Part shown: piece after piece, positions 1 through 64,000 of the stretch | Layout: each line of letters opens with the position of its first letter | Position numbering within the stretch: the first letter of the stretch is position 1 | Source of the DNA: Siphonodentalium dalli | Taxonomy: Eukaryota > Mollusca > Scaphopoda > Gadilida > Siphonodentaliidae | DNA length: 64,000 nucleotides | Assembly: GCA_032622095.1 (NCBI GenBank) | Contig: CP136069.1 | Span: forward strand, 87,504,958 to 87,568,957 | Direction of reading: 5' to 3' | Notes under the pieces: generated by a model | What the model was told of the DNA's origin: nothing | The model's input: only the letters and a program-made list of their open reading frames with translations | The model's database searches: none | Program-made: the position numbers and the translations under genes

Positions 1-469
1 ATTTCATTTATTATCTAATAGTCACACAGTCAAGGCAATTTAGCACTGAGGCTCGTCAATTTAGCACTGCTGCTCATTGTAAACTATAAAACAGTCAACA
101 GTCTGAATTCACAAACTATAAGACAGTCAACAGTCTGAATTCACAAAAAGAATGAGCTGTGTCTCGAGAATACCATTCGATAGACAGATAAAGAGCGCTA
201 TTAGGTTAACCAATCCGAATATGGGAAATATAAAGAGCGTTGTTTATAAGGCAATTTAGCACTGCGGATCAGCGGAACCGGATATATGAGTTTTGAAGGT
301 GAAGGTAACGCCGCACGAACAAATGGATGGGCCTATGTTGGTCCTCGGGTGATACTATGTGCCCGTACCAAGTTTCGTCGAAATCGGTTTAGCCGTTTTA
401 AAGTCCATCGCGCTCACACAGACAGACACGCACAAACTTTCCTCAAATATATATTAGATATATAAATAT
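1..469. other. left edge, no gene seen
   Basis: Positions about 87-150 hold a roughly 33-bp unit (AACAGTCAACAGTCTGAATT-like) duplicated in tandem. Positions about 285-440 look like the tail of a dispersed repeat, with an AAATCGGTTTAGCCG-type motif followed by CACACAGACAGACACGC. No exon of the minus-strand gene was recognised here, so its remaining 3' exons lie beyond the window. Confidence 0.5.
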
Positions 470-1000
470 ATATATTTGTCCTTTATAGACTCGAAAACGG
501 CTGGACCGATTTACCTCAAACTTCCTATCTAAGGGTAAAAAGCCACTGGAATGGTCGTCGGATCATTCGCGAGCGACTCCTTCAACCCTTATCCACTCCC
601 CAGTCATCGTCATTGGCCAGGAGTGCTTAACGCAATAACGCTAAGCGCTCCTTATATCTTCCATATTTGGGTCTGTTAACCGGTTAACGCTCTTTATTCC
701 CTTCGGCTTTCGCATATGGCTTTTGTTTACGTTATCGTTCGAAATGGAACTTGCTTCTGTGTGTGATTCATACTTACTTAGGGCTTCCTAGGAACGGGGG
801 ACATTTTCATCGGCTCAGTTTTTCCGCCCGAGGTGATCTTCACCTTGAAACGGGTACCCACAAATGATATATATGTGTGTCCTTTATAGACTCAAACCGA
901 TTGAGCTCAAACTTGCTACCTACGGGAAGTGTCATGGACGGGTTAAATTGTGACCCCGACCTGACCTTGAAAATGATCAATTCAAGGTCAAATCGGTTCA
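470..1000. repeat. family K repeat, two adjacent copies
   Basis: A TCCTTTATAGACTCGAAAAC-type start and AAACGGCTGGACCGAT motif occur near 480, and a diverged start near 862. Between them lie TTAACCGGTTAACGCTCTTT and TTCCTAGGAACGGGGG motifs. The same motifs recur at 1190-1570 and 40060-40650. No coding capacity is seen. I read this as the non-coding part of a transposable element; its class is not determined. Confidence 0.6.
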
Positions 1001-1004
1001 AATT

Positions 1005-1096
1005 GATAAACAAAAAATTAAATAAAAAAATTAATTAAAAAAGCAATTAAAAAAATTAATTAAAAAAATTAATTAAAAAAATTAATTAAAAAATTT
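1005..1096. repeat. AATTAAAAAA simple tract
   Basis: Repeated AATTAAAAAA-like units. A similar AT-rich tract lies beside the family K copy at 40 kb, so the tract probably belongs to the same element. Confidence 0.8.
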
Positions 1097-1189
1097 AAAA
1101 TTGTCATGTTTCTGATGATTGCCACCAGTGGCGTGCTAACCTGCTAGTCTCCTATATATTTTGAGAACTACGTAAATATATGTGTATAT

Positions 1190-1570
1190 GTGTATATTTA
1201 TCCTCTATAGACTCGAAAACGGCTGGACCGATTGGGCTCAAACTTCCCATTTAAGGGTAAAATTCCACGGCAATGGTCGTTTTTGAGAAGCTCCGAGCAC
1301 AAAAAACGGCACTGTGGGGTTAATCGCGTTGATAGTTAAAGAGCGTTCGTATCCGCAGTGTCGTTGATAAAGAGCATCTATATACACGACGAGTATAAAT
1401 ACGGCTCCATTGACCGTCTCGAGACGAAATTTCGTACTTAATTTCGTACTTAGGAGTTCCAAGGAACGGGGGGATTTTTAACGGGTCAGTTTTTCCGCGC
1501 GAGGTGACCTTCAAACGGGTACCAACAAATGATCTATATGTGCGTATCCTTTATAGACTCGTATCCTTTA
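1190..1570. repeat. family K repeat, third copy
   Basis: Repeats the GACTCGAAAACGGCTGGACC start, the TTAAAGAGCGTT-type segment and the TTCCAAGGAACGGGGG motif of the copy at 470. Two short frames across it are accidental. Confidence 0.6.
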
Positions 1571-1632
1571 TAGTAACTCTTCTAAACTAATTATCTGTTT
1601 GTCTGCTTATATTTACTGATTTACTGATATTT

Positions 1633-1772
1633 AGCAGATGAGGCCCCAGAGGATGAATTTGGTGATGCTAGCCTACTGTGTGGCTTAGCTTCGTTATAGT
1701 CACCCTCTGGGGACCTCATTCTGCAAATGTCCAGCACCATGTTTTGAGGCCTGATTTCAGGCTTCAAACTAT
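1633..1772. repeat. family C foldback element fragment
   Basis: Inverted GAGGCCCCAGAGG...CCTCTGGGGACCTCATT arms around a GATGCTAGCC centre. This is the same core as the full C elements at 25.1 and 54.5 kb. The outer ends are eroded. Confidence 0.7.
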
Positions 1773-1800
1773 CATGTGGATTTAAAAGGATTTAACAGTA

Positions 1801-2012
1801 CAGTAATGCTCTAAATAATCAACTCCTCAACCACAGCAGAATTATGGGTAACTTTTCAGGATTTAGTTGGAAATATGGCTTGTTGCATTCATCGGAAAGC
1901 TCTCTGTGAGAGCTTTCCAATGAATGGCAACAAGCCATATTTCCTACTAAATCCTGAAAAGTTACCCATAATTGTGCTGTGGTTAAGGAGTCGATTATTT
2001 AGAGCATTACTG
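1801..2012. mobile_element. family A palindromic MITE, full length
   Basis: 212-bp near-perfect palindrome starting CAGTAATGCTC and ending GAGCATTACTG. The centre is an AGAGCTTTC/GAAAGCTCT hairpin, and a TA dinucleotide precedes it. CAGT ends and TA duplication at other copies suggest a Tc1/mariner-mobilised MITE. It lies only 13 bp downstream of the donor of the MAM exon at 2026, on the minus strand. Confidence 0.85.
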
Positions 2013-2025
2013 CATTTATACATAC

Positions 2026-2361
2026 TTGGACAAGGTTCCGAAATGAGTCCAATCTGGTCAATGGCGATATCTCCTAAATATCCATCTCTCCTCTCTGCAA
2101 TGAATGTCACTGTGTTTCCTTCAAATGGAATGCATTCCTCTACCCAATTTGAGCTTTGATTTCCTGACTTGCTCCATAGGACATTTGAGTCAGAGTTTCG
2201 GATGGATAGCTGACCAACATCTTTTCCAAGCATGTGATAATAGAATAGTAAGTTTCGCTCTCCTGCAATGTAATCTTGGTTCAGACTGAAATGCACAGAT
2301 GTGGTGTCGCCTGATGTCCCGTCACTGGCATCTGCATACAAATAGTAGTCTCCACTAACAG
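2026..2361 (-). CDS. MAM domain 2, second-half exon
   Basis: Exon of the large minus-strand gene, encoding the C-terminal two thirds of a MAM domain. Phase 1 entry gives V-S-G-D-Y-Y-L-Y-A-D-A-S-D-G, the MAM 'GHYLYxDAS' segment. Further on come LLFYYHMLGKDVGQLSI and, at the end, GYLGDIAIDQIGLISEPC, the MAM signature with its last conserved cysteine. The acceptor is TTGTTTTGTAG and the donor CCAA|GTATGT, at 2025-2024. Length is 336 nt, phase 1 at both ends. It joins in frame to the half-MAM exon at 21382-21534 (junction D-D-T-T-V-S-G-D). The frame runs on into the adjacent family A MITE only because the donor is ignored. MAM modules mediate adhesion or dimerisation of extracellular proteins (family knowledge). 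Later exons of the gene lie off the left edge. Confidence 0.85.
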
Positions 2362-2931
2362 CTACAAAACAAATTTAACCTCGATTTTAATATGGCTGTA
2401 ATGATTTAGGAGAAGTGATAGCCCATTGTGATATGTGGTGTGTGGGAATGTGTCTGTTACCTGGAAGGAGGGTGGGTAGTGTGTTGTTTAACTAATGCGT
2501 TGATAGGCGTATGTGACGGTGAGACTGAAATTATGTAAATATCTACTGTGTGTGATGTTATTTTTCTACTTCTTATTCGTTATAGGACATATTTATACTT
2601 CTTGTGTGGTCATGTTTTCTATGTGTATATATGTTAAATGTATGTGTTCGTATTTGATAACTCTTCATTCGATGGAGGAAAATAAAGATATATATAGACA
2701 ACGGATAGTCAAATTTGATAAGGCCACGCAAAATCAATTTTGCATTTTTCAGGCCCACCATGTGTGAAATGTTTTTAATCGCATTAAATCTGTCGGAGAA
2801 AGTTCTAATTTGTACAAAATAATGGTGTTATGTTTTCTATAAAACATGCACAGAATTGAGATAGATTAGAATCGTTTCCCAGATTTCCAATTCATTGCTG
2901 TAATAGGTAACTTTATTCAAACATTTGTTAA
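2362..2931. other. intron, no feature recognised
   Basis: AT-rich intron sequence upstream of the MAM 2 second-half exon. No exon-like frame with matching splice sites or repeat family was recognised. Confidence 0.5.
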
Positions 2932-3150
2932 CCCTTCATGATGGGAGCTGCGCTGGTACAGAACTAAGATCCTGCATCAGTGCATTCTCTTATATATTTG
3001 AGTCTACCATAGGGAGCCTCGGATATAAAAGAGAATGCATTGGCTTACAAGGTCAAGGTAAATATTATTAGGCCAAGTATTCTCTTATAAATGCGAGGCT
3101 CCCTATGTGAGACTCACATATGTAAGATAATTCATTTGCACAGGTTTTTC
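2932..3150. mobile_element. family D piggyBac-like MITE, right end lost
   Basis: Preceded by TTAA at 2928-2931 and starts CCCTTCATG. It contains two foldback segments of the type GTGCATTCTCTTATAT...ATATAAGAGAATGCA around a GTCAAGGTAAATATT spacer. The right terminus (CATGAAAGGG-TTAA in complete copies) is missing. Confidence 0.75.
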
Positions 3151-3242
3151 ACAAACAAAGAAGAACAGCTCTAACAGTCAGGGCTGCAGGTTGCAAAATT
3201 CACCCCACAGAGTCAAGTCAATACAATTGAGCATTGTAGGTA

Positions 3243-3363
3243 CTGTAATGCCCTAAATAATCGACTTCTGATGAATGGCAACAAGCCATATTTCTGACTA
3301 AATCCTGAAAAGTTACCCATAATTCTGCCGTGGTTAAGGAGTCGATTATTTAGGGCATTACTT
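3243..3363. mobile_element. family A MITE, internally deleted
   Basis: Left tip CTGTAATGCCCTAAATAATC, then a jump to the right arm (GATGAATGGCAACAAGCC) and right end GGGCATTACT. It lacks most of the left arm. Confidence 0.75.
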
Positions 3364-3795
3364 TAGCACATCAGCAACTTAAATATTCATGCTAACAGGG
3401 ATATTCCAACTGAATAAATGTGAATAAATGGTGGTGTTGTGTGCGAGTAGGTGGAATGTCATAGAAACAGTCAATCCATAGGAACATTGATGAAACCTCA
3501 TGCCATTATCGTGTAGTCTGTTAATGTCAAAGTTTTTTCCCACTCATTACATAATACTTGAACCCTTTCATGGCAAGGAACTGCGCTGGTGCATCATTAA
3601 CCCTTTGGCGAGTAGAACGACATATATATCGTCTATCGGTTGAGGAGTAGAATGACATATATGTCGTTTCAGGAAGTGTTATTTTATGTAGACATAACTT
3701 CAATAAATCATCTGATTTATAAATGATTTGTATAGGAGTTATTTTGATTAATATAATGTCCCAAATGTATAAGTGCAATCAATTATGATAACACA

Positions 3796-4545
3796 CGTTA
3801 ACAACAAGGGGTACGCATCTAAGATGCTTTTGTTGAGTTTTTTGGCAGTCGAACCAAACTTCTGCCAATAAGGTGCACAACTCCGGGAAAAAAAAGTCGG
3901 ACGGTGGTATATTATTGCAATAGACCTATATACCAAATATCAATTGAATCCGTTAATATTTCATTGAGTTATCGCACTAACAGTGATAAAATTGTTATTA
4001 AAATAGACAAACTAAGACCCATAACTCCGGAAAAAAAATTTGGACAAACCAGGTTTTCGAACTCGTCCGAGATATTGTTGCAAGAGACTCATATACCAGA
4101 TATTGTTTAAATTGGTTAATATTTCATTGAGATATCGCGCTAACGGTGATAACATTGCTAAAAATAGACAAACTAAGACCCATAACTCTGCGAAAAAAAT
4201 TCGGACAAACCTGGTTTTCGAAATAGTCCGAGATATTGTTGCATGAGACTCATATACCAAATATTGTTGAAATTAGTTAATATTTGTGTGAGTTATCGCG
4301 CTAACGGTGAAAAACTAAAAAAAAAGTCATCAAAGATGGATAACTCTTGTCAAAAAGTTCGGACGTGACCCATTTTCTACAGGCAGTAAATAGTCATTGG
4401 GAGCAACTGACATACCAAAATTTTTTGGAATCCGTTCACAAATGTCAAAGTTATAAGGCATTCTTTAGGTCCACCCACCCGCCCGCCAACCGTCCCTCGT
4501 CAAAATGCACATAAATTAAAACGAATTATTAGACACTTTTGACCC
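3796..4545. repeat. family F repeat
   Basis: Several copies of a roughly 110-bp module containing CCATAACTCCG, TCGGACAAACC, GGTTTTCGAACTCGTCCGAG and GAGACTCATATACCAAATAT. It ends in CCCACCCGCCCGCCAACCG. The uninterrupted counterpart of the split copy at 15.0/19.0 kb. Confidence 0.7.
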
Positions 4546-4562
4546 GAACTTGTTAATACTTA

Positions 4563-7500
4563 GGGGTCATCTCAAAACTACTATCGGGATCCCGATAAAT
4601 ATCCCGATAGGATTCGGATAACCGATAGAGCGGTCGCCATTTCCCGAAAATATTCCGATACCGCATCTAAATATTCCGATAACACGCTGATTTCCCGAAA
4701 ACTTTCCAAAAGTAATGTACGTAGCGTATTGCCAACTTTCCGATAATTTACCCATTTATTTCAAGAACAATTAGGCCTATTTCTGTTTTGATAATCGACG
4801 AATCGAGCGTGTTGTTTTGTTTATATGTTTCTGTTTCCGGTTCTATTTGTTGTCATTACTTTTGGATTCGTCCGCAGCCTCCTTCGTAAGCATATTTTTA
4901 TTGGGGTGGAAGCTTGTTTAAAAGAATTAAAACTCTACACGTTTCAAGTTTCGATTCCAAGTTATTAAATTGTCCATTGAATTATTTTTGCATATTTTTC
5001 ATACAGCACATATCTCCTAGAAACGCTCTGAAGGAAATATAAAGAGAAATGGTTTCATAAAGGCTGTATCCCTTCAACACTAGCAATAGACTGTTCCAAA
5101 GTGAACGTGATAAAAAATTGAAATATATATTTGATAAAAATCGAATAAATTACCAAACATGTGAAATGAATGCCATAAGATTACGATAATTACTACACAT
5201 TGGCTTCAAATAGTTGATTTCCGATCGCAGGTATCTTGCTTCAAACAATGTTTGAGAACCATATTGTTCGGCTGATATTCCCCATCTGATTTGCGCTTAT
5301 TTTTGGCGCCATCAGTATCTTGTAAACAATTCACGCCACCAGGATTTCGATTCATCATTCAAGAATAAATTCGTTCTCAAAACTACGGGCAATAAATATA
5401 ATTTTGTCCCGTGTATTGTTTTTATCAATCATACTCGGTGTAAAATTGACAAGGTAATTCTTAAATGCAAATAACGAAATGCGCTAAATCATTAATTTTG
5501 AAAATGGCGCGTCCTGCACGTGTTCGCTGGCCTCGCCGCCTATACTGACACAAATAAAACATAACACAAGTTTTACGTAGTCAATTCTTTAATTTTTCAC
5601 ATCACAATTTGGCGTATTTCCTGGAGACTATCTAAGTGATAATGCGCAGTGAATGTGAACATTAGTAATCACACAAGAACAAAATAATCAGCGGTGACAA
5701 AAATGTTTACCCCTCCGAGAACCTTATATGCACCTAATGTTCGTACTTGACGAGGGGCGTAGGAACTGGGGGGGGGGGGGGGGTAAGGGGGTTTTCTAGA
5801 AAATGGTCAACAATTAAACTACCACTGGTTTGTGTTATCATACAAGTACAAACGGTATCTAATTTGTCCAAAGCTCCAAAATAAATCAACACCAAGATTT
5901 CCAAGATGAATTCAATATGAAATTATTTGAAGAGTAAATACGGAAACCAGACCATCGAAGGTAAGCTATGCTTCATCACAGCTAGTACTTTGGCACTGCT
6001 TAAATGGCGAATCTGCCTGCTTTATCGAGGCCATCTTTCAGTTACATGCACTACTACTATGGATTAGGCTGGGAAAGCTGAGAATGTGAATATATAATTA
6101 TGTAAGTATAAACATATATGTCATGTTTTCGTGGAAGACTGCTCCATTTGTACACACACACTTATGAGAGTCAAAAATGATCTCCATACTATTCTGTACA
6201 ACAGGTGAAAAACTAGAATACCATATTTTCCCTCAATTATTTAAAGTAATTGCTGTCACAGATGCAACGAAATGCAATCTGAGGGTTTTAAATTCAGAAA
6301 AAATTCCTGGGGGTGTTCCCCCAAACCCCCACCAACGAGAGGGTACACCCCTCTCGTGCTCTCCCCATCTCCAGCCTGCGGCTGTCGTCGATGGCCCCTC
6401 ATATTCGACTTTCCTACGCCCCTGATACCCCCCAATAATTATACCTTCCTACGCCCCTGTACTTGACCCAGTTATGATCGATACATCCCTGCACATTTCG
6501 ATGCGTCGATCATGCCGTCATATATGACATAATATTTATTGGCAAGTCATTTTAAAACAATGGACTGGCTATTAATATCGAAAGTACGCGCATTTGAGAT
6601 ATCAAACTAAATAAAAGTTAGCAAGACATCTTTTTGAAAAAAAATGACAAAATATAGGAGCAGGCCTACTACAAATAAATCGCATCGTGTTACCTTGACC
6701 TTGATGATGCAATCGTGAAATTCGACACTGTCAACATAATTAGGCTATGTTCAACTTATCGAAATAATCAATGCAGCCTTATAATTAGTAGTAATTACAG
6801 AAAACGAAATTAATGTAGAATATGAAAAGCAGCCCATGCACTCATTTAATTGCCAGTTAAATGGTATGATTGCTTCGCGTATTTATAACCTTTGCACTGC
6901 AGATTTGCATGGAATTTTCCATTCATATTTTCACAGGTCTGTATAGACGCTCTATATTTACGATATTACGATTCATGAAAAAACTATGGAATATTACTGC
7001 TAAATGTTGCTAAAGGACACTGAATGTACAGCAGGAGTTCCATGCATGTGCTGGTAAACAAAAATGCAATTGCGTTATAAAGCACATCAAATGCTGCATG
7101 GACATTGCACATTGCAATATAAATTTCGCCTAGGCTATGTATATTCGGAATATACGTGTACACAGGCCCAATATTTTTTTAAGCTTGAGTTGACCCATGT
7201 TTGAAATTGTTTTATAAATCCGTTCACTGTGTGAAATCTGATAACGATTTGTCTTCCAAGACGTATTACTCTGCAATGCCACATGTGTTGTTCCCAGAAA
7301 CGTAAATATTGATGACCCCAATTTCTGGAATCGGGCTCCATATTTAAAAGTCAGATGTATTTAAACATATTACAAACACAAGCTTTGAAGATAGTATAGG
7401 CCTACAACTGCATACATATTTGGGTATGCTCCCCTTGAATTGATTTTGAAGATTTCCCGATGGGTGGGGTGTATTGTCCGGGTAAAATACCGATCTTGTA

Positions 7501-7884
7501 CGTAGCACCCACTGATCACCACAGTATAACATATAATAGTTCTACGACACGTGTCCCCTGCATGATACTGTAAAACTTTATACTAACGATTTCTCATATT
7601 AGGAAACTATTAAATCAATAATAAAGATAGGCCTATAAAACATAAAATCCTGATAAAAGTCCGGAGTAATCCCGATACAGAAACTTTCCAAACAACATGC
7701 GTTGTTTTCGGAATATGATACTCCGAAATGAAAGTAAACTCCGATAGAATCCCGATAGACTATGTAAATATTCCGATAATTTCCCGAAAAACATTGCGTC
7801 ATTTCCCGATAATTTCCCGATAACTGTATATATATGCTATCGGGAAATAGGTTGATTTCCCAATAGGAGTTTTGAGATGACCCC
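4563..7884. mobile_element. 3.3-kb Harbinger-like element, no transposase seen
   Basis: Inverted ends start GGGGTCATCTCAAAACT on both sides and remain similar for about 28 bp. Both sides are flanked by TTA (4560-4562 and 7885-7887), the 3-bp duplication typical of PIF/Harbinger elements. Many TTTCCCGATAATTT-type subterminal repeats occur at both ends. No transposase-like frame was found, so it is non-autonomous. It lies in the intron between the exons at 8897 and 2361 and contains a hAT-like element at 5752-6459. Confidence 0.85.
5752..6459. mobile_element. hAT-like non-autonomous element nested in the Harbinger-like one
   Basis: Ends GAGGGGCGTAGGA and (reverse complement) CAGGGGCGTAGGA. Exact 8-bp duplications TACTTGAC flank it at 5744-5751 and 6460-6467. 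A G-tract of about 15 lies just inside the left end. No transposase. The nesting shows it arrived after the 3.3-kb host element. Confidence 0.9.
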
Positions 7885-7957
7885 TTATTGCTATGAAGTT
7901 GACGTTAAATTTGCTCATGACGTCATGTATATGATGTTACATATACTCTTCAAAGGG

Positions 7958-8178
7958 TTAAAGACCCAGTGCCAGTGCATTCTCTTATATATGCAAGTGT
8001 CGCATGTGAGCCTCGCATATATAAGAGAATGCACTGGCTTACAAGGCCAAGGTAAATATTGTTGGGCAAATGTATTCTCTTATAAATGTGAGGCTTCCTA
8101 TGGGAGACTCGGATATATAAGAGAATGCATCGGCAGAGAGATTTCGCAAAATTTCAGGAAACTCCAGTCATGAAAGAG
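7958..8178. mobile_element. family D piggyBac-like MITE
   Basis: Two foldback segments (CTCTTATATATGCAAGT type) around CAAGGCCAAGGTAAATATTG. The right end CATGAAAGAG is followed by TTAA at 8179-8182. The left end is degenerate but begins beside GGGTTAA. Confidence 0.8.
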
Positions 8179-8277
8179 TTAAAACATAGATGGTTGATAT
8201 AACTGAGATGATAAATTGCATTCAGGGCTACACACCACAGTACAAAATCACCGCATAATGTAGCTTATTCTTGACTA

Positions 8278-8394
8278 CAGTAATGTCATAAATAATCAAC
8301 TCCTTAACCACAGTAGAATTATGGGTAATTTTTCAGGATTTAGTGAGAAATATGGCTTGTTGCCATTCATCGGAAAGCTCTCAATGAGCCAATC
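8278..8394. mobile_element. family A MITE, left arm only
   Basis: ACAGTAATGTCATAAATAATC through the TCGGAAAGCTCTC centre. The right arm is absent, so the palindrome has been halved. Confidence 0.75.
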
Positions 8395-8441
8395 CAGAAT
8401 ACCCCCATTTTTCTTCAAACGTGGAGGTATAATAATCCTTA

Positions 8442-8859
8442 AGGTGCATTACACAATTAAGCTTGCTTTGTTTAATTCCAAATGGTAACTACAGGGGTGA
8501 TGCTGGATGTTCACATTACACCACTCAGCAAACTTTTTAAAGCACGGTTTTATCAGAAAATCTTTCCAAAACTGTCAATCATAATTAACAGTGTATCACC
8601 AAATAAATAACATTATATTTACTAACGCGACTCCAATAATGTGAACTACACATGTGGTTTGTATCAGACATCAAGAGGAATTCTGTTATTTAACTGCTAC
8701 TTGACATTAATGGGGGCCATTAGCTGTATGCAAAAATGGCTCGGTCCCTTCTTTGGGTAATTAATAATGCTGAGCTGTATGAAATGACATGGTATTACAC
8801 GATGCAGCCTGCATCATGAGCTTGCTTAACAAAGCAAGCTCAATCATGAAATGGCACCT
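8442..8859. mobile_element. short Harbinger-like MITE
   Basis: Inverted ends AGGTGC with a further matching AGCTTGCTTTGTT stretch about 18 bp in. TTA flanks both sides (8439-8441 and 8860-8862). It lies about 35 bp downstream of the donor of the SRCR exon at 8897-9093. Confidence 0.7.
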
Positions 8860-8896
8860 TTATACATGTACATAGAGAAAGATACTTTTTACTTGC

Positions 8897-9093
8897 CTGT
8901 TTGCGTAGTACTGGATGTTGAGCTATAACACCTCACACCAACATCTTCACTGTGAGAGCAGCCGTAGACATTAGGTGCGAGAGTATGTATACACTGGAAA
9001 ATTGATGATTCGTTGCCTTTACACCGGAGATTGTTCATCCATATTGTTCCATTCCCATAACCATAGTAAGAGCCAGAATAAAAATTGCCCCTA
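8897..9093 (-). CDS. SRCR domain (inner copy), second exon
   Basis: Second exon of a group A (six-cysteine, two-exon) SRCR module. It reads S-R-G-N-F-Y-S-G-S-Y-Y, then GYGNGTIWMNNLRCKGNESS, and ends with GCSHSEDVGVRCYSSTSS, the classic 'G.IWLDDV.C.G.ESS...C.HSEDAGVRC' pattern with four cysteines. The acceptor TTCCATTTGCAG gives phase 2 entry, matching the phase 2 exit intended by the SRCR exon at 11831-11983. The best phase-consistent donor is ACAG|GCAAGT, a GC-type donor (8896-8895). A conventional GT lies 4 bp further but would leave phase 2. This exon itself is intact; its partner carries a one-base deletion, so the module may be dead or the partner misread. It sits within the intron splitting MAM 2. 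Confidence 0.75.
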
Positions 9094-9224
9094 CTGCAAA
9101 TGGAAGACACAAATAGCATCATTACCACTTTATATGGCATTTACTGGTAGCATGAAATCTTATAATAGCCTGCAGTGTCGGGCCGATAATGTAATTGTCC
9201 ATTGGCAGGCCATGGATAGATAGC

Positions 9225-9933
9225 ACATTACACAAGCAATATACTACGCATGTGCAATGCTTGAGAATAATCCGCGGATACATCTGTTAAAACACTTTAG
9301 AAAATTTACAAACATGTTGCGTAAATGAGGTTGAACAGAAGCTCTTTCAAATACATGCAGACACTTGGTTAGAACAAATGAATTAAAATTCCTGAAGGAA
9401 CTTACTGATTATAACAGAAAAATATGCTTCGATGAATATGGAAAAATCTCACCATTTGATTTTGGCTCAATTTTGATGTGCAATACTTCCATTGAGAACA
9501 GAAACAGAAAAGAGAAAAATAATAAAAGCATTTGCACCATGTGTGATTTACAAGAATTTGAGATCTCGCCTTTTAAACTCTTTTCCAAGTGATTTTGCTG
9601 ACATTATTACAGATAGAAAATATAATTATGCTTTGACAGAAAAAAATTCCCACCTTTGTCAGTTAGCATAATTCCTTACCGATGGCCAAATGAGAAGAAA
9701 AAAATAGCTCATATATATCATACTGGAATTTGAACTGTCAATTTATACAAACATACTTCCCTAATGGAATGATAGTCCCAATCATCATATTTGTTTTTCT
9801 GATGCAAACTTAGTTTGTTCTAATACAGCACAAATATTATTGTAATTTTCTTTGAACACAGCACGTATCTTATATACTTGAAGCATGACATATACATGAG
9901 TCTTATACATCCTGCTGTGCTGAAAGTGTCAAT
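9225..9933. other. intron, nothing recognised
   Basis: AT-rich sequence between the SRCR exon and the family C/E composite. A 75-codon plus-strand frame near 9365-9592 shows no recognisable domain or splice context. Confidence 0.4.
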
Positions 9934-11798
9934 CAAGCCTGAGTTTAGTGTGGCTGTCATTTGCAGAATGAGGTCCACAGAGGGTGAATTTAGTGATCCT
10001 ATTCCGCTGCGTGGGATAGCGTCACTAAATTCACCCTCTAGGGACCTCATTCTGCTTAGGCCTCAACTGCTATTAGAGATCTAGGATCAGATTGCAGTTC
10101 CCAAAAGGTGAATATTGTGATGTACACCCATTGGGAACCTCGATGATATAGAATGAAAGTGTCAATGACAATAATTTAATGGTTGACAGTAAATGGAGGG
10201 ATGTGGTCTGTAGGGTGTGCCAAAGGATTTAGTGATGCAAAGAGTTAATTCTAAAATGGCCACCGGCGGCCATGTTTTTTTGCCGAATGACCCCAAAATG
10301 ACTCGTTCCCATCTACATGTCAATGTCAACATCAATGACAAATTTCATGAAGATCAAACAAACAGATCGGTCTATAACCCATGCTAATAGTTTTTTAGAA
10401 ATATTTAGTCATACAAAGAGTAAAATCCAAAATGGCCATTGGTGGCCATATTTTTTTGCCGAATGACCCCAAAATGACTTGTACCCATCAAGAGGTCACC
10501 CCGATGATCCATATGAAGTTTGGTGATGATCAGATCAAGGATGTGGTATGTAGGGTGTGTCAAAGTATTTAGTGATGTAAAGAGTAAAATCCAATATGGC
10601 TGCCGGTGGCCATGTTTTTTGGCCAAATGACCCCAAAATAACTCGTACCCATCAAGAGGTCACCCCGATGATCCATATGAAGTTTGGTGATGATCGGATC
10701 AGGGATGTGGTCTGTAGGATGTGTCAAAGGATTTAGTGATGCAAAGAGTAAAATCCAAGATGGCCGCCAGCGGCCATGTTTTTCGGCCGATTGATCCTAA
10801 AATGATACGTTCCCATCTACATGTAATTGTCAACATTCATGACAAATTTTATGATGATCAGATAAACAGTACGGCCTGTAGCCCGCACCAATGGATTCAA
10901 TTTTGAATTCGAAGATGGCCACCAGCGGCCATGTTTTTTGGCCGAATTACCCCAAAATGATTCGTGCCCAACTAGGGGCCACCCCAATGATGAATATGAA
11001 GTTTGGTGATGATCGGATCAGGGTTGTGGTCTGTAGGGTGTGTGAAAGTATTTAGTGATGCAAAGAGTAAAATCCAAGATGGTTGATGGCGGCCATGTTT
11101 TTTGGCCGAATGACCCCAAAATGACTCGTTCCCATCTACATGTCAATGTCAACATTCATGACAAATTTCATAAAGATCCGACCAAAGATACGACCTGTAG
11201 CCCGCGCGAAAGTATTTAGTGATGCAAAGAGTAAAATACAAGATGGCTGATGGCGGCCATGTTTTTTGGCCAAATGACCCCAAAATGACTCGTTCCCATC
11301 TAGAGGTCGCCCCGATGATCCATACGAAGTTTGGTGATGATCGGATCAGAGATGTGGTCTGTAGGATGTGTCAAAGGATTTAGTTATGCAAAGAGTATAC
11401 ATGACGTTTTTTGGCCGAATGACCCCAAAATGACTCGTTCCCATCTACATGTCAATGTCAACATTCATGACAAATTTCATAAAAATCAGACCAAGATACG
11501 ACCTGTAGCCCGTGCCAAAGGAAATTGTTGACGGACACACGCACACAAGGACGACGGACGCCAACCCATGGCAATAGCTCAAACTTACAAAGTAAGTTGA
11601 GCTAAAAACTAAACTAAAAAAGAAATCGAATCTACGTGAAGAAGTTTCTATAGAAATTTTATAATAAAGATACTTTCCAGAGAAGATGAGGCTTAACCAG
11701 AATGAGGTCCCCAGTGGGTGAATTTAGTGATATGCAGGATCAATTCACCCTCTGGGGACATCATTTTGCAAATGACAGGCACCTTATTCTCAGGCTAG
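9934..11798. mobile_element. family C element carrying an E array
   Basis: Left foldback module of C (9934-10150: CAAGCCTGAGTTTAG...GAGGTCCCTAGAGG) and right C module (11605-11798, ending CTCAGGCTAG), split by the E array. Right of the array, AAACTAAACTAAAAAAGAAA matches the spacer of the short C element at 20.9 kb. Flanking 8-mers GTGTCAAT and CTATCAAT are similar but not identical, as expected for an old hAT-like duplication. Confidence 0.7.
10150..11604. repeat. family E tandem array
   Basis: About nine diverged modules of roughly 150 bp, each with AATGACCCCAAAATGACTCG, TTCCCATCTACATGTCAATG, ATTTAGTGATGCAAAGAGTA and AAAATCCAAGATGGC followed by GGCGGCCATGTTTTTTGGCC. The array ends TAAGTTGAGCTA, the inverse of the TAGCTCAACTTA start visible in the copy at 39937. 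Several apparent frames over the modules are repeat-derived. Confidence 0.8.
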
Positions 11799-11830
11799 CT
11801 ATCAATCAGCAGACATATAGTTATCATACC

Positions 11831-11983
11831 TGAAACCAAGCATACGGCATATGACGTTGGCGCTAGCACTGTAAAATCCATCATCACAGATAGTTCCCCA
11901 AGCACCATTTACATATATCTCTACTGTGCCTCTGTCAGTGTAACTGGAATACCTCCTCAGTCTTATTCTTTGATCATCAGTGT
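11831..11983 (-). pseudogene. SRCR domain (inner copy), first exon, frameshifted
   Basis: First exon of a group A SRCR module. Phase 1 entry after ATAG reads [13 protein letters not shown], then [20 protein letters not shown]. At about 11880 one base is missing. Beyond it the SRCR frame resumes only one base over ([10 protein letters not shown]), ending TTTCAG|GTATGA. Length is 153 nt; the in-frame module needs 154 to exit in phase 2 and join the exon at 9093. As written, splicing to that exon reaches a stop soon after the junction. This is either a decayed module or a single-base sequencing or assembly error; nothing else in the exon looks degraded. Confidence 0.8.
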
Positions 11984-12036
11984 CTATATTTAGATAAGAA
12001 ATTCAAAATCATAAATAAAATGAAAAGGACAATTAA

Positions 12037-12245
12037 CCATTTAATGACGGGAGGTGCGCTGGTGCAGCATTAATAACCCTTTCAGTGCCAAGTCCGATTT
12101 TTGTATCAACCCATATTTCCTTGATCATTTTTCAAATTTATTGTTTATAATAATGTGATACATTGATGGAAATAGCTCTTATGATTCTGTGCCAGTACCT
12201 TCTCTTTATATATATGTGAGTCTCACAAAGGGAGCCTCGCATAAT
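12037..12245. mobile_element. family D MITE split by a family B insertion
   Basis: TTAA at 12033, then CATTTAATGACGGGAGGTGCGC (D start) up to GCAGCATTAA. Family B sequence intervenes (12077-12180). D resumes with GATTCTGTGCCAGTACCTTC and CACAAAGGGAGCCTCGCAT. The right part of D is missing. Confidence 0.65.
12077..12180. mobile_element. family B piggyBac-like MITE, one arm
   Basis: CCCTTTCAGTGCCAAGTCCG through TTGATCATTTTTC to a GATGGAAATAGCTCTTA centre. Only the left arm of the palindrome seen complete at 37264-37427. A TTAA at 12070-12073 lies just before it. Confidence 0.7.
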
Positions 12246-12345
12246 ATGATCATGTACGTAAACGTAATTTGCGCCCGCTTGTTACTGTTCATGGGATTAT
12301 CGGCTGAATTGTTATCTTTATTGAAGGATTTGATGATAAACCCTA

Positions 12346-13134
12346 AGGGTGGATACACACATGCATGTAATTATCTGTAATTATCGTGTATTTGGCGTTT
12401 TACATGGATCATACAGACGATGTAATAAGTATGTGTCCACTGACAACACAATCATTGCCTACGTGTTGAACGCACTGAGTTCTAGTTCCAATTAAGTCGG
12501 AATGTAGATAACCCGTTATCTTGGACCAAGTCGCCAGGCCACTTAAAATAATTGTTCGTGGGATAACCCATATGGTAGACATTCTATTTAAATAATTACC
12601 AGTCCTCTCTTATTTATAGCAGCGGTGGATCAGGATTTCCCCGACGCATGCAGGGGCTATATATGACCCCGAAAGCTACCAGGCGGGGGTGGCTGACTCT
12701 GAGCTATTTAAGTAAAACATATCATATTGTACCTTCTTGCCCAGATTATTCCGACTGATACATTCAACTAAGTCCCTTAGCGATTTGAAGCTTTCGAGAC
12801 CCCACCCAAACAAGCATCATGGTTGAAAATGTTCTACATCAAGCCTACAGGTACATGCCAGACATATGACTTCTGGTGTTCGTGCATTAATAAAATGCCA
12901 GATATCACACAGACTTGACTAATGTCCGCATCCGTAAGAGAAGACATGTTTTGGACTGGCCTTAAATGTACTGATAGAAGACAATTTGACTTCGCTTAGC
13001 ACTAACTCACTTGTCTGGCCTGTTAACAATGAACCGCTCGCGCGCAGGTGATTAATGTTGTCAATTATTGGTGTGGCCATGTAAAATACATGTATTTAAC
13101 ATACAGAAATTACATGCATGTGTGTATCCACCCT
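12346..13134. mobile_element. 789-bp TIR element with TA duplication
   Basis: Inverted ends AGGGTGGATACACACATGCA, matching for about 30 bp, flanked by TA on both sides (12344-12345 and 13135-13136). No coding frame. The TA duplication points to the Tc1/mariner group. Confidence 0.75.
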
Positions 13135-13930
13135 TATAATGGGACACAAGAAAATGATATATACAATGTATGTAAATAATCACATAGATAACGTAAATGT
13201 GGATATTTAGCCTGCCATGTAATACGAGTCTCAGCTGTCTGGCCATCGACGCAGTCCTGTCTGGAGTTTTGCGCGCCGGTGTAGGTAGTGACGTCATGAT
13301 GTACGTCTTGATGTCATGACGCCTTTACTGGTTTTCCAAGAAGGAATCTTAAAATGACTCTGCGATCTTTCAATCGGAACTTAAAGTTTCCGTTTGTCGG
13401 CCTTGAACTTTGAGAATATTTCATCAATCTTTTAGGTGGAAATACCGTTAGAAAATGGAAGATAATATGTAAACGACCAGCAAGGTCGCTAGATTCCTCT
13501 TTCGGGGTAAATATTTTACATAATTTTATGAAATATGTAAACAAAACTTTTTCATGCAATTTAACTTTTTTGTTAACCAGAGCTTTTGTTCAATTTACAT
13601 TCACTTTTTGAAATATATTTGGCTTTAGGAGCATGATGTTCCTACATATGATGAAGTATAGCTAACAGTTGCTAGATCAAAGTTTTTTATTTTTGCCCTG
13701 GAGCATTTTTCCCAATTACACATTTCGAGGTGGCATTAATCAATACAAAATGGCGGCCGTTGCCAACAATAGAATTTTTGACTCCGCTGACCCTGGCTGA
13801 CCCTTCAGTTATGAATAAATTATCTTATTTTAGGTGATTTAAATTTATTTTTAGATTGGGCCGAAAAAGTCAATTAGTATATATCTCATATTCGCATACG
13901 TATACCCTGGTCGCTTCGCTTCCGCGGCCG
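13135..13930. other. intron, nothing recognised
   Basis: No exon, TIR element or shared repeat family recognised. An AAAATGGCGGCCGTTG motif near 13750 resembles the family E AAGATGGC motif, but it stands alone. Confidence 0.4.
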
Positions 13931-14095
13931 CTATAAAAAGAGAATGCACTGGCTTACAAAGTCAAAGTAAATATTGTTAGGTCAATGTATTCTCTTATAT
14001 ATGTGAGGCTCCCTATGGGAGACTTGCATATATAAGATAATGCATTGTCACAGGGTTTTCGAAAAATTTCAGGAAGCTCCAGTCATGGAAAGGTT
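13931..14095. mobile_element. family D MITE, 5'-truncated
   Basis: Begins inside the first foldback (AAAAGAGAATGCACTGGC), then CTTACAAAGTCAAAGTAAAT, the complete second foldback, and AGTCATGGAAAGGTTA. Confidence 0.7.
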
Positions 14096-14149
14096 ATTAT
14101 TTCATATACAATATCAGGGAAAACATTTCTAATCTTTTGCAATGATTTA

Positions 14150-14400
14150 CTTATAGACATATTTTGGACTTGTTCGGGTACGTGAAACTGGTAAGTTAGT
14201 ATTCAGGCACCATGCCAACTGGAAGAATGTAGCATTCTACTATCATATCTGAAAATCTGATGCAAATCGACCGTACCACTCCAAAGAAAACATCGTCCAA
14301 ACTATGCTCAAATGTAAATATTTCCTTCTAGATTCGGGACGCAACTATCAGCGATAAACTTACGAAAACAATATTGCCATAGAAAGTTACTGCATTTCAT
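14150..14400. repeat. family I dispersed repeat, copy 1
   Basis: ACATATTTTGGACTTGTTCG, GTGAAACTGGTAAGTTAGTA, GGAATGTAGCATTC, ACCATACCACTCCA(G)AAAACATC and TGTAAATATTT motifs in order, shared with copies at 14745, 22060 and 26305. Confidence 0.7.
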
Positions 14401-14541
14401 TAATATATAAGAATGACGGTGTGTGTTGTCAATTTGGAAATAATATTTGTAAAATATAACTACTTTGAGGAAGATTATTCACCATTTCTAATTGATCACC
14501 CTACTGGAGTGTTTCACATCACTTTAACACTTTCTTTACTA

Positions 14542-14670
14542 CACTAATGCCCTAAATATCTCAGTGAGAGCTTTCCGTGGAATGGCAACAAGTCATATTT
14601 CCGACAAAATCCTGAAAAGTTACCCATAATTCTGCTGTGGTTAAGGAGTCGATTATTTAGGGCATTACTG
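14542..14670. mobile_element. family A MITE, deleted left arm
   Basis: ACACTAATGCCCTAAATATC joins directly to TCAGTGAGAGCTTTCCG and then the full right arm to GGGCATTACTG. Confidence 0.75.
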
Positions 14671-14744
14671 TAACTACTCATTGACAAATAATTACCTTAC
14701 TGTTAGGAAATGTCAGATAATAAGTTCAACAAATGGCCATGTTG

Positions 14745-15000
14745 AACTTAAAGACATATTATGCACTTCTGGTGCGTGAAACTGATAAGTTAGTACTCAG
14801 GCGCTACGCCAACTGGGGGAATGTAGCATTCTAATAACGTCGCCGAAAATTTCAAAGAAATCAACCATACCACTCTATAGAAAACATCGCCTGAACTACG
14901 ATCAATTGTAAATATTTACTAGATTCATGATGCAACTATCGGCGATAAAATAATGCAAATGATTTCGCCATCAAGAGTCATTGCATTTAATTAATACAAG
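14745..15000. repeat. family I dispersed repeat, copy 2
   Basis: Same ordered motifs as copy 1 (AAGACATATTATGCACTTCT, GATAAGTTAGTACTCAGGCG, GGAATGTAGCATTCTA, TGTAAATATTTACTAGAT). It ends next to the family F start at 15000. Confidence 0.7.
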
Positions 15001-15103
15001 GGGTACACATCTAAGATGCTTTTGTCGAGTTTTTGGCAGTCGAACCAAACTTCTGCCAATAAGGTGCACAACTCCGGGAAAAAAGTCGGACGGTGGTATA
15101 TTA
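15000..15103. repeat. family F repeat, left piece of a split copy
   Basis: AAGGGGTACACATCTAAGATGC through GTCGGACGGTGGTATATTA matches the start of the intact copy at 3800-3915. It stops abruptly at 15103; the rest resumes near 19009. Confidence 0.7.
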
Positions 15104-16369
15104 GGGACCTTGTCAAATTACAAGCGGAAATTCCGCCGGAGAACAGAGTTTTTTCCTCCGCTCTCCGCTAAAAACTCTGTTCTCCGCTTGTGAAATTTTA
15201 ACGCACACAGGAGTTTTTCCTCTGCTGTAAATTCCGGTAGTAATTACGGCTAACTCCGTTCAAATTGGCAGAAACTCCGCTGAAACCAGAGCTGTAACTC
15301 GCTGTGACGAGAGCGGTACCAAACTCCTCTGTTAGGCCGGGGAGCTTGTCCAAATTAAATTGGAATTTCCGTCTGAGAACTTTTATAAATAAAAGACTAA
15401 AGTCCCAAATAAATGATTCCCAAACCCCGGTTTATGCATGCAGCCTATTTTCACTGTCACATTTCAATCCTACGTTTTCATGTGGCCGCAAATCCGTCAC
15501 AGTGGGTGACAAAGCCCCGAATATCTCGTGAAGTGCTATTAAGGGGCGGTCAAATGACCAATTTTATTGAATGGGGATTTCCATGCAAACCACACCAACA
15601 AAAGTTATATATGAAACATTGTCTGGGAACTATTTACAGCAGCCATATGATTAAACAGACATAACATTTAACTGGCGGCTGGGTTTGGTAAATATGCAAT
15701 TTTTGCTATAAATTTATTTTTGGAATTACAACACGAAAAATAAATTAAAAATAAATACATAAACTTTCTCAATGGAACAAATTCTAAGCCGACCCGCCAT
15801 ATAAATGTGTATTGTTTTCAATACCGCACAACAGTCACACCCGGAAATATCTGTAATTTGTAACTTTTACTGCTGAGATTTGCATGGAAATGTCCATTAA
15901 AAATTGGTCACTTGACCTTCTCCTTAATTTGCTGCGTTGTCGAATTATGAAATTATACCGTAATCCAGTGCTGCCGTAAACAATGCAAATTTGATTTCGT
16001 ACAAGTAATTTTGCGATTTGGTAACTTGTCCTCATTTTGTTCATCGGTCACCGTTAATGTGCAAACCAGTATCAAAAGAAGAATAAAGACTCAAATAAAT
16101 TATTCCCCTACCCCGGTTTATAGTATACTTTCCGTGTGACATGTTTCAATTTGTCATTCTATTTCTATATCAAACTCACTTTTAATGGTGAACGCAAAAC
16201 AGGGGGTTTACAGCTAGCCTAAAAAGTTACACAGTCATCTCCGCACGTGCTATATTTGCGACATCGTCGGATTCTGAGAATACTGTAAACCCAGTGCTAT
16301 TAGTGTCGTAAACAATGAAAATCTTTATAGATGCTCCCAATGATACAGACAGCTAGTCGGCTTATTTGG

Positions 16370-17511
16370 TAGAGATGGGCGGTACTCGGTATTTACCGTG
16401 CGGTATCGATCGGTATCAGCGTAATACCAATATACCGTACCGAATCAAAACTAAAAATATCGAATTTGCGGTTCAATTAAAATTATTCATCAATTTCATG
16501 TGTTGCCAACTTGTGTGTCTTTGTAATTGTATTGAGTAAAGTTTATCAGTAAACACTCCCTAATTTCGTAGGATATATTTATAGTATGCTATGTTGTTAC
16601 CTTTCTATTAATTGATCATCGGCATCGTGCAATTGCGCAACTTTTAACTGGCGTAAGCGATTTTTCGCCCACGAAGATTTACGAACCTAAATATATTCAA
16701 ATCGATTACACAATGGCTTTTGAATAGTTAAAGATGGAGCAGTGGCTTCACGGTCCTAATTTGATCGAGCATGACAGGGAATCTCTGAATCTCTTAGAGA
16801 AAGTGACAATAAGTAATCATGTTAAAAACATTAACGCAATAGTCAGTTATATGATGTGGCAAAATTAATGTTGATTGGCACAAAGTCTGCGTGTCGCACG
16901 TGCCCAATATCCTGAATAATCCATGGGAGTACGGGGTCTGAATTTCCCTGAAATCTACTTTCACTTTCTAAAAATAGAACAGATCCATCAAATTATTTAA
17001 GAATTCTTTTATACAACGTGTTTTGCTCAAATACATAATGCTGTGTTTGCATGGCAGATTTATTTCGCCGTTGGGACTATTTATTGCGATTTGTGAATTG
17101 TAATTTTATTCATTCACGAAAATGTAATGTGACGAAATTGACACGTATATATATTGCAGTCATGCATTGAGCATTCTCTCATTCTTTTCAAAAGCTGCAT
17201 TCTCTCATTCTTTTCAAAAGATGTGCGGTGGCATGTGTGTAAATGATCAAAGAGATGTGTGAATATCACTTAATTGTGCAGGTCATTTGTTGCGTAATTT
17301 AGCTGCAGTCAGCCAGTCACGAATGTAGTAAACCCGCGGACCGTGCGCATATACTGTTCGGTAATAAACTTGGATTACCACAATTTACCGGAAATCTCTA
17401 ATCTGGTCTTATAATTGAGAGCCAATAATACCGATTACCATACCGTTACCGAGGTAAATCAACGAAAATTTACTGATACCGAGATTGAAATTTCAATACC
17501 GCCCATCTCTG
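16370..17511. mobile_element. 1.1-kb hAT-like non-autonomous element
   Basis: Ends TAGAGATGGGCGGTA and, reverse-complemented, CAGAGATGGGCGGTA, with further GGTATC-rich similarity inside. Exact 8-bp duplications TTATTTGG lie at 16362-16369 and 17512-17519. No transposase frame. Confidence 0.92.
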
Positions 17512-17519
17512 TTATTTGG

Positions 17520-19008
17520 AGAGTCAGCAGCGTGACAAAATTCGTGATTTCGTGATATCGCCCTATTAACGTTCTTGTGCGATTCGAGTTTTCCATGTGT
17601 GGTATTTTTAGATATCATATTCCACCAGTACAAAACCTTGGAACTTTTTGAAGTTTCAACAGGCAAACTTAACTATATGTTGCAGAACACCGGTCTTTCC
17701 AATTACGGTACCGATTGAATAAGTATAGGAAAACATTGAAAACATGGATGACGACGAGTCGCTATAAATGGTGAAATTTGGCGCCCGGAACGATTTTATC
17801 GCTGCCGAGTTGAAGCTGAGTATGTTTATAGGAAACAGGCGACATATGCCCAATATTTTGTGTTTAGTGCTTTTATCTGAGATAAATTTGTCCGGGCACC
17901 TGGTTAAGCCTGCATAACTTGAATCATCGACGTATATCGATGCTTGAATATATTATATTAGGATACTGATTTATAAACTCGATTAAACACTTATTTTTGG
18001 GACTTTATGTCCAGTAACTGTGGAACTATTTATATGCTTTAAATTATAGCAGCCTGGTATCTTGAAAAGTTAAAAATTAATTGGGTCACTTGAACCTCAT
18101 TCGGCTGGAGTTTATTTCAGTCATTGGAAATGGACACGAAATAGAAGACCTGGTACAGTATACTCCAAGCGTAAAAAATGTCGTTATTTGAATATTCATC
18201 ATTATTTACAGCGAGAAACATTTCCAATCACAGTCCAATGGGGAGAAAATAGTCAAATATTATGGGAGGCTAAATTAAATTCACAGACGCATAATCCAAT
18301 TGCATTGAAACGAAATTTAAAAAATAATTTAACCCAATAACACAACCCAGAGAGAAGATTGAATCTGCCGGTTTAATATGAGTGACAGGCCATGGGGTGT
18401 AGCTTAAAGGGAATCCACCAATCGCGTAAAGAATAGATAAATAGTGAAGAAATTACACAATGGCTTGCCGACAAAATACTAAACAATTAGTGATAATTGA
18501 ATGATAACTAGATGAATATGCAGATTGTGAACCGAACTTGCTAGAATATTGGATACTATGGCAATCGGTGATGAATAAAGTGTACTTTGGTACAAATAAA
18601 GTGTACTTCAATGCGATAAAAGTGAAGTGAAATGACACGATTTACGTGTGTATATATAATAAAGTACGGAATCGGGATCGAAACAGAGCATGCATCGATC
18701 ACTAATTATTACTGCCAATTAATCAAACAATACCTAATATTATAAAACAATGCAAACAACGTGTTAACAGAGGGGTAAATCGTAGATAAGATACAGTGCA
18801 AGTTACTGACTGAATTAATTCTTCTTTGCCATTCATATATGGCTGATAATAAAACATGCGGTGTGTTTCCTAGTAAAACTTCGCAAATTCCGATGAATGT
18901 AACAAAAACTCTGCTATAACGTCACGCAAACTCCGTTACGTCGTAACAAAAACTCTGTTACGTCGTAACAAAAACTCCGCCGGACACTTCGCTTTAACTC
19001 CGATGAAA
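17520..19008. other. remainder of the 3.9-kb insertion, no gene
   Basis: AT-rich. A CTGGTATCTTGAAAAGTTAA-type segment near 18055 recurs near 48120. No exon of the minus-strand gene, such as a second MAM half, could be found here. Confidence 0.4.
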
Positions 19009-19650
19009 TTTTCGGACAAACCAGATTTTCGAACTCGTCCGAGATATTGTTGCAAGAGACTCATATACTAAATATTGTGTAAATCGGTTAATATTTCATT
19101 GAGTTATCGCGCTAACGGTGATAACATTGCTAAAAATAGACAAACTAAGACCCATAACTCCGTGAAAAAAATTCGGACAAACCAGGTTTTCGAACTCGTC
19201 CGAGATATTGTTGTAGGAGACTCATATACCAAATATTGTTAAAATCGGTTAATATTTCATCGAGTTATCGCGCTAACGGTGATAAAATTGCTAAAAATAG
19301 ATAAACTAAGACCCATAACTCCGGAAATTTTTTTCGGACAAACCTGGTTTTCGAACTCGTCCGAGATATTGTTGCTAGAGTCTCATATACCACATATTGT
19401 TGAAATTGGTTAATATTTGCGTGAGTTATCGCGCTAACGGTGAAAAACTTGACTAAAAACCATCTAAGATGGATAACTCTTGTCAAAAAGTTTGGACGTG
19501 ACCTATTTTCTACATGCAGCAAATAGTCATTGGGAGCAACTCATACCAAATTTTTTTTAATCCGTTCACAAATGTCAAAGTTATAAGGCATTCTTTAGGT
19601 CCGCCCGCCCGCCAACCGTCCCTCGTCAAACCATAAGTCGAGTTTTTGAA
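19009..19650. repeat. family F repeat, right piece of a split copy
   Basis: TTCGGACAAACCAGATTTTC, GAGATATTGTTGCAAGAGAC, CGCGCTAACGGTGATAACAT modules, ending CGCCCGCCCGCCAACCG, as in the copy at 3796-4545. A small GAGTTTTTGAAAAACTCGAC hairpin follows. Confidence 0.7.
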
Positions 19651-20314
19651 AAACTCGACTAATAAATATAATGACAATGTGTGTCATCATTTTGGATTAA
19701 TATTCTTAAACATAACTACTTTGAACAAGATTATTCTCATTGATATTCGATCAACCTACCGGAGTGTTTCACATCACTTTAATAGCCAGTATCAGCCACA
19801 CATACTTTTAACTTGTAATGTGTGTTACAATGACATTGCTATGGATATGCACCTGGCGGGAAAGGTCATGTGATATTTCGACGCCAAAACTACATGTTTT
19901 CAATATCGGTGAATGTCTAGTGAAACTTGTATATTATAAACGATAAAAAAAAGGCGAGACAACTCTATGGTGTTTATTTGTCGCCTTGTGTGATCCACAT
20001 ATTACTAGCATCATGATGAATGATGCATGCATGTTGAATTTCTGTTCTGTTCCACGATATACGAGTACAAGAAACCACAATTGGGTTCAATCAAATTAAA
20101 CTCATTCCGTGAAGGCAAATCTCTACCTGCACAGCGCTGATCGGTCATTCGGTGAGCAGAACGATTACTCCTCTTCGCTACATGTTTCGTAGATGCTAGA
20201 TCGACATTGACTCAAAACTTCTAAATGGTTTGACTTCACGTTTAGGCATCACTGTCATGTGGGTCATGCAACTTTTGTTGGAAATGACAACACATGTTAC
20301 AAGTTAACCATATA

Positions 20315-20522
20315 CAGTAATGCCCTAAATAAATGACTCCTTGACCACAGCAGTTAATTATGGGTAATTTTTCAGTCGGAAAAATAGCTTATTGCCATTC
20401 GTTGGAAAGCTCTCAGTGAGAGCTTTCCGGTGAATGGCAACAAGCCATATACCCGACTTAATCCTGAAAAATTACTGATTATTCTGCTGTTGTTAAGGAG
20501 TTAATTATTTACGACATTACTG
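20315..20522. mobile_element. family A palindromic MITE, full length
   Basis: CAGTAATGCCC to GACATTACTG with TA on both sides. The arms differ by a few substitutions. The centre is GAAAGCTCTCAGTGAGAGCT. Confidence 0.85.
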
Positions 20523-20657
20523 TACGTGGTGTGTCTGATCCTGGCTGTTATCTAAACATTTCCCAGCAATTAAAAGGAATCATTCTGTCTGTCATCTGTT
20601 CATACATATATCCCGAACATCCACCCATGATGAATAATATACCAAGTATTTCCAATC

Positions 20658-21112
20658 AAGTCTGAGTTTAGTGTGCCTGTCATTCGCAGAATGAGGTCCC
20701 CAGAGGATGAATTTAGTGACGCTGTCCCACAAAGCAGGCTAGCATCACCGAATTCACCCTCTGGGGACCTCATTCTGCATGGCCTCATCTGCTATGGGAG
20801 AAAAAGACTCTGGTTGAAGTTCCCAAATGGTGAATATTGTGATGTACACCCATTGTGAACCTTGATTATGCAATGTGGCATCTGCCAATTTTTGGGGATA
20901 GAGATAAATTAAACTAAAAAATAAATAGAATCTATGAGAAGTTTCTATAGTAATTTGATAATAAAGAAACTTTCCAGAAAATGTGAGACCTAAGCAGAAA
21001 GAGGTCCCCAGATGGTGAATTTAGTGATGCTAGCCCGCTATGCAGGATAGTGTCACTAAATTCACCCTCTGTGGATCTCATTCTGCAAATGACAGGCACA
21101 CTAAACTCATAT
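20658..21112. mobile_element. family C element, short form
   Basis: Two foldback modules (each GAGGTCCCCAGAGG...CCTCTGGGGACCTC type with a GCTAGC centre) around a spacer. The spacer holds GGTGAATATTGTGATGTACA and AAACTAAAAAATAAATAGAA. There is no E array here, unlike the copies at 9.9 and 39.7 kb. Confidence 0.75.
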
Positions 21113-21381
21113 ATATAATTTTACAATTGAATGAGAGAATCCATTTAATACAGAAAGGGCAACAGAATAAATTTCTTTATTATGCTAATATAGACTTCAG
21201 TTTTATCTATATTTTATTCACAAAAAATGTATTTATAGCCTTAAAACGGGTTTTATAAAATAACTTTGCTATTGTTGATGTTGTAATTGTAGGCCAGAAG
21301 AGATACATGTACACTATCATTAAAAGGAAGGTAGAGAAGAAAGAGGGTGAAAACAAAGAGAACAAATTAAAATGTAAATAC

Positions 21382-21534
21382 TTGTATCGTCCACTCCACC
21401 CGAGGGACCTGTAAGTCTGGAGGGTGTTGAGCCATTGTTGATAGTCCAGTGGTATTGACCACCATCACAGTAATCCATGGTAATTCCACACGACTGTATG
21501 CTGTTCATATCACAGATTTGGTGGTCTATTCCGT
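21382..21534 (-). CDS. MAM domain 2, first-half exon
   Basis: Phase 1 exon of 153 nt. The acceptor TTTTTTTTCAG is followed by D-G-I-D-H-Q-I-C-D-M-N-S-I-Q-S-C-G. The exon continues DYCDGGQYHWTINNGSTPSR and LTGPSGGVDDT, the N-terminal MAM pattern 'C.FE...CG...W....G.TPS..TGPS...DHT'. The donor ACAA|GTATTT exits in phase 1. The usual FE after the first cysteine is DM here. No second MAM half follows in the next 9 kb. Instead the exon at 2026-2361, 19 kb on, continues the domain without a gap (D-D-T / T-V-S-G-D-Y-Y). The SRCR exons at 11.9 and 9.0 kb lie between the two halves. Confidence 0.85.
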
Positions 21535-21599
21535 CTGAAAAAAACAAATATGGCAAGAAACATGAGTACTGGACATAAATAGGCAGCTTGTATGTGGAG

Positions 21600-22059
21600 G
21601 ATGTACCTCAGACAGAACAGACAAGGATATAGGTGAAACTGCACTTTTCATTTTAGTGGCAAGAACCAAACAGAAATTCTGCTGTAAATAACCGATATTT
21701 TAAGTTATTATGTGCAGAATTAGAGGACTTATCAATTTTTTGTGTGGATACCGAAAATATCATGAAAGACCGAGAGAAGTGAAGATTAGTCCTGGTCACG
21801 AATGAGATAGTTTTCAGTATGCATTAAAAAAACACACTAGATTTTCTTTATAACATACATGATTTAACAGAAAATTGCCAATTTAACGACAAATTTTCTC
21901 ATAAATGCATTCAGTCGTTCGACAAAAGCCAGTAGCTGTTCACACACCAAGTTTTATTTCACAGTTCACAACATACTTTGATTGACATTCTCATAAATGT
22001 CACTGAATTTCAAAATAAGATTGATCTTTATTACAACTGTAACAACTGGAAACATATTC
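21600..22059. other. intron, nothing recognised
   Basis: AT-rich intron without recognisable exon or repeat family. Confidence 0.4.
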
Positions 22060-22800
22060 CATGTAGCATTCAACCAACATCGCCAAAAATCTCAAGCAAA
22101 TTGACCATACCATGCCACAGAAAACATCATTTGAACTATGCTCAATTGTAAATATTTACAGTAGTGCATCTGCGTCCACGGTGATGTCCCAACGACTGGA
22201 CAACCGTCAGACCGAATAAACGCACACGCATAGACGAGGAACCCCCAAGATACACCAAAGCATGTATCACAGAAGATAATTTCTCAACATACCGCAACAT
22301 AAGGAACCAAATCACCAAGAAACTTAAACTTCACTCCACCTGGAATTCCTTGAATCCTGCGTGCTACACGGAGTAAGCCCGAGAGGACTCTCTGTGATAC
22401 TGCCCTCACCGAAAGGGCCCATCCCTGATCTCGAAAAAGAACGTCTGGAAGAAATTTTGTCAAGCAGACATACACCACAACAGGAACACCCTGGTAGTAT
22501 TTCAATACAATCTACCTGATCACGATCATGGAGACCTATCATATCGTATCATTGACATAATTAAAATTGCCATCCAGAAAGCATGAGGGGACTTCAAATA
22601 AGAAAAACACGTGAGATCCACACCCTCCAAACACTGACCCCACTTGGCTTGAACAGGAAGGTCTTTTTAGTTTCCCCCCCCCCCCCCCCCCCCCCCACAC
22701 CCCCCCCCCCCCCCTTTGTAAATATTTACATCTCGATCGGGACGCAAATTATTTCGCCATTGAGAGTCATTCAACTCTCGTCCGGATAGGTTGACAATTA
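22060..22800. repeat. family I dispersed repeat, copy 3, split
   Basis: Left part (ATGTAGCATTCAACCAACATC...TGTAAATATTTACA) to 22160. Right part (TCTCGATCGGGACGCAAATT, CATTGAGAGTCATTCAACTC) from 22731. The 22161-22715 insertion separates them. Confidence 0.7.
22161..22715 (+). pseudogene. retroelement 3' fragment with 15-bp target duplication
   Basis: Insertion of 555 bp flanked by identical 15-mers TTGTAAATATTTACA (22146-22160 and 22716-22730). The plus strand has broken coding similarity across at least two frames: R-N-Q-I-T-K-K-L-K-L, then L-E-F-L-E-S-C-V-L-H-G-V-S-P-R-G-L, and near the end R-E-I-H-T-L-Q-T-L-T-P-L-G-L-N. The last motif resembles the C-terminal end of GIY-YIG-bearing Penelope-like or related retroelements, from family memory and unconfirmed. 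An interrupted C-tract of about 40 follows, then the target duplication. Frameshifts and stops make it inactive. 5' truncation and a long target duplication fit target-primed insertion. Confidence 0.6.
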
Positions 22801-23087
22801 TTTTGCGCACCCACCCTCCCACCCAATATTTCTGCCTCAGTTTTGGGAGGAGGTACCACTTGTGCTAACACTATACTTAGTGTGTTTAAGGTCTAGATAT
22901 GAAAGACCAGGATCCCATGGTTGGCACTTGGGTGGTACAAAAAAAGAGGCTTCACCAATAACAAGCAAGCTGAAGGTCCATAAACAAGTTTTTGACTACC
23001 TGCTTCTTTATTGATTAATAAAAGGCAGTCATTAAGGCAAACCTGTCTTGTTATTAATGCAACCCGGTGGGATAAATAACTACTTTG

Positions 23088-23194
23088 AGTGAGAGCTTTC
23101 CGATGAATGGCAACAAGCCATATTTCCGACTAAATCCTGAAAAGTTACCCATAATTCTGATGTGGTTAAGGGGTCAATTACTTAGGACATTACA
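23088..23194. mobile_element. family A MITE, right arm only
   Basis: GAGAGCTTTCCGATGAATGG through ATTACTTAGGACATTAC. No left arm. Confidence 0.75.
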
Positions 23195-23467
23195 ACTAAT
23201 AATGACATGATCTGTTGTCTGTGTTAAACTGTTCACACTGGTGTGTTGCATTATAACACAGAGCTTCTGATTGCAGCTAATAAGTTTGATATTGAAATAA
23301 ATGCAATATTGAAAATCCATCTACTGTAATAAAATATTTCTACAAAATGTAAAATATCAACAACTGAAACTTTATTGACTTAAATACAAATCAAATTCCC
23401 TTGCTTTGCAGACAGACGCCATCTTTTATCAATTGAAAACAAGAAATGACATGATGCATTTGCTTAA

Positions 23468-24974
23468 CCTCTTTGCTGCAATGATGTCCATAACTATTAC
23501 GGACAGGGTTCCTGCACCTATTATCATATGAAATTCAAGGGTTTTCAAGGAGTGTAGGGGGCCAAAATTCAAGGGTTTTCAAGGAGGCATATACTCAAAT
23601 TTCAAGGGTTTTCAAGGACAGTCATGTGTCAAGAATCAATATGTAAATAGTATTCGACCTTGTTTCTGTGAATCTGTCACAGTGTGGTAGTACAGGTACA
23701 GTCTTACTACTGTAACTAATATATTTCTACATCAACTTGTCATCAAGCTGCACAAGTGGTCTCAATTCAAAATCAATTTGCACTATCTGGTTTATGCAAG
23801 TTACTGATCCCAAAGTATAGCCATATTGAAACAATATTTTGTTTGTCCGCACTGCTCCATATACATGTACTTTGGGCATAGATCATTAAATCATATCTTG
23901 ATCCATTTAATTTGTTTGAGAATTATAAAATAAATTCACTGATAAATGTAAACAGTCTTGAAAATGCCAAGAAAAATATGCTATCTACAATTCTACATGA
24001 TACTAAATGTGGTTCATATTGTAGCAATGAGTATTATATTGAAAAGTAGTTATTTTTAATTAGATAATGATAGGACAAGCAAATTATTGTTTCATTATGG
24101 CCTATAGGTGATTTCAAAATACATAAATTATGTATAATGAATGACGATGATACTGATGTATATTCTAATTGACAATGTGCACGGAAGGCCCAATTATTGT
24201 TTCTAGTGGCTGTGTGTGTAAAACCTTTGATTGTATATTGAAACACTTTTATACCAACCAATTCATGGTGATTTCGCAGACAATAGCGAAAAATAGCGCA
24301 GGGTTTTCCCCGGCCGCATCACGTATTCCTACACTAACACATCTTATATGGTATGCGCGACATGATTAGTGGAAAATAGAGAACCGAAGTAGTGACAACC
24401 AATCAGAGAGCCGCTTACATCAGCATGCACAAGTCTAAATGAACCGACGTAAACAGACGGAACCCAGCGGAAATTACCAAAGTGTTACTCTTCTTGGTTC
24501 CGTATTACGGAGCACCGCGAGTTATATTAATTTAACTTCATTACGCGATCGGCGAGAATTGGATTTTTCCAGGGTTTTCAAGGACTCTGAGGAGGGGTTG
24601 AGAATTCCAGGGTTTTCAAGGGTCCTTGCAAACTCATTTTCTAATTCCAGGGTTTTCAAGGAATTCAAGGAGTCGCGGGTACCCTGACGGACGATAAAGT
24701 GCAAGTATGACCTGTAGGTACTATGGACCTACTTTAGCACACAAGCAGTAGGCCATTAATCATAACTGAAACTCAGAGATTCGTGCATCAAAATAAATGT
24801 ATCTCGAAGATTCAAACAGTGTATGATGTTCCAAGATTGTGAACGATAATAGCCTTTCAACTGAGTCAGTTTTATGGTTCTTGAGATATTCTCTTTATAT
24901 TTGTCCAGTGGAAAATGGCAATATTGTCAACAGCCCAGCACATGACGTCATAACATCATTTAGCAGCAAAGAGG
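23468..24974. mobile_element. TTAA-flanked element interrupted by a hAT-like element
   Basis: Inverted ends CCTCTTTGCTGC, with TTAA immediately outside on both sides (23464-23467 and 24975-24978), the piggyBac signature. Without the inner element it is about 320 bp. Confidence 0.75.
23504..24686. mobile_element. 1.2-kb hAT-like element with CAAGGGTTTTCAAGGA repeats
   Basis: Ends CAGGGTTCC and, reverse-complemented, CAGGGTACCC. Subterminal AAGGGTTTTCAAGGA units occur three times at the left and, as CCAGGGTTTTCAAGG, three times at the right. Flanks TTACGGAC and TGACGGAC match at seven of eight positions if the end is set one base in. No transposase. Confidence 0.7.
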
Positions 24975-25136
24975 TTAACTACCATATATGGTATGTGTTG
25001 CGGTCTGTGTTGCATTGAAATTAGAATCTCTGATCTTGTTGTGTGCATTAATGAATAAAACATAACGGACGTACTGCAGCCATCTAAACATCTTAATGTT
25101 ATTGTCTACATACAAATTTCAATACAACACCCCAAC

Positions 25137-25585
25137 CAGGCCTGAGAATAAAGTGCCTGTCATTTGCAGAATGAGGTCCCCAGAGGGTGAATTTAGTGAC
25201 ACTATCACGCATAGCAGGCTAGCATCACTAAATTCACCATATGGGGACCTCATTCTGCTTAGGCCTCATTTTCCCTGGACATTTCTTTATTATCAAATTT
25301 CTACAGAAACTTTTTTAAATAGATTCTATTTCTTTTTTAGTTTAGTTTCTATATATCCCCAAATTGGCAGATGACACATTGCATAATTGAGGTTCACTAT
25401 GAACAATATTCACCATTTGGGAACTTCAATCTGAGTCTAGGTCTCCATAGCAGATGAGGCCATGCAGAATGAGGTCCCAAGAGGGTGAATTTGGTGATGC
25501 TAGCCCACTGTGTGAGATAGCGTCACTAAATTCACCCTCTGGGCACCTCATTCTGCTAATGAGTGGCACTATAATCTCAGGCCTG
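25137..25585. mobile_element. family C hAT-like element, complete short form
   Basis: Inverted ends CAGGCCTGAGA/TCTCAGGCCTG with exact 8-bp duplications ACCCCAAC at 25129-25136 and 25586-25593. Two foldback modules (GAGGTCCCCAGAGGGTGAAT type) flank a spacer that is inverted relative to the copy at 20.66 kb. This copy defines the family's true ends. Confidence 0.9.
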
Positions 25586-26032
25586 ACCCCAACGCACAAT
25601 GCAACAGATTCCTCTGAACACTCTTCAGACATTCTTCATCCCTAGTAAATGTATATTCAGGGCTGGTGCTGGACCAAAATTTTCTCTTGACAAAAGGACT
25701 TGCCAAATTGAAATGCGGGTCTAATTGGGGAATATTAAGAAAAAAAATTTCAGTTTTTATCTTTATCATAAGTTGAGAAAACAAACAGGAACAAGTAAAA
25801 TATCAATTTTGCAAACGGTGAAGCAAAACAATATTGAATGTTCAATATTATCACAACTAGTAATTCTCCTTCATACGTTCATACAGAAATCTTCGGGAGT
25901 GAAAATGTTAACAGAGCATATTACTGGAAATAGGTCGTTGTGTGTTCCCTCTGATTTCTTCCCTCTCTATTTTGGAGAATTCCTCTCATCCACACATAAA
26001 TGTGAGGATGAGAGTATGAATTCTTACATATA

Positions 26033-26245
26033 CAGTAATGCCCTAAATAATCAATTCCTTAACCACAGAAGAATTATGGGTAATTTTTCAGGATATAGTA
26101 TGAAATATGGCTTGTTGCCCTTCATCGGGAAAGCTCTCAGTGAGAGCTTTCCGATGAATGGCAACAAGCCATATTTCCGACTAAATCCTGAAAGTTACCC
26201 ATAATTCTGCTGTGGTTAAGGAGTTGATTATTTAGGGCATTACTG
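26033..26245. mobile_element. family A palindromic MITE, full length
   Basis: CAGTAATGCCC...GGGCATTACTG, 213 bp, TA on each side (26031-26032 and 26246-26247). One of the best preserved copies. Confidence 0.9.
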
Positions 26246-26304
26246 TACATGTAATGTTTTATTATTTGTCTGTGGCAAATGATATAGAACTTATATACCA
26301 TCTT

Positions 26305-26574
26305 TAAAGACATATTATGGACTTGTTCGGGTGTGTGAAACTGATAAGTTAGTATTCAGGCGCAATGCAAACTAGAGGAATGTAGCATTCGACCAACATC
26401 GCAGAAAATCTCAAGCAAATTGACCATACCACGCACAGAAAACATTGTCTAAACTATGCCCAATTGTAAATATTTACAACTTGATCAGGACAACTGTCGT
26501 CGATAAATTAACAAAAATTATTTCGCCATTGAGAGTCACTCAACTCTCGTTTGGATAGGTTGACAATTATTTTG
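26305..26574. repeat. family I dispersed repeat, copy 4
   Basis: AAAGACATATTATGGACTTG to GGTTGACAATTATTTTGC, the most complete copy. It runs directly into the family A right arm. Confidence 0.7.
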
Positions 26575-26681
26575 CTGAGAGCTTTCCGATGAATGACAAC
26601 AAGCCATATTTCCGACTAAATCCTGAAAAATTACCCATAATTCTGCTGTGGTTAGGACTCAATTATTTAGGGCTTTAGAGT
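26575..26681. mobile_element. family A MITE, right arm only
   Basis: TGAGAGCTTTCCGATGAATG to ATTATTTAGGGCTTTA. It ends about 35 bp from the donor of the MAM exon at 26717. Confidence 0.75.
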
Positions 26682-26716
26682 AGTATATAATATTCAGGAC
26701 ATAAAACAATTCTTAC

Positions 26717-27031
26717 CTTTGCAATCTCCTTCTCTAATGGAAATATCATCAATGGCTATAGATGCCAAATAGTTTGGTGACCCTGATTTGTCAGCAAACA
26801 CAATGGTGAAGTTGTCGTTGACAGGTAAGGTAAGACAGCCATAGTTCCATTTGATGTTTTGGGTAGTCCAGAATATCTTGTTATCTAACGTTGCATTATC
26901 CGAGTCAACAACAGACACTTCAATCCTGTACTGAGACTCTCTAGCCTTGTAATAGAACTGGAGATATTTCTGCACGCTAGAACCATAGTTGTAAGTCAGT
27001 GGACGGTTATAATATATCTGGTAGTAATAAC
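26717..27031 (-). CDS. MAM domain 1, second-half exon
   Basis: Phase 1-1 exon of 315 nt. After the acceptor TTTTTATAG it reads G-Y-Y-Y-Q-I-Y-Y-N-R-P-L-T-Y-N-Y-G, then YLQFYYKARESQYRIEVSVV, NIKWNYGCLTLPVNDNFTIV and SPNYLASIAIDDISIREGDC. This is the second part of a MAM domain with its buried hydrophobic strands, the conserved third cysteine (YGC) and the terminal 'IAIDDIS...G.C'. The donor AAAG|GTAAGA lies at 26716-26715. It continues the half-MAM at 28285-28401 exactly (D-H-T-T-A-T-G / Y-Y-Y) and splices on to the MAM 2 exon at 21534 (E-G-D-C-K-D-G-I-D). Confidence 0.93.
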
Positions 27032-27944
27032 CTATAAAAAAGTGTAAATAACATATGTACAATGATTGAAATGAGGAAAAACGGCAACATCATATCAATT
27101 GTCAATCGATACTAAATAATTCATTATCTATATTTTAGATCTAATTTCAGAGATTAATGTACATTTACTCGATATTCTAATGATGTAGATTTGATCATAC
27201 AAAACTGATATTCTGTTTTTCAGACATTTCCATCACAAATTTAGCTAGACACATTTCAACTTATATTTGACATTTCCCATTGTTATTTCTGATAATATTA
27301 TAGTTTTCGTTTTGGTTTGTTTAAATTGTATGGTGGTTCTCATAAGAAATAACTCTTGTTTAGAAGAACACATTGGTCAAGGTTTCTGCATTAAAAAGCT
27401 GTTTTCAAAATATTCAGTCCTCGAAATTGGTCATGGCAATAAGCAATGCCATTGAAAATTACGTGGCAAACATGTTGAATCTAACATGCCACAGCATTAT
27501 TAAAGTTTGCTGTGGGACAATTTTCATAATTTTGAGCGATCAATATTCTTTTTTTTTTTTTTTTATAATTTATTCATCTTTTTTGTTACAATTTGTTCAA
27601 ACATTTACATAAAGTGTATATAAATATATATTTTCAACAATTGAGTTGAGTCACAGCAGCCCAATCGAAGAGATGCGGAAAACCATATACATATAGCTCT
27701 CCGAGTCTACCCAAACAGGCAGCTGAAACACAAGGTAATTAAGTTACAAATTGTGAGGAAAGACACAATGTTCATATTACTGTTAATTTGGCTGGGGGGA
27801 TCAATATTCTTAAATAAAATTAAATGTATTCTACTTAAAAGAATTACATTTGGATTTAAAATCAATGTAAAAATTAAGAATTTTTTTACACAGACACTTA
27901 AAGCACAAGGGATCAATCTTAATCCTTCTACAACTAGAGCTTCT
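27032..27944. other. intron, nothing recognised
   Basis: AT-rich intron within MAM 1, including a T-tract near 27548. Apparent frames of 79-111 codons at 27.4-28.0 kb are Phe/Ile-rich and lack domain features. Confidence 0.45.
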
Positions 27945-28164
27945 TGAAATTTTGCAATAACCCTGTGCCAATGTATTCTCTTATATATGTGAGTCTCCCA
28001 TAGGGAGCTTCGCATGTATAAGATAAAACATTGGCTTAACAATATTTACCTTGACCTTGTAAGCCAATGCATTCTCTTACAAAATGGGAGACTCGCACAT
28101 ATAAGAGAATGCATTGGCACCGGATCTTTAATGCTGCAACAGTGCAGCTCCGGCCATGAAAGCG
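27945..28164. mobile_element. family D piggyBac-like MITE, 5' eroded
   Basis: Two foldback segments around CAATATTTACCTTGACCTTG. The right end GGCCATGAAAGCG is followed by TTAA at 28165-28168. Confidence 0.75.
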
Positions 28165-28284
28165 TTAAATTAGCTCATGAAATGTCTATAAGGAACTAAA
28201 ATACTTTCTAAATTCCTAAATTCCTAAACTCTCAAAGAGTTTCAATGCAGATATCGATATTACAAAAAATACTGAGAAGAATAC

Positions 28285-28401
28285 CTGTTGCAGTTGTGTG
28301 ATCATTATTGGGCCATTGATAGGAATAACTTCTCATTCTACCACCACTATAGGAAATTGATCCACAGTCATCCTGCTCGAATGTACAGTTGTCAATCGTT
28401 T
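28285..28401 (-). CDS. MAM domain 1, first-half exon
   Basis: Phase 1-1 exon of 117 nt following TTATTTTCAG. It reads (E)-T-I-D-N-C-T-F-E-Q-D-D-C-G, then SYSGGRMRSYSYQWPNNDHT and T-A-T, with donor ACAG|GTATTC. The C-x-F-E...C-G start and the W...DHT end are the diagnostic N-terminal MAM pattern, in a short form of about 39 residues. It splices from the SRCR exon at 36078 (C-Y-M-P-E-T-I-D-N-C) and into the exon at 27031. Confidence 0.92.
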
Positions 28402-28481
28402 CTGAAAATAAAAATGAAAATATAAAAAAAAACACGAGAAGCTCAAGCTGACATTGAGATGGTATTATAAGGAGTGGTTAA

Positions 28482-29318
28482 CTCATTTGGGACGTGATTC
28501 TTTTGAGAAAACATTACTCACAGACGAGATTGTTTGCAGAAATGCTTACTTTTATATAAATTTATAGCAATTTATGCGTTTATTCAATGTTGAATCAGAC
28601 CATTTGCCATGGCAGATTACTCTGCGTGACAACTCATACTATATGGGCGATCATCCATAGTCTATAAATCTTCTAGAAATTTTGGGTAGATGCCATAGCA
28701 ACCTATTTTCAGAAATGTATGTGTTTGGGGGCTGTAATTTCGCTATATGACGATATGTCTACGACATTTTGAATCAAATATAAATTATTTCCGAAGTTAA
28801 ATGATCCAGGAATATTTTGCCAACATCTGGAACTAGCCTTGCTCGAAAATCACCCAACACCAACAGAGGGCGCCATTCAAAATGGCCACCAAAGCCGTTA
28901 AAATGCTTACTTTTATATCATTTTATAGCAATGTATGCGTTAATTTAATGCTGGGTCAGAACATTTGTCATGACAGAATTCTCCATGTGACAACTCGTAA
29001 TATATATATTGGTGATCATCCGTAGTGTATAAATCTTCCTAAAAATTTGGGTAGATACCACCAAATTGCGACCAGTTAACATGGCAACCGATTTTCGGAA
29101 AATTATGTGTTTGGGGGCTGTATTTCGCTATACGAGATGTCTGCATGCGACATTTTGAATCAAATGTAATTAATTTCCAAAGAAATAGGATCCAGGAATA
29201 GAATCATGGCACGCGACCCCCACATGACGCAAAAAATAGGTTACATCTTCCTGGACCCCTCGCTGAGTGATCGGCCTATATTGAATACATGTTACTGTGC
29301 GCAAACGTCCTAAATGAG
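28482..29318. mobile_element. 837-bp TTAA-flanked element with internal duplication
   Basis: Inverted ends CTCATTTGGGACG and (reverse-complemented) CTCATTTAGGACG. TTAA lies at 28478-28481 and 29319-29322. Inside, a block starting AAATGCTTACTTTTATATNA occurs at about 28533 and 28898, with shared TTTGGGGGCTGTA and GACATTTTGAATCAAAT. This is a tandem duplication of about 365 bp. No coding frame. Confidence 0.75.
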
Positions 29319-29322
29319 TTAA

Positions 29323-29889
29323 CTATATCAATCTTGTATAGCTTAACTGAACCTTTTCTTTAGTAAATGAGTTTTCTCACCCAGTTATTAAAGTGTGTAT
29401 TGGAATGGTCTATTATTAATTTGAAGGGGGTTCAGGATACATAAGCAGAAGGCAGACAGTGTAATAAGTGGTGTGAAATGTTCAGATAATAAGTTCCGCA
29501 AACGACATTATTATCTGTACAATTTCCTTTTAGGGATTACTGGTCAATGAATATTTATTAACCATTTCTATACTATTTTAAGCATCATTGACAAGTAGTT
29601 ATCCCATAGGAAATGTACAGATAATAAGTTCAACAAACGGTCATAGGTTGTTTTTTTTTAACTTATTATCTAAACATTTACCTCAGTAAATGGGACCCCC
29701 TCTGTACTTTTATTTATCTATTGTCTCCTTATATTACTTGAACATCCCTGCAAATTAATTAATAGACCATTCCGAAGTACACTTGTTAACCGACAGGGAG
29801 AATCCATTTGGTATAGAAAGGGTTAAAGACAGTGTTAAGAGCTGCCTCATGCCTCATTGAGGCTAAATGGCAGTTCCATTAATTAACTA
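29323..29889. repeat. dispersed repeat fragments
   Basis: CAGATAATAAGTTCNRCAAA-type segments near 29475 and 29610, and a CATTCCGAAGTACAC...GGGAGAATCCATTTGGTATA block near 29768. The block recurs near 30915-30980 and, inverted, near 34580-34650. No exon. Confidence 0.45.
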
Positions 29890-30258
29890 CAGTAATGCCC
29901 TAAATAATCGACTCTTAACCACAGCAGAATTATGGGTAACTTTTCAGGATTTAGACAGAAATATGGCTTAATTATTGCCATTCATCGGAAAGCTATACTG
30001 CATTACTGTAACCCAGTGCTACAGGTTTTGATGATGCCTGACTTTAGGCATTGAGATGTGGAAGCTTGTGTATTATACTCATGTGGGTATCCATGGCATA
30101 TACTCAAGCGAATCATGTGTGAAGTATTGCTTGTGCATTGAGCCATTGTGCGCATATCCGCTGTTGACCATACTGTGTGCTCTGGCATGTTTGGTTGATA
30201 GGGTAAATATTTTCTAACATTGGGAGTTAAGGAGTCGATTATTTAGAGCATTACTGTA
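29890..30258. mobile_element. family A MITE split by about 225 bp
   Basis: Left arm CAGTAATGCCCTAAATAATC to ATCGGAAAGCT (29890-29995). The right tip GTTAAGGAGTCGATTATTTA to GAGCATTACTG is at 30224-30258. The intervening sequence (including ATTGAGATGTGGAAGCTTG) has no recognised family. Confidence 0.65.
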
Positions 30259-30407
30259 GATTGACACAGAGATTAAAGCATGCCAATGTTGCTGTTGGGT
30301 CACATTTCATGAAGGTTGATCAATATCGGACCCAACCTAAGCTGAACACGCACTGTGCCCATTGTTTTTCACTTTCAAATTTTTTATTTCTTACATAGAC
30401 CATACAG

Positions 30408-30760
30408 TCAATGGAAATGCCCCTGCATTCTAATTACATGGCCATGGCATGCAGTTCTACACACCGATGATTGCATTATCAACTGACACAATGACCGATT
30501 GCCCAAAAACATGACATGAGGATACACCAGTAATGTGTTGTCGTTACAAAAGAATGAATAAGTTTTTCTTGTGTATATCTCCTGGATACACAAGGTTCTT
30601 ACATCTTACAGTCCATGGAAACGCCCCTGCATTCTAATTACACGGTCATGGCATGCAGTTCTACACACCGATGATTGCATTATCAACTGACACAATGACC
30701 GATTGCCCAAAAACGGATACACAAGGCTCTTACATCTCGATGTAGGTCTTTCTGTCATAC
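30408..30760. repeat. about 200-bp direct duplication
   Basis: A block starting ACAGTCAATGGAAATGCCCC and containing TCTACACACCGATGATTGCA is followed, about 200 bp on, by a close copy (ACAGTCCATGGAAACGCCCC). Frames on the minus strand repeat accordingly. Confidence 0.75.
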
Positions 30761-31085
30761 TACAACTTGGATCTTTAGCCCATGCTAAATGTCTAAATGT
30801 GTGGGAACCATTCAATCGGATTGAGTACCTTTAACTAAACATTTCCCTCAATAAATATGACTCTTTCTGCACTTTATCTGTCCTCTGCTTATATTACCTG
30901 TATATCCCTCCAAATGAATAATAAACCATTCCAATGTATACTTTTATAACTGAATGGGAGAATCCATTTAGTATAGAAATGGGTAAAAGTGTTTGGCCTC
31001 ATAGTGTTTTTCAGCCAGAACATAACGTAAGCAGGTTGCATTTCACAGATAATGCTCTTGAATGGGAACGGGACCACCCAACTAG

Positions 31086-31165
31086 GGACAACCCGACCTG
31101 ATCAACACAGTATAACCCGACCTGATCAACACAGTATAACCCGACCTGATCAACACAGTATAACC
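31086..31165. repeat. 24-bp tandem repeat
   Basis: Three complete CCCGACCTGATCAACACAGT-ATAA units plus a partial one, nearly identical. Confidence 0.9.
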
Positions 31166-31520
31166 CGACCCTAATAAGTTCTTTACTTTATTTCTTTATT
31201 TAATGTAAAACATATCTGAAACATGGGATAAGACATAGATGTATTTATTACATGATCCTAACCTTATTCCATTCAATAAACCCATTCTATAAATTGTAAT
31301 ATTAAACGTTCGTTTAATAACCGGAAATAGTGCCAGATGACCTTTGACTTCTGGTTTGTCGTCTGTTTACATTCCGTACGCTACGTCTCAAAATACTATG
31401 GCTTCCAAATTTTTCCAACAAATATAATGAATGAAGAGCTTGAAAAGTTATATCATTAAAAATATGCCATTAAATACAAGATTTAAGTATGTTTTGTCTA
31501 GGTTTTGCTTCATGTAATAA

Positions 31521-31678
31521 ATAGAATCTACAACGAGTCCCCAGTTTATAGCAGAATTTACAAAACTTGTCCAGTAAATTAGGTTTGGACCTCGCCAAAG
31601 GCTCGGTCCAGACCTAATTTACTGGACTCAGTATGTAAATTCCGCTATAAACTGGGGACTCGTTGTAGATCCTCTATT
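31521..31678. repeat. foldback repeat
   Basis: Arms ATCTACAACGAGTCCCCAGT and reverse complement, about 75 bp each, around a short CTCGCCAAAGGCTCG centre. Probably a MITE; the target duplication was not resolved. Confidence 0.7.
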
Positions 31679-31712
31679 TGTGATGCATAGGTACTATATA
31701 TAAAATGGAACA

Positions 31713-32198
31713 GAAAAGTCTTTACGTTGTTTCTGATAGTTGTCAGTTAGTCATCATGCACGTTAGAGAATACCCTGTTGTGTATACATGTACACATCTT
31801 TGAGAAAAGTCTTTACTTTGTTTTTGATAGTTGTCAGTTAGTCAGCGTGCATGTTAGAGAATACCCTGTTGTGTGTACATGTACACATCTTTGAGAAAAG
31901 TCTTTACTTTGTTTTTGATAGTTGTCAGCTAGTCATCATGCACGTTAGAGAATGCCCTTGTGTATACATGAACACATCTTTTTGAAAAGTCTTTACTTTA
32001 TTTTTGATAGTTGTCTGTTAGTCATCATGCACATTAGAGAATGCCCTGTTGTGTATACATGTACAAATCTTTGAGAAAAGTCTTTACTTTGTTTTTGTTA
32101 GTTGTCAGTTAGTCATCGTGCATGTTAGAGAATACCCTGTTGTGTGTACAAGTACACATCTTTGAGAAAAGTCTTTACGTTGTTTCTGATAGTTGTCT
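31713..32198. repeat. 91-bp minisatellite, about 5.3 copies
   Basis: Units start GAAAAGTCTTTAC at 31713, 31804, 31895, 31984, 32075 and 32166. Each contains GATAGTTGTCAGTTAGTCAT and CCCTGTTGTGTATACATGTA. Confidence 0.9.
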
Positions 32199-32249
32199 AG
32201 GTTGAATGTGAGAAACAATAAAAGGCCAGCCGACCACAGTGTCCCCCGA

Positions 32250-33735
32250 AAACGTGGTAAGTCGACGCAGCTTTGTTAAAGAAATTAAAAGTCGAAAAGG
32301 TTAATAATTCCGTAAAGAAATAAGTTTTCCATCATCTATATACATGTTGCACATCTCCAATATGTGGGTAACAATACTCTGAAGTTTCAAATATCTACGA
32401 TCAAAACTGTAGGAGGAGTTGATTACACCATGCAGGTACCCTCATACAGCAACTATAAAAAATGTTTTTCAAAGTCGAAAGGCCCATAACTCTGGGATAA
32501 TTCATTGGATCAAACTGAAATTCTAACTTGACCTGTATTTTGATATGAATGACCCACAAAAAACCAGAATTTTCAATTGAACAGTCCAAACTTGAGTTAT
32601 CATCTGGAAACCAAAGAAAAAAGAAGTAAAAATTTAATTTTCTAAGTCGAATAAAAGGTCGGTAGACCTCATGTCCGCCTCTAAGCGTCGGCTTGATACG
32701 ACCGTTGTTTGCGCATAAAAACCTGTCTTTAGTGTTAGTAAACCTACATACCAAATTTAATTTCATTCAGTACACATTTACTAAAGTTATCATCCGGAAA
32801 CCTCAAATTGGCAAAAATTCTAAGTAAAAAAAGGACATAACTCTGGTGAAAATTGGCGGGCGGAACCCGAATTCGAACTTGACCTGTGTTTTGCTGGGAG
32901 AAAGACACATACCAACTTTGGTTCAGATCAAATAATCCAAACTGGAGTTATCGGTCGGAAACCAAAAATGTTAACAGACGGTCAAATTCTAAGTCGAAAA
33001 AGGGCCGTAACTCATGTAAAAATAATTGGACGGAACCCATATTCGAACTTGGCCTGTATCTTTAGCTGGGAAATACACGTACCAACTTTGGTTGAGATCA
33101 AATAATCCAAACTGGAGTTATCGGTCGGAAACCAAAAATGTTAACAGACGGTCAAATTCTAAGTCGAAAAAGGGGCATAACTCTGGTGAAAATTGGCGGA
33201 CGGAACCAGAATTCGAACTTGAACTGTCTTTTCTGCTAGTAAACCCACATACCAAATTTAATTTAATTTGGTTCACTCTAACTAAAGTTATCATCCGGAA
33301 ACCTCGGACGCACGCACACATGGACGGACGCACAGACGTGCTGATTATAATAGTCCTCCGAACCCATTGGGTCGGCGGACAAAAAAGTCCATAACTCTAG
33401 GAAACATCATCGGATCAAACTCAAATTCGAACACAACCTGTATCTTGATATGACTGATCCAAATAAAAACAGTATTTGCAATTAAAATATCCAAACTTGA
33501 GATATCATCCGGAAACCGAAAAAGTGAGAAATTTTCTAAGTAAAATAAAAGTTTAAAAAAGGGAAATAACTCCATAAAAGAACATTGGATCAAACCCAGA
33601 ATTGCAGATCACCTGTGTTCTTGGATGAGACACCTACATACCAAGTTTCAATCAAATCAGATGATCATTACTGGAGTTATAACTCCGGACGGACGGGGCT
33701 GATTACAATAGTCCTCCGAAAATTTCGGGGGACAA
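32250..33735. repeat. family F repeat, long copy
   Basis: Modules with TCTAAGTCGAAAAAGGGGCA, TAACTCTGGTGAAAATTGGC, GAATTCGAACTTGACCTGT, ACCAAATTTAATTT and GTTATCATCCGGAAACC, repeated about eight times. The GACGGACGCACAGACG and GGACGGACGGGGCTGATTAC tails end in hairpins such as CCTCCGAAAATTTCGGGGG. Frames of over 100 codons on both strands are products of the repeat. Confidence 0.8.
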
Positions 33736-34280
33736 TAAAGACCTCACACTGGTTGTTTTTATAGTTTATATTTTATATCAGGACAAAGAAGGCTTAATTA
33801 ATCAATCCCTTGTTGTATACACAATATACCGGACTGTTTTGATAAGGCGACAAGGTTTATTGAGGTTTCACCTGTATGCAACAGAAAAGGTGAGACTGGA
33901 GAAATTCTTAAGAATGAAGACAGTTTATTTCTTTGATGCCCTATTACAAGGATATCACTCAATCGAATCTAAAAAAAAACTGTGCAGTGACAACTAAATG
34001 AGATAAAGTAATTCATTTGTGTTTAAAAATAAGAATCTCAGCATTTAGAAGAAAAATATTGTAAACATGAAAACAAAATATGTAACTACAGCACGGGATA
34101 ACCCACCCCTGAAATTTGGGACGACTCGACCCAAAATACCCCTGGATCGAGTTACCTATGGGTGGTTTGTCACCCTTCCCACTTGAAGACACATATCCCT
34201 CGCTCTAGATCTGTGGTTTGGAGGATATCTGAATCTGCAAGCATGCGGTGCCAAAATTAATTTGTGATTGTGCTCATATA
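33736..34280. other. intron, nothing recognised
   Basis: AT-rich sequence between repeat copies. No exon or repeat family recognised. Confidence 0.4.
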
Positions 34281-34328
34281 CAATAATGCCCTAATTGTGG
34301 TAATGAGTCGATTATTTAAGGCTTTACT
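34281..34328. mobile_element. family A MITE remnant
   Basis: CAATAATGCCCTAA fused to GAGTCGATTATTTAAGGCTT, so only the two tips remain. Confidence 0.65.
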
Positions 34329-34789
34329 CAGGTGATGAGAATTATCACCTTTTCCTGGCATCATGGTGCTCACTCAATCTCTATGTCCTGGAGGGAGGTA
34401 CATAGTTTGAGCTCACTATCAATTGATGTGCTGGCTTTATGTTTATGCTATCTGCTGGCTGAAGAAGATCATGAGGTCGAAAATGACCCAAAGAAAATGT
34501 TTTCAATTGATTCAATAATTTAATTGTTTGGCTTCAGTGATAACATCAACTGTTGCATTATTCTATTTTTAACACTTTATTTACTGAATGGATTCTCCCA
34601 TTCAGTTATAAAAATATACAATGGAATGGTCCATTATACATCTGGAGGGACGTTGAAGGAACAAATGCAGACAATATTGACAAACATTGACATAATACAA
34701 GTGAACAAAAGTGCATTTCCGGTGTAGTGTGTACTGTAAATCTAGACGGAGTGGTATTATACAACCAGTACACTGGGCAACACTATGTA

Positions 34790-35365
34790 ACAATAAAAGG
34801 CCGTCTGGCCACAGTGTCCCCCGAAAAAGTGGCTTCATTGGGGGCATCAGCTTTTCTGAAAAAAAATAACAAGGACCCTAAATCCGATACTAAATTTCAG
34901 AACAATCCAACCAGTGTCCCCTGAAATGGTGGATAAACTATCATGCTAAATTTGATTCGGATATGATCACACAAACTGAAGTTATCATCCGGAAACCAGA
35001 AATTGACAGGATTCCAAGTCGAAAAAGGGCCACAACTCTCGCAAAAATGGGCGGAGCAAACCAATATTCGAACTTGACCTGTATATAGGGCTGATAAACT
35101 CACATACCAAATTTGGTTCAGATATGATCACACAAACTGAATTATCATCCAGAAACCAGAAAATTACAAGATTCAAAGTAAAAAAAGGGCCATAACTCTC
35201 GCAAAAATGGGCGGAGCAAACCCATATTTGAACTTGACCTGTATTTTTGTCTCATAAACTTATCATCCGGAAACCATTTCCGGACGCACACACGGACGGA
35301 CAGACGGACGGACACCGGCTATTTTAATAGTCACCCAAAATGTTTTTCGGGGGACAAAAAAACAA
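34790..35365. repeat. family F repeat
   Basis: Starts AATAAAAGGCCGTCTGGCCA, with three modules (AGGGCCACAACTCTCGCAAA, ATTCGAACTTGACCTGTATA). Tail GGACGGACAGACGGACGGAC and terminal hairpin CCCAAAATGTTTTTCGGGGG. Confidence 0.75.
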
Positions 35366-35790
35366 TTTGATGAAATAACTAAGCCATGCAGATATATGTC
35401 ACTAGTGATAACTGAAGGTCTTTAATTGAGCCCATGCAGGTTTGGTATGATTTTATACAGAGACACCAGCCGACAAATAGCTGTCTGTAAACAAAACTTG
35501 CTACTCGTTTGTGTGAAATTGGGACGTTCATTTTGGACTCTTCGAAGTCCATAAACCTTTTCCGCGAAAACATTTGGCATGAAAATAAAGCTTATCATAC
35601 GGCTGATATGAGAAAACAACTTTTGGTGGTAATCTTTTGGTATATCGAGCAAATAACATGATTGTACTCACCATTCAACTTATTTTCTCTTTCTCCGCCT
35701 CAAATTGCAGTATTGCGAAAACGCATAAAAATAATAAGTTTTGTTTATCCACATGCAGTGTACTCGTCAATGAGTTTTTTAGTAGTATAA
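35366..35790. other. intron, nothing recognised
   Basis: No exon or shared repeat recognised downstream of the SRCR exon at 36078. Confidence 0.4.
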
Positions 35791-36035
35791 CCCTTCCATG
35801 ACTGGAGCTTCCTGAAGTTTTGCGAAAACCCTTTGCCATGCAGTGCATTCTTTTATATATGTGAGTCTCCAATAGGGAGCCTCGCATATTAAGAGGATAC
35901 ATTGGCTTAGCAATATTTACCATGACCTTGTAAGCCAATGCATTCTCTTATTCATGGGAGACTCACATATATAAGAGAATGCTCAAGCACAGGATCTTTA
36001 ATGCTTCACTCATTGCAGCTCTCGTCATCAAAGGG
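35791..36035. mobile_element. family D piggyBac-like MITE
   Basis: CCCTTCCATGACTGGAGCTT to GTCATCAAAGGG, followed by TTAA at 36036-36039. The two foldback segments surround CAATATTTACCATGACCTTG. The left flank is ATAA rather than TTAA. It ends about 40 bp from the donor of the SRCR exon. Confidence 0.8.
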
Positions 36036-36077
36036 TTAAAGAAAGGGATAAACTGAGTACATAGACAGGAAACATAC

Positions 36078-36238
36078 CTGGCATATAACACACTACACCA
36101 GCGTCGTCATAGTGGCTGCATGAACTAAAATGTTGTTGGAATTTACATTCAGATAGGGACGATTCCAAACCAGTACATCCCAAATATTGAAGCCATATTT
36201 TCCCAGTGCCATATCCAAAAGAGCTAACATATCCTTTC
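36078..36238 (-). CDS. SRCR domain (outer copy), second exon
   Basis: 161-nt exon, phase 2 in and phase 1 out. The acceptor TTTACACCTTACAG leads into [52 protein letters not shown] and donor CCAG|GTATGT follow. Four of the six group A SRCR cysteines are here, in the spacing 'IWL..L.C.G.ESSL..C......CSH.DDAGV.C'. It joins the exon at 39044 in frame (T-L-G-L-G / K-G-Y) and continues to MAM 1. SRCR modules bind ligands outside the cell (family knowledge). Confidence 0.93.
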
Positions 36239-36275
36239 CTGTAAGGTGTAAATATTGAAAGTGTGAATGGCACTG

Positions 36276-36690
36276 TAGCTCAACATGGAGAGGGGATAAT
36301 GTCATACATTACAGTCAATGGAGCGACAAGTAATGCGGAAAATTTCAATGTTTATGTAATACTACATATGAAGTTTGGGATCAATCAGATTAAAAATGTA
36401 GTGCATGCCAAAGTATTTAGTCATGCAAAGAGTAAATCCAAAAGATGACTGCCAGTGGCCATGTTTTTTTATCATTCAAATTCAACAGCTACCATATAGA
36501 ATTGATCATAAACATGCCTGTAAATTTTCAAAAAATTTCTCCAATAAATATAGGCTGCAGGGTGTGTCCATGGAATCAAATGTGAAATGTCTGTTGACAG
36601 ACATGTTATTAAAGGCATTTGTAAAATTTGTATAGCTCCCATCTAGAGGTCACTCCGAAGATTCAATTGAAGTTTGGGATGAATCAGATG
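36276..36690. repeat. family E repeat, diverged copy
   Basis: Starts TAGCTCAACATGGAGAGGGG and contains ATTTAGTCATGCAAAGAGTA and CATCTAGAGGTCACTCC. It begins about 38 bp upstream of the SRCR exon acceptor. The right terminus is not seen. Confidence 0.6.
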
Positions 36691-37042
36691 TATTTATTTC
36701 AATGATTGTGCTGGATAGTGTATCTTTTCTATGCCACAATTTCAAGAACATAATTAAAAAAAAAAACAATTTCAAGACTATGAATATATAAATATATTTT
36801 TTGTGAATAAAAAATAGACAGAAATGTACAGTCTCAAGATGTAACTTGTGGCATAACAAACAATTTCTATAACAACGTCCTTCACACATCTGTATTTATT
36901 ACTCTCACCAGTAGTCAATATTCCTTAGTATCAAACAATTGTTTCTGTTTGGTTTCCATACTAGTTATTTATCTACTCAGCACAATACGAGGTTGAATTA
37001 TTATTATAGTACAGGTTGGGTTTTCATGCATGACGTCATTTA

Positions 37043-37262
37043 CAGTAATGCCCTTAATAATCGACTCCTTAACCACAGCATAATTATGGGTAATTTTTCA
37101 GGATTTAGTCGGAAATATGGCTTGTTGCCATTCATTGGAAAGCTCTCACTGAGAAATAGTGAGAGCTTTCCGATGAATGGCAACAAGCAATATTTCCGAC
37201 TAAATCCTGAAGAATTACCCATAATTCTGCTGTGGTTAAAGAGTCGATTATTTAGGGCATTA
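37043..37262. mobile_element. family A MITE with a family B element in its right tip
   Basis: CAGTAATGCCCTTAATAATC to TTTAGGGCATTA. The last bases (TGTA) reappear at 37432 after the family B element, so B landed in a TTAA formed by a C-to-A change in A's GGGCATTACTG end. Confidence 0.8.
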
Positions 37263-37263
37263 A

Positions 37264-37427
37264 CCCTTTCAGTGCCAAGTCCGATTTTTGTATAAACCCA
37301 TATTTCCTTGATCATTTTTCTCTAAGAGCTCTTTCCATCAATGTATCACATTATTATAATCAATAAATTTGAAAAATGATCAAGGAAATATGGGTTGATA
37401 CAAAAATCGGACTTGGCACTGAAAGGG
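37264..37427. mobile_element. family B piggyBac-like palindromic MITE, complete
   Basis: 164 bp. Inverted arms CCCTTTCAGTGCCAAGTCCG to TTGATCATTTTTC, slightly asymmetrical at the centre (TCTAAGAGCTCTTTCC). Exact TTAA at 37260-37263 and 37428-37431. This copy defines the family. Confidence 0.9.
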
Positions 37428-37432
37428 TTAAT

Positions 37433-38760
37433 GTATGTCATACAAGCTATCGGGATCGCTCTCGTGCATTTGGGTGAAATTACCACACAGGATGAAGGGA
37501 TGTAATCAACCGAAATAAAGCAATAGGTGTGTTAAAATAGATCTACTAACCATAAGGTTATGCCATGCACATCGGAACATCATTTTCTACTTATTACATG
37601 GTATATATTTCAATGTAAAACAATATTATACATCAAACTCTATGTTTAAACCAAAGTTTTCAGTTTACAAGCCACAATCGAGCCAAAATTCCTGAGCTGT
37701 GCTTCAAACATGTGCGCTCATCAATTCGCTCACCGTTATGATGTAATCCAATACGCTGTCTATATGATGAGTGGTAAGAGTTAAAGGGGTACTGTACTCG
37801 AATGTTGTTGTTGGTTGCTATATTCTCTGCTTTGTAGAATAATGTAACCAGATTTTCATTGTTTGATTGTCGGCTGAGTAATGTAATGTTACAAATGGCA
37901 GATAAGCCAGAATGCAAAAATAGAATGACTGTCATCGATGTATTTTTGTACAGTTTTCAGGCAAATACATCAAATAAATGTGATATTAAATGCTGTAGTA
38001 TAAACATAATAGTCCTGGATAGACATTAATTTTATTATATAGTCAGTGAGTGGCTCAAGTTGATGCCCCGTATCAACATAATTTGTTATACAATGTGTGT
38101 CACACGTAACGTGCGCAATCCACTTTCTGTCAATTCGTTTGATAATGTCTTGTATATGGTCATTGGAAATTCAGCCATCAAGTAAATTTATATTAAGTAT
38201 TAAATTTGATTTTAAGATAACCTGTTAACCTGAATGTTTATAGAAGACATCTTTGACTCAAATGAATTATTACTCTATATATTATCGATATTAGATCGTT
38301 GTTATTACTGGAAATTTATTGAAACTGACATAAGGTTTCCCTTTAATGTTTTCAAAACTAATCAATCAATCAATACCAAAATCCATAAAGGTGAAGAGTT
38401 GGCATTTATTACATATAAGAGCGGTTTCGCAAAATGACGACTACAATTAATGGTTAGAAATATGTTGGGGTCCTGAGCCACATTCTTTCAGAGATTTCAG
38501 AAACTTTCTCAATCATGAAGATGGTATATCCCACTACTTCCACAGAATCTGAATTAAAGGAAGTATGCTCCTAAACTGCACATAAATGTTTGGTTTGTCT
38601 AACTGTATATTTCACCGGAACAATTTATCACAGATGTATAGAAATGAGATAAGCTATGGAAACAATGATATACTTCCTTGATAATGAAGCAACATATTTC
38701 ACAGTTGTGACATCCAGGAAATCTTTCACAAATCTATTGTGATTGTTCAAAACCTCTCTA
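37433..38760. other. intron, nothing recognised
   Basis: About 1.3 kb of AT-rich intron between the two exons of the outer SRCR domain. A 91-codon minus-strand frame at 37660-37935 has no splice-bounded domain pattern. Confidence 0.45.
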
Positions 38761-38764
38761 TTAA

Positions 38765-39016
38765 CCCTTTCATGACAGTGCTGCGCTGGTGCAGCATTAA
38801 AGATCATGTACCAGTGCATTGTCTTAAATATGCAAGTCTCCCATAGGGAGCCTCATATATATAATAAAATGCACTGGCTTAAAAGGTCAAGTTAAATATT
38901 GTTAGGCCATGCATTCTCTTATATAAGCGAGGCTCCCTATGGGAGACTCGCATATATAAGAGAATGCATTGGCACAAGTTTTTTTCTAATTTCTGGAAAC
39001 TCCAGTCATAAAAGGG
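38765..39016. mobile_element. family D piggyBac-like MITE, complete
   Basis: 252 bp from CCCTTTCATGACAG to CAGTCATAAAAGGG, with TTAA on both sides (38761-38764 and 39017-39020). Two foldback segments (TGCATTCTCTTATATAAGCG type) surround CAAGTTAAATATTGTTAGGC. It ends 28 bp from the SRCR exon donor. Reference copy for family D. Confidence 0.9.
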
Positions 39017-39043
39017 TTAACTCAGATGATTTTAGCTACCTAC

Positions 39044-39191
39044 CCTAATCCGAGTGTTCGGCATATAACAGTGGCATCATTAACATCAAAACCATAACGA
39101 CAGACTGTACCCCACTGTGAGTGAATCTTCACTTCAACACGGCCCGCTGTACTATTTCGTCCAACAAGTCGGATGTCCTCAATATAGAGAG
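39044..39191 (-). CDS. SRCR domain (outer copy), first exon
   Basis: 148-nt exon, phase 1 in and phase 2 out. The acceptor TTTTAG is followed by (A)-L-Y-I-E-D-I-R-L-V-G-R-N-S-T-A-G-R-V-E-V, then KIHSQWGTVCRYGFDVNDAT and V-I-C-R-T-L-G-L-G. The donor is TTAGG|GTAGGT. It matches the SRCR start 'IRLVGG...GRVEV...WGTVCDDGFD..DA.VICR.LG' with the first two of six cysteines. The frame was too broken by short introns to appear as a long ORF. It follows the linker exon at 39587 (T-T-T-P-R-P-A-L-Y-I). Confidence 0.92.
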
Positions 39192-39278
39192 CTAAAACAT
39201 AGGTGAAGAAACATCAGAATATATCTCTGGATACCTGGACAAGTTTCACGGGCATCATGTTTTGGTGATTAGGATATA

Positions 39279-39395
39279 CAGTAATGCCTTCAATAATCAA
39301 CTCCTTAACCACAGTAGAATTATGGGTAATTTTTCAGGATTTAGTCGGAAATATGGCTTGTTGTCACTGAGTGCTTTCCGATGCATGCAGCTCTC
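39279..39395. mobile_element. family A MITE, left arm only
   Basis: CAGTAATGCCTTCAATAATC through ATGGCTTGTTG and a rearranged centre TGAGTGCTTTCCGATGC. Confidence 0.7.
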
Positions 39396-39586
39396 TGCCA
39401 ATCAGAATGCCTGTTTCAGTGACAAATATTTGACTTCAACTCCAATTTTCTATAAACATATCATCTCTCCGAACTGATCAGAATTGAAAGTCAGTTAGGA
39501 GAGGTTGTTCTATAGATGAAAATTGCCTTCAAATATTGTTTTTTATAATGGCATAAGTTCTGTAATAAATAGGCAATGATACATAC

Positions 39587-39643
39587 CTGGCCTCGGGGTA
39601 GTTGTAGACCATGGATATGGTGAATAGGTCGTTGTCCTATTGT
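39587..39643 (-). CDS. Thr/Pro linker exon between Fz and SRCR domains
   Basis: 57-nt phase 1-1 exon between TCTCTTTCAG and GTATGT. With the flanking split codons it reads Y-N-R-T-T-T-Y-S-P-Y-P-W-S-T-T-T-P-R-P-(A). Such TTTPRP linkers, probably O-glycosylated, commonly separate SRCR modules. It joins the Fz exon at 43714 (C-I-D-P-Y) to the SRCR exon at 39191 (P-A-L-Y-I-E-D) without frame change. Confidence 0.78.
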
Positions 39644-40059
39644 CTGAAAGAGAAGTGGTCCCAATAATTTTAAGAAACATTGATAAGGCAGAAAGCTTGA
39701 GTTTAGTGTGCCTGTCATGTGCAGAATGAGGTCCTCAGAGGGTGAGTTTAGTGTGCCTGTCACGTGCAGAATGAGGTCCCCAGACCATAGCAGGCCAGCA
39801 TCACCAAATTCACCCTGTGGGGACCTCATTCTACATGGCCTCATCTGCTACGGGAGACATAGACTCAGATTGAAGTTCCCAAATGGTGAATATTGTGATG
39901 TATATACCCATCGGGAATCATGTGTCAATGACACTGTAGCTCAACTTAGGTAGGGGAATAATTTAATGGTTGACAGTAAATGGTGGAATAGGAAAGGTTT
40001 TTTTTTTAAATAATTTTTATTTCTTTTTGTTACAATTTGTCATAATCTCCTATATATTT

Positions 40060-40650
40060 TGAGAACTACGTATATATATATATGTGTGTATATATATATA
40101 TGTGTGTATGTGGGTACTTCATAGAATCGAAAACGGCTGCGCGGATCGAGCTCAAATTTTGTATATAAGGGTAAAAAACCCACGGGGATCGTCGACGTCG
40201 CATTTTGGACAAGCTCTGAGCCCTCATTCTCCACTCCCAATCATCAAAATCACTGCAATCGACACTTCGGGGGTTACGGCATTAACGATCTTTATATCGA
40301 CCGTATTTGGAGTCGTTAACCGACCAACGCGCTTTATTGCCATCGGCGTTGCTAAACGGTTAACCATGCGTACGAAACTACGGATGCAAAACGCGAAATG
40401 CATTTATCTCGATTAAAAAGGCAGAATTAACGTGACGTGTGATTCTTATGTCTGTCGTTCCTAGGAACGGGGGAAATTTTCAATCATACCTCTTTTAGGG
40501 ACGGGTACTGCGTGTTGTGTGAAAACAAAAAAAGAGTGTTGTGTGATTCTTATGTCTGTCGTTCCTAGGAACGGGGGAAATTTTCATCGGGTCAGTTTTT
40601 CTGCCCGATGTACCTTAAATCATACCTCTTTTAGGGACGGGTACTGCGTG
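40060..40650. repeat. family K repeat, fourth copy
   Basis: TA/TG microsatellite, then AATCGAAAACGGCTGCGCGG, GTTAACCGACCAACGCGCTT and two TTCCTAGGAACGGGGGAAAT segments about 100 bp apart. The latter are a local duplication that includes TTAGGGACGGGTACTGCGTG. Confidence 0.65.
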
Positions 40651-40689
40651 TTGTGTAATTATTATATCTTCTTCACCTTAATCGGGTAA

Positions 40690-41145
40690 AATACGGTCTA
40701 ATCGGGTAAAATATTGAAAAACCAAAAATTAAATTAAAAAATTAATAAAAAAATTAATTAAAAAATCCAGTAAATTAAAAATGCACATTTAACTCATGTT
40801 ATAAACAAAAAATTAATATTAACTCATTGAAAAACAAAAATTAATTCAAAAACCAAAAATTAAATTAAAAAAATAATCAAAAAAATAAATTAAAAAATCC
40901 GGTAAATTAAAAATGCACAATTAACTCATGTTATAAAAAAAAAATTAATGTTAACTCATTGAAAAATTTTTTTTATTCAAAAACCAAAAATTTAATTAAA
41001 AAATTAATCCAAAAAATTAATTAAAAAATCCGGTAAATTAAAAATGCACAATTAACTCATGTTATAAACAAAAAATTAATATTAACTCATTGAAAAAAAA
41101 ATTAAATTAAAAAATTAATCAAAAAATTCATTAAAAAAATTAAAA
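40690..41145. repeat. 131-bp AT-rich tandem repeat, about three copies
   Basis: Units marked by AATGCACANTTAACTCATGT at about 40781, 40913 and 41044, separated by AATTAAAAAATTAA-type runs. Confidence 0.85.
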
Positions 41146-41749
41146 ATGGATATAACAAAAACAATGGCGTCACAGTGCACAGTTGGTCTTATCCTGGCCA
41201 TGTTTTTTGGCCGAACGACCCCAAAATTACTCGTTCCCATCTACATGTCATTGTTAACATCCATGACATATTTCATGAACATCCAACCAAAGCTACGACC
41301 TGAAGCCCACGCCAAAGGATTTAGTCATGCGAAGAGTAAAATCCAAAATGGCTGCTGGTGGCCATGTTTTTTGACAGAAAGACCCCAAAATGACTCGTTC
41401 CCATCTACATGTCAATATTAACATCCATGACAAATTTCATGATGATCAGACGAACAGTATGACCTGTAGACCGCGCCAATGGATTTAATTTTGAAATCCA
41501 AGATGGCTGCCAGCGGCCATGTTTTTTGGCCGAATGACCCCAAAATGACTCGTTCCCATCTACATGTCAATGTCAACATTCATGACAAATTTCATAAAGA
41601 TCAGACCAAAGGTACGACCTGTAGCCCGCGCCAAAGGAAATTGTTGACGGACACAGACACACGGATGACGGACGCCAACCCATGGCAATAGCTCAAACTT
41701 ACAAAGTAAGTTGAGCTAAAAATAGATAGAATCTATATGAAGAAGTTTC

Positions 41750-41854
41750 TAAGAGCTCTTTTCATCAATGTATCATATTATTATAATCAATAAATTTGAA
41801 AAATGATCAAGGAAATATGGGTTGATACAAAAATCGGACTTGGCACTGAAAGGG
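41750..41854. mobile_element. family B MITE, one arm
   Basis: TAAGAGCTCTTTTCATCAAT to CTTGGCACTGAAAGGG, followed by TTAA at 41855-41858. It sits at the broken right side of the C/E element. Confidence 0.75.
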
Positions 41855-41861
41855 TTAAATA

Positions 41862-42745
41862 ATAGCAGAGTTCAACCTGAAGAGCCATATGAAGTTTTGT
41901 ATCAATTGGATGAAAAATGTGATAATTTGCAAAGAGTAAAATCCTAGACGGATGCTAGAAGTCACGTTTTTGATCGAATATCGTTCAAATTCAAAAGCTC
42001 CAATCTAGAAGTGATTCTGAATATACCTGAAAATTTTAAAAACAATTCTCCAATAAATGTGAGCTGCATGGTGTACCGATGGATTCAAATTTGAAATCAA
42101 AGATGGGCACTACCGGCCATACTTTTTAACAAAATATGAAAAAATTTGATAGCTCCCATCTGGACTGATCTAGTGGTCACCTCGAAGATCTATATGAAAT
42201 TTAGGGACGATTGGATGAGAGATGTGGCCTGTAGGATGTGCCAAAGTATTTAGTCATGCAAAGAGTAAAATCCAAGATGGCCACTGGTTTTTCAGCAAAA
42301 TTGGAAAATATTTGATGGCTTCAATCTAGTGGTAACCACAAAGATGAAGTTTGGTGACGATAGGATGAAATATATGGTCTAGAGCTGTATGGTCAGCTGA
42401 CGTATTTAGTCAAGCAAAGAGTAAAATAAAATATGGCTACCGGCAGCCATGTTTTTCATTGAAAATTATTTAAATTTTATAGCTCCCAGGTGATTATAAA
42501 CATGTCTTTTAATTTTCAAAACAATACGCCAATAAATGCGGGCTGCAGGATATGCAAATTTAACAAATTTCAGAAAAAAATCGATAGCTCCCATCTAGAG
42601 GTCACCAAGATCCATATTAAATTTGGTGACAATCAGCTGAGATGTGACCTGTAAGGTGTGCTAAAGGAAAAAAAGGAACAAACAGATGCACGCATGTATG
42701 CCAACCTATGGCAATAGCTCAAACTTGCGCTATCAAGCTCACTGA
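41862..42745. repeat. family E repeat, diverged tandem array
   Basis: Several modules with AGTCATGCAAAGAGTAAAAT, CAAGATGGCCACTGG and CCATCTGGACTGATCTAGTG. It ends near CCAACCTATGGCAATAGCTC, the E terminal motif, without the last TIR bases. Confidence 0.6.
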
Positions 42746-42920
42746 TTGGAGATATTGTAGCAAGCAATACCAGAAATTATTGAAATTTGTTCATATTTGT
42801 TCAGTTATCAAACCGGATGGAAGGACGGACACTTGGACAGACAAACAGATAGATGCAGTCAATCCAGTATGTCCCCATTCTCTTTGAAAGTGGGGGGGGG
42901 AATAAGAATGCATTTAATAA
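42746..42920. repeat. family F tail
   Basis: GCAAGCAATACCAGAAATTA, GGAAGGACGGACACTTGGAC and a TGTCCCCATTC...GAAAGTGGGGGGGG hairpin, i.e. only the 3' part of an F repeat. Confidence 0.6.
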
Positions 42921-43304
42921 AGATATGGTTAATAAGACTCAAGGCACTGATAGTGGGCAAATGTGTAAAAAAAATATATAAAAAAGTCTGTAAAAACATT
43001 ACAAAGGAGAAGAACATGGGAGAAAATAGATAAACTTTGTTGCTATCTTTTTTATTGATAGTTCTCAAATAACAAAATTGTGAGTGTTAAAACCATTGTT
43101 ATGTACACAGAACTGTTACAGTGATATGTCAACAAACACTGCTAATCATGTAGTAACTTCAAATATTTTAGCCTACCTATTATGATTTTTATAATAAATA
43201 TTAATCAATGATTTGACTTTTTCCAATGTTTACTGTCAAGTTTTAATTAAATTATCGTATCTTATTGGACTAATTGGACTTTGATCAGCAATTCCACTGT
43301 GAAG

Positions 43305-43455
43305 CAAGCCTTGAAATAGTGTGTCTGTCATTTGCAGAATGAGGTCCCCAGAGGGTGAATTTGGTGATGCTAGCACGCTATGCGGGGTAGCATCACTAAA
43401 TTCATCCTCTTGGGACCTCATTCTGCAAATGACAGACACACTATTTCAAGGCTTG
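43305..43455. mobile_element. family C hAT-like single-module palindrome
   Basis: 151-bp palindrome CAAGCCTTGAAATAG...CTATTTCAAGGCTTG with exact 8-bp duplications CTGTGAAG (43297-43304 and 43456-43463). It contains one GAGGTCCCCAGAGG foldback module only. This shows that a single module can move on its own. Confidence 0.92.
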
Positions 43456-43518
43456 CTGTGAAGAGTAATGTTTACATAACATTTGTTTTGCTTTGAAAGA
43501 TATCGTTATTGGAGAATA

Positions 43519-43597
43519 CAGTAATGCCCTAAATAATCGACTCCTTAACAACAGCAGAATTATGAGTAACTTTTCAGGATTTAGTTGGGCATTACTG
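43519..43597. mobile_element. family A MITE, right arm deleted
   Basis: CAGTAATGCCC to GGATTTAGTTGGGCATTACTG. The left arm is joined straight to the right tip, with TA on both sides. Confidence 0.8.
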
Positions 43598-43713
43598 TAC
43601 AAAGTTGATCTATTTTTACACATACTTGTTGATGATATTAATTTTTACAGACTTTCATGTTATTTCGAATAACGACACTTTGAAGGCCTCGAGTCCCTTT
43701 AAAATATACTTAC

Positions 43714-43779
43714 AAGGATCAATGCAGCCATCGACTGGGAACAGATCACAGAACACCCTTAATTGGTATGGAATTCGAG
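43714..43779 (-). CDS. Frizzled-type CRD, second exon
   Basis: 66-nt phase 1-1 exon between ATATTTTTAG and GTAAGT. With the split codon it reads S-R-I-P-Y-Q-L-R-V-F-C-D-L-F-P-V-D-G-C-I-D-P. This supplies the last two cysteines of the CRD ('C..FP....C'). It continues the exon at 45196 (Y-C-Y-S) and leads into the linker exon at 39643 (C-I-D-P-Y-N-R). Too short to show up as an ORF; supported by phase, splice signals and motif together. Confidence 0.85.
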
Positions 43780-43799
43780 CTAAAAATATTTAAGAATAA

Positions 43800-45195
43800 T
43801 TTAATCATAGGGTGTCAATGGACATAATCCACACCTGTCAATTTTATAATTATTACAAGATATTTTCTACCACTGAGCCGCTCGCTTGCTTCATAATGAA
43901 AATTCTTTGTTACCATAATTTTGATATCCACACATACTTTTAGTGTTAAATTACCTATTTTCAAATAAATATTTTTTGGTGAAATTATCTTGTACTGAAA
44001 TTTTGATTTGAAGAATGATGTTGGAAATCCATCTATGATTATAAAATGTACCACTATTTTTCATTTTACATTTCATGCAACATCCTGGTTGCAATCTCAA
44101 GAGCACTATTTTAGTCATCACCAGATATGTTGACTCTCAGGATTTTGGCATGAGACTCACATTTTCACACCCCATCTCCCGCCCTCACGAATGTGGATGC
44201 AAATCTCACGATGATTTGAGCTGCCCGGTGGGGAAATATTTGCTGACTCATGTCAATGCACACATACATAAGGCTATGAAACAAAATCCCAGACAAAGTC
44301 AATGTTAGTACTAGCTGTAACTGGTATTAATTAGTGCAAAGCAACCTGGTTGTAAGAGCACATGGGTAGACCGTAGATTGACAACAATACAACAAGTTTA
44401 ATTTGCAAACACACACTTTTTTGACACAAATTAATCCTTTTTAAATGAGTATGGATATTATTAGAATCTTATGAAGATCTTAGTTCTAAGTTAAAGAATA
44501 TTAAACTAACTACTTTCAATGCACATTCAAAGCTCTATTTTTTATAGTAAACAAGCATGTGATATTGTTTTCAAAATAAATCTGTAACTCCGAATTGTAA
44601 AAATAGTTGAAACAGAGTCAGACACAAACTACTTTCGTAACATTAAAAATTCATGGATATTTTTAGAGTTTAAATGCATTGACATTAAAAAGATATCATG
44701 CTTTGTTCACGTCTGCATGCGCTGTGATAACCATGCATGGTTATACCATTTGGGTTACAAAATGATCTGTCGGAACAAAGTAACAAGCAGAAGACGTAGC
44801 TCATCATAAACTTCATCACAAAGTGCAATTTGCCATTTCCAAAGCACTCAATATGATTAGAATATGTGGACAATGTAAAATGACATTTAAAAAAATGCAT
44901 CTTTAGAACAATTTTAAGCCATTCATAAAATCTCACAGAATCTCAAGAATTCTTAAAGGGAATCTTACGATTTCCGACAGTCTGAAGTTAACAAGTCTGG
45001 CCATCACAACAGTAATTAATTGGCAAACGAAACTCATCACTGAGTGATAGTAATTTTTCTCGGGTTGATTGGGTGTTATAAATATGTTATGAGCATGGCA
45101 TCCATTTAATAATCGAAATCAACACAACATGATCTTTATTTCGCTTATAAAATGGATGCCATGCTTAATATAACGTATATCTACAAAATACTCAC
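43800..45195. other. intron within the Fz-type CRD, nothing recognised
   Basis: About 1.4 kb of AT-rich intron. No repeat family or additional exon could be supported. A possible 13-nt exon near 44985 was rejected because its length breaks the frame. Confidence 0.5.
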
Positions 45196-45426
45196 AATAG
45201 CAGTAGTTCCTACAGTAATACATCGGTTGTTCTGATGATCGACACTCTGGATAGACCAATTCGCAAACCTGCTCCCGGTAGTTATAATATCGATTAAGAA
45301 ACAGTGTGAAGTAGTTCATGAACCTCTCAGCTTCTCTCATAGTCTGATGACCCAATACATTGGGAAAGCTCGTAAATGTTCTGCGCAGCACAGAACTGCA
45401 CATGCCCGATAGTGGGTAACAGTTAC
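45196..45426 (-). CDS. Frizzled-type cysteine-rich domain, first exon
   Basis: 231-nt phase 1-1 exon. The acceptor TCTTTTGCAG is followed by G-N-C-Y-P-L-S-G-M-C-S-S-V-L, then TFTSFPNVLGHQTMREAERF, REQVCELVYPECRSSEQPMY and Y-C-R-N-Y-C-Y. The donor is CTATT|GTGAGT. The 'C....C....YT.FPN..GH.T..EA...L' and 'C....P.C......YCR..C' spacing is the Frizzled/Fz-like CRD, as in Frizzled, sFRP, corin and several receptor kinases. CRDs bind Wnt palmitoleate or other lipids and proteins in those families; what this one binds is unknown. Across both exons eight of the usual ten cysteines are present. The third and eighth positions are non-cysteine. Confidence 0.92.
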
Positions 45427-45469
45427 CTGCAAAAGACAGCAAACTTATTTATGACACAATAAATACATA

Positions 45470-45573
45470 CAGTAATGCCCTAAATAATCGACTCCTTAAC
45501 CATATCAGAATTACGGGTAATTTTTCAGGATTTAGTCGGAAATAAGGCTTGTTGCCATTCATCGGAAAGCTCT
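45470..45573. mobile_element. family A MITE, left arm only
   Basis: CAGTAATGCCCTAAATAATC to CATCGGAAAGCTCT, abutting family F at about 45575. It starts about 45 bp upstream of the Fz exon acceptor. Confidence 0.8.
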
Positions 45574-45574
45574 G

Positions 45575-46610
45575 TTAAAGAAATTAAAAAAAATGTTGAA
45601 ATGTTCTAAGTCGAAAGGGTTAATAAATCCGTAAAGATATAATTTTTCCGTCATCTATATACATGCTGCACTTCTCCAATATGTGGGTAACAATACTTTG
45701 AAGTCTCAAATATCTACGATCAAAACTGTAGGAGGTGTTGATTACACCATGAAGGTACCCTCATACAGAAAATTATAAAAAATGTTTTTCAAAGTCGAAA
45801 AGCCCATAACTCTGAGAAAAATCATCGGATCAAACTCAAATTCGAACTTGACCTGTATTTTGATATCAATGACTCACAAAAAAAACGGAATTTTCAATTG
45901 AACAGTCCAAACTTGAGTTATCATCCGGAAACCAAAGAAAAAAGAAGATAAATTTAATTTTCTAAGTCGAAATAAAAGGTCGGTAGACCTCATGTCCGCC
46001 TCTAAGCGTCGGCTTGATACGGCCGTTGTTTGCGCATAAAAATTGGCATGGGGAACACAAAATCGAATTTGATCTGTCTTTTGTGCTAGTAAACCTACAT
46101 ATACCAAATTTCATTTCATTCAGTACACATTTACTAAAGTTATCATCCGGAAACCTCAAATTGGCAAAAATTCTAAGTAAAAAAGGGACATAACTCTGGT
46201 AAAAATTGGCGGGCGGAACCCGAATTCGAACTTGACCTGTGTTTTGCTGAGATAAAGACACATACCAAATTTGGTTTAAATCTGATTAACTCTACTAAAG
46301 TTATCATCCAGACACCAACTTTTGGGGTTTTATATGTCGGGTCGGCTGACATATAAACAATCCAAAATCAAGTTATCATCCGAAACCAAAAAACAGAAGA
46401 AAAACTGAATTTTCTATGTCGAAAAAGGGGCATAACTCTGCCAAAAATGGTCGGGCAGAACCCAAGTTCGAACTTGACCTGTGTTTTGCTGGGAGAAAGT
46501 AAAATTCCAAATTTGGTTTGAATCCGATTAACTGTACTAAAGTTATCATCCGGAGTTATAACTCCGGACGGACGGACGCGGCTGAAAATTTCGGGGGACA
46601 ATATATACCA
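45575..46610. repeat. family F repeat
   Basis: Begins GTTAAAGAAATTAAAAAAAA and runs parallel to the 32.3-kb copy, including GTCGGTAGACCTCATGTCCG and GTCGGCTTGATACG. Tail GGACGGACGGACGCGGCTGA and AAAATTTCGGGGGACAATA. Confidence 0.8.
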
Positions 46611-47267
46611 GGAATAATTATCAAAATTATTTTTAATGAAACCCCCCCCCCCACATTTCAGATACAATGTGTCAATTCACAAATTAACAAGTGGACACCG
46701 TAGTGCTGGGCGGTATTGAAATATATTTACACACTAAGTGTGAGTATCACTAAATCCAGCATTTAGATTGGTCGGCGCCCATGTGACTAGTTGCAGTTAT
46801 TTCTCGGTGAACGCGCAACAGCTCATAACTGCAAGCCCATAATTACATCGATACCGGAAAGAAAAACGCATAATGTTTTGGGCGCATTTGGACTCGCGCA
46901 GGATTGACTTAAATTAAATCATCAGGTTTCAATATAAAGAAATTGTTCCTGTTAACTTTTGCCAAGGGTGCTATGGGATATTTTGGGCTGGTTTTGTCAC
47001 GATACACTTTTCGATTTAAATACATTTACAAAAGTGGCTTTTTCACTAAATGTATATAAATATAAGGATTAACTGTCATGTTGACTGTTTTTATGGAGAT
47101 GTAACCGTGAGGTAAGTGGTCATAACTTGTATGTAAAACCGTTCCGGTTTTACACAAGTTATGACCACTTACCTCAAGGTTACATCTCCATAAAAACAGT
47201 CCACATGACAGTTAATCCTTATATGTACACAAAAATTAAATATATTTAAACTGTGATTTGTAACCTA
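46611..47267. other. intron with a hAT-like end and a palindrome
   Basis: TAGTGCTGGGCGGTATTGAA at 46701 resembles the hAT-like end at 17.5 kb, but no matching right end was found. A long inverted repeat follows at 47060-47224. Confidence 0.45.
47060..47224. repeat. near-perfect 165-bp palindrome
   Basis: ATATAAGGATTAACTGTCAT ... CCGTTCCGG centre ... ATGACAGTTAATCCTTATAT. Arms of about 78 bp with very few mismatches. No target duplication resolved. Confidence 0.85.
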
Positions 47268-47640
47268 TCTATATATATAAAAGAGACAGCTGGTCAGATT
47301 TCAACCAAATTTGGTGTTGTGACTCAGGGTACCCTGGCGGAGGTTATAACGGTGTTAGTTTTTCAAAATTTTGATTTAAATTTTTTTTTTTTAAATAAAT
47401 AACAAAAAACAAAATACGCTCACTATGAGCCTATTTCAGCACCAGATGTACACTCTTTATATATGTGTCATTACTGTGGCCTGCGCCATCCAAAATAATA
47501 ACGGGTATAAGTCCACTATGGGCTAATATCAGAACCAAATAAGTCCAATATGAACAAATGTCAATATTTAGGTCCAATATGAACCTATTTGCCAACTGAT
47601 GTAGCATAATAATATTATCAATATATATATAAAAGAGTAG
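47268..47640 (+). mobile_element. possible Helitron-like 5' ends
   Basis: TCTATATATATAAAAGAGAC starts near 47268 and a second TCAATATATATATAAAAGAG near 47614. TC-TATATATA-AAAAGAG starts followed by a CAACCAAATTTGG motif are typical of animal Helitron-like elements (family knowledge). The 3' hairpin and CTRR end were not identified. Confidence 0.35.
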
Positions 47641-48465
47641 GAACCTTCCTTCATGTCCTCAAAGCGCACACAGGGGCCATAGGACACTCCGACACTGAAT
47701 AAAGGCTCGGTTTCATCTAGTCATTTAATAACACGGTTGTAACTTGTAAAGCATTGTTAACAGATCACTGATTGTATTTTTAATGTACAGTAAGCTATTA
47801 TCGATCTAAGTTCCATTGCTTGCGATTGACACATTGCCAGGACAGCCCAAATTCAACAGTTACCTCTGACATACAGCCCAGAATTAAAACCCAATTCAAC
47901 AGTCCACTTCCCACCTGCATGCACGTGATATGATGTAGTGAGCTCTCTGTCATGTGTGCTGTGTGATGACCACGTGTTTGAAAATAAACAAACCGTCTGC
48001 GATCAGTCAAGCAAAATAAACCGTCTTGTTTATGAATATTACCAATGAGTGCCTGTACGTGGGAAAGGGAGACTGAAAAATGCATCTTCTAGTAGTCGAG
48101 AGTTTTAAATTGAAGCTGCCTGATATCTTGAAAATTTTAAAATTAAATGGGTCTCTTGAAACTCAGTCGGCCGGAATTTATTTGAGTCTGGAACTTGACA
48201 GAAAATAGGTACACTATACCAGGGTTTCCGCCAGGGGAAAATAAATGAGTCTGTATTTCAGTCGTATTAGGGAAACATATTTCCTTGCACCTGAGATACT
48301 CATAAAGCAACCCAATGCTACATTTATTACTAATGTTGATCATTTCGGTGGGTGCATTAATTCTGTTGATGGTGCCCAGAGCATTTGTCATGAAATTACG
48401 TACGTGAGACCACTGTCTGATTGAAGACTAAACAAGAGCTAAACAAGAGGTGTGCACTCGAGTGC
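47641..48465. other. intron, nothing certain
   Basis: A CTGATATCTTGAAAATTTTA-type segment near 48120 matches 18.05 kb, so part is repetitive. Minus-strand frames here lack recognisable domains. Confidence 0.35.
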
Positions 48466-48469
48466 TAGC

Positions 48470-49062
48470 ATACCCCCACCGTGGCAAATTCAACCCGCAT
48501 TATCCGTAAACCCAACAAAAAAGATTTTTAACTTTAAAGAAAAATTTGGACTAATAATATCGATATGGTGTCACAAGAAGCTTGTACAGAAAAAATTATT
48601 CAAATTGGTTCATATTTGTTAAAGTTATTAAGTCAGACAGAAGTCGAAAATGAAGTGTAATATTACGAAAAACAGTTTGAGCCAATCCCTAGCCGCATAA
48701 TGTAGAGAGGGTATTGTGAGAAGCATGTATACCAAAAATTATTGAAATCGATTCATATTTGTTAAAGTTATTAAGTCGGACAGAATTTTCTAAGTCAAAA
48801 TAAGTCGAAAATGAGGCGTATTACTTGAAAAAAAAAAGTCGGGCCGAACAGCAATTAGCATCATGCGGAGAGACCGTCCTAAGGAGATTGCATACAAAAA
48901 ATTATTGAAATCGGTTCATAGTTGTTCGAGTTATGAGGTCGGACAGACGGACGGCTTGACGGACGGACGGACACACGGAGGGAGAAAGCGTGACGGACGG
49001 AAGGACGGACAGACGCAGTCAATCCAGTATACCCCAATTTTCTTCAAAAGTTGGGGTATAAT
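48470..49062. repeat. family F repeat
   Basis: Modules AAATTATTGAAATCGGTTCA and GTTAAAGTTATTAAGTCGGA. Tail GGACGGACGGACACACGG, then the hairpin CCCCAATTTTCTTCAAAAGT-TGGGG and TATAATAAA. Confidence 0.75.
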
Positions 49063-49167
49063 AAATGAACAAGCTAAGTGTTACAGTGTTTACAAATTTA
49101 TAGGATTCCGACAGGTATACTTAAAAACTAAAAAGCATCTATGCATTGACCAATAATAACCACCTGA

Positions 49168-49795
49168 TACAGACCAACGTTACTCTGTAGTAATACAAAA
49201 CTATTAGTTAAAAGGCCTCAGTGGTAAAGGGTATGTGGCATGCCATGCCAGCCGTTGAAGCATGCCACAGGCTCTTTGAAAATCTAAAATCCTAACATTG
49301 CCAAAGGGTAATAACTCTATAAAGAATGTACCTTTACAAAATAAATGCGATTTGTATGAGAAATTACAACACCACAATAGATGAACTCTGGTGAAATATA
49401 AATCAAATTCTTCTATAGGGTTGGGGAGGTTTGGGTTACGCTCTTTATAACACTTCTTCAAATATTTCAGTTGTTTCGTCAAAAACACTTTTTCAAATAT
49501 CTCCGTTATTTAGTTAATAAAAATAATTTCTTATTTCTATAATTCGCGCTATTTTGTTCTTATTTCTAAATTCGCGCTATTTCGTCATTTCGATGCATTT
49601 TTTATTCCGCTATTTCGCTGTATTTTCCTATTTCGCTTTTTCGTTGTATTTCATATTTCGATATAATTTGCTATATTTGACATATTATGGGATATTGGCA
49701 TGCCTCAATGGCTGGCGTAGCATGCCACATACCCTTTACCACTGAGGCCTTTTAACTAATAGTTTTGTATTACTACAGAGTAACATTGGTCTGTA
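49168..49795. mobile_element. 628-bp foldback element
   Basis: Arms of about 100 bp (TACAGACCAACGTTACTCTG, AAAAGGCCTCAGTGGTAAAG, TATGTGGCATGCCATGCC) are inverted at the right end. The centre is AT-rich with repeated ATTTCGCTATTT units. No transposase. Target duplication not resolved. Confidence 0.8.
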
Positions 49796-49799
49796 CCTA

Positions 49800-50935
49800 G
49801 TATTGCTAGCAAGGAGAATTGAATTAAGTATTTCCAAAAATTTTAACAGGTAGCTTCCATCAAAATGATACATTCTGTCAATCGTATCTGTGACGTCATA
49901 TTGCAGAAGATATTTAAATGAATGGTATGAAACGCGTAGCTTGTTCAATAGTCTGCATTAGTCCAACAACCATAGTTAGGACCACTGTTATGAACAGAGT
50001 TTTAGCTCCTGTGTTATGAAATGTAATTGAGTTTTGACGGGAAATTTGAACATGTGCGTCGTTGTTGGTGCGTTTGTGCTTGGGGCCCATGCGGGATAAC
50101 AAAACAATTATTGACCATACTTTGACTTTATCTCCATATTGGGGGATAATTTTTTAAAGGGATCTCCGCGCGTGAGTAGTTTCATCAACAGAAATCCTGT
50201 GCACAAAATATCCATACTCAGCAGTCTGGAATTCTTTGATGTTACCACGACATTTTCATGTGTATACAATTACAATTAACGTCTCTATTTGACCGCACAC
50301 CAAATATTGCATTGTAGTTTTGGTGCTTTTCAAATGGTTACACTGTACTGGTAACATACTGTGTTCAATTGACCTGCCTTTTCACCAGTATTCTATTTAA
50401 CCATCAAACTCCCATTGCAGTAGGAATCTTTTTATGATAGATAGCTATTAACTTTAGGTACATGTATGTCCCAAACATATCATCAGCGAGGGGAATGAGG
50501 TTGTTACACGGACGCTGTAACAGAAACCCTGACTATACACAGAGCATATGCAATTGATTAACTGTACTGTTGTTATGCATGTCCCATTTTTCTTTAGATT
50601 ACATTTTTTTTTACTGTGAAATGTCCATGAGGTACATTGGGCAATCGTTGTTTGTATATTTATCATTAATTTAAAGCGAAAAACATTTCCACTTTCAAGC
50701 ACAGTCCACTGCGGAGAAAATAGTAAAATATTATGGGAGGCCAACTTAAGTTATTAATAATTGTAACTTAATAATTGTACAGAAGCATAATCTGAAACTC
50801 AACAAGCAGTCGCAGACGGCGGTATCCCTCACCGAAATGTGCAGTTGGGGAAGTGCATTCTCAATAATATTTGCGTTCTCAGTATGTGCTAAACAAGAGG
50901 TGGGATTTTGTCTGGCTTGCGAACTCATTTTAGGT
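49800..50935. other. intron, nothing recognised
   Basis: About 1.1 kb upstream of the Fz exons with no exon-like pattern. A TTATGGGAGGCYAA motif near 50730 recurs near 18260. Confidence 0.4.
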
Positions 50936-50939
50936 ACTG

Positions 50940-51700
50940 GTCATGGGAATGAATATACAAATAAACAAAGTCCAATAACTCTGCTGAAAATATCCGGCTG
51001 GACCTGGTTTGCGAACTCGTTCTAGATACTGGTCATGTGAACTCATATACCAAAAATCTTTGAAATCCATTGACATTTGTGGAAATGAGCCCTGTGACGT
51101 CGTCCATTTGCACACAAAAAAATAAACAAAGTCCAATAACTCTGCTGAAAATATCCGGCCGGACCTGGTTTGCGAACTCGTTCTAGATACTGGTCATGTG
51201 AACTCATATACCAAAAATCTTTTTAATCCGTTGACATTTGTGGAAATGAGCCCTGTGACGTCGTCTATTTGTTATTTGGTAAATTCGACAAAAATAATAA
51301 ACCAAGTCCAATAACTCCGGTAAAAATATCCGGCCAGACCTGGCTTGCGAACTCATTCTAGATAATGATCAGGTGAACTCATATACCAAATATCTTTGAA
51401 ATCAGTTGAGATTTGTGCAAATGAGCCCTGTGACGTCGTCTATTTGCTATTTGGTAAATTCGACAAAAATAATAAACAAATTCCAATAACTCCGGTAAAA
51501 ATATCTGGCCAGACCTGGCTTGCGAACTCATTCTAGGTAATGGTCAGGTAAACTCATATACCACAAATCTTTGAAACTGATTACATTTGTTCAAGTTATG
51601 ACTCTTACAAATTCGGGACGGACGGACAGACGGTACGACAGACAGACAGACGGAACCCATTACTATATCCCCCGCAAATTTTAAATTTGGCGGGGGATAA
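50940..51700. repeat. family F repeat
   Basis: Four modules with AAGTCCAATAACTCTGCTGA, TTTGCGAACTCGTTCTAGAT and GAGCCCTGTGACGTCGTC. Tail GGACGGACGGACAGACGG, terminal hairpin TATCCCCCGCAAATTTTAAA-TTTGGCGGGGGATA. Confidence 0.8.
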
Positions 51701-51944
51701 TTCAAAATTCATTTAACCGAATAAAACGAACCTTGGTATTTTTCTTCATTTCTTTGAGTGAATATGTATTTGAATTTTATTTTGCTTATTGCTATTTGTT
51801 TGTCAATTTTTCATGTAGTTTGTACGACTAACATATTTTAATATTTGTAACACGTCTTTCACCCACTTGCTTACGAAAGCCTAAATACAATATTATATTG
51901 TTTAGAAGTGTTCACTTATTACAAGCCCTCCCTTGCTAATTGCG

Positions 51945-52515
51945 AAAAATTTCTAAGTCGAAAAAGGGGAATAACTCCACACAAAAAAGTCGGACAGACA
52001 TCATAATCGCAGGTGCACAGGTTCCCATGGTACTAAATATCAGTGCCAAGATTAAAAAACATTGACCGAAAAATGTAGGAATAAAAGCTCGGACAAAATT
52101 ATGCATGTTGCAAAAAAATTTCTAAGTCGAAAAAGAGGGATAACTCCACCAAAAAATGTCGGACAGACATCATAATCGCAGGTGCACCAGTTCCCATGGT
52201 ACTAAATATCTGTGCCACGTTTTTAAAAAATTGACCAAAAAATGTAGGAATAAAAGCTCGGACAAAAGTATACATGTTGCGAAATATTTCTAAGTCGAAA
52301 AAGGGGGGATAACTCCACCAAAAAAAGTCCAACAGACGTCATAATCGCAGGTGCACAGGTTCCCATGGTGGTTGATGTCTGTGCCAAGTTTCACGGAAAT
52401 TTATCAAAAAACGACTGAGAAAAACTCCGGACAAATTTGTGTCCATGGCGGACGGACGACGGACGGACAAGCTGACTCCAGTATACCCACCCTATCTTCG
52501 TTGCGGGGGGTATAA
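51945..52515. repeat. family F repeat
   Basis: Three modules with TTTCTAAGTCGAAAAAGGGG, CATAATCGCAGGTGCACAGG and TTCCCATGGTACTAAATATC. Tail GGACGGACGACGGACGGACA, end CCACCCTATCTTCGTTGCGG-GGGGTATAATAA. Confidence 0.8.
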
Positions 52516-53707
52516 TAACATGTTAACAGAGGGGTACATCATAGGTGAGCTGTAGTGCAACCATGACTGATTAAATTCTCCATTGCCATATATGGCTGAG
52601 AACAAAAACAGATGTTTTTCATAGTAAAATGGAGTTTTATATGGAAAACACAGATGTGAACAAATTCAAAACCAGCGGACTTTGATGGAAATGCCACTGG
52701 GAAAAAGTTATATTAAGGCTCACCATTTTTAGGAGGTGTTGTCGTCATGTTTGTGCTATCTGAAAGAAGAAAATGATTGATGTATAATATTTAAACACTT
52801 AGGTATAGGAACATACTGTGACCTCAGATTGTGGTACATAGCAACAAATCATTCAGATATAAAATAAACAGCATATAGTCTGGCCGCCAAGTCACAAATG
52901 CTTGTTTTCACGTAATGTGTGTAAACAATGGCTTCAACATGCAGAATCTCGTCACTAGAGGGAACTACTCGTCAATGAGTATTTAGTATAAAAATATAGA
53001 TGTTCTAGTCCATCCACGATAATGTATTTTGAGATAATCATATATTGTTTGTATAAAGTTGATGGAGAGCTTAGAGTGTTGCATGCATGTTACTAATCAA
53101 ATGTTACACAGGTCTGGCGACAGCTGCTTCCGGTGCTAAATTTTACTTGGTCGTTATCGCAAATGTTCTTAATGACTTACAATGAAGACAAAACTTTCAA
53201 TCTGCAACTGAAAAACTGGCCTCGCTCGTTTGATATTTATGCCTATTTTTTTGGGAGCCATTTTTCATAGAATATGGGCTCGACGACATTTTGAGCAGCT
53301 CCTGATTCTACAACCCATAATTAAGGTCTTCCCGCATAATGCATTTTTCAAACTCTGCCGTCAGTATTCTAGCAGAAATCCACCAGCGACACAAAAATGC
53401 ATGGTTTTACTGAGAATGGACCACTTGTTTCTTGAGGGGTCAAATTTTACTCATTATGGTAGCCGCTTTCATGAAATATATCCTTATGCCATCCACAACT
53501 CATTTGATAAAATATTCTTGATTAAGATACTGACTGCTTTATCTACATAAACACAGACTGTAAATAAAAGCATCCTGTTTCATACTGTAGAGCCCGACGG
53601 TGTGCTCATTTATCAGAGATTTCGCTGACTCATCATCTAACATTGATGCCGATAATATACAGCTGTTTTGAAAAAAGAAACAGGAAATTCAAAAAAGCTG
53701 AGCCATA
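52516..53707. other. intron around the linker exon
   Basis: Apart from the 36-nt exon at 52724 no feature was recognised. A 106-codon plus-strand frame at 53230-53550 has no domain pattern I know. Confidence 0.4.
52724..52759 (-). CDS. predicted 36-nt Thr/Pro linker exon
   Basis: Between CTTCTTTCAG and GTGAGC. Phase 1-1 reading S-T-N-M-T-T-T-P-P-K-N, completed to G-N-C-Y-P at the Fz exon. Composition, phase and splice sites match the verified-by-motif linker exon at 39587, and the TTTPPK sequence suits a spacer upstream of the Fz domain. At 36 nt it could be chance; no exon further 5' was found to support it. Confidence 0.5.
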
Positions 53708-53711
53708 TTAA

Positions 53712-54093
53712 AGGTACTCAATCCGATTAGACGCTCCTAAATTACTATTTCTTTGGCTTTGGGGGTAAAAAATATTTGATTCGATTCGAGGAACCCACCC
53801 ATCAAAGCTCAGAGTGATTAGATATTGATTTTTGAAATCAAGTGGTTATTATTGTTAACAGTAACCACTTGATTTTAGAGTTATCCATCTTACACCCGCA
53901 ATTTGTCCGTTTTGAGCACATGGTTCTGCCAACTTGTGGCCCACATCTCCGAAAATTAATAGATTTAAAAAATTGATAACTAATCACTCTGAGCTTTGAT
54001 GGGTGCATGGGTTCCTCGAATCGAATCAAATATTTGTTACCCCCAAAGCCAAAGAAATAGTAATTTAGGAGCGTCTAATCGGAATGAGTACCT
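53712..54093. mobile_element. 382-bp TTAA-flanked foldback element
   Basis: Inverted arms of about 115 bp, beginning AGGTACTCAATCCGATTAGA. TTAA at 53708-53711 and 54094-54097. A partial copy (CAATCGGATTGAGTACCTTT-AA) lies near 30810. A second hairpin AACCACTTGATTT is nested at the centre. Confidence 0.85.
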
Positions 54094-54482
54094 TTAAATA
54101 CTCTATTTTTATAAGAAATTAAAAATAGTTCATAATTCTATAACTATTCTACAAAGGAATCAAAATAAAAGTGTCAACGCTAGCTGACATTGAAATTGGA
54201 ATGGATGATAAGTTTAATGCCTTCTACAGAGTTCTCCCTGATACCAGTCCATTTCTCCCTAATAATCTAATTGGGAGATATCATTTCTCCCACTTTGAAT
54301 TATCTAGACTGCTCCCTGGCTTGTCTTGTTCTGATATTTGCAAAAATTATTTAAACTGTGTGACATCATGTGATTAAATGTACTAATATGTGGAATCGCT
54401 TGAAAAAGACTAAGACAACGTAATTCGCTGAATGGTTTTTTTTTTTCTTCAGAATCAGGCATGTAATAAAAAGTGTTCGATT

Positions 54483-54931
54483 CAGGCCTGAGAATATGGT
54501 GCCAGATATTTGCAGAACGAGGTCCCCAGAAGGTGAATTTAGTGACAGTACCCTGCATAGCGGAATAGCATCACTAAATTCACCCCCTGGGGGATCTCAT
54601 TCTGCTTTATAGGCCTCATCTCCTCTGGAAAGTAACTTAATTTATTATCAAATTAACAAGTTTTTTTTATTTTTATTTCTCACAAAGTTTCTATTTTAGT
54701 TTAGTTTCTCTATATCCACAAATTGGCAGACGATTGATTGCATAATAAAGATGCCCAATGGGTGCACATCACAATATTCACCATCTGGGAACTTAAACCT
54801 GAGTCTAGATGAGGCCATGCAGAATGAGTTCCCCAGAGGATGAATTTAGTCTGCTGTGCGGGGTGGCGTCACTAAATTCACCCTCTGTGGACCTCATTCT
54901 GCAAATGCCCAGCACCATATTATCAGGCCTG
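54483..54931. mobile_element. family C hAT-like element, complete short form
   Basis: 449 bp, CAGGCCTGAGA to ATTATCAGGCCTG. Flanks GTTCGATT and GTTCGAGT match at seven of eight positions. Two foldback modules surround the common spacer. Same length as the 25.1-kb copy. Confidence 0.88.
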
Positions 54932-54939
54932 GTTCGAGT

Positions 54940-56444
54940 ACCGGATAATATTAAGAATATTCATGATAGGACAAGCTTCAAAGATAGTGTATCTCTTTTG
55001 GGCCACAATTCAACAACATGATTTTTTCAAGACTACAAAGTCGCAATTAAATGTCAAGTTTGGTTGCTTTTATGCGGCAGATCCCAGGGCAGTCTTATTA
55101 GTGACCTTGACTTTAGTTCCGGGCGGAGGTAAACCAGAAGTAAGAGCCGTAGTTTAGTTTCATCCGCCATTTAATAGAGAGTCAAACTCAAACCTGAGTA
55201 ATTTTCAGTACCGGTGTATATCCGGGAATTGTGCGCTTGTGCTCGGTTCATTAGGAACCTAACATATTTGTTGCTGCATAGGTTTGCAGTTGGGGGTGTT
55301 ATTTATATGTGTCTCATGCACCTTTTGTTGATGGTGTCTAGAGTTATTTTTACTCTAGTAAGTTTGGTTTTTACTTATTTGTTTATTACAATGAATTATT
55401 AATCCTTTTACTGGTTCTATAATTGTTATAACTTGCCCTTAGTAGGGGTGTGATCCCATCCCGGAGTCTTCTATACATTGTAATATACATCCATGTATTA
55501 GTTGTTGCACTCCATTTGCCATTTTAACTTAACAGTACGTCAGTCAATTGCAGCATGTACGGTTCACATCTACCTTTAACTTCGTTTTACAGTACATGTG
55601 AGGACCATACTGGCGTTGCATGTAGTATTATTTCCCATCCATTTTTCGACACAATAAATTTACTATATGTATCGTAATTATCACACAATTGGAGTTGGGG
55701 GTGTTACTTCGGTTTGGGATTATCATCCTTACTTGTGAAGTAACCCTCCTTGTGCTGGTTTGCCGTTTTGGGGTATTACATTTAATATTTTTGTGCACTT
55801 CAGTAAATTAATTAACCCTTTGGGGCCTTACAGGTTATTTTGGTGCATTTTCAGTAAAACATTACATGTACCCTTGGCTTACTGGTTTTTGGAGTGTTCC
55901 AGGATAAAAAAAATCCTGGACTTTACTAGTAGGGTCTAGGTCACACTTTGTGTCCTAGTTGTTATAATTTTTTGGTATGACTGATTACTATATCTTTTTT
56001 TTTCAGGTCACTATATACTAGGGTCAAGTTTATGCTTGATCCCTAGACAGTTTTACTTTTTCTTTTTGCCTAATTATAACATTTTTTTCAGATCAGGGTG
56101 TTTGTTCAGTGGTATTTTTTGCTGACTCATAATTTAATTCCTACATTTTAATTGCTTTCACTGGGACTAAATTTTTGTTTATGTTGTTGCTCTGTTACTC
56201 ACTTGCGTATTTTTCTGAGAGGTTTTTCTTGTGGTAACAGGTATCTGCAGGGGGATTTAGGTTCAATTGGGTTCCGGTACTAGTAGGTGGGGCCTTCTTA
56301 ATCTGGATCCATACTGGAGTAGTTTATCATCTTGTAAACTTGTATAAATATATTTCTTGTTATTTTAGGTTCACCTCAGATGCGAACGGCAATTTTTACA
56401 TGGTGTACATATTTTTGTCCTCTGTTTTCATTTTTATTTGCAGC
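54940..56444 (+). other. T-rich region upstream of the 326-codon ORF
   Basis: No coding frame. Contains GGGTCTAGGTCACACTTTGT and AGGGTCAAGTTTATGCTTGA-TCCCTAG segments and several pyrimidine-rich tracts. TTTTTATTTGCAG ends at 56443, one base before the ORF's ATG. It may be the 5' untranslated or terminal-repeat part of the element encoding that ORF, or an intron of its transcript. Confidence 0.35.
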
Positions 56445-57425
56445 ATGCCACGTGGACGTCCTCGTAAACAGGCAACCCCCTCGACTTGTACGTCGGCAGC
56501 CAGACATCGGTCATGGTCCAGGTCATCACCAGTTAGCGCAGGTCGACGGTGCACTCGGAGTCAATCTGCACGGGGTCGGCGCACTCGGAGTCATTCTTCA
56601 CAAGTTTCGGTGACGGACATTCAGATCGTTGTGAAGTCAGCTCCAGGAGTGTCCTCATTGGTATCTTCACCGTTTTACTTCGGGAACTGTTCAGTGTTAT
56701 CGCAATCAGTTCCTTTGGTGTCCTGTCAGTTCATGGGTTCACCGTACACAGGATTTCAGTCATCAATGCCGATCACAACTTGTGCCAGTCAATGTTTTGG
56801 CACCACATTAGCCACTACTTTGTCGGCTACTCCATCTATGAGTTATTCAACTGTTCAAGGAGTTGGACAGTCCCCAGGGACAAACTTTTCCAATCAGCAG
56901 CCAAATTTGCTTGGTCAGTCTGTGCTATTACCCAATCAACAAACTTTTCAACAACCAGGACAATCTATGACTCAGCCAAATTTGCTTGGTCAGTCTGTGC
57001 TATTACCCAATCAACAAACTTTTCAACAACCAGGACAAACTACGACTCATGTGTTGATGAATCCAGTGCCGCAACCAGATATGACTTTCTCGCAGCCTCG
57101 TCCGGTACCAGTGCAGCCTGCTTCAGTATCTCCGCAGGTCGCGGTGGGACATTCTCAAATATTTGATGCTCATGGCAATATTGTCCGTCCGTCCGTAATT
57201 ACTACATCAGGTGGTGATGTGTCTGGAGTTAGTCAGTCAGATTCATTGGGTTTGTTAGGTATGATCATTACACCATCTATGGGTTTTACGTCATTGGCCA
57301 CACCTTTAGATGCAGAGGTTCCAGTGAGAATCAAAAATAAGATATCGGCCCGGGAATATATTGATTTGGCATCCTTATTGCCTCAGGCTTTAAAGAAGCA
57401 AGATCAAAATCATCTTCAACGTTAG
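56445..57425 (+). CDS. AT-hook, Ser/Arg- and Gln/Pro-rich protein, probably retroelement first ORF
   Basis: 326 codons plus stop. I start at MPRGRPRKQ because TTTTTATTTGCAG stands immediately before its ATG; the frame is open 35 codons further up through hydrophobic, low-quality sequence. RGRP near residue 4 is an AT-hook core. Residues about 17-60 are Ser/Arg-rich, followed by Ser/Thr-rich stretches. QPNLLGQSVLLPNQQTFQQP occurs twice in tandem (25-residue, 75-bp period, 56898-57047). The C-terminal end reads AEVPVRIKNKISAREYIDLA-SLLP, which resembles the conserved patch before the catalytic regions in first ORFs of DIRS/Ngaro-like retroelements (from memory, not searched). No reverse transcriptase, recombinase or RNase H follows before 57.8 kb, so any such element is truncated. 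It lies opposite in strand to the large gene and outside its known exons. Confidence 0.5.
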   Translation: MPRGRPRKQATPSTCTSAARHRSWSRSSPVSAGRRCTRSQSARGRRTRSHSSQVSVTDIQIVVKSAPGVSSLVSSPFYFGNCSVLSQSVPLVSCQFMGSPYTGFQSSMPITTCASQCFGTTLATTLSATPSMSYSTVQGVGQSPGTNFSNQQPNLLGQSVLLPNQQTFQQPGQSMTQPNLLGQSVLLPNQQTFQQPGQTTTHVLMNPVPQPDMTFSQPRPVPVQPASVSPQVAVGHSQIFDAHGNIVRPSVITTSGGDVSGVSQSDSLGLLGMIITPSMGFTSLATPLDAEVPVRIKNKISAREYIDLASLLPQALKKQDQNHLQR

Positions 57426-57830
57426 CGCAGACCTGCCATCGCCATTGTCGCAGCACGTTGTCAATGACGCAAAGCAGATTAACTGTGCAGATGTGATCCC
57501 TCGATGACGTCATGTCACGTGCTTCTCCAGTAGCCATGTGCGTGTAGTGCAAAATGAAAACAAAACTTCGGTGACAATTTTGTTCTCAAGTTATTAAAAA
57601 TAATTCGAGATATTTTGACGGGATTTTTTTGCGGATTTGTGTTAAGGGGACTTAGATACACACAACATGATACATGAATACTCAAATTAGATTACAATTC
57701 AGCTGGTCTTTAAGATGAAAATAATATACTTTGAGCACATAACACACATCGATATCTCAACAAAAACAAAATGTTCACAGTGTATTACACTGAACAAGTG
57801 CACCGCTGGGCGGAGGTAACGCCCCCGACT
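57426..57830. other. downstream of the 326-codon ORF
   Basis: No continuation of the protein. Contains GATGACGTCATGTCACGTGC (a CRE-like palindrome TGACGTCA at about 57504). Nothing else recognised. Confidence 0.4.
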
Positions 57831-57834
57831 GTAC

Positions 57835-58280
57835 AATCAAGTTATCATCTGAAAACCAAAAAAAGTAGCAGAAAACCTGAATTTTCTAAGTCCAAAAAGG
57901 GGCGTAACTCTGGAAAAAATGGGCGGACGAAACCACGGCTATGGGGAAATCTTGTCCCCCGGCTGGTCTATTGGCATACCAAAGATCAACTGAACTGAAT
58001 TAGCGAAACCAAAGTTATGAGTTGAAACGTTCGTATGCCACAGAAAACTTAATTTTCTAAGTCCAAAAAGGGGCGTAACTCTGGAAAAAATGGGCGGACG
58101 AAACCACGGCTATGGGGAAATCTTGTCCCCCTGGCTGGTCTATTAGCATACCAAAGATCAACTGAATTGAGTTAGCGAAACCAAAGTTATGAGTTGAAAC
58201 GTTCGTACGGACGGAAGGACGGACGGCGGGCTCCACTATATACCCCCAAATCTCCATCGGAGATCGGGAGCATAATAAAT
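57835..58280. repeat. family F repeat
   Basis: Two near-identical modules about 180 bp apart (TTTTCTAAGTCCAAAAAGGG, GGGCGTAACTCTGGAAAAAA, GGGCGGACGAAACCACGGC). Tail GGACGGAAGGACGGACGGCG and TACCCCCAAATCTCCATCGG hairpin. Confidence 0.8.
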
Positions 58281-58642
58281 TGATAACACAATGTTTTGAA
58301 GCTTCCGCTTTCAAATGGTATATAATATGGCATATATTTTATATTATGTGATCTAGGGGTTCGAAAATAAAGTGGGGCCTTTAACAGAAAATTTCTTCAC
58401 AGAAATATGATGTAAAGTGTACATAAAGCACCCGTTTATCGACCTAATTTTCAGTATATTACAAGCTACTATCTTCAGAGTGAACAATAAACATAGAATA
58501 ACACAGTTGTGTGAACATGTTAACGGTATTGCATGCATTTGTCGTGATGCGAGGTAAACTTGAACATTCGATTCTCATTTTACCATCACGTCACTATACA
58601 AACTAGTGCGTATACATGCCATCTTCACAAAAAGCAACCAGA

Positions 58643-58838
58643 CAGACCTATTTACTTTCCCAATTTCGGCGGGATCTCCCGATTTTGTGTCATTTCTCCT
58701 GTGCTCCTGATTGGGAAACGAAATCTCCCAATTCAAAAGAAAAAACTGACATAAAAAAAATCTTCCTATTTTTCACTAAATTTCCCTATTTCTGAGGACA
58801 AATCTCCATATTTCCAATTTTGAAAGTAAACAGGTCTG
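58643..58838. mobile_element. 196-bp hAT-like MITE
   Basis: Inverted ends CAGACCTATTTACTTTC and CAGACCTGTTTACTTTC. Flanks CAACCAGA and CAGCCAGG agree at six of eight positions. Interior rich in TCTCCC/GGGAGA-type words. Confidence 0.6.
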
Positions 58839-59307
58839 CAGCCAGGTGATACTTGGCTGTCTGAAGCAATTCAAATGGATCCATAGGATTCTTCTGATAG
58901 AGAGAGTGACTGATTTGTGAAGTTGATTAGTTTTGAGCCGGAAGTAAAATATTTGTTGATATTGGAGATTTTCAATTTTTAAACTGAAAACAGAACAAAA
59001 TGAATCAAACAAAGAAATATTATAAACATGTTGTTACAATGTTAATGTTATTTAAAGTGGGACTGATAATGGAACTTTATTCTCCGTGTTGCTATGGATA
59101 TTAAATTTGCCAATTTAGACACTTTTGGTGAACATCAATTGGGAGGGAAAAGGGTACTATTTTGTGATGCAGAAGTGCAGAATTTTTCATTAAATGTAGT
59201 TGGCGATCAACTTATTCGTTTTCGTCTACATTTAATGTAGCAAAACATTCGCCTAAGAGAAATAATGGTAAATTGAAATAACGAAAACGCATATAATAAA
59301 AAGGAAA

Positions 59308-59633
59308 CAATATTTTCCAAAATAAGTAAAATATATATCTCCTAGAAGTATCTTGCCCACTGAACTATATGGTATATTATCCCAAGTAGGAGGGGTTATC
59401 TCTCTGAGTTGAAAAAACGGTACGAAAATTCTATGGTACATATTCTCTGTCATGTTCATGACACGTGTAATCACGTGATTTCTGACACGTAGTGAAGTAT
59501 TCGCCATATTTTTTATCCCCAGTAGGACATTCCTCGTGAGCGGGGTGGGTGCGAAACCCTGGGAGGGAGCTCAGCGTTCAGTGGGCAAGATACTTCTAGG
59601 AGATATATATTTTACTTATTTTGGAAAATATTG
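59308..59633. repeat. inverted repeat with TATCTTGCCCACTGAAC arms
   Basis: Exact or near-exact 58-bp arms (59308-59365 and 59576-59633), CAATATTTTCCAAAATAAGT ... TCTTGCCCACTGAAC. A third, direct copy of the inner part (TATCTTGCCCACTGAACTAT-ATGGTA) lies just right of the structure at 59649. It marks the left border of the G+C-richer region. Confidence 0.8.
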
Positions 59634-61685
59634 TATCTCCGTCAAAGGTATCTTGCCCACTGAACTATATGGTAAAGAATAGAATTTTCTAACAGGTGGA
59701 GGCCACGAGGGAAACAAAAACACCGCTATGCATCTGAATCAAAGAACTGGATTGACCTGATAACCTACAATATATACATATACATGCACAGACATAGATA
59801 TATATGTATATACATATATATATATACACATGCACAATGGGAGCATAAGCCAATGTAATATTACATCCTAAAACTAATACCTGTCAGCAAGCTCAAACGA
59901 ACAAAAAATGGCCACTTAAGAGTTTAAGACCCCTGCAAGTAAAGTAAATAGCTTCAGAAGACATGGAGACGGAGACGACATTCGCATCGGAACTTAGGGC
60001 TAACAATGTATCAGCCGAGTACTTGCCGGGAAAGGTACGGGTAACACCCCCCCCCCCCCCAAAGGGGAGAAGCATCCATGTTCTAAGGAAAAAACTTAGT
60101 TTGAAGCCTGGAGTTCGAGATATCACTGACTAAGATGCAATAAGCCATGGCATTTTCCCCTGATGACGTTCCCAAATGTGGAAATGCCCACCAACACAGT
60201 TAAACCCAACTGACCAATCACAGGCTACTGAATCCATGACAGAAAGGCAGCCAGGAACCGAAATTCCAATGTCATTAAGGTGGAAATCCACAAAAACAAA
60301 AATTGTACTAACGATGCATCAGGATTGTGGCACAAGCCCAAAACCAGCGAAAACCGACGGCAGGTAGGTAATGAAAAGCAGACCAAGGGCCACCGCGCCC
60401 CAACTGTTCGAGCTCGGCTGACTGGTCCCCGACGAGTCGATGGCGCAAGGTATCCCTTCTGGTAAGGATGGGGTGCCCCTCCAATGGGACCCTGTTCCGG
60501 AGACAACCATCGCCCGAAGTGCGAATCGAGAGGGCGGATCATATGATCTGGCATCCGACACCCAATGCTAGTGAATCTCGCACGAGGAGAAGCATCTGGC
60601 AAGAATCTTCATCCGGCTTTATGAAGTGTGCCCAACACGATTCATATGCTGCCCCTTAGGTGCACCATTATCCTGCATTGGCAATCGCTGAGGTCAGCAA
60701 AGGACCTGGCTTAGTATATTAAATGAGCACTAGGCGAATCAAGCACTATCAGGGAAAAAAAACCATTATGTACCGACAACCGAGCCCATAAGAAGAATGA
60801 CGTATTAGACGCAAAGGCCGATATCACAGAAGCCATTTCGTTCTTCTTTTCCACGCTAATACGCCATGTTGCCCATTAAGCCCGAGCGGGGTGCTGAACT
60901 AGACCTCATGTCAACAGCGTTCTGAAATTGAGCATATGTCGAACCATGGATAATGGACTCATCTATGTATGACTGGACAACAATGTGAAATCCATGTTGA
61001 GTTAGAACTGAGAGCAACATGAAGACAAAAGATATGCAAATGCACCCACCTAAAATATACAACCATATTGAGAGGATAAACCCTATATCTGGTTATTGGG
61101 CAACCATACCTGTAGGTGGTGTCCTTATTAAAGTGAGATGAAACGAAACGAGAGCAAACAGAAACGAAGAATTAATCTGACTCAGTTAATCCACAGTTCC
61201 AACGCACCCAATGTCATTCGTATCATTTACGGAAACCCAGCGAGGTCTGAGATAAAGCATGTATGCTTGTTTATCTCGGATTCTTGCGTCCCAAATTGAG
61301 ATGTAAATATTTACCTTTTCGAGCACCCGAACCAGTCCAGAACACGTCTTAAAAGTCAGGAAAATGAAAGGGCGAGAGTCATATACTAATCTAGTGATAT
61401 GAATGACAATAGACATTCTCCAGCAAAGCCCGTGACCACGAAAGAGCTGGATGGAACATGGAAAGAAGCAACAACTTATAAAGCAAGAAGTTGAACACAT
61501 CCCAAACCGAGAACAGTAAAATGGTTGAATACCTCTCAGGATGGTCGAACCCAGGTCGCCAAGTGTGCAGTCCGATGGCATAACCACCCAGCTCTGACGA
61601 CGTTAGGGCAGGGTACAAATTGACCGGCATCACAGGGCAAGTTGCTACCCAAATGCGAACAAAAGCCATGCAACTTGGATCCTAT

Positions 61686-61895
61686 TTCCTCATTTGACTG
61701 TCCCAGGGTACGCCAACCTTCGTCCCGAGTATCCGACTTGGAGTCCCTGTCGATACTCCAGAAAGCCCACCAAATGCGGCCAATGGGTTCGATGGGTAGC
61801 CCCAACCCGCGACCTGTTTGGTGGGACTATCGTCCTGAGCGCTAATTACGCCAATGAAGAGAACACTATACATCGACAAGTGACAGTGTCCTGGT
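61686..61895. repeat. about 210-bp direct repeat, copy 1
   Basis: GGTACGCCAACCTTCGTCCC, GGTTCGATGGGTAGCCCCAA, CCCGCGACCTGTTTGGTGGG, GCTAATTACGCCAATGAAGA and GTGACAGTGTCCTGG in order. Matches 62821-63022 and, in part, 63047-63140. Confidence 0.8.
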
Positions 61896-62820
61896 CGTAA
61901 AGGTTTCTATCTCTTCCTTGGAACCCTCGAAACAAGGGAAAGCACTCTGATGTTCTGTTAAATTGTAATTGATTGTAGAACAATGCTATCAAATCATGTC
62001 AATCTGAGGTTATTTGCTTATCAAAATTCGACATTAATTTTATTCCTGCGCTTGGCTGCATCAGAGAACACTGAACAACTAACTGAGCTCCCTCGTAAGC
62101 GCATGTAAAGGTGACCCGAAAGGAATGCCGAAAGCCCTTTCACCTCGTGCTGGAGCGACTGCTCGATCTGGTCCCGATCTCCATCCGTCGATGGGGTGTT
62201 AACAGCACAATACACCACGACAAGCTTCATTTCTAATTGCATGTGAGGTCTGGTCATTGGGGACCCCGGAGGAATGTCCAGAGCCTGTACATCTCGGGGA
62301 TGGAGCAGCAGCTCGACCGATCCCGATATCCAACCGACCGAACTGGCGATGGGAGGTTAGTAGGTACCAGTTCCCAAGCAAGCTTCCTGCTATAATGGCG
62401 TCAGGGAATAAGATCTTTTGTTTTCATTTAAAATCAAACCCGAAGTTACTGGCAGCTGTTGGCCAGAATGCGGCCAGTAACCTGTCTGCCAAGCCCCCGG
62501 AAGTGGTGGCTTATAATAAGGAGGAAACAAGCCTGTGATCCCATTCCAAGCCCAGCTGGGGCAGAAGGCATGGAGGATAAATTTTCAGGTGCCAAATAAT
62601 AGCGTAAACGTAATAATTTTTTTAAGAAAATGTCTCCCTAATTTGAATTGAGACAAAGTAAAATGGCCATTCTACTAGTAATTTTAGCCCAAATTCCCAC
62701 ACACTATTATCATAAGGCACCGGAGAGCATGGTCAGGGTGTATCCCTCAGCCGCGCTGACCCCGAGATGACAACTTGTAGCGATGGACGGTGTGTGTCGA
62801 GTGTTAGTAGAGTTGAATCA

Positions 62821-63140
62821 CAGCCGTCCTGGGCACGCCAACCGTCGACCCGAGGAAGCAGATTGACGTCCCGTTCGATAGTCCAGGGAGCGCACCAACT
62901 GTGACTAATGGGTTCGATGTGTAGCCCCAACCCGCACCCTGTTTGGTGTGACTATCGCCCCCGAGTGCTAATTACGCCAATTAGAGGAACACGATATATC
63001 GGCAAGCGTCAGTGTCCTAGGGGAAGCAACTCGTGGGAGCTACGGGTTCAATGGGTAGCCCCAACCCGCGTCCTGTGTGGTGTGACTATCGCTCCGAGTG
63101 CTAATTACGCCAATTAGAGGAACCCTATATATCGACTTTC
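62821..63140. repeat. direct repeat, copies 2 and 3
   Basis: Copy 2 (62821-63022): GGCACGCCAACCGTCGACCC to GCGTCAGTGTCCTAGG, about 1135 bp right of copy 1. Copy 3 (63047-63140) repeats only the GGTTCAATGGGTAGCCCCAA to CCAATTAGAGGAACC part, about 138 bp after the same point of copy 2. Confidence 0.8.
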
Positions 63141-63409
63141 GTTCTCTACTCTTGGGACCTCGAAACGATGGGAAGCGACTTCAAGGGGAGCTACGGGGAA
63201 GGCGATTCATGAACCTAGTCTTCCCTCGATTAGCAGTCCTGTGAAAGTAATTAATGTGATTGCGAACAATCACAAATACACCTGTTGTGTATATCTACTT
63301 GGTACTCCATCGCCCTCAATGTGCTGAGGATTATGTTGTGTTATGTTACCATGTGGCAACCAAGGCAGTAATGGCCCCATTGTTAATCATCCAGGGTGAA
63401 AAAGGTTCA

Positions 63410-63856
63410 AATTGACATTCGGGATTTTACAATCCTATCAGCCTATTTCACAAGCGTTTAAACACTGCTTTTTCCGTCAGTTGTACACCAGACGATGATT
63501 GTCAACGTATAAAGAAAGCCGTCAAACGAAAAAATAAACTCGAAAGTAAGTCACCTAATTTTGTGATACCTTTAACCACCGTCAACGCACGTGGTAACTT
63601 AAATAACACGTCACCTGTATGCCATAGATTTGTTATAAAGAAAACGATCAGCGTCTTTAGTCATATCCAATGGTGCCTCGAATGTTCTGACTTTAATAGG
63701 CCAGAAACGCTGCATATTGTCTGCATAGACAACGGATATGAAATCATTGACCGATTAAAATTATGGAAGACAAAGTCGGTTAAAACGAAACGAGTCATCC
63801 GATTCCGATATTATATTCGGAACAAACCGCGTAATCTTTATGTGAATTGTACATAA
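63410..63856 (+). CDS. unrecognised open frame, possibly a terminal exon
   Basis: Open without stop from about 63410 (H-S-G-F-Y-N-P-I-S-L-F-H) to the stop at 63856, roughly 148 codons, with no ATG near its start. It runs through FSVSCTPDDDCQRIKKAVKR, FVIPLTTVNARGNLNN, HRFVIKKTISVFSHIQWCLE, C-S-D-F-N-R-P-E-T-L-H-I-V and ends R-F-R-Y-Y-I-R-N-K-P-R-N-L-Y-V-N-C-T. Composition looks protein-like (mixed charged and hydrophobic, few repeats). I recognise no domain. A GAAA|GTAAGT within it (about 63545) is a potential splice donor, which would argue against one continuous exon. It could be a terminal exon, a transposon remnant or chance. Confidence 0.3.
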
Positions 63857-64000
63857 TTTGCAACTATAAGCAAAGAAATAATGTTGTTTGTATAATACAA
63901 AAACAAAACTGTTTTTGCTATACAAACGAGAGGCCGATCACGATCGGCAGATGTTTAACCCATCCCTTGGGGATAATAAATTGTTATGATCAGAATCATA
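63857..64000. other. right edge
   Basis: AT-rich sequence with a small CCGATCACGATCGG palindrome. No polyadenylation signal could be tied to the preceding frame with confidence. Confidence 0.3.

Follow-up and report, generated by a model that had tools for sequence, protein, structure and literature searches.

A two-exon SRCR module between the two halves of a MAM domain at a duplicated locus of Siphonodentalium dalli

The window analyzed here is a stretch of 64,000 nucleotides (C9:87504958-87568957) on contig C9 (CP136069.1) of the scaphopod Siphonodentalium dalli, whose 2.23 Gb genome is assembled in nine contigs. The gene is oriented on the minus strand, and exon mapping in the window places, in minus-strand order, the first half of a MAM domain, a pair of SRCR exons, and the second half of a MAM domain. 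The first-half exon (MAM1, 21534-21382, 153 nt, phase 1-1) is separated by an intron of 9,398 bases (11984..21381) from the first SRCR exon (SRCR1, 11983-11830, 154 nt), which is followed by the second (SRCR2, 9093-8897, 197 nt). Beyond a further intron (2362..8896) lies the second-half exon (MAM2, 2361-2026, 336 nt, 112 codons, phase 1-1). All four exons have AG acceptors and all but SRCR2 have GT donors. The outer borders, including the end of SRCR2, are all in phase 1, and the SRCR1/SRCR2 junction is in phase 2.

The split MAM belongs to an array in which a two-exon SRCR (SRCR1', 39044..39191; SRCR2', 36078..36238, ending in phase 1) and, after it, an intact two-exon MAM (MAM1', 28285..28401, phase 1-1; MAM2', 26717..27031, 105 codons) lie upstream, all on the minus strand. 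Further MAM second halves lie below the window, at C9:87497800-87497474 and C9:87493463-87493113. The second of these has a clear first half at C9:87494733; for the first there is a weak candidate at C9:87502892, which scores 9.3 bits in the held-out family scan described below. Another putative first half, at C9:87499704, was dismissed once its sequence was read. From their order, strand and phase we infer that the listed exons form one gene, which would be a large modular animal gene that strings together SRCR and MAM modules with phase-1 outer borders.

When MAM1 and MAM2 are joined directly, the product matches the Pfam MAM model (PF00629) over its entire length (1-158 of 158; 58.4 bits, E = 9.7e-16). 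As a control, MAM1' and MAM2' of the intact neighbour were joined likewise and also match positions 1-158, at 47.7 bits. In the chain with the SRCR exons between the two halves the SRCR match scores 89.7 bits and the MAM match narrows to 33-158. MAM domains carry four canonical cysteines; judged by eye only, the first two and the last are in place in the split MAM and the third lies elsewhere (EEC), as it does in MAM2' and in the MAM of locus C. Group A SRCR domains are as a rule encoded by two exons, and SRCR1 and SRCR2, with their internal phase-2 junction, form such a pair. It matches PF00530 at 89.7 bits (cut-off 26.1) and SRCR_2 at 26.0 bits, which is under the cut-off of 27. The joined translation contains six cysteines (counted by eye), the number given for group A in PMC2906472. 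The sequence-only reading had described the four exons in these terms, as the phase-1-bordered halves of one MAM domain with a single group A SRCR between them, and that description holds.

A duplicate of the arrangement lies 159 kb away at C9:87664932-87685870, where the same four exons occur in the same order. The two copies are connected by 16 collinear blocks of at least 90% identity, and in both the frames are open and the AG, GT or GC splice dinucleotides are retained. The introns have diverged at 316 of 8,530 sites (3.7%, counted in 12 of these blocks). Of the 19.5 kb that the split MAM spans from end to end, about 12.0 kb lie outside the shared blocks, including 8,400 bases (1,680 and 6,720) of the intron between MAM1 and SRCR1, which measures 1,228 bases in the duplicate. 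Beside the MAM junction there is an in-frame length difference of 6 nt, an insertion in the duplicate's MAM1, and the SRCR1 donor reads CGG/GTATGA in the duplicate versus CAG/GTATGA in the window.

Because a diverged second copy shows the identical exon order, misassembly is very unlikely. We found nothing to support an assembly error, a possibility that the sequence-only reading had raised against itself; the shared order in two copies with diverged introns largely refutes it, and we give it almost no weight. The layout is probably a real, though unusual, product of exon shuffling rather than an assembly mistake. Since both copies carry it, the SRCR insertion would predate the duplication, and the term caught intermediate, if it is meant to imply a recent insertion, is therefore too strong. 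Also against a recent insertion are the introns of the two copies, which are 3.7% apart, and the nested SRCR, which is 41-53% identical to the other SRCR domains compared (59% over one 32-residue stretch).

Together the SRCR exons measure 351 nt, a length divisible by three, and are flanked by phase-1 introns on both sides; they form a symmetrical class 1-1 module. At this length the reading frame is kept if both exons are skipped and lost if one is. The module lies in an intra-domain phase-1 intron, and its inclusion between the MAM halves would nest an SRCR in a MAM, as had been proposed from the sequence alone. The phases equally permit a transcript with the MAM alone, or with the SRCR alone and both MAM halves skipped. 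The additional suggestion of a mutually exclusive cassette is compatible with these phases, but nothing positive points to it.

The splice sites bear on whether the module might be skipped. The MAM1 donor (CAA/GTATTT) is identical in both copies and has no G at either -1 or +5. Of 23 MAM relatives, by comparison, 20 have G at -1 and the other three have G at +5 (ambiguous donors were chosen by eye). At the exit of the module, SRCR2 has a GC donor (CAG/GCAAGT) in both copies that otherwise agrees with the consensus, and PMC2490688 describes GC donors as enriched in alternatively spliced genes. Since the MAM1 donor is weak and SRCR2 exits through a GC donor, a further isoform lacking both SRCR exons, with the plain MAM restored, is plausible. 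In a stronger version, MAM1 would be spliced to MAM2 in the main transcript, with the SRCR added, or used instead of the MAM, in certain tissues or states only. In addition to the two donors, it agrees with the survival of the frame upon skipping and with the normal length and full Pfam coverage of the joined MAM. However, splice-site strength is weak evidence, and the stronger constraint appears to fall on the SRCR and not on the MAM (see below). We consider this version possible, but doubtful.

If the SRCR2 donor were left unused, the frame would meet a TAA two residues on, and this stop is identical in both copies. A poly(A)-like hexamer also follows about 420 bases past SRCR2 in each copy (ATTAAA at +420, AATAAA at +424). 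SRCR2 might then act as an alternative last exon, with the protein ending after the SRCR. However, A+T-rich DNA contains many hexamers of this kind, and the GC donor, otherwise consensus, has been kept in both copies; we regard this use of SRCR2 as highly improbable.

The position of the intron within the MAM domain is slightly unusual. In 22 two-exon MAM relatives the D of the DHT motif is followed after 5-9 codons by the likeliest donor (selected by eye where there were several), and at locus C the distance, counted from the N of NIR, is 7 codons. The D of DDT in the split MAM is 3 codons away from the donor, and the second half begins four codons earlier than do MAM2' and the second half of locus C. 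The intron is thus located approximately 3-5 codons 5' of its place in the other two-exon MAMs compared, a point on which the sequence-only reading needs correction, and the joined domain has a normal length.

A diverged MAM half exon could have escaped notice, in which case the SRCR would ordinarily be flanked by two complete MAM domains. A Pfam search of the minus strand in three frames across both gaps, between MAM1 and SRCR1 and between SRCR2 and MAM2, returned no MAM, just weak unrelated matches under the cut-offs. However, Pfam also misses known MAM first halves when they are submitted alone (two of two), which makes its negative result for a first half in the 8897-2361 gap a weak one. 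Because of this blindness we built a family model, trained on 20 first halves from other contigs (C7 and C5). With no C9 sequence in training, it gave its highest scores (23.0-23.6 bits) to the first halves from locus C and the two copies, and placed several other first halves at 7-11 bits amid chance-like matches of up to 9.9 bits. The model is not fully sensitive: the diverged MAM1' of the window is absent among the best 14 held-out matches listed, and an initial scan with a family model had given this true first half just 1.1 bits. When C9 sequences were added, there was no minus-strand match above 7.4 bits in either gap of either copy, the best being at 13735, outside the blocks shared with the duplicate. 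A cysteine-pattern scan of both strands in the gaps of both copies gave 13 pattern matches, none of them convincing. One minus-strand frame, at 8520, contains two cysteines and is present in the duplicate too; it was rejected, as it ends 23 residues on, shows by eye no phase-1 GT past the residue after the second cysteine, and is not listed by the family model.

A strongly diverged first half could still have escaped these searches. A second-half exon inside the first gap is very unlikely, because the corresponding intron of the duplicate is 1,228 bases long and its longest open frame, 72 amino acids, is too short for one. The sequence-only reading had named such exons as counterevidence, and neither a second half between 21382 and 11983 nor a convincing first half between 8897 and 2361 was found by the searches described. 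For the SRCR to stand between two complete domains, a second half would have to be missing upstream and a first half missing downstream. Although first halves are short and easily missed, we judge this combination very improbable.

We compared substitutions between the two copies using Nei-Gojobori counts, with the 6-nt insertion of the duplicate's MAM1 removed and MAM1' left out. The SRCR exons show two nonsynonymous and four synonymous changes (pN/pS 0.14; Fisher p 0.021). The split MAM shows 13 nonsynonymous and seven synonymous changes, a pN/pS of 0.51 that is not distinguishable from neutral (p 0.16), and the intact neighbouring second half, MAM2', shows four and eight (pN/pS 0.13). Of the 351 sites in the SRCR exons, 6 differ between the copies (one-sided p 0.024 versus the intron rate), whereas the split MAM exons differ at 20 of 489, which is the intron rate (one-sided p 0.72). 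The nonsynonymous rate differs between MAM and SRCR (p 0.031); the ratio of nonsynonymous to synonymous changes does not differ significantly (p 0.35), nor does that of the split MAM from that of MAM2' (p 0.14). The SRCR2 exon alone differs at 2.0% of sites versus 1.8% for the flanking intron and is conserved no better than its surroundings. Small as the counts are, the SRCR looks constrained, with a protein-like pattern of substitution, and its host MAM less so.

With a pN/pS of 0.51 and exons that have diverged as much as the introns, the host MAM may be under relaxed selection or in decay. Carried further, this would mean that the SRCR is always included and that the flanking MAM halves are unfolded relics that serve as linkers, a view consistent with the 6-nt in-frame difference near the junction and with the low ratio of the intact neighbour. 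However, the difference from that neighbour is not significant, the MAM frames are open in both copies, and the stretches FYYHMLG, SGNQSS-W and GDIAID of the split MAM are identical between them. We think it unlikely that the MAM halves are relics.

Outside the duplicate, MAM2 best matches an intact MAM at C9:87789364, along with the twin of that domain at C9:88022754 (38% identity). MAM1 shares 40% identity with the first half of the C9:87789364 domain, which fits cognate halves that both resemble one MAM. For MAM1 this relative ranks third of 24, two first halves on C7 aligning better (86 and 79 versus 74), and in a similarity search five other places rank above it. The relatives also bear on whether the layout could have arisen by loss, that is, by a deletion that removed the second half of one MAM and the first half of the following one and left a chimeric MAM around a formerly intervening SRCR. 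SRCR and MAM modules do stand in a row in this array, and such an origin would be compatible with the other explanations. However, both halves resemble the same intact MAM, even if it is not the best match of MAM1, and their join has a normal domain length; an origin by loss seems quite improbable. As to the source of the SRCR, a recent copy of the upstream SRCR' is not favoured. The nested domain is 45% identical to it over the second exon and 50-59% over 32 residues of the first, not clearly nearer than to single-exon SRCRs elsewhere (41-48%).

We therefore lean, with somewhat more belief than doubt, toward the reading in which a two-exon SRCR entered an intra-MAM phase-1 intron before the duplication and is spliced between the MAM halves in at least part of the transcripts. 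Most likely the class 1-1 module would have arrived by exon shuffling. The SRCR probably reaches the protein, most likely as a domain nested in the MAM and perhaps with a skipped isoform; nesting in some transcripts is suggested because the SRCR resembles translated sequence and, of the neighbours in phase with it, the MAM halves are the closest. The predicted product would carry an SRCR of approximately 117 residues in the stretch after the first-half MAM motif, and the MAM would fold around it as a discontinuous host domain. Among the observations counted against this reading are the altered SRCR1 donor of the duplicate, the better matches of MAM1 on C7, the intron-level conservation of SRCR2, and the intron-like divergence of the split MAM. 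More tentatively, a folded MAM may carry a whole SRCR ligand-binding domain on one of its loops and have kept it through duplication, with the weak donor at the entrance and the GC donor at the exit acting as a splice switch from a plain to an SRCR-carrying MAM.

The theory of module shuffling allows phase-1 modules to enter phase-1 introns within a domain, and predicts that most such insertions should do harm. A case kept in two copies allows one to ask whether the host tolerates its guest, decays, or is switched by splicing between both states. In MMP-2 and MMP-9 fibronectin type II repeats are inserted in the catalytic domain, which still folds, and the insertion of an exon-borne module into a domain is thus a known kind of event. 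As in those proteases, an exon-borne extracellular module is placed in the middle of another domain; unlike them, the guest is an SRCR, the host is a MAM, and the nested protein is a predicted one. We know of no other SRCR within a MAM, and none was found in the open-access full texts searched, a set outside which most subscription papers and all bioRxiv preprints fall. Enteropeptidase (PDB 8h3s) is likewise an extracellular mosaic with both kinds of module; however, there SRCR and MAM are separate, successive domains, and here the SRCR lies between two MAM halves. A MAM in enteropeptidase is described in PMC9663175. The closest solved sequence to the joined MAM is the C-terminal MAM of MDGA1 (PDB 5oj2; 47.3 bits, E = 2e-11). 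The alignment runs contiguously over the junction, and unlike the split MAM with its SRCR, the MDGA1 domain has no insert at this point.

Modules of the array recur elsewhere on contig CP136069.1 (C9). Further copies of the exons of SRCR', the upstream two-exon SRCR module, were identified with 80–88% identity at C9:87722455 (L030), C9:87942554 (L031) and C9:87705774 (L029), so that the array seems, from these matches, to exist in at least three partial copies on the contig. In addition, the MAM first halves at C9:87664137 (L004) and C9:87785098 (L008) are identical at 22 of 25 residues, as counted by eye. The first of these comes after the split MAM in the duplicate, the second copy of the same four exons, and the other comes after an intact MAM in locus C, a further related locus. 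The MAMs that precede them are only about 35–40% alike (the window copy was used for this comparison). The occurrence of very similar first halves after such dissimilar MAMs hints that modules in the array have undergone turnover.

The window also contains several repeats. The 50-base core of one repeat occurs nine times (1922–1971, 3273, 8319, 14580, 23105, 26591, 37084, 37175 and 45511), compared with a mean of 0.00 in shuffles; as judged by eye, this core belongs to palindromic, MITE-like elements. One such element adjoins the MAM2 donor, lying just beyond it. A second repeat (AGAATGAGGTCCCCAGAGGG...) has 17 matches within the window, including those at 9965–10053, 20688–21084 and 25168–25554, and 12 of them are arranged as six pairs that face each other, the two starts within a pair being separated by 57 bases. 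The intron separating SRCR1 from SRCR2 contains a tandem array of a unit of approximately 164 bases (10199–11512).

The longest of the window's listed open frames (56238–57425, plus strand) encodes 395 residues, and a Pfam search at E up to 1 returned no matches for it. An open frame with a Frizzled-like (Fz) match is located on the minus strand at 45197–45403, with the SRCR'/MAM array downstream; the match's Pfam score of 30.0 bits is slightly below the cut-off of 32.1.
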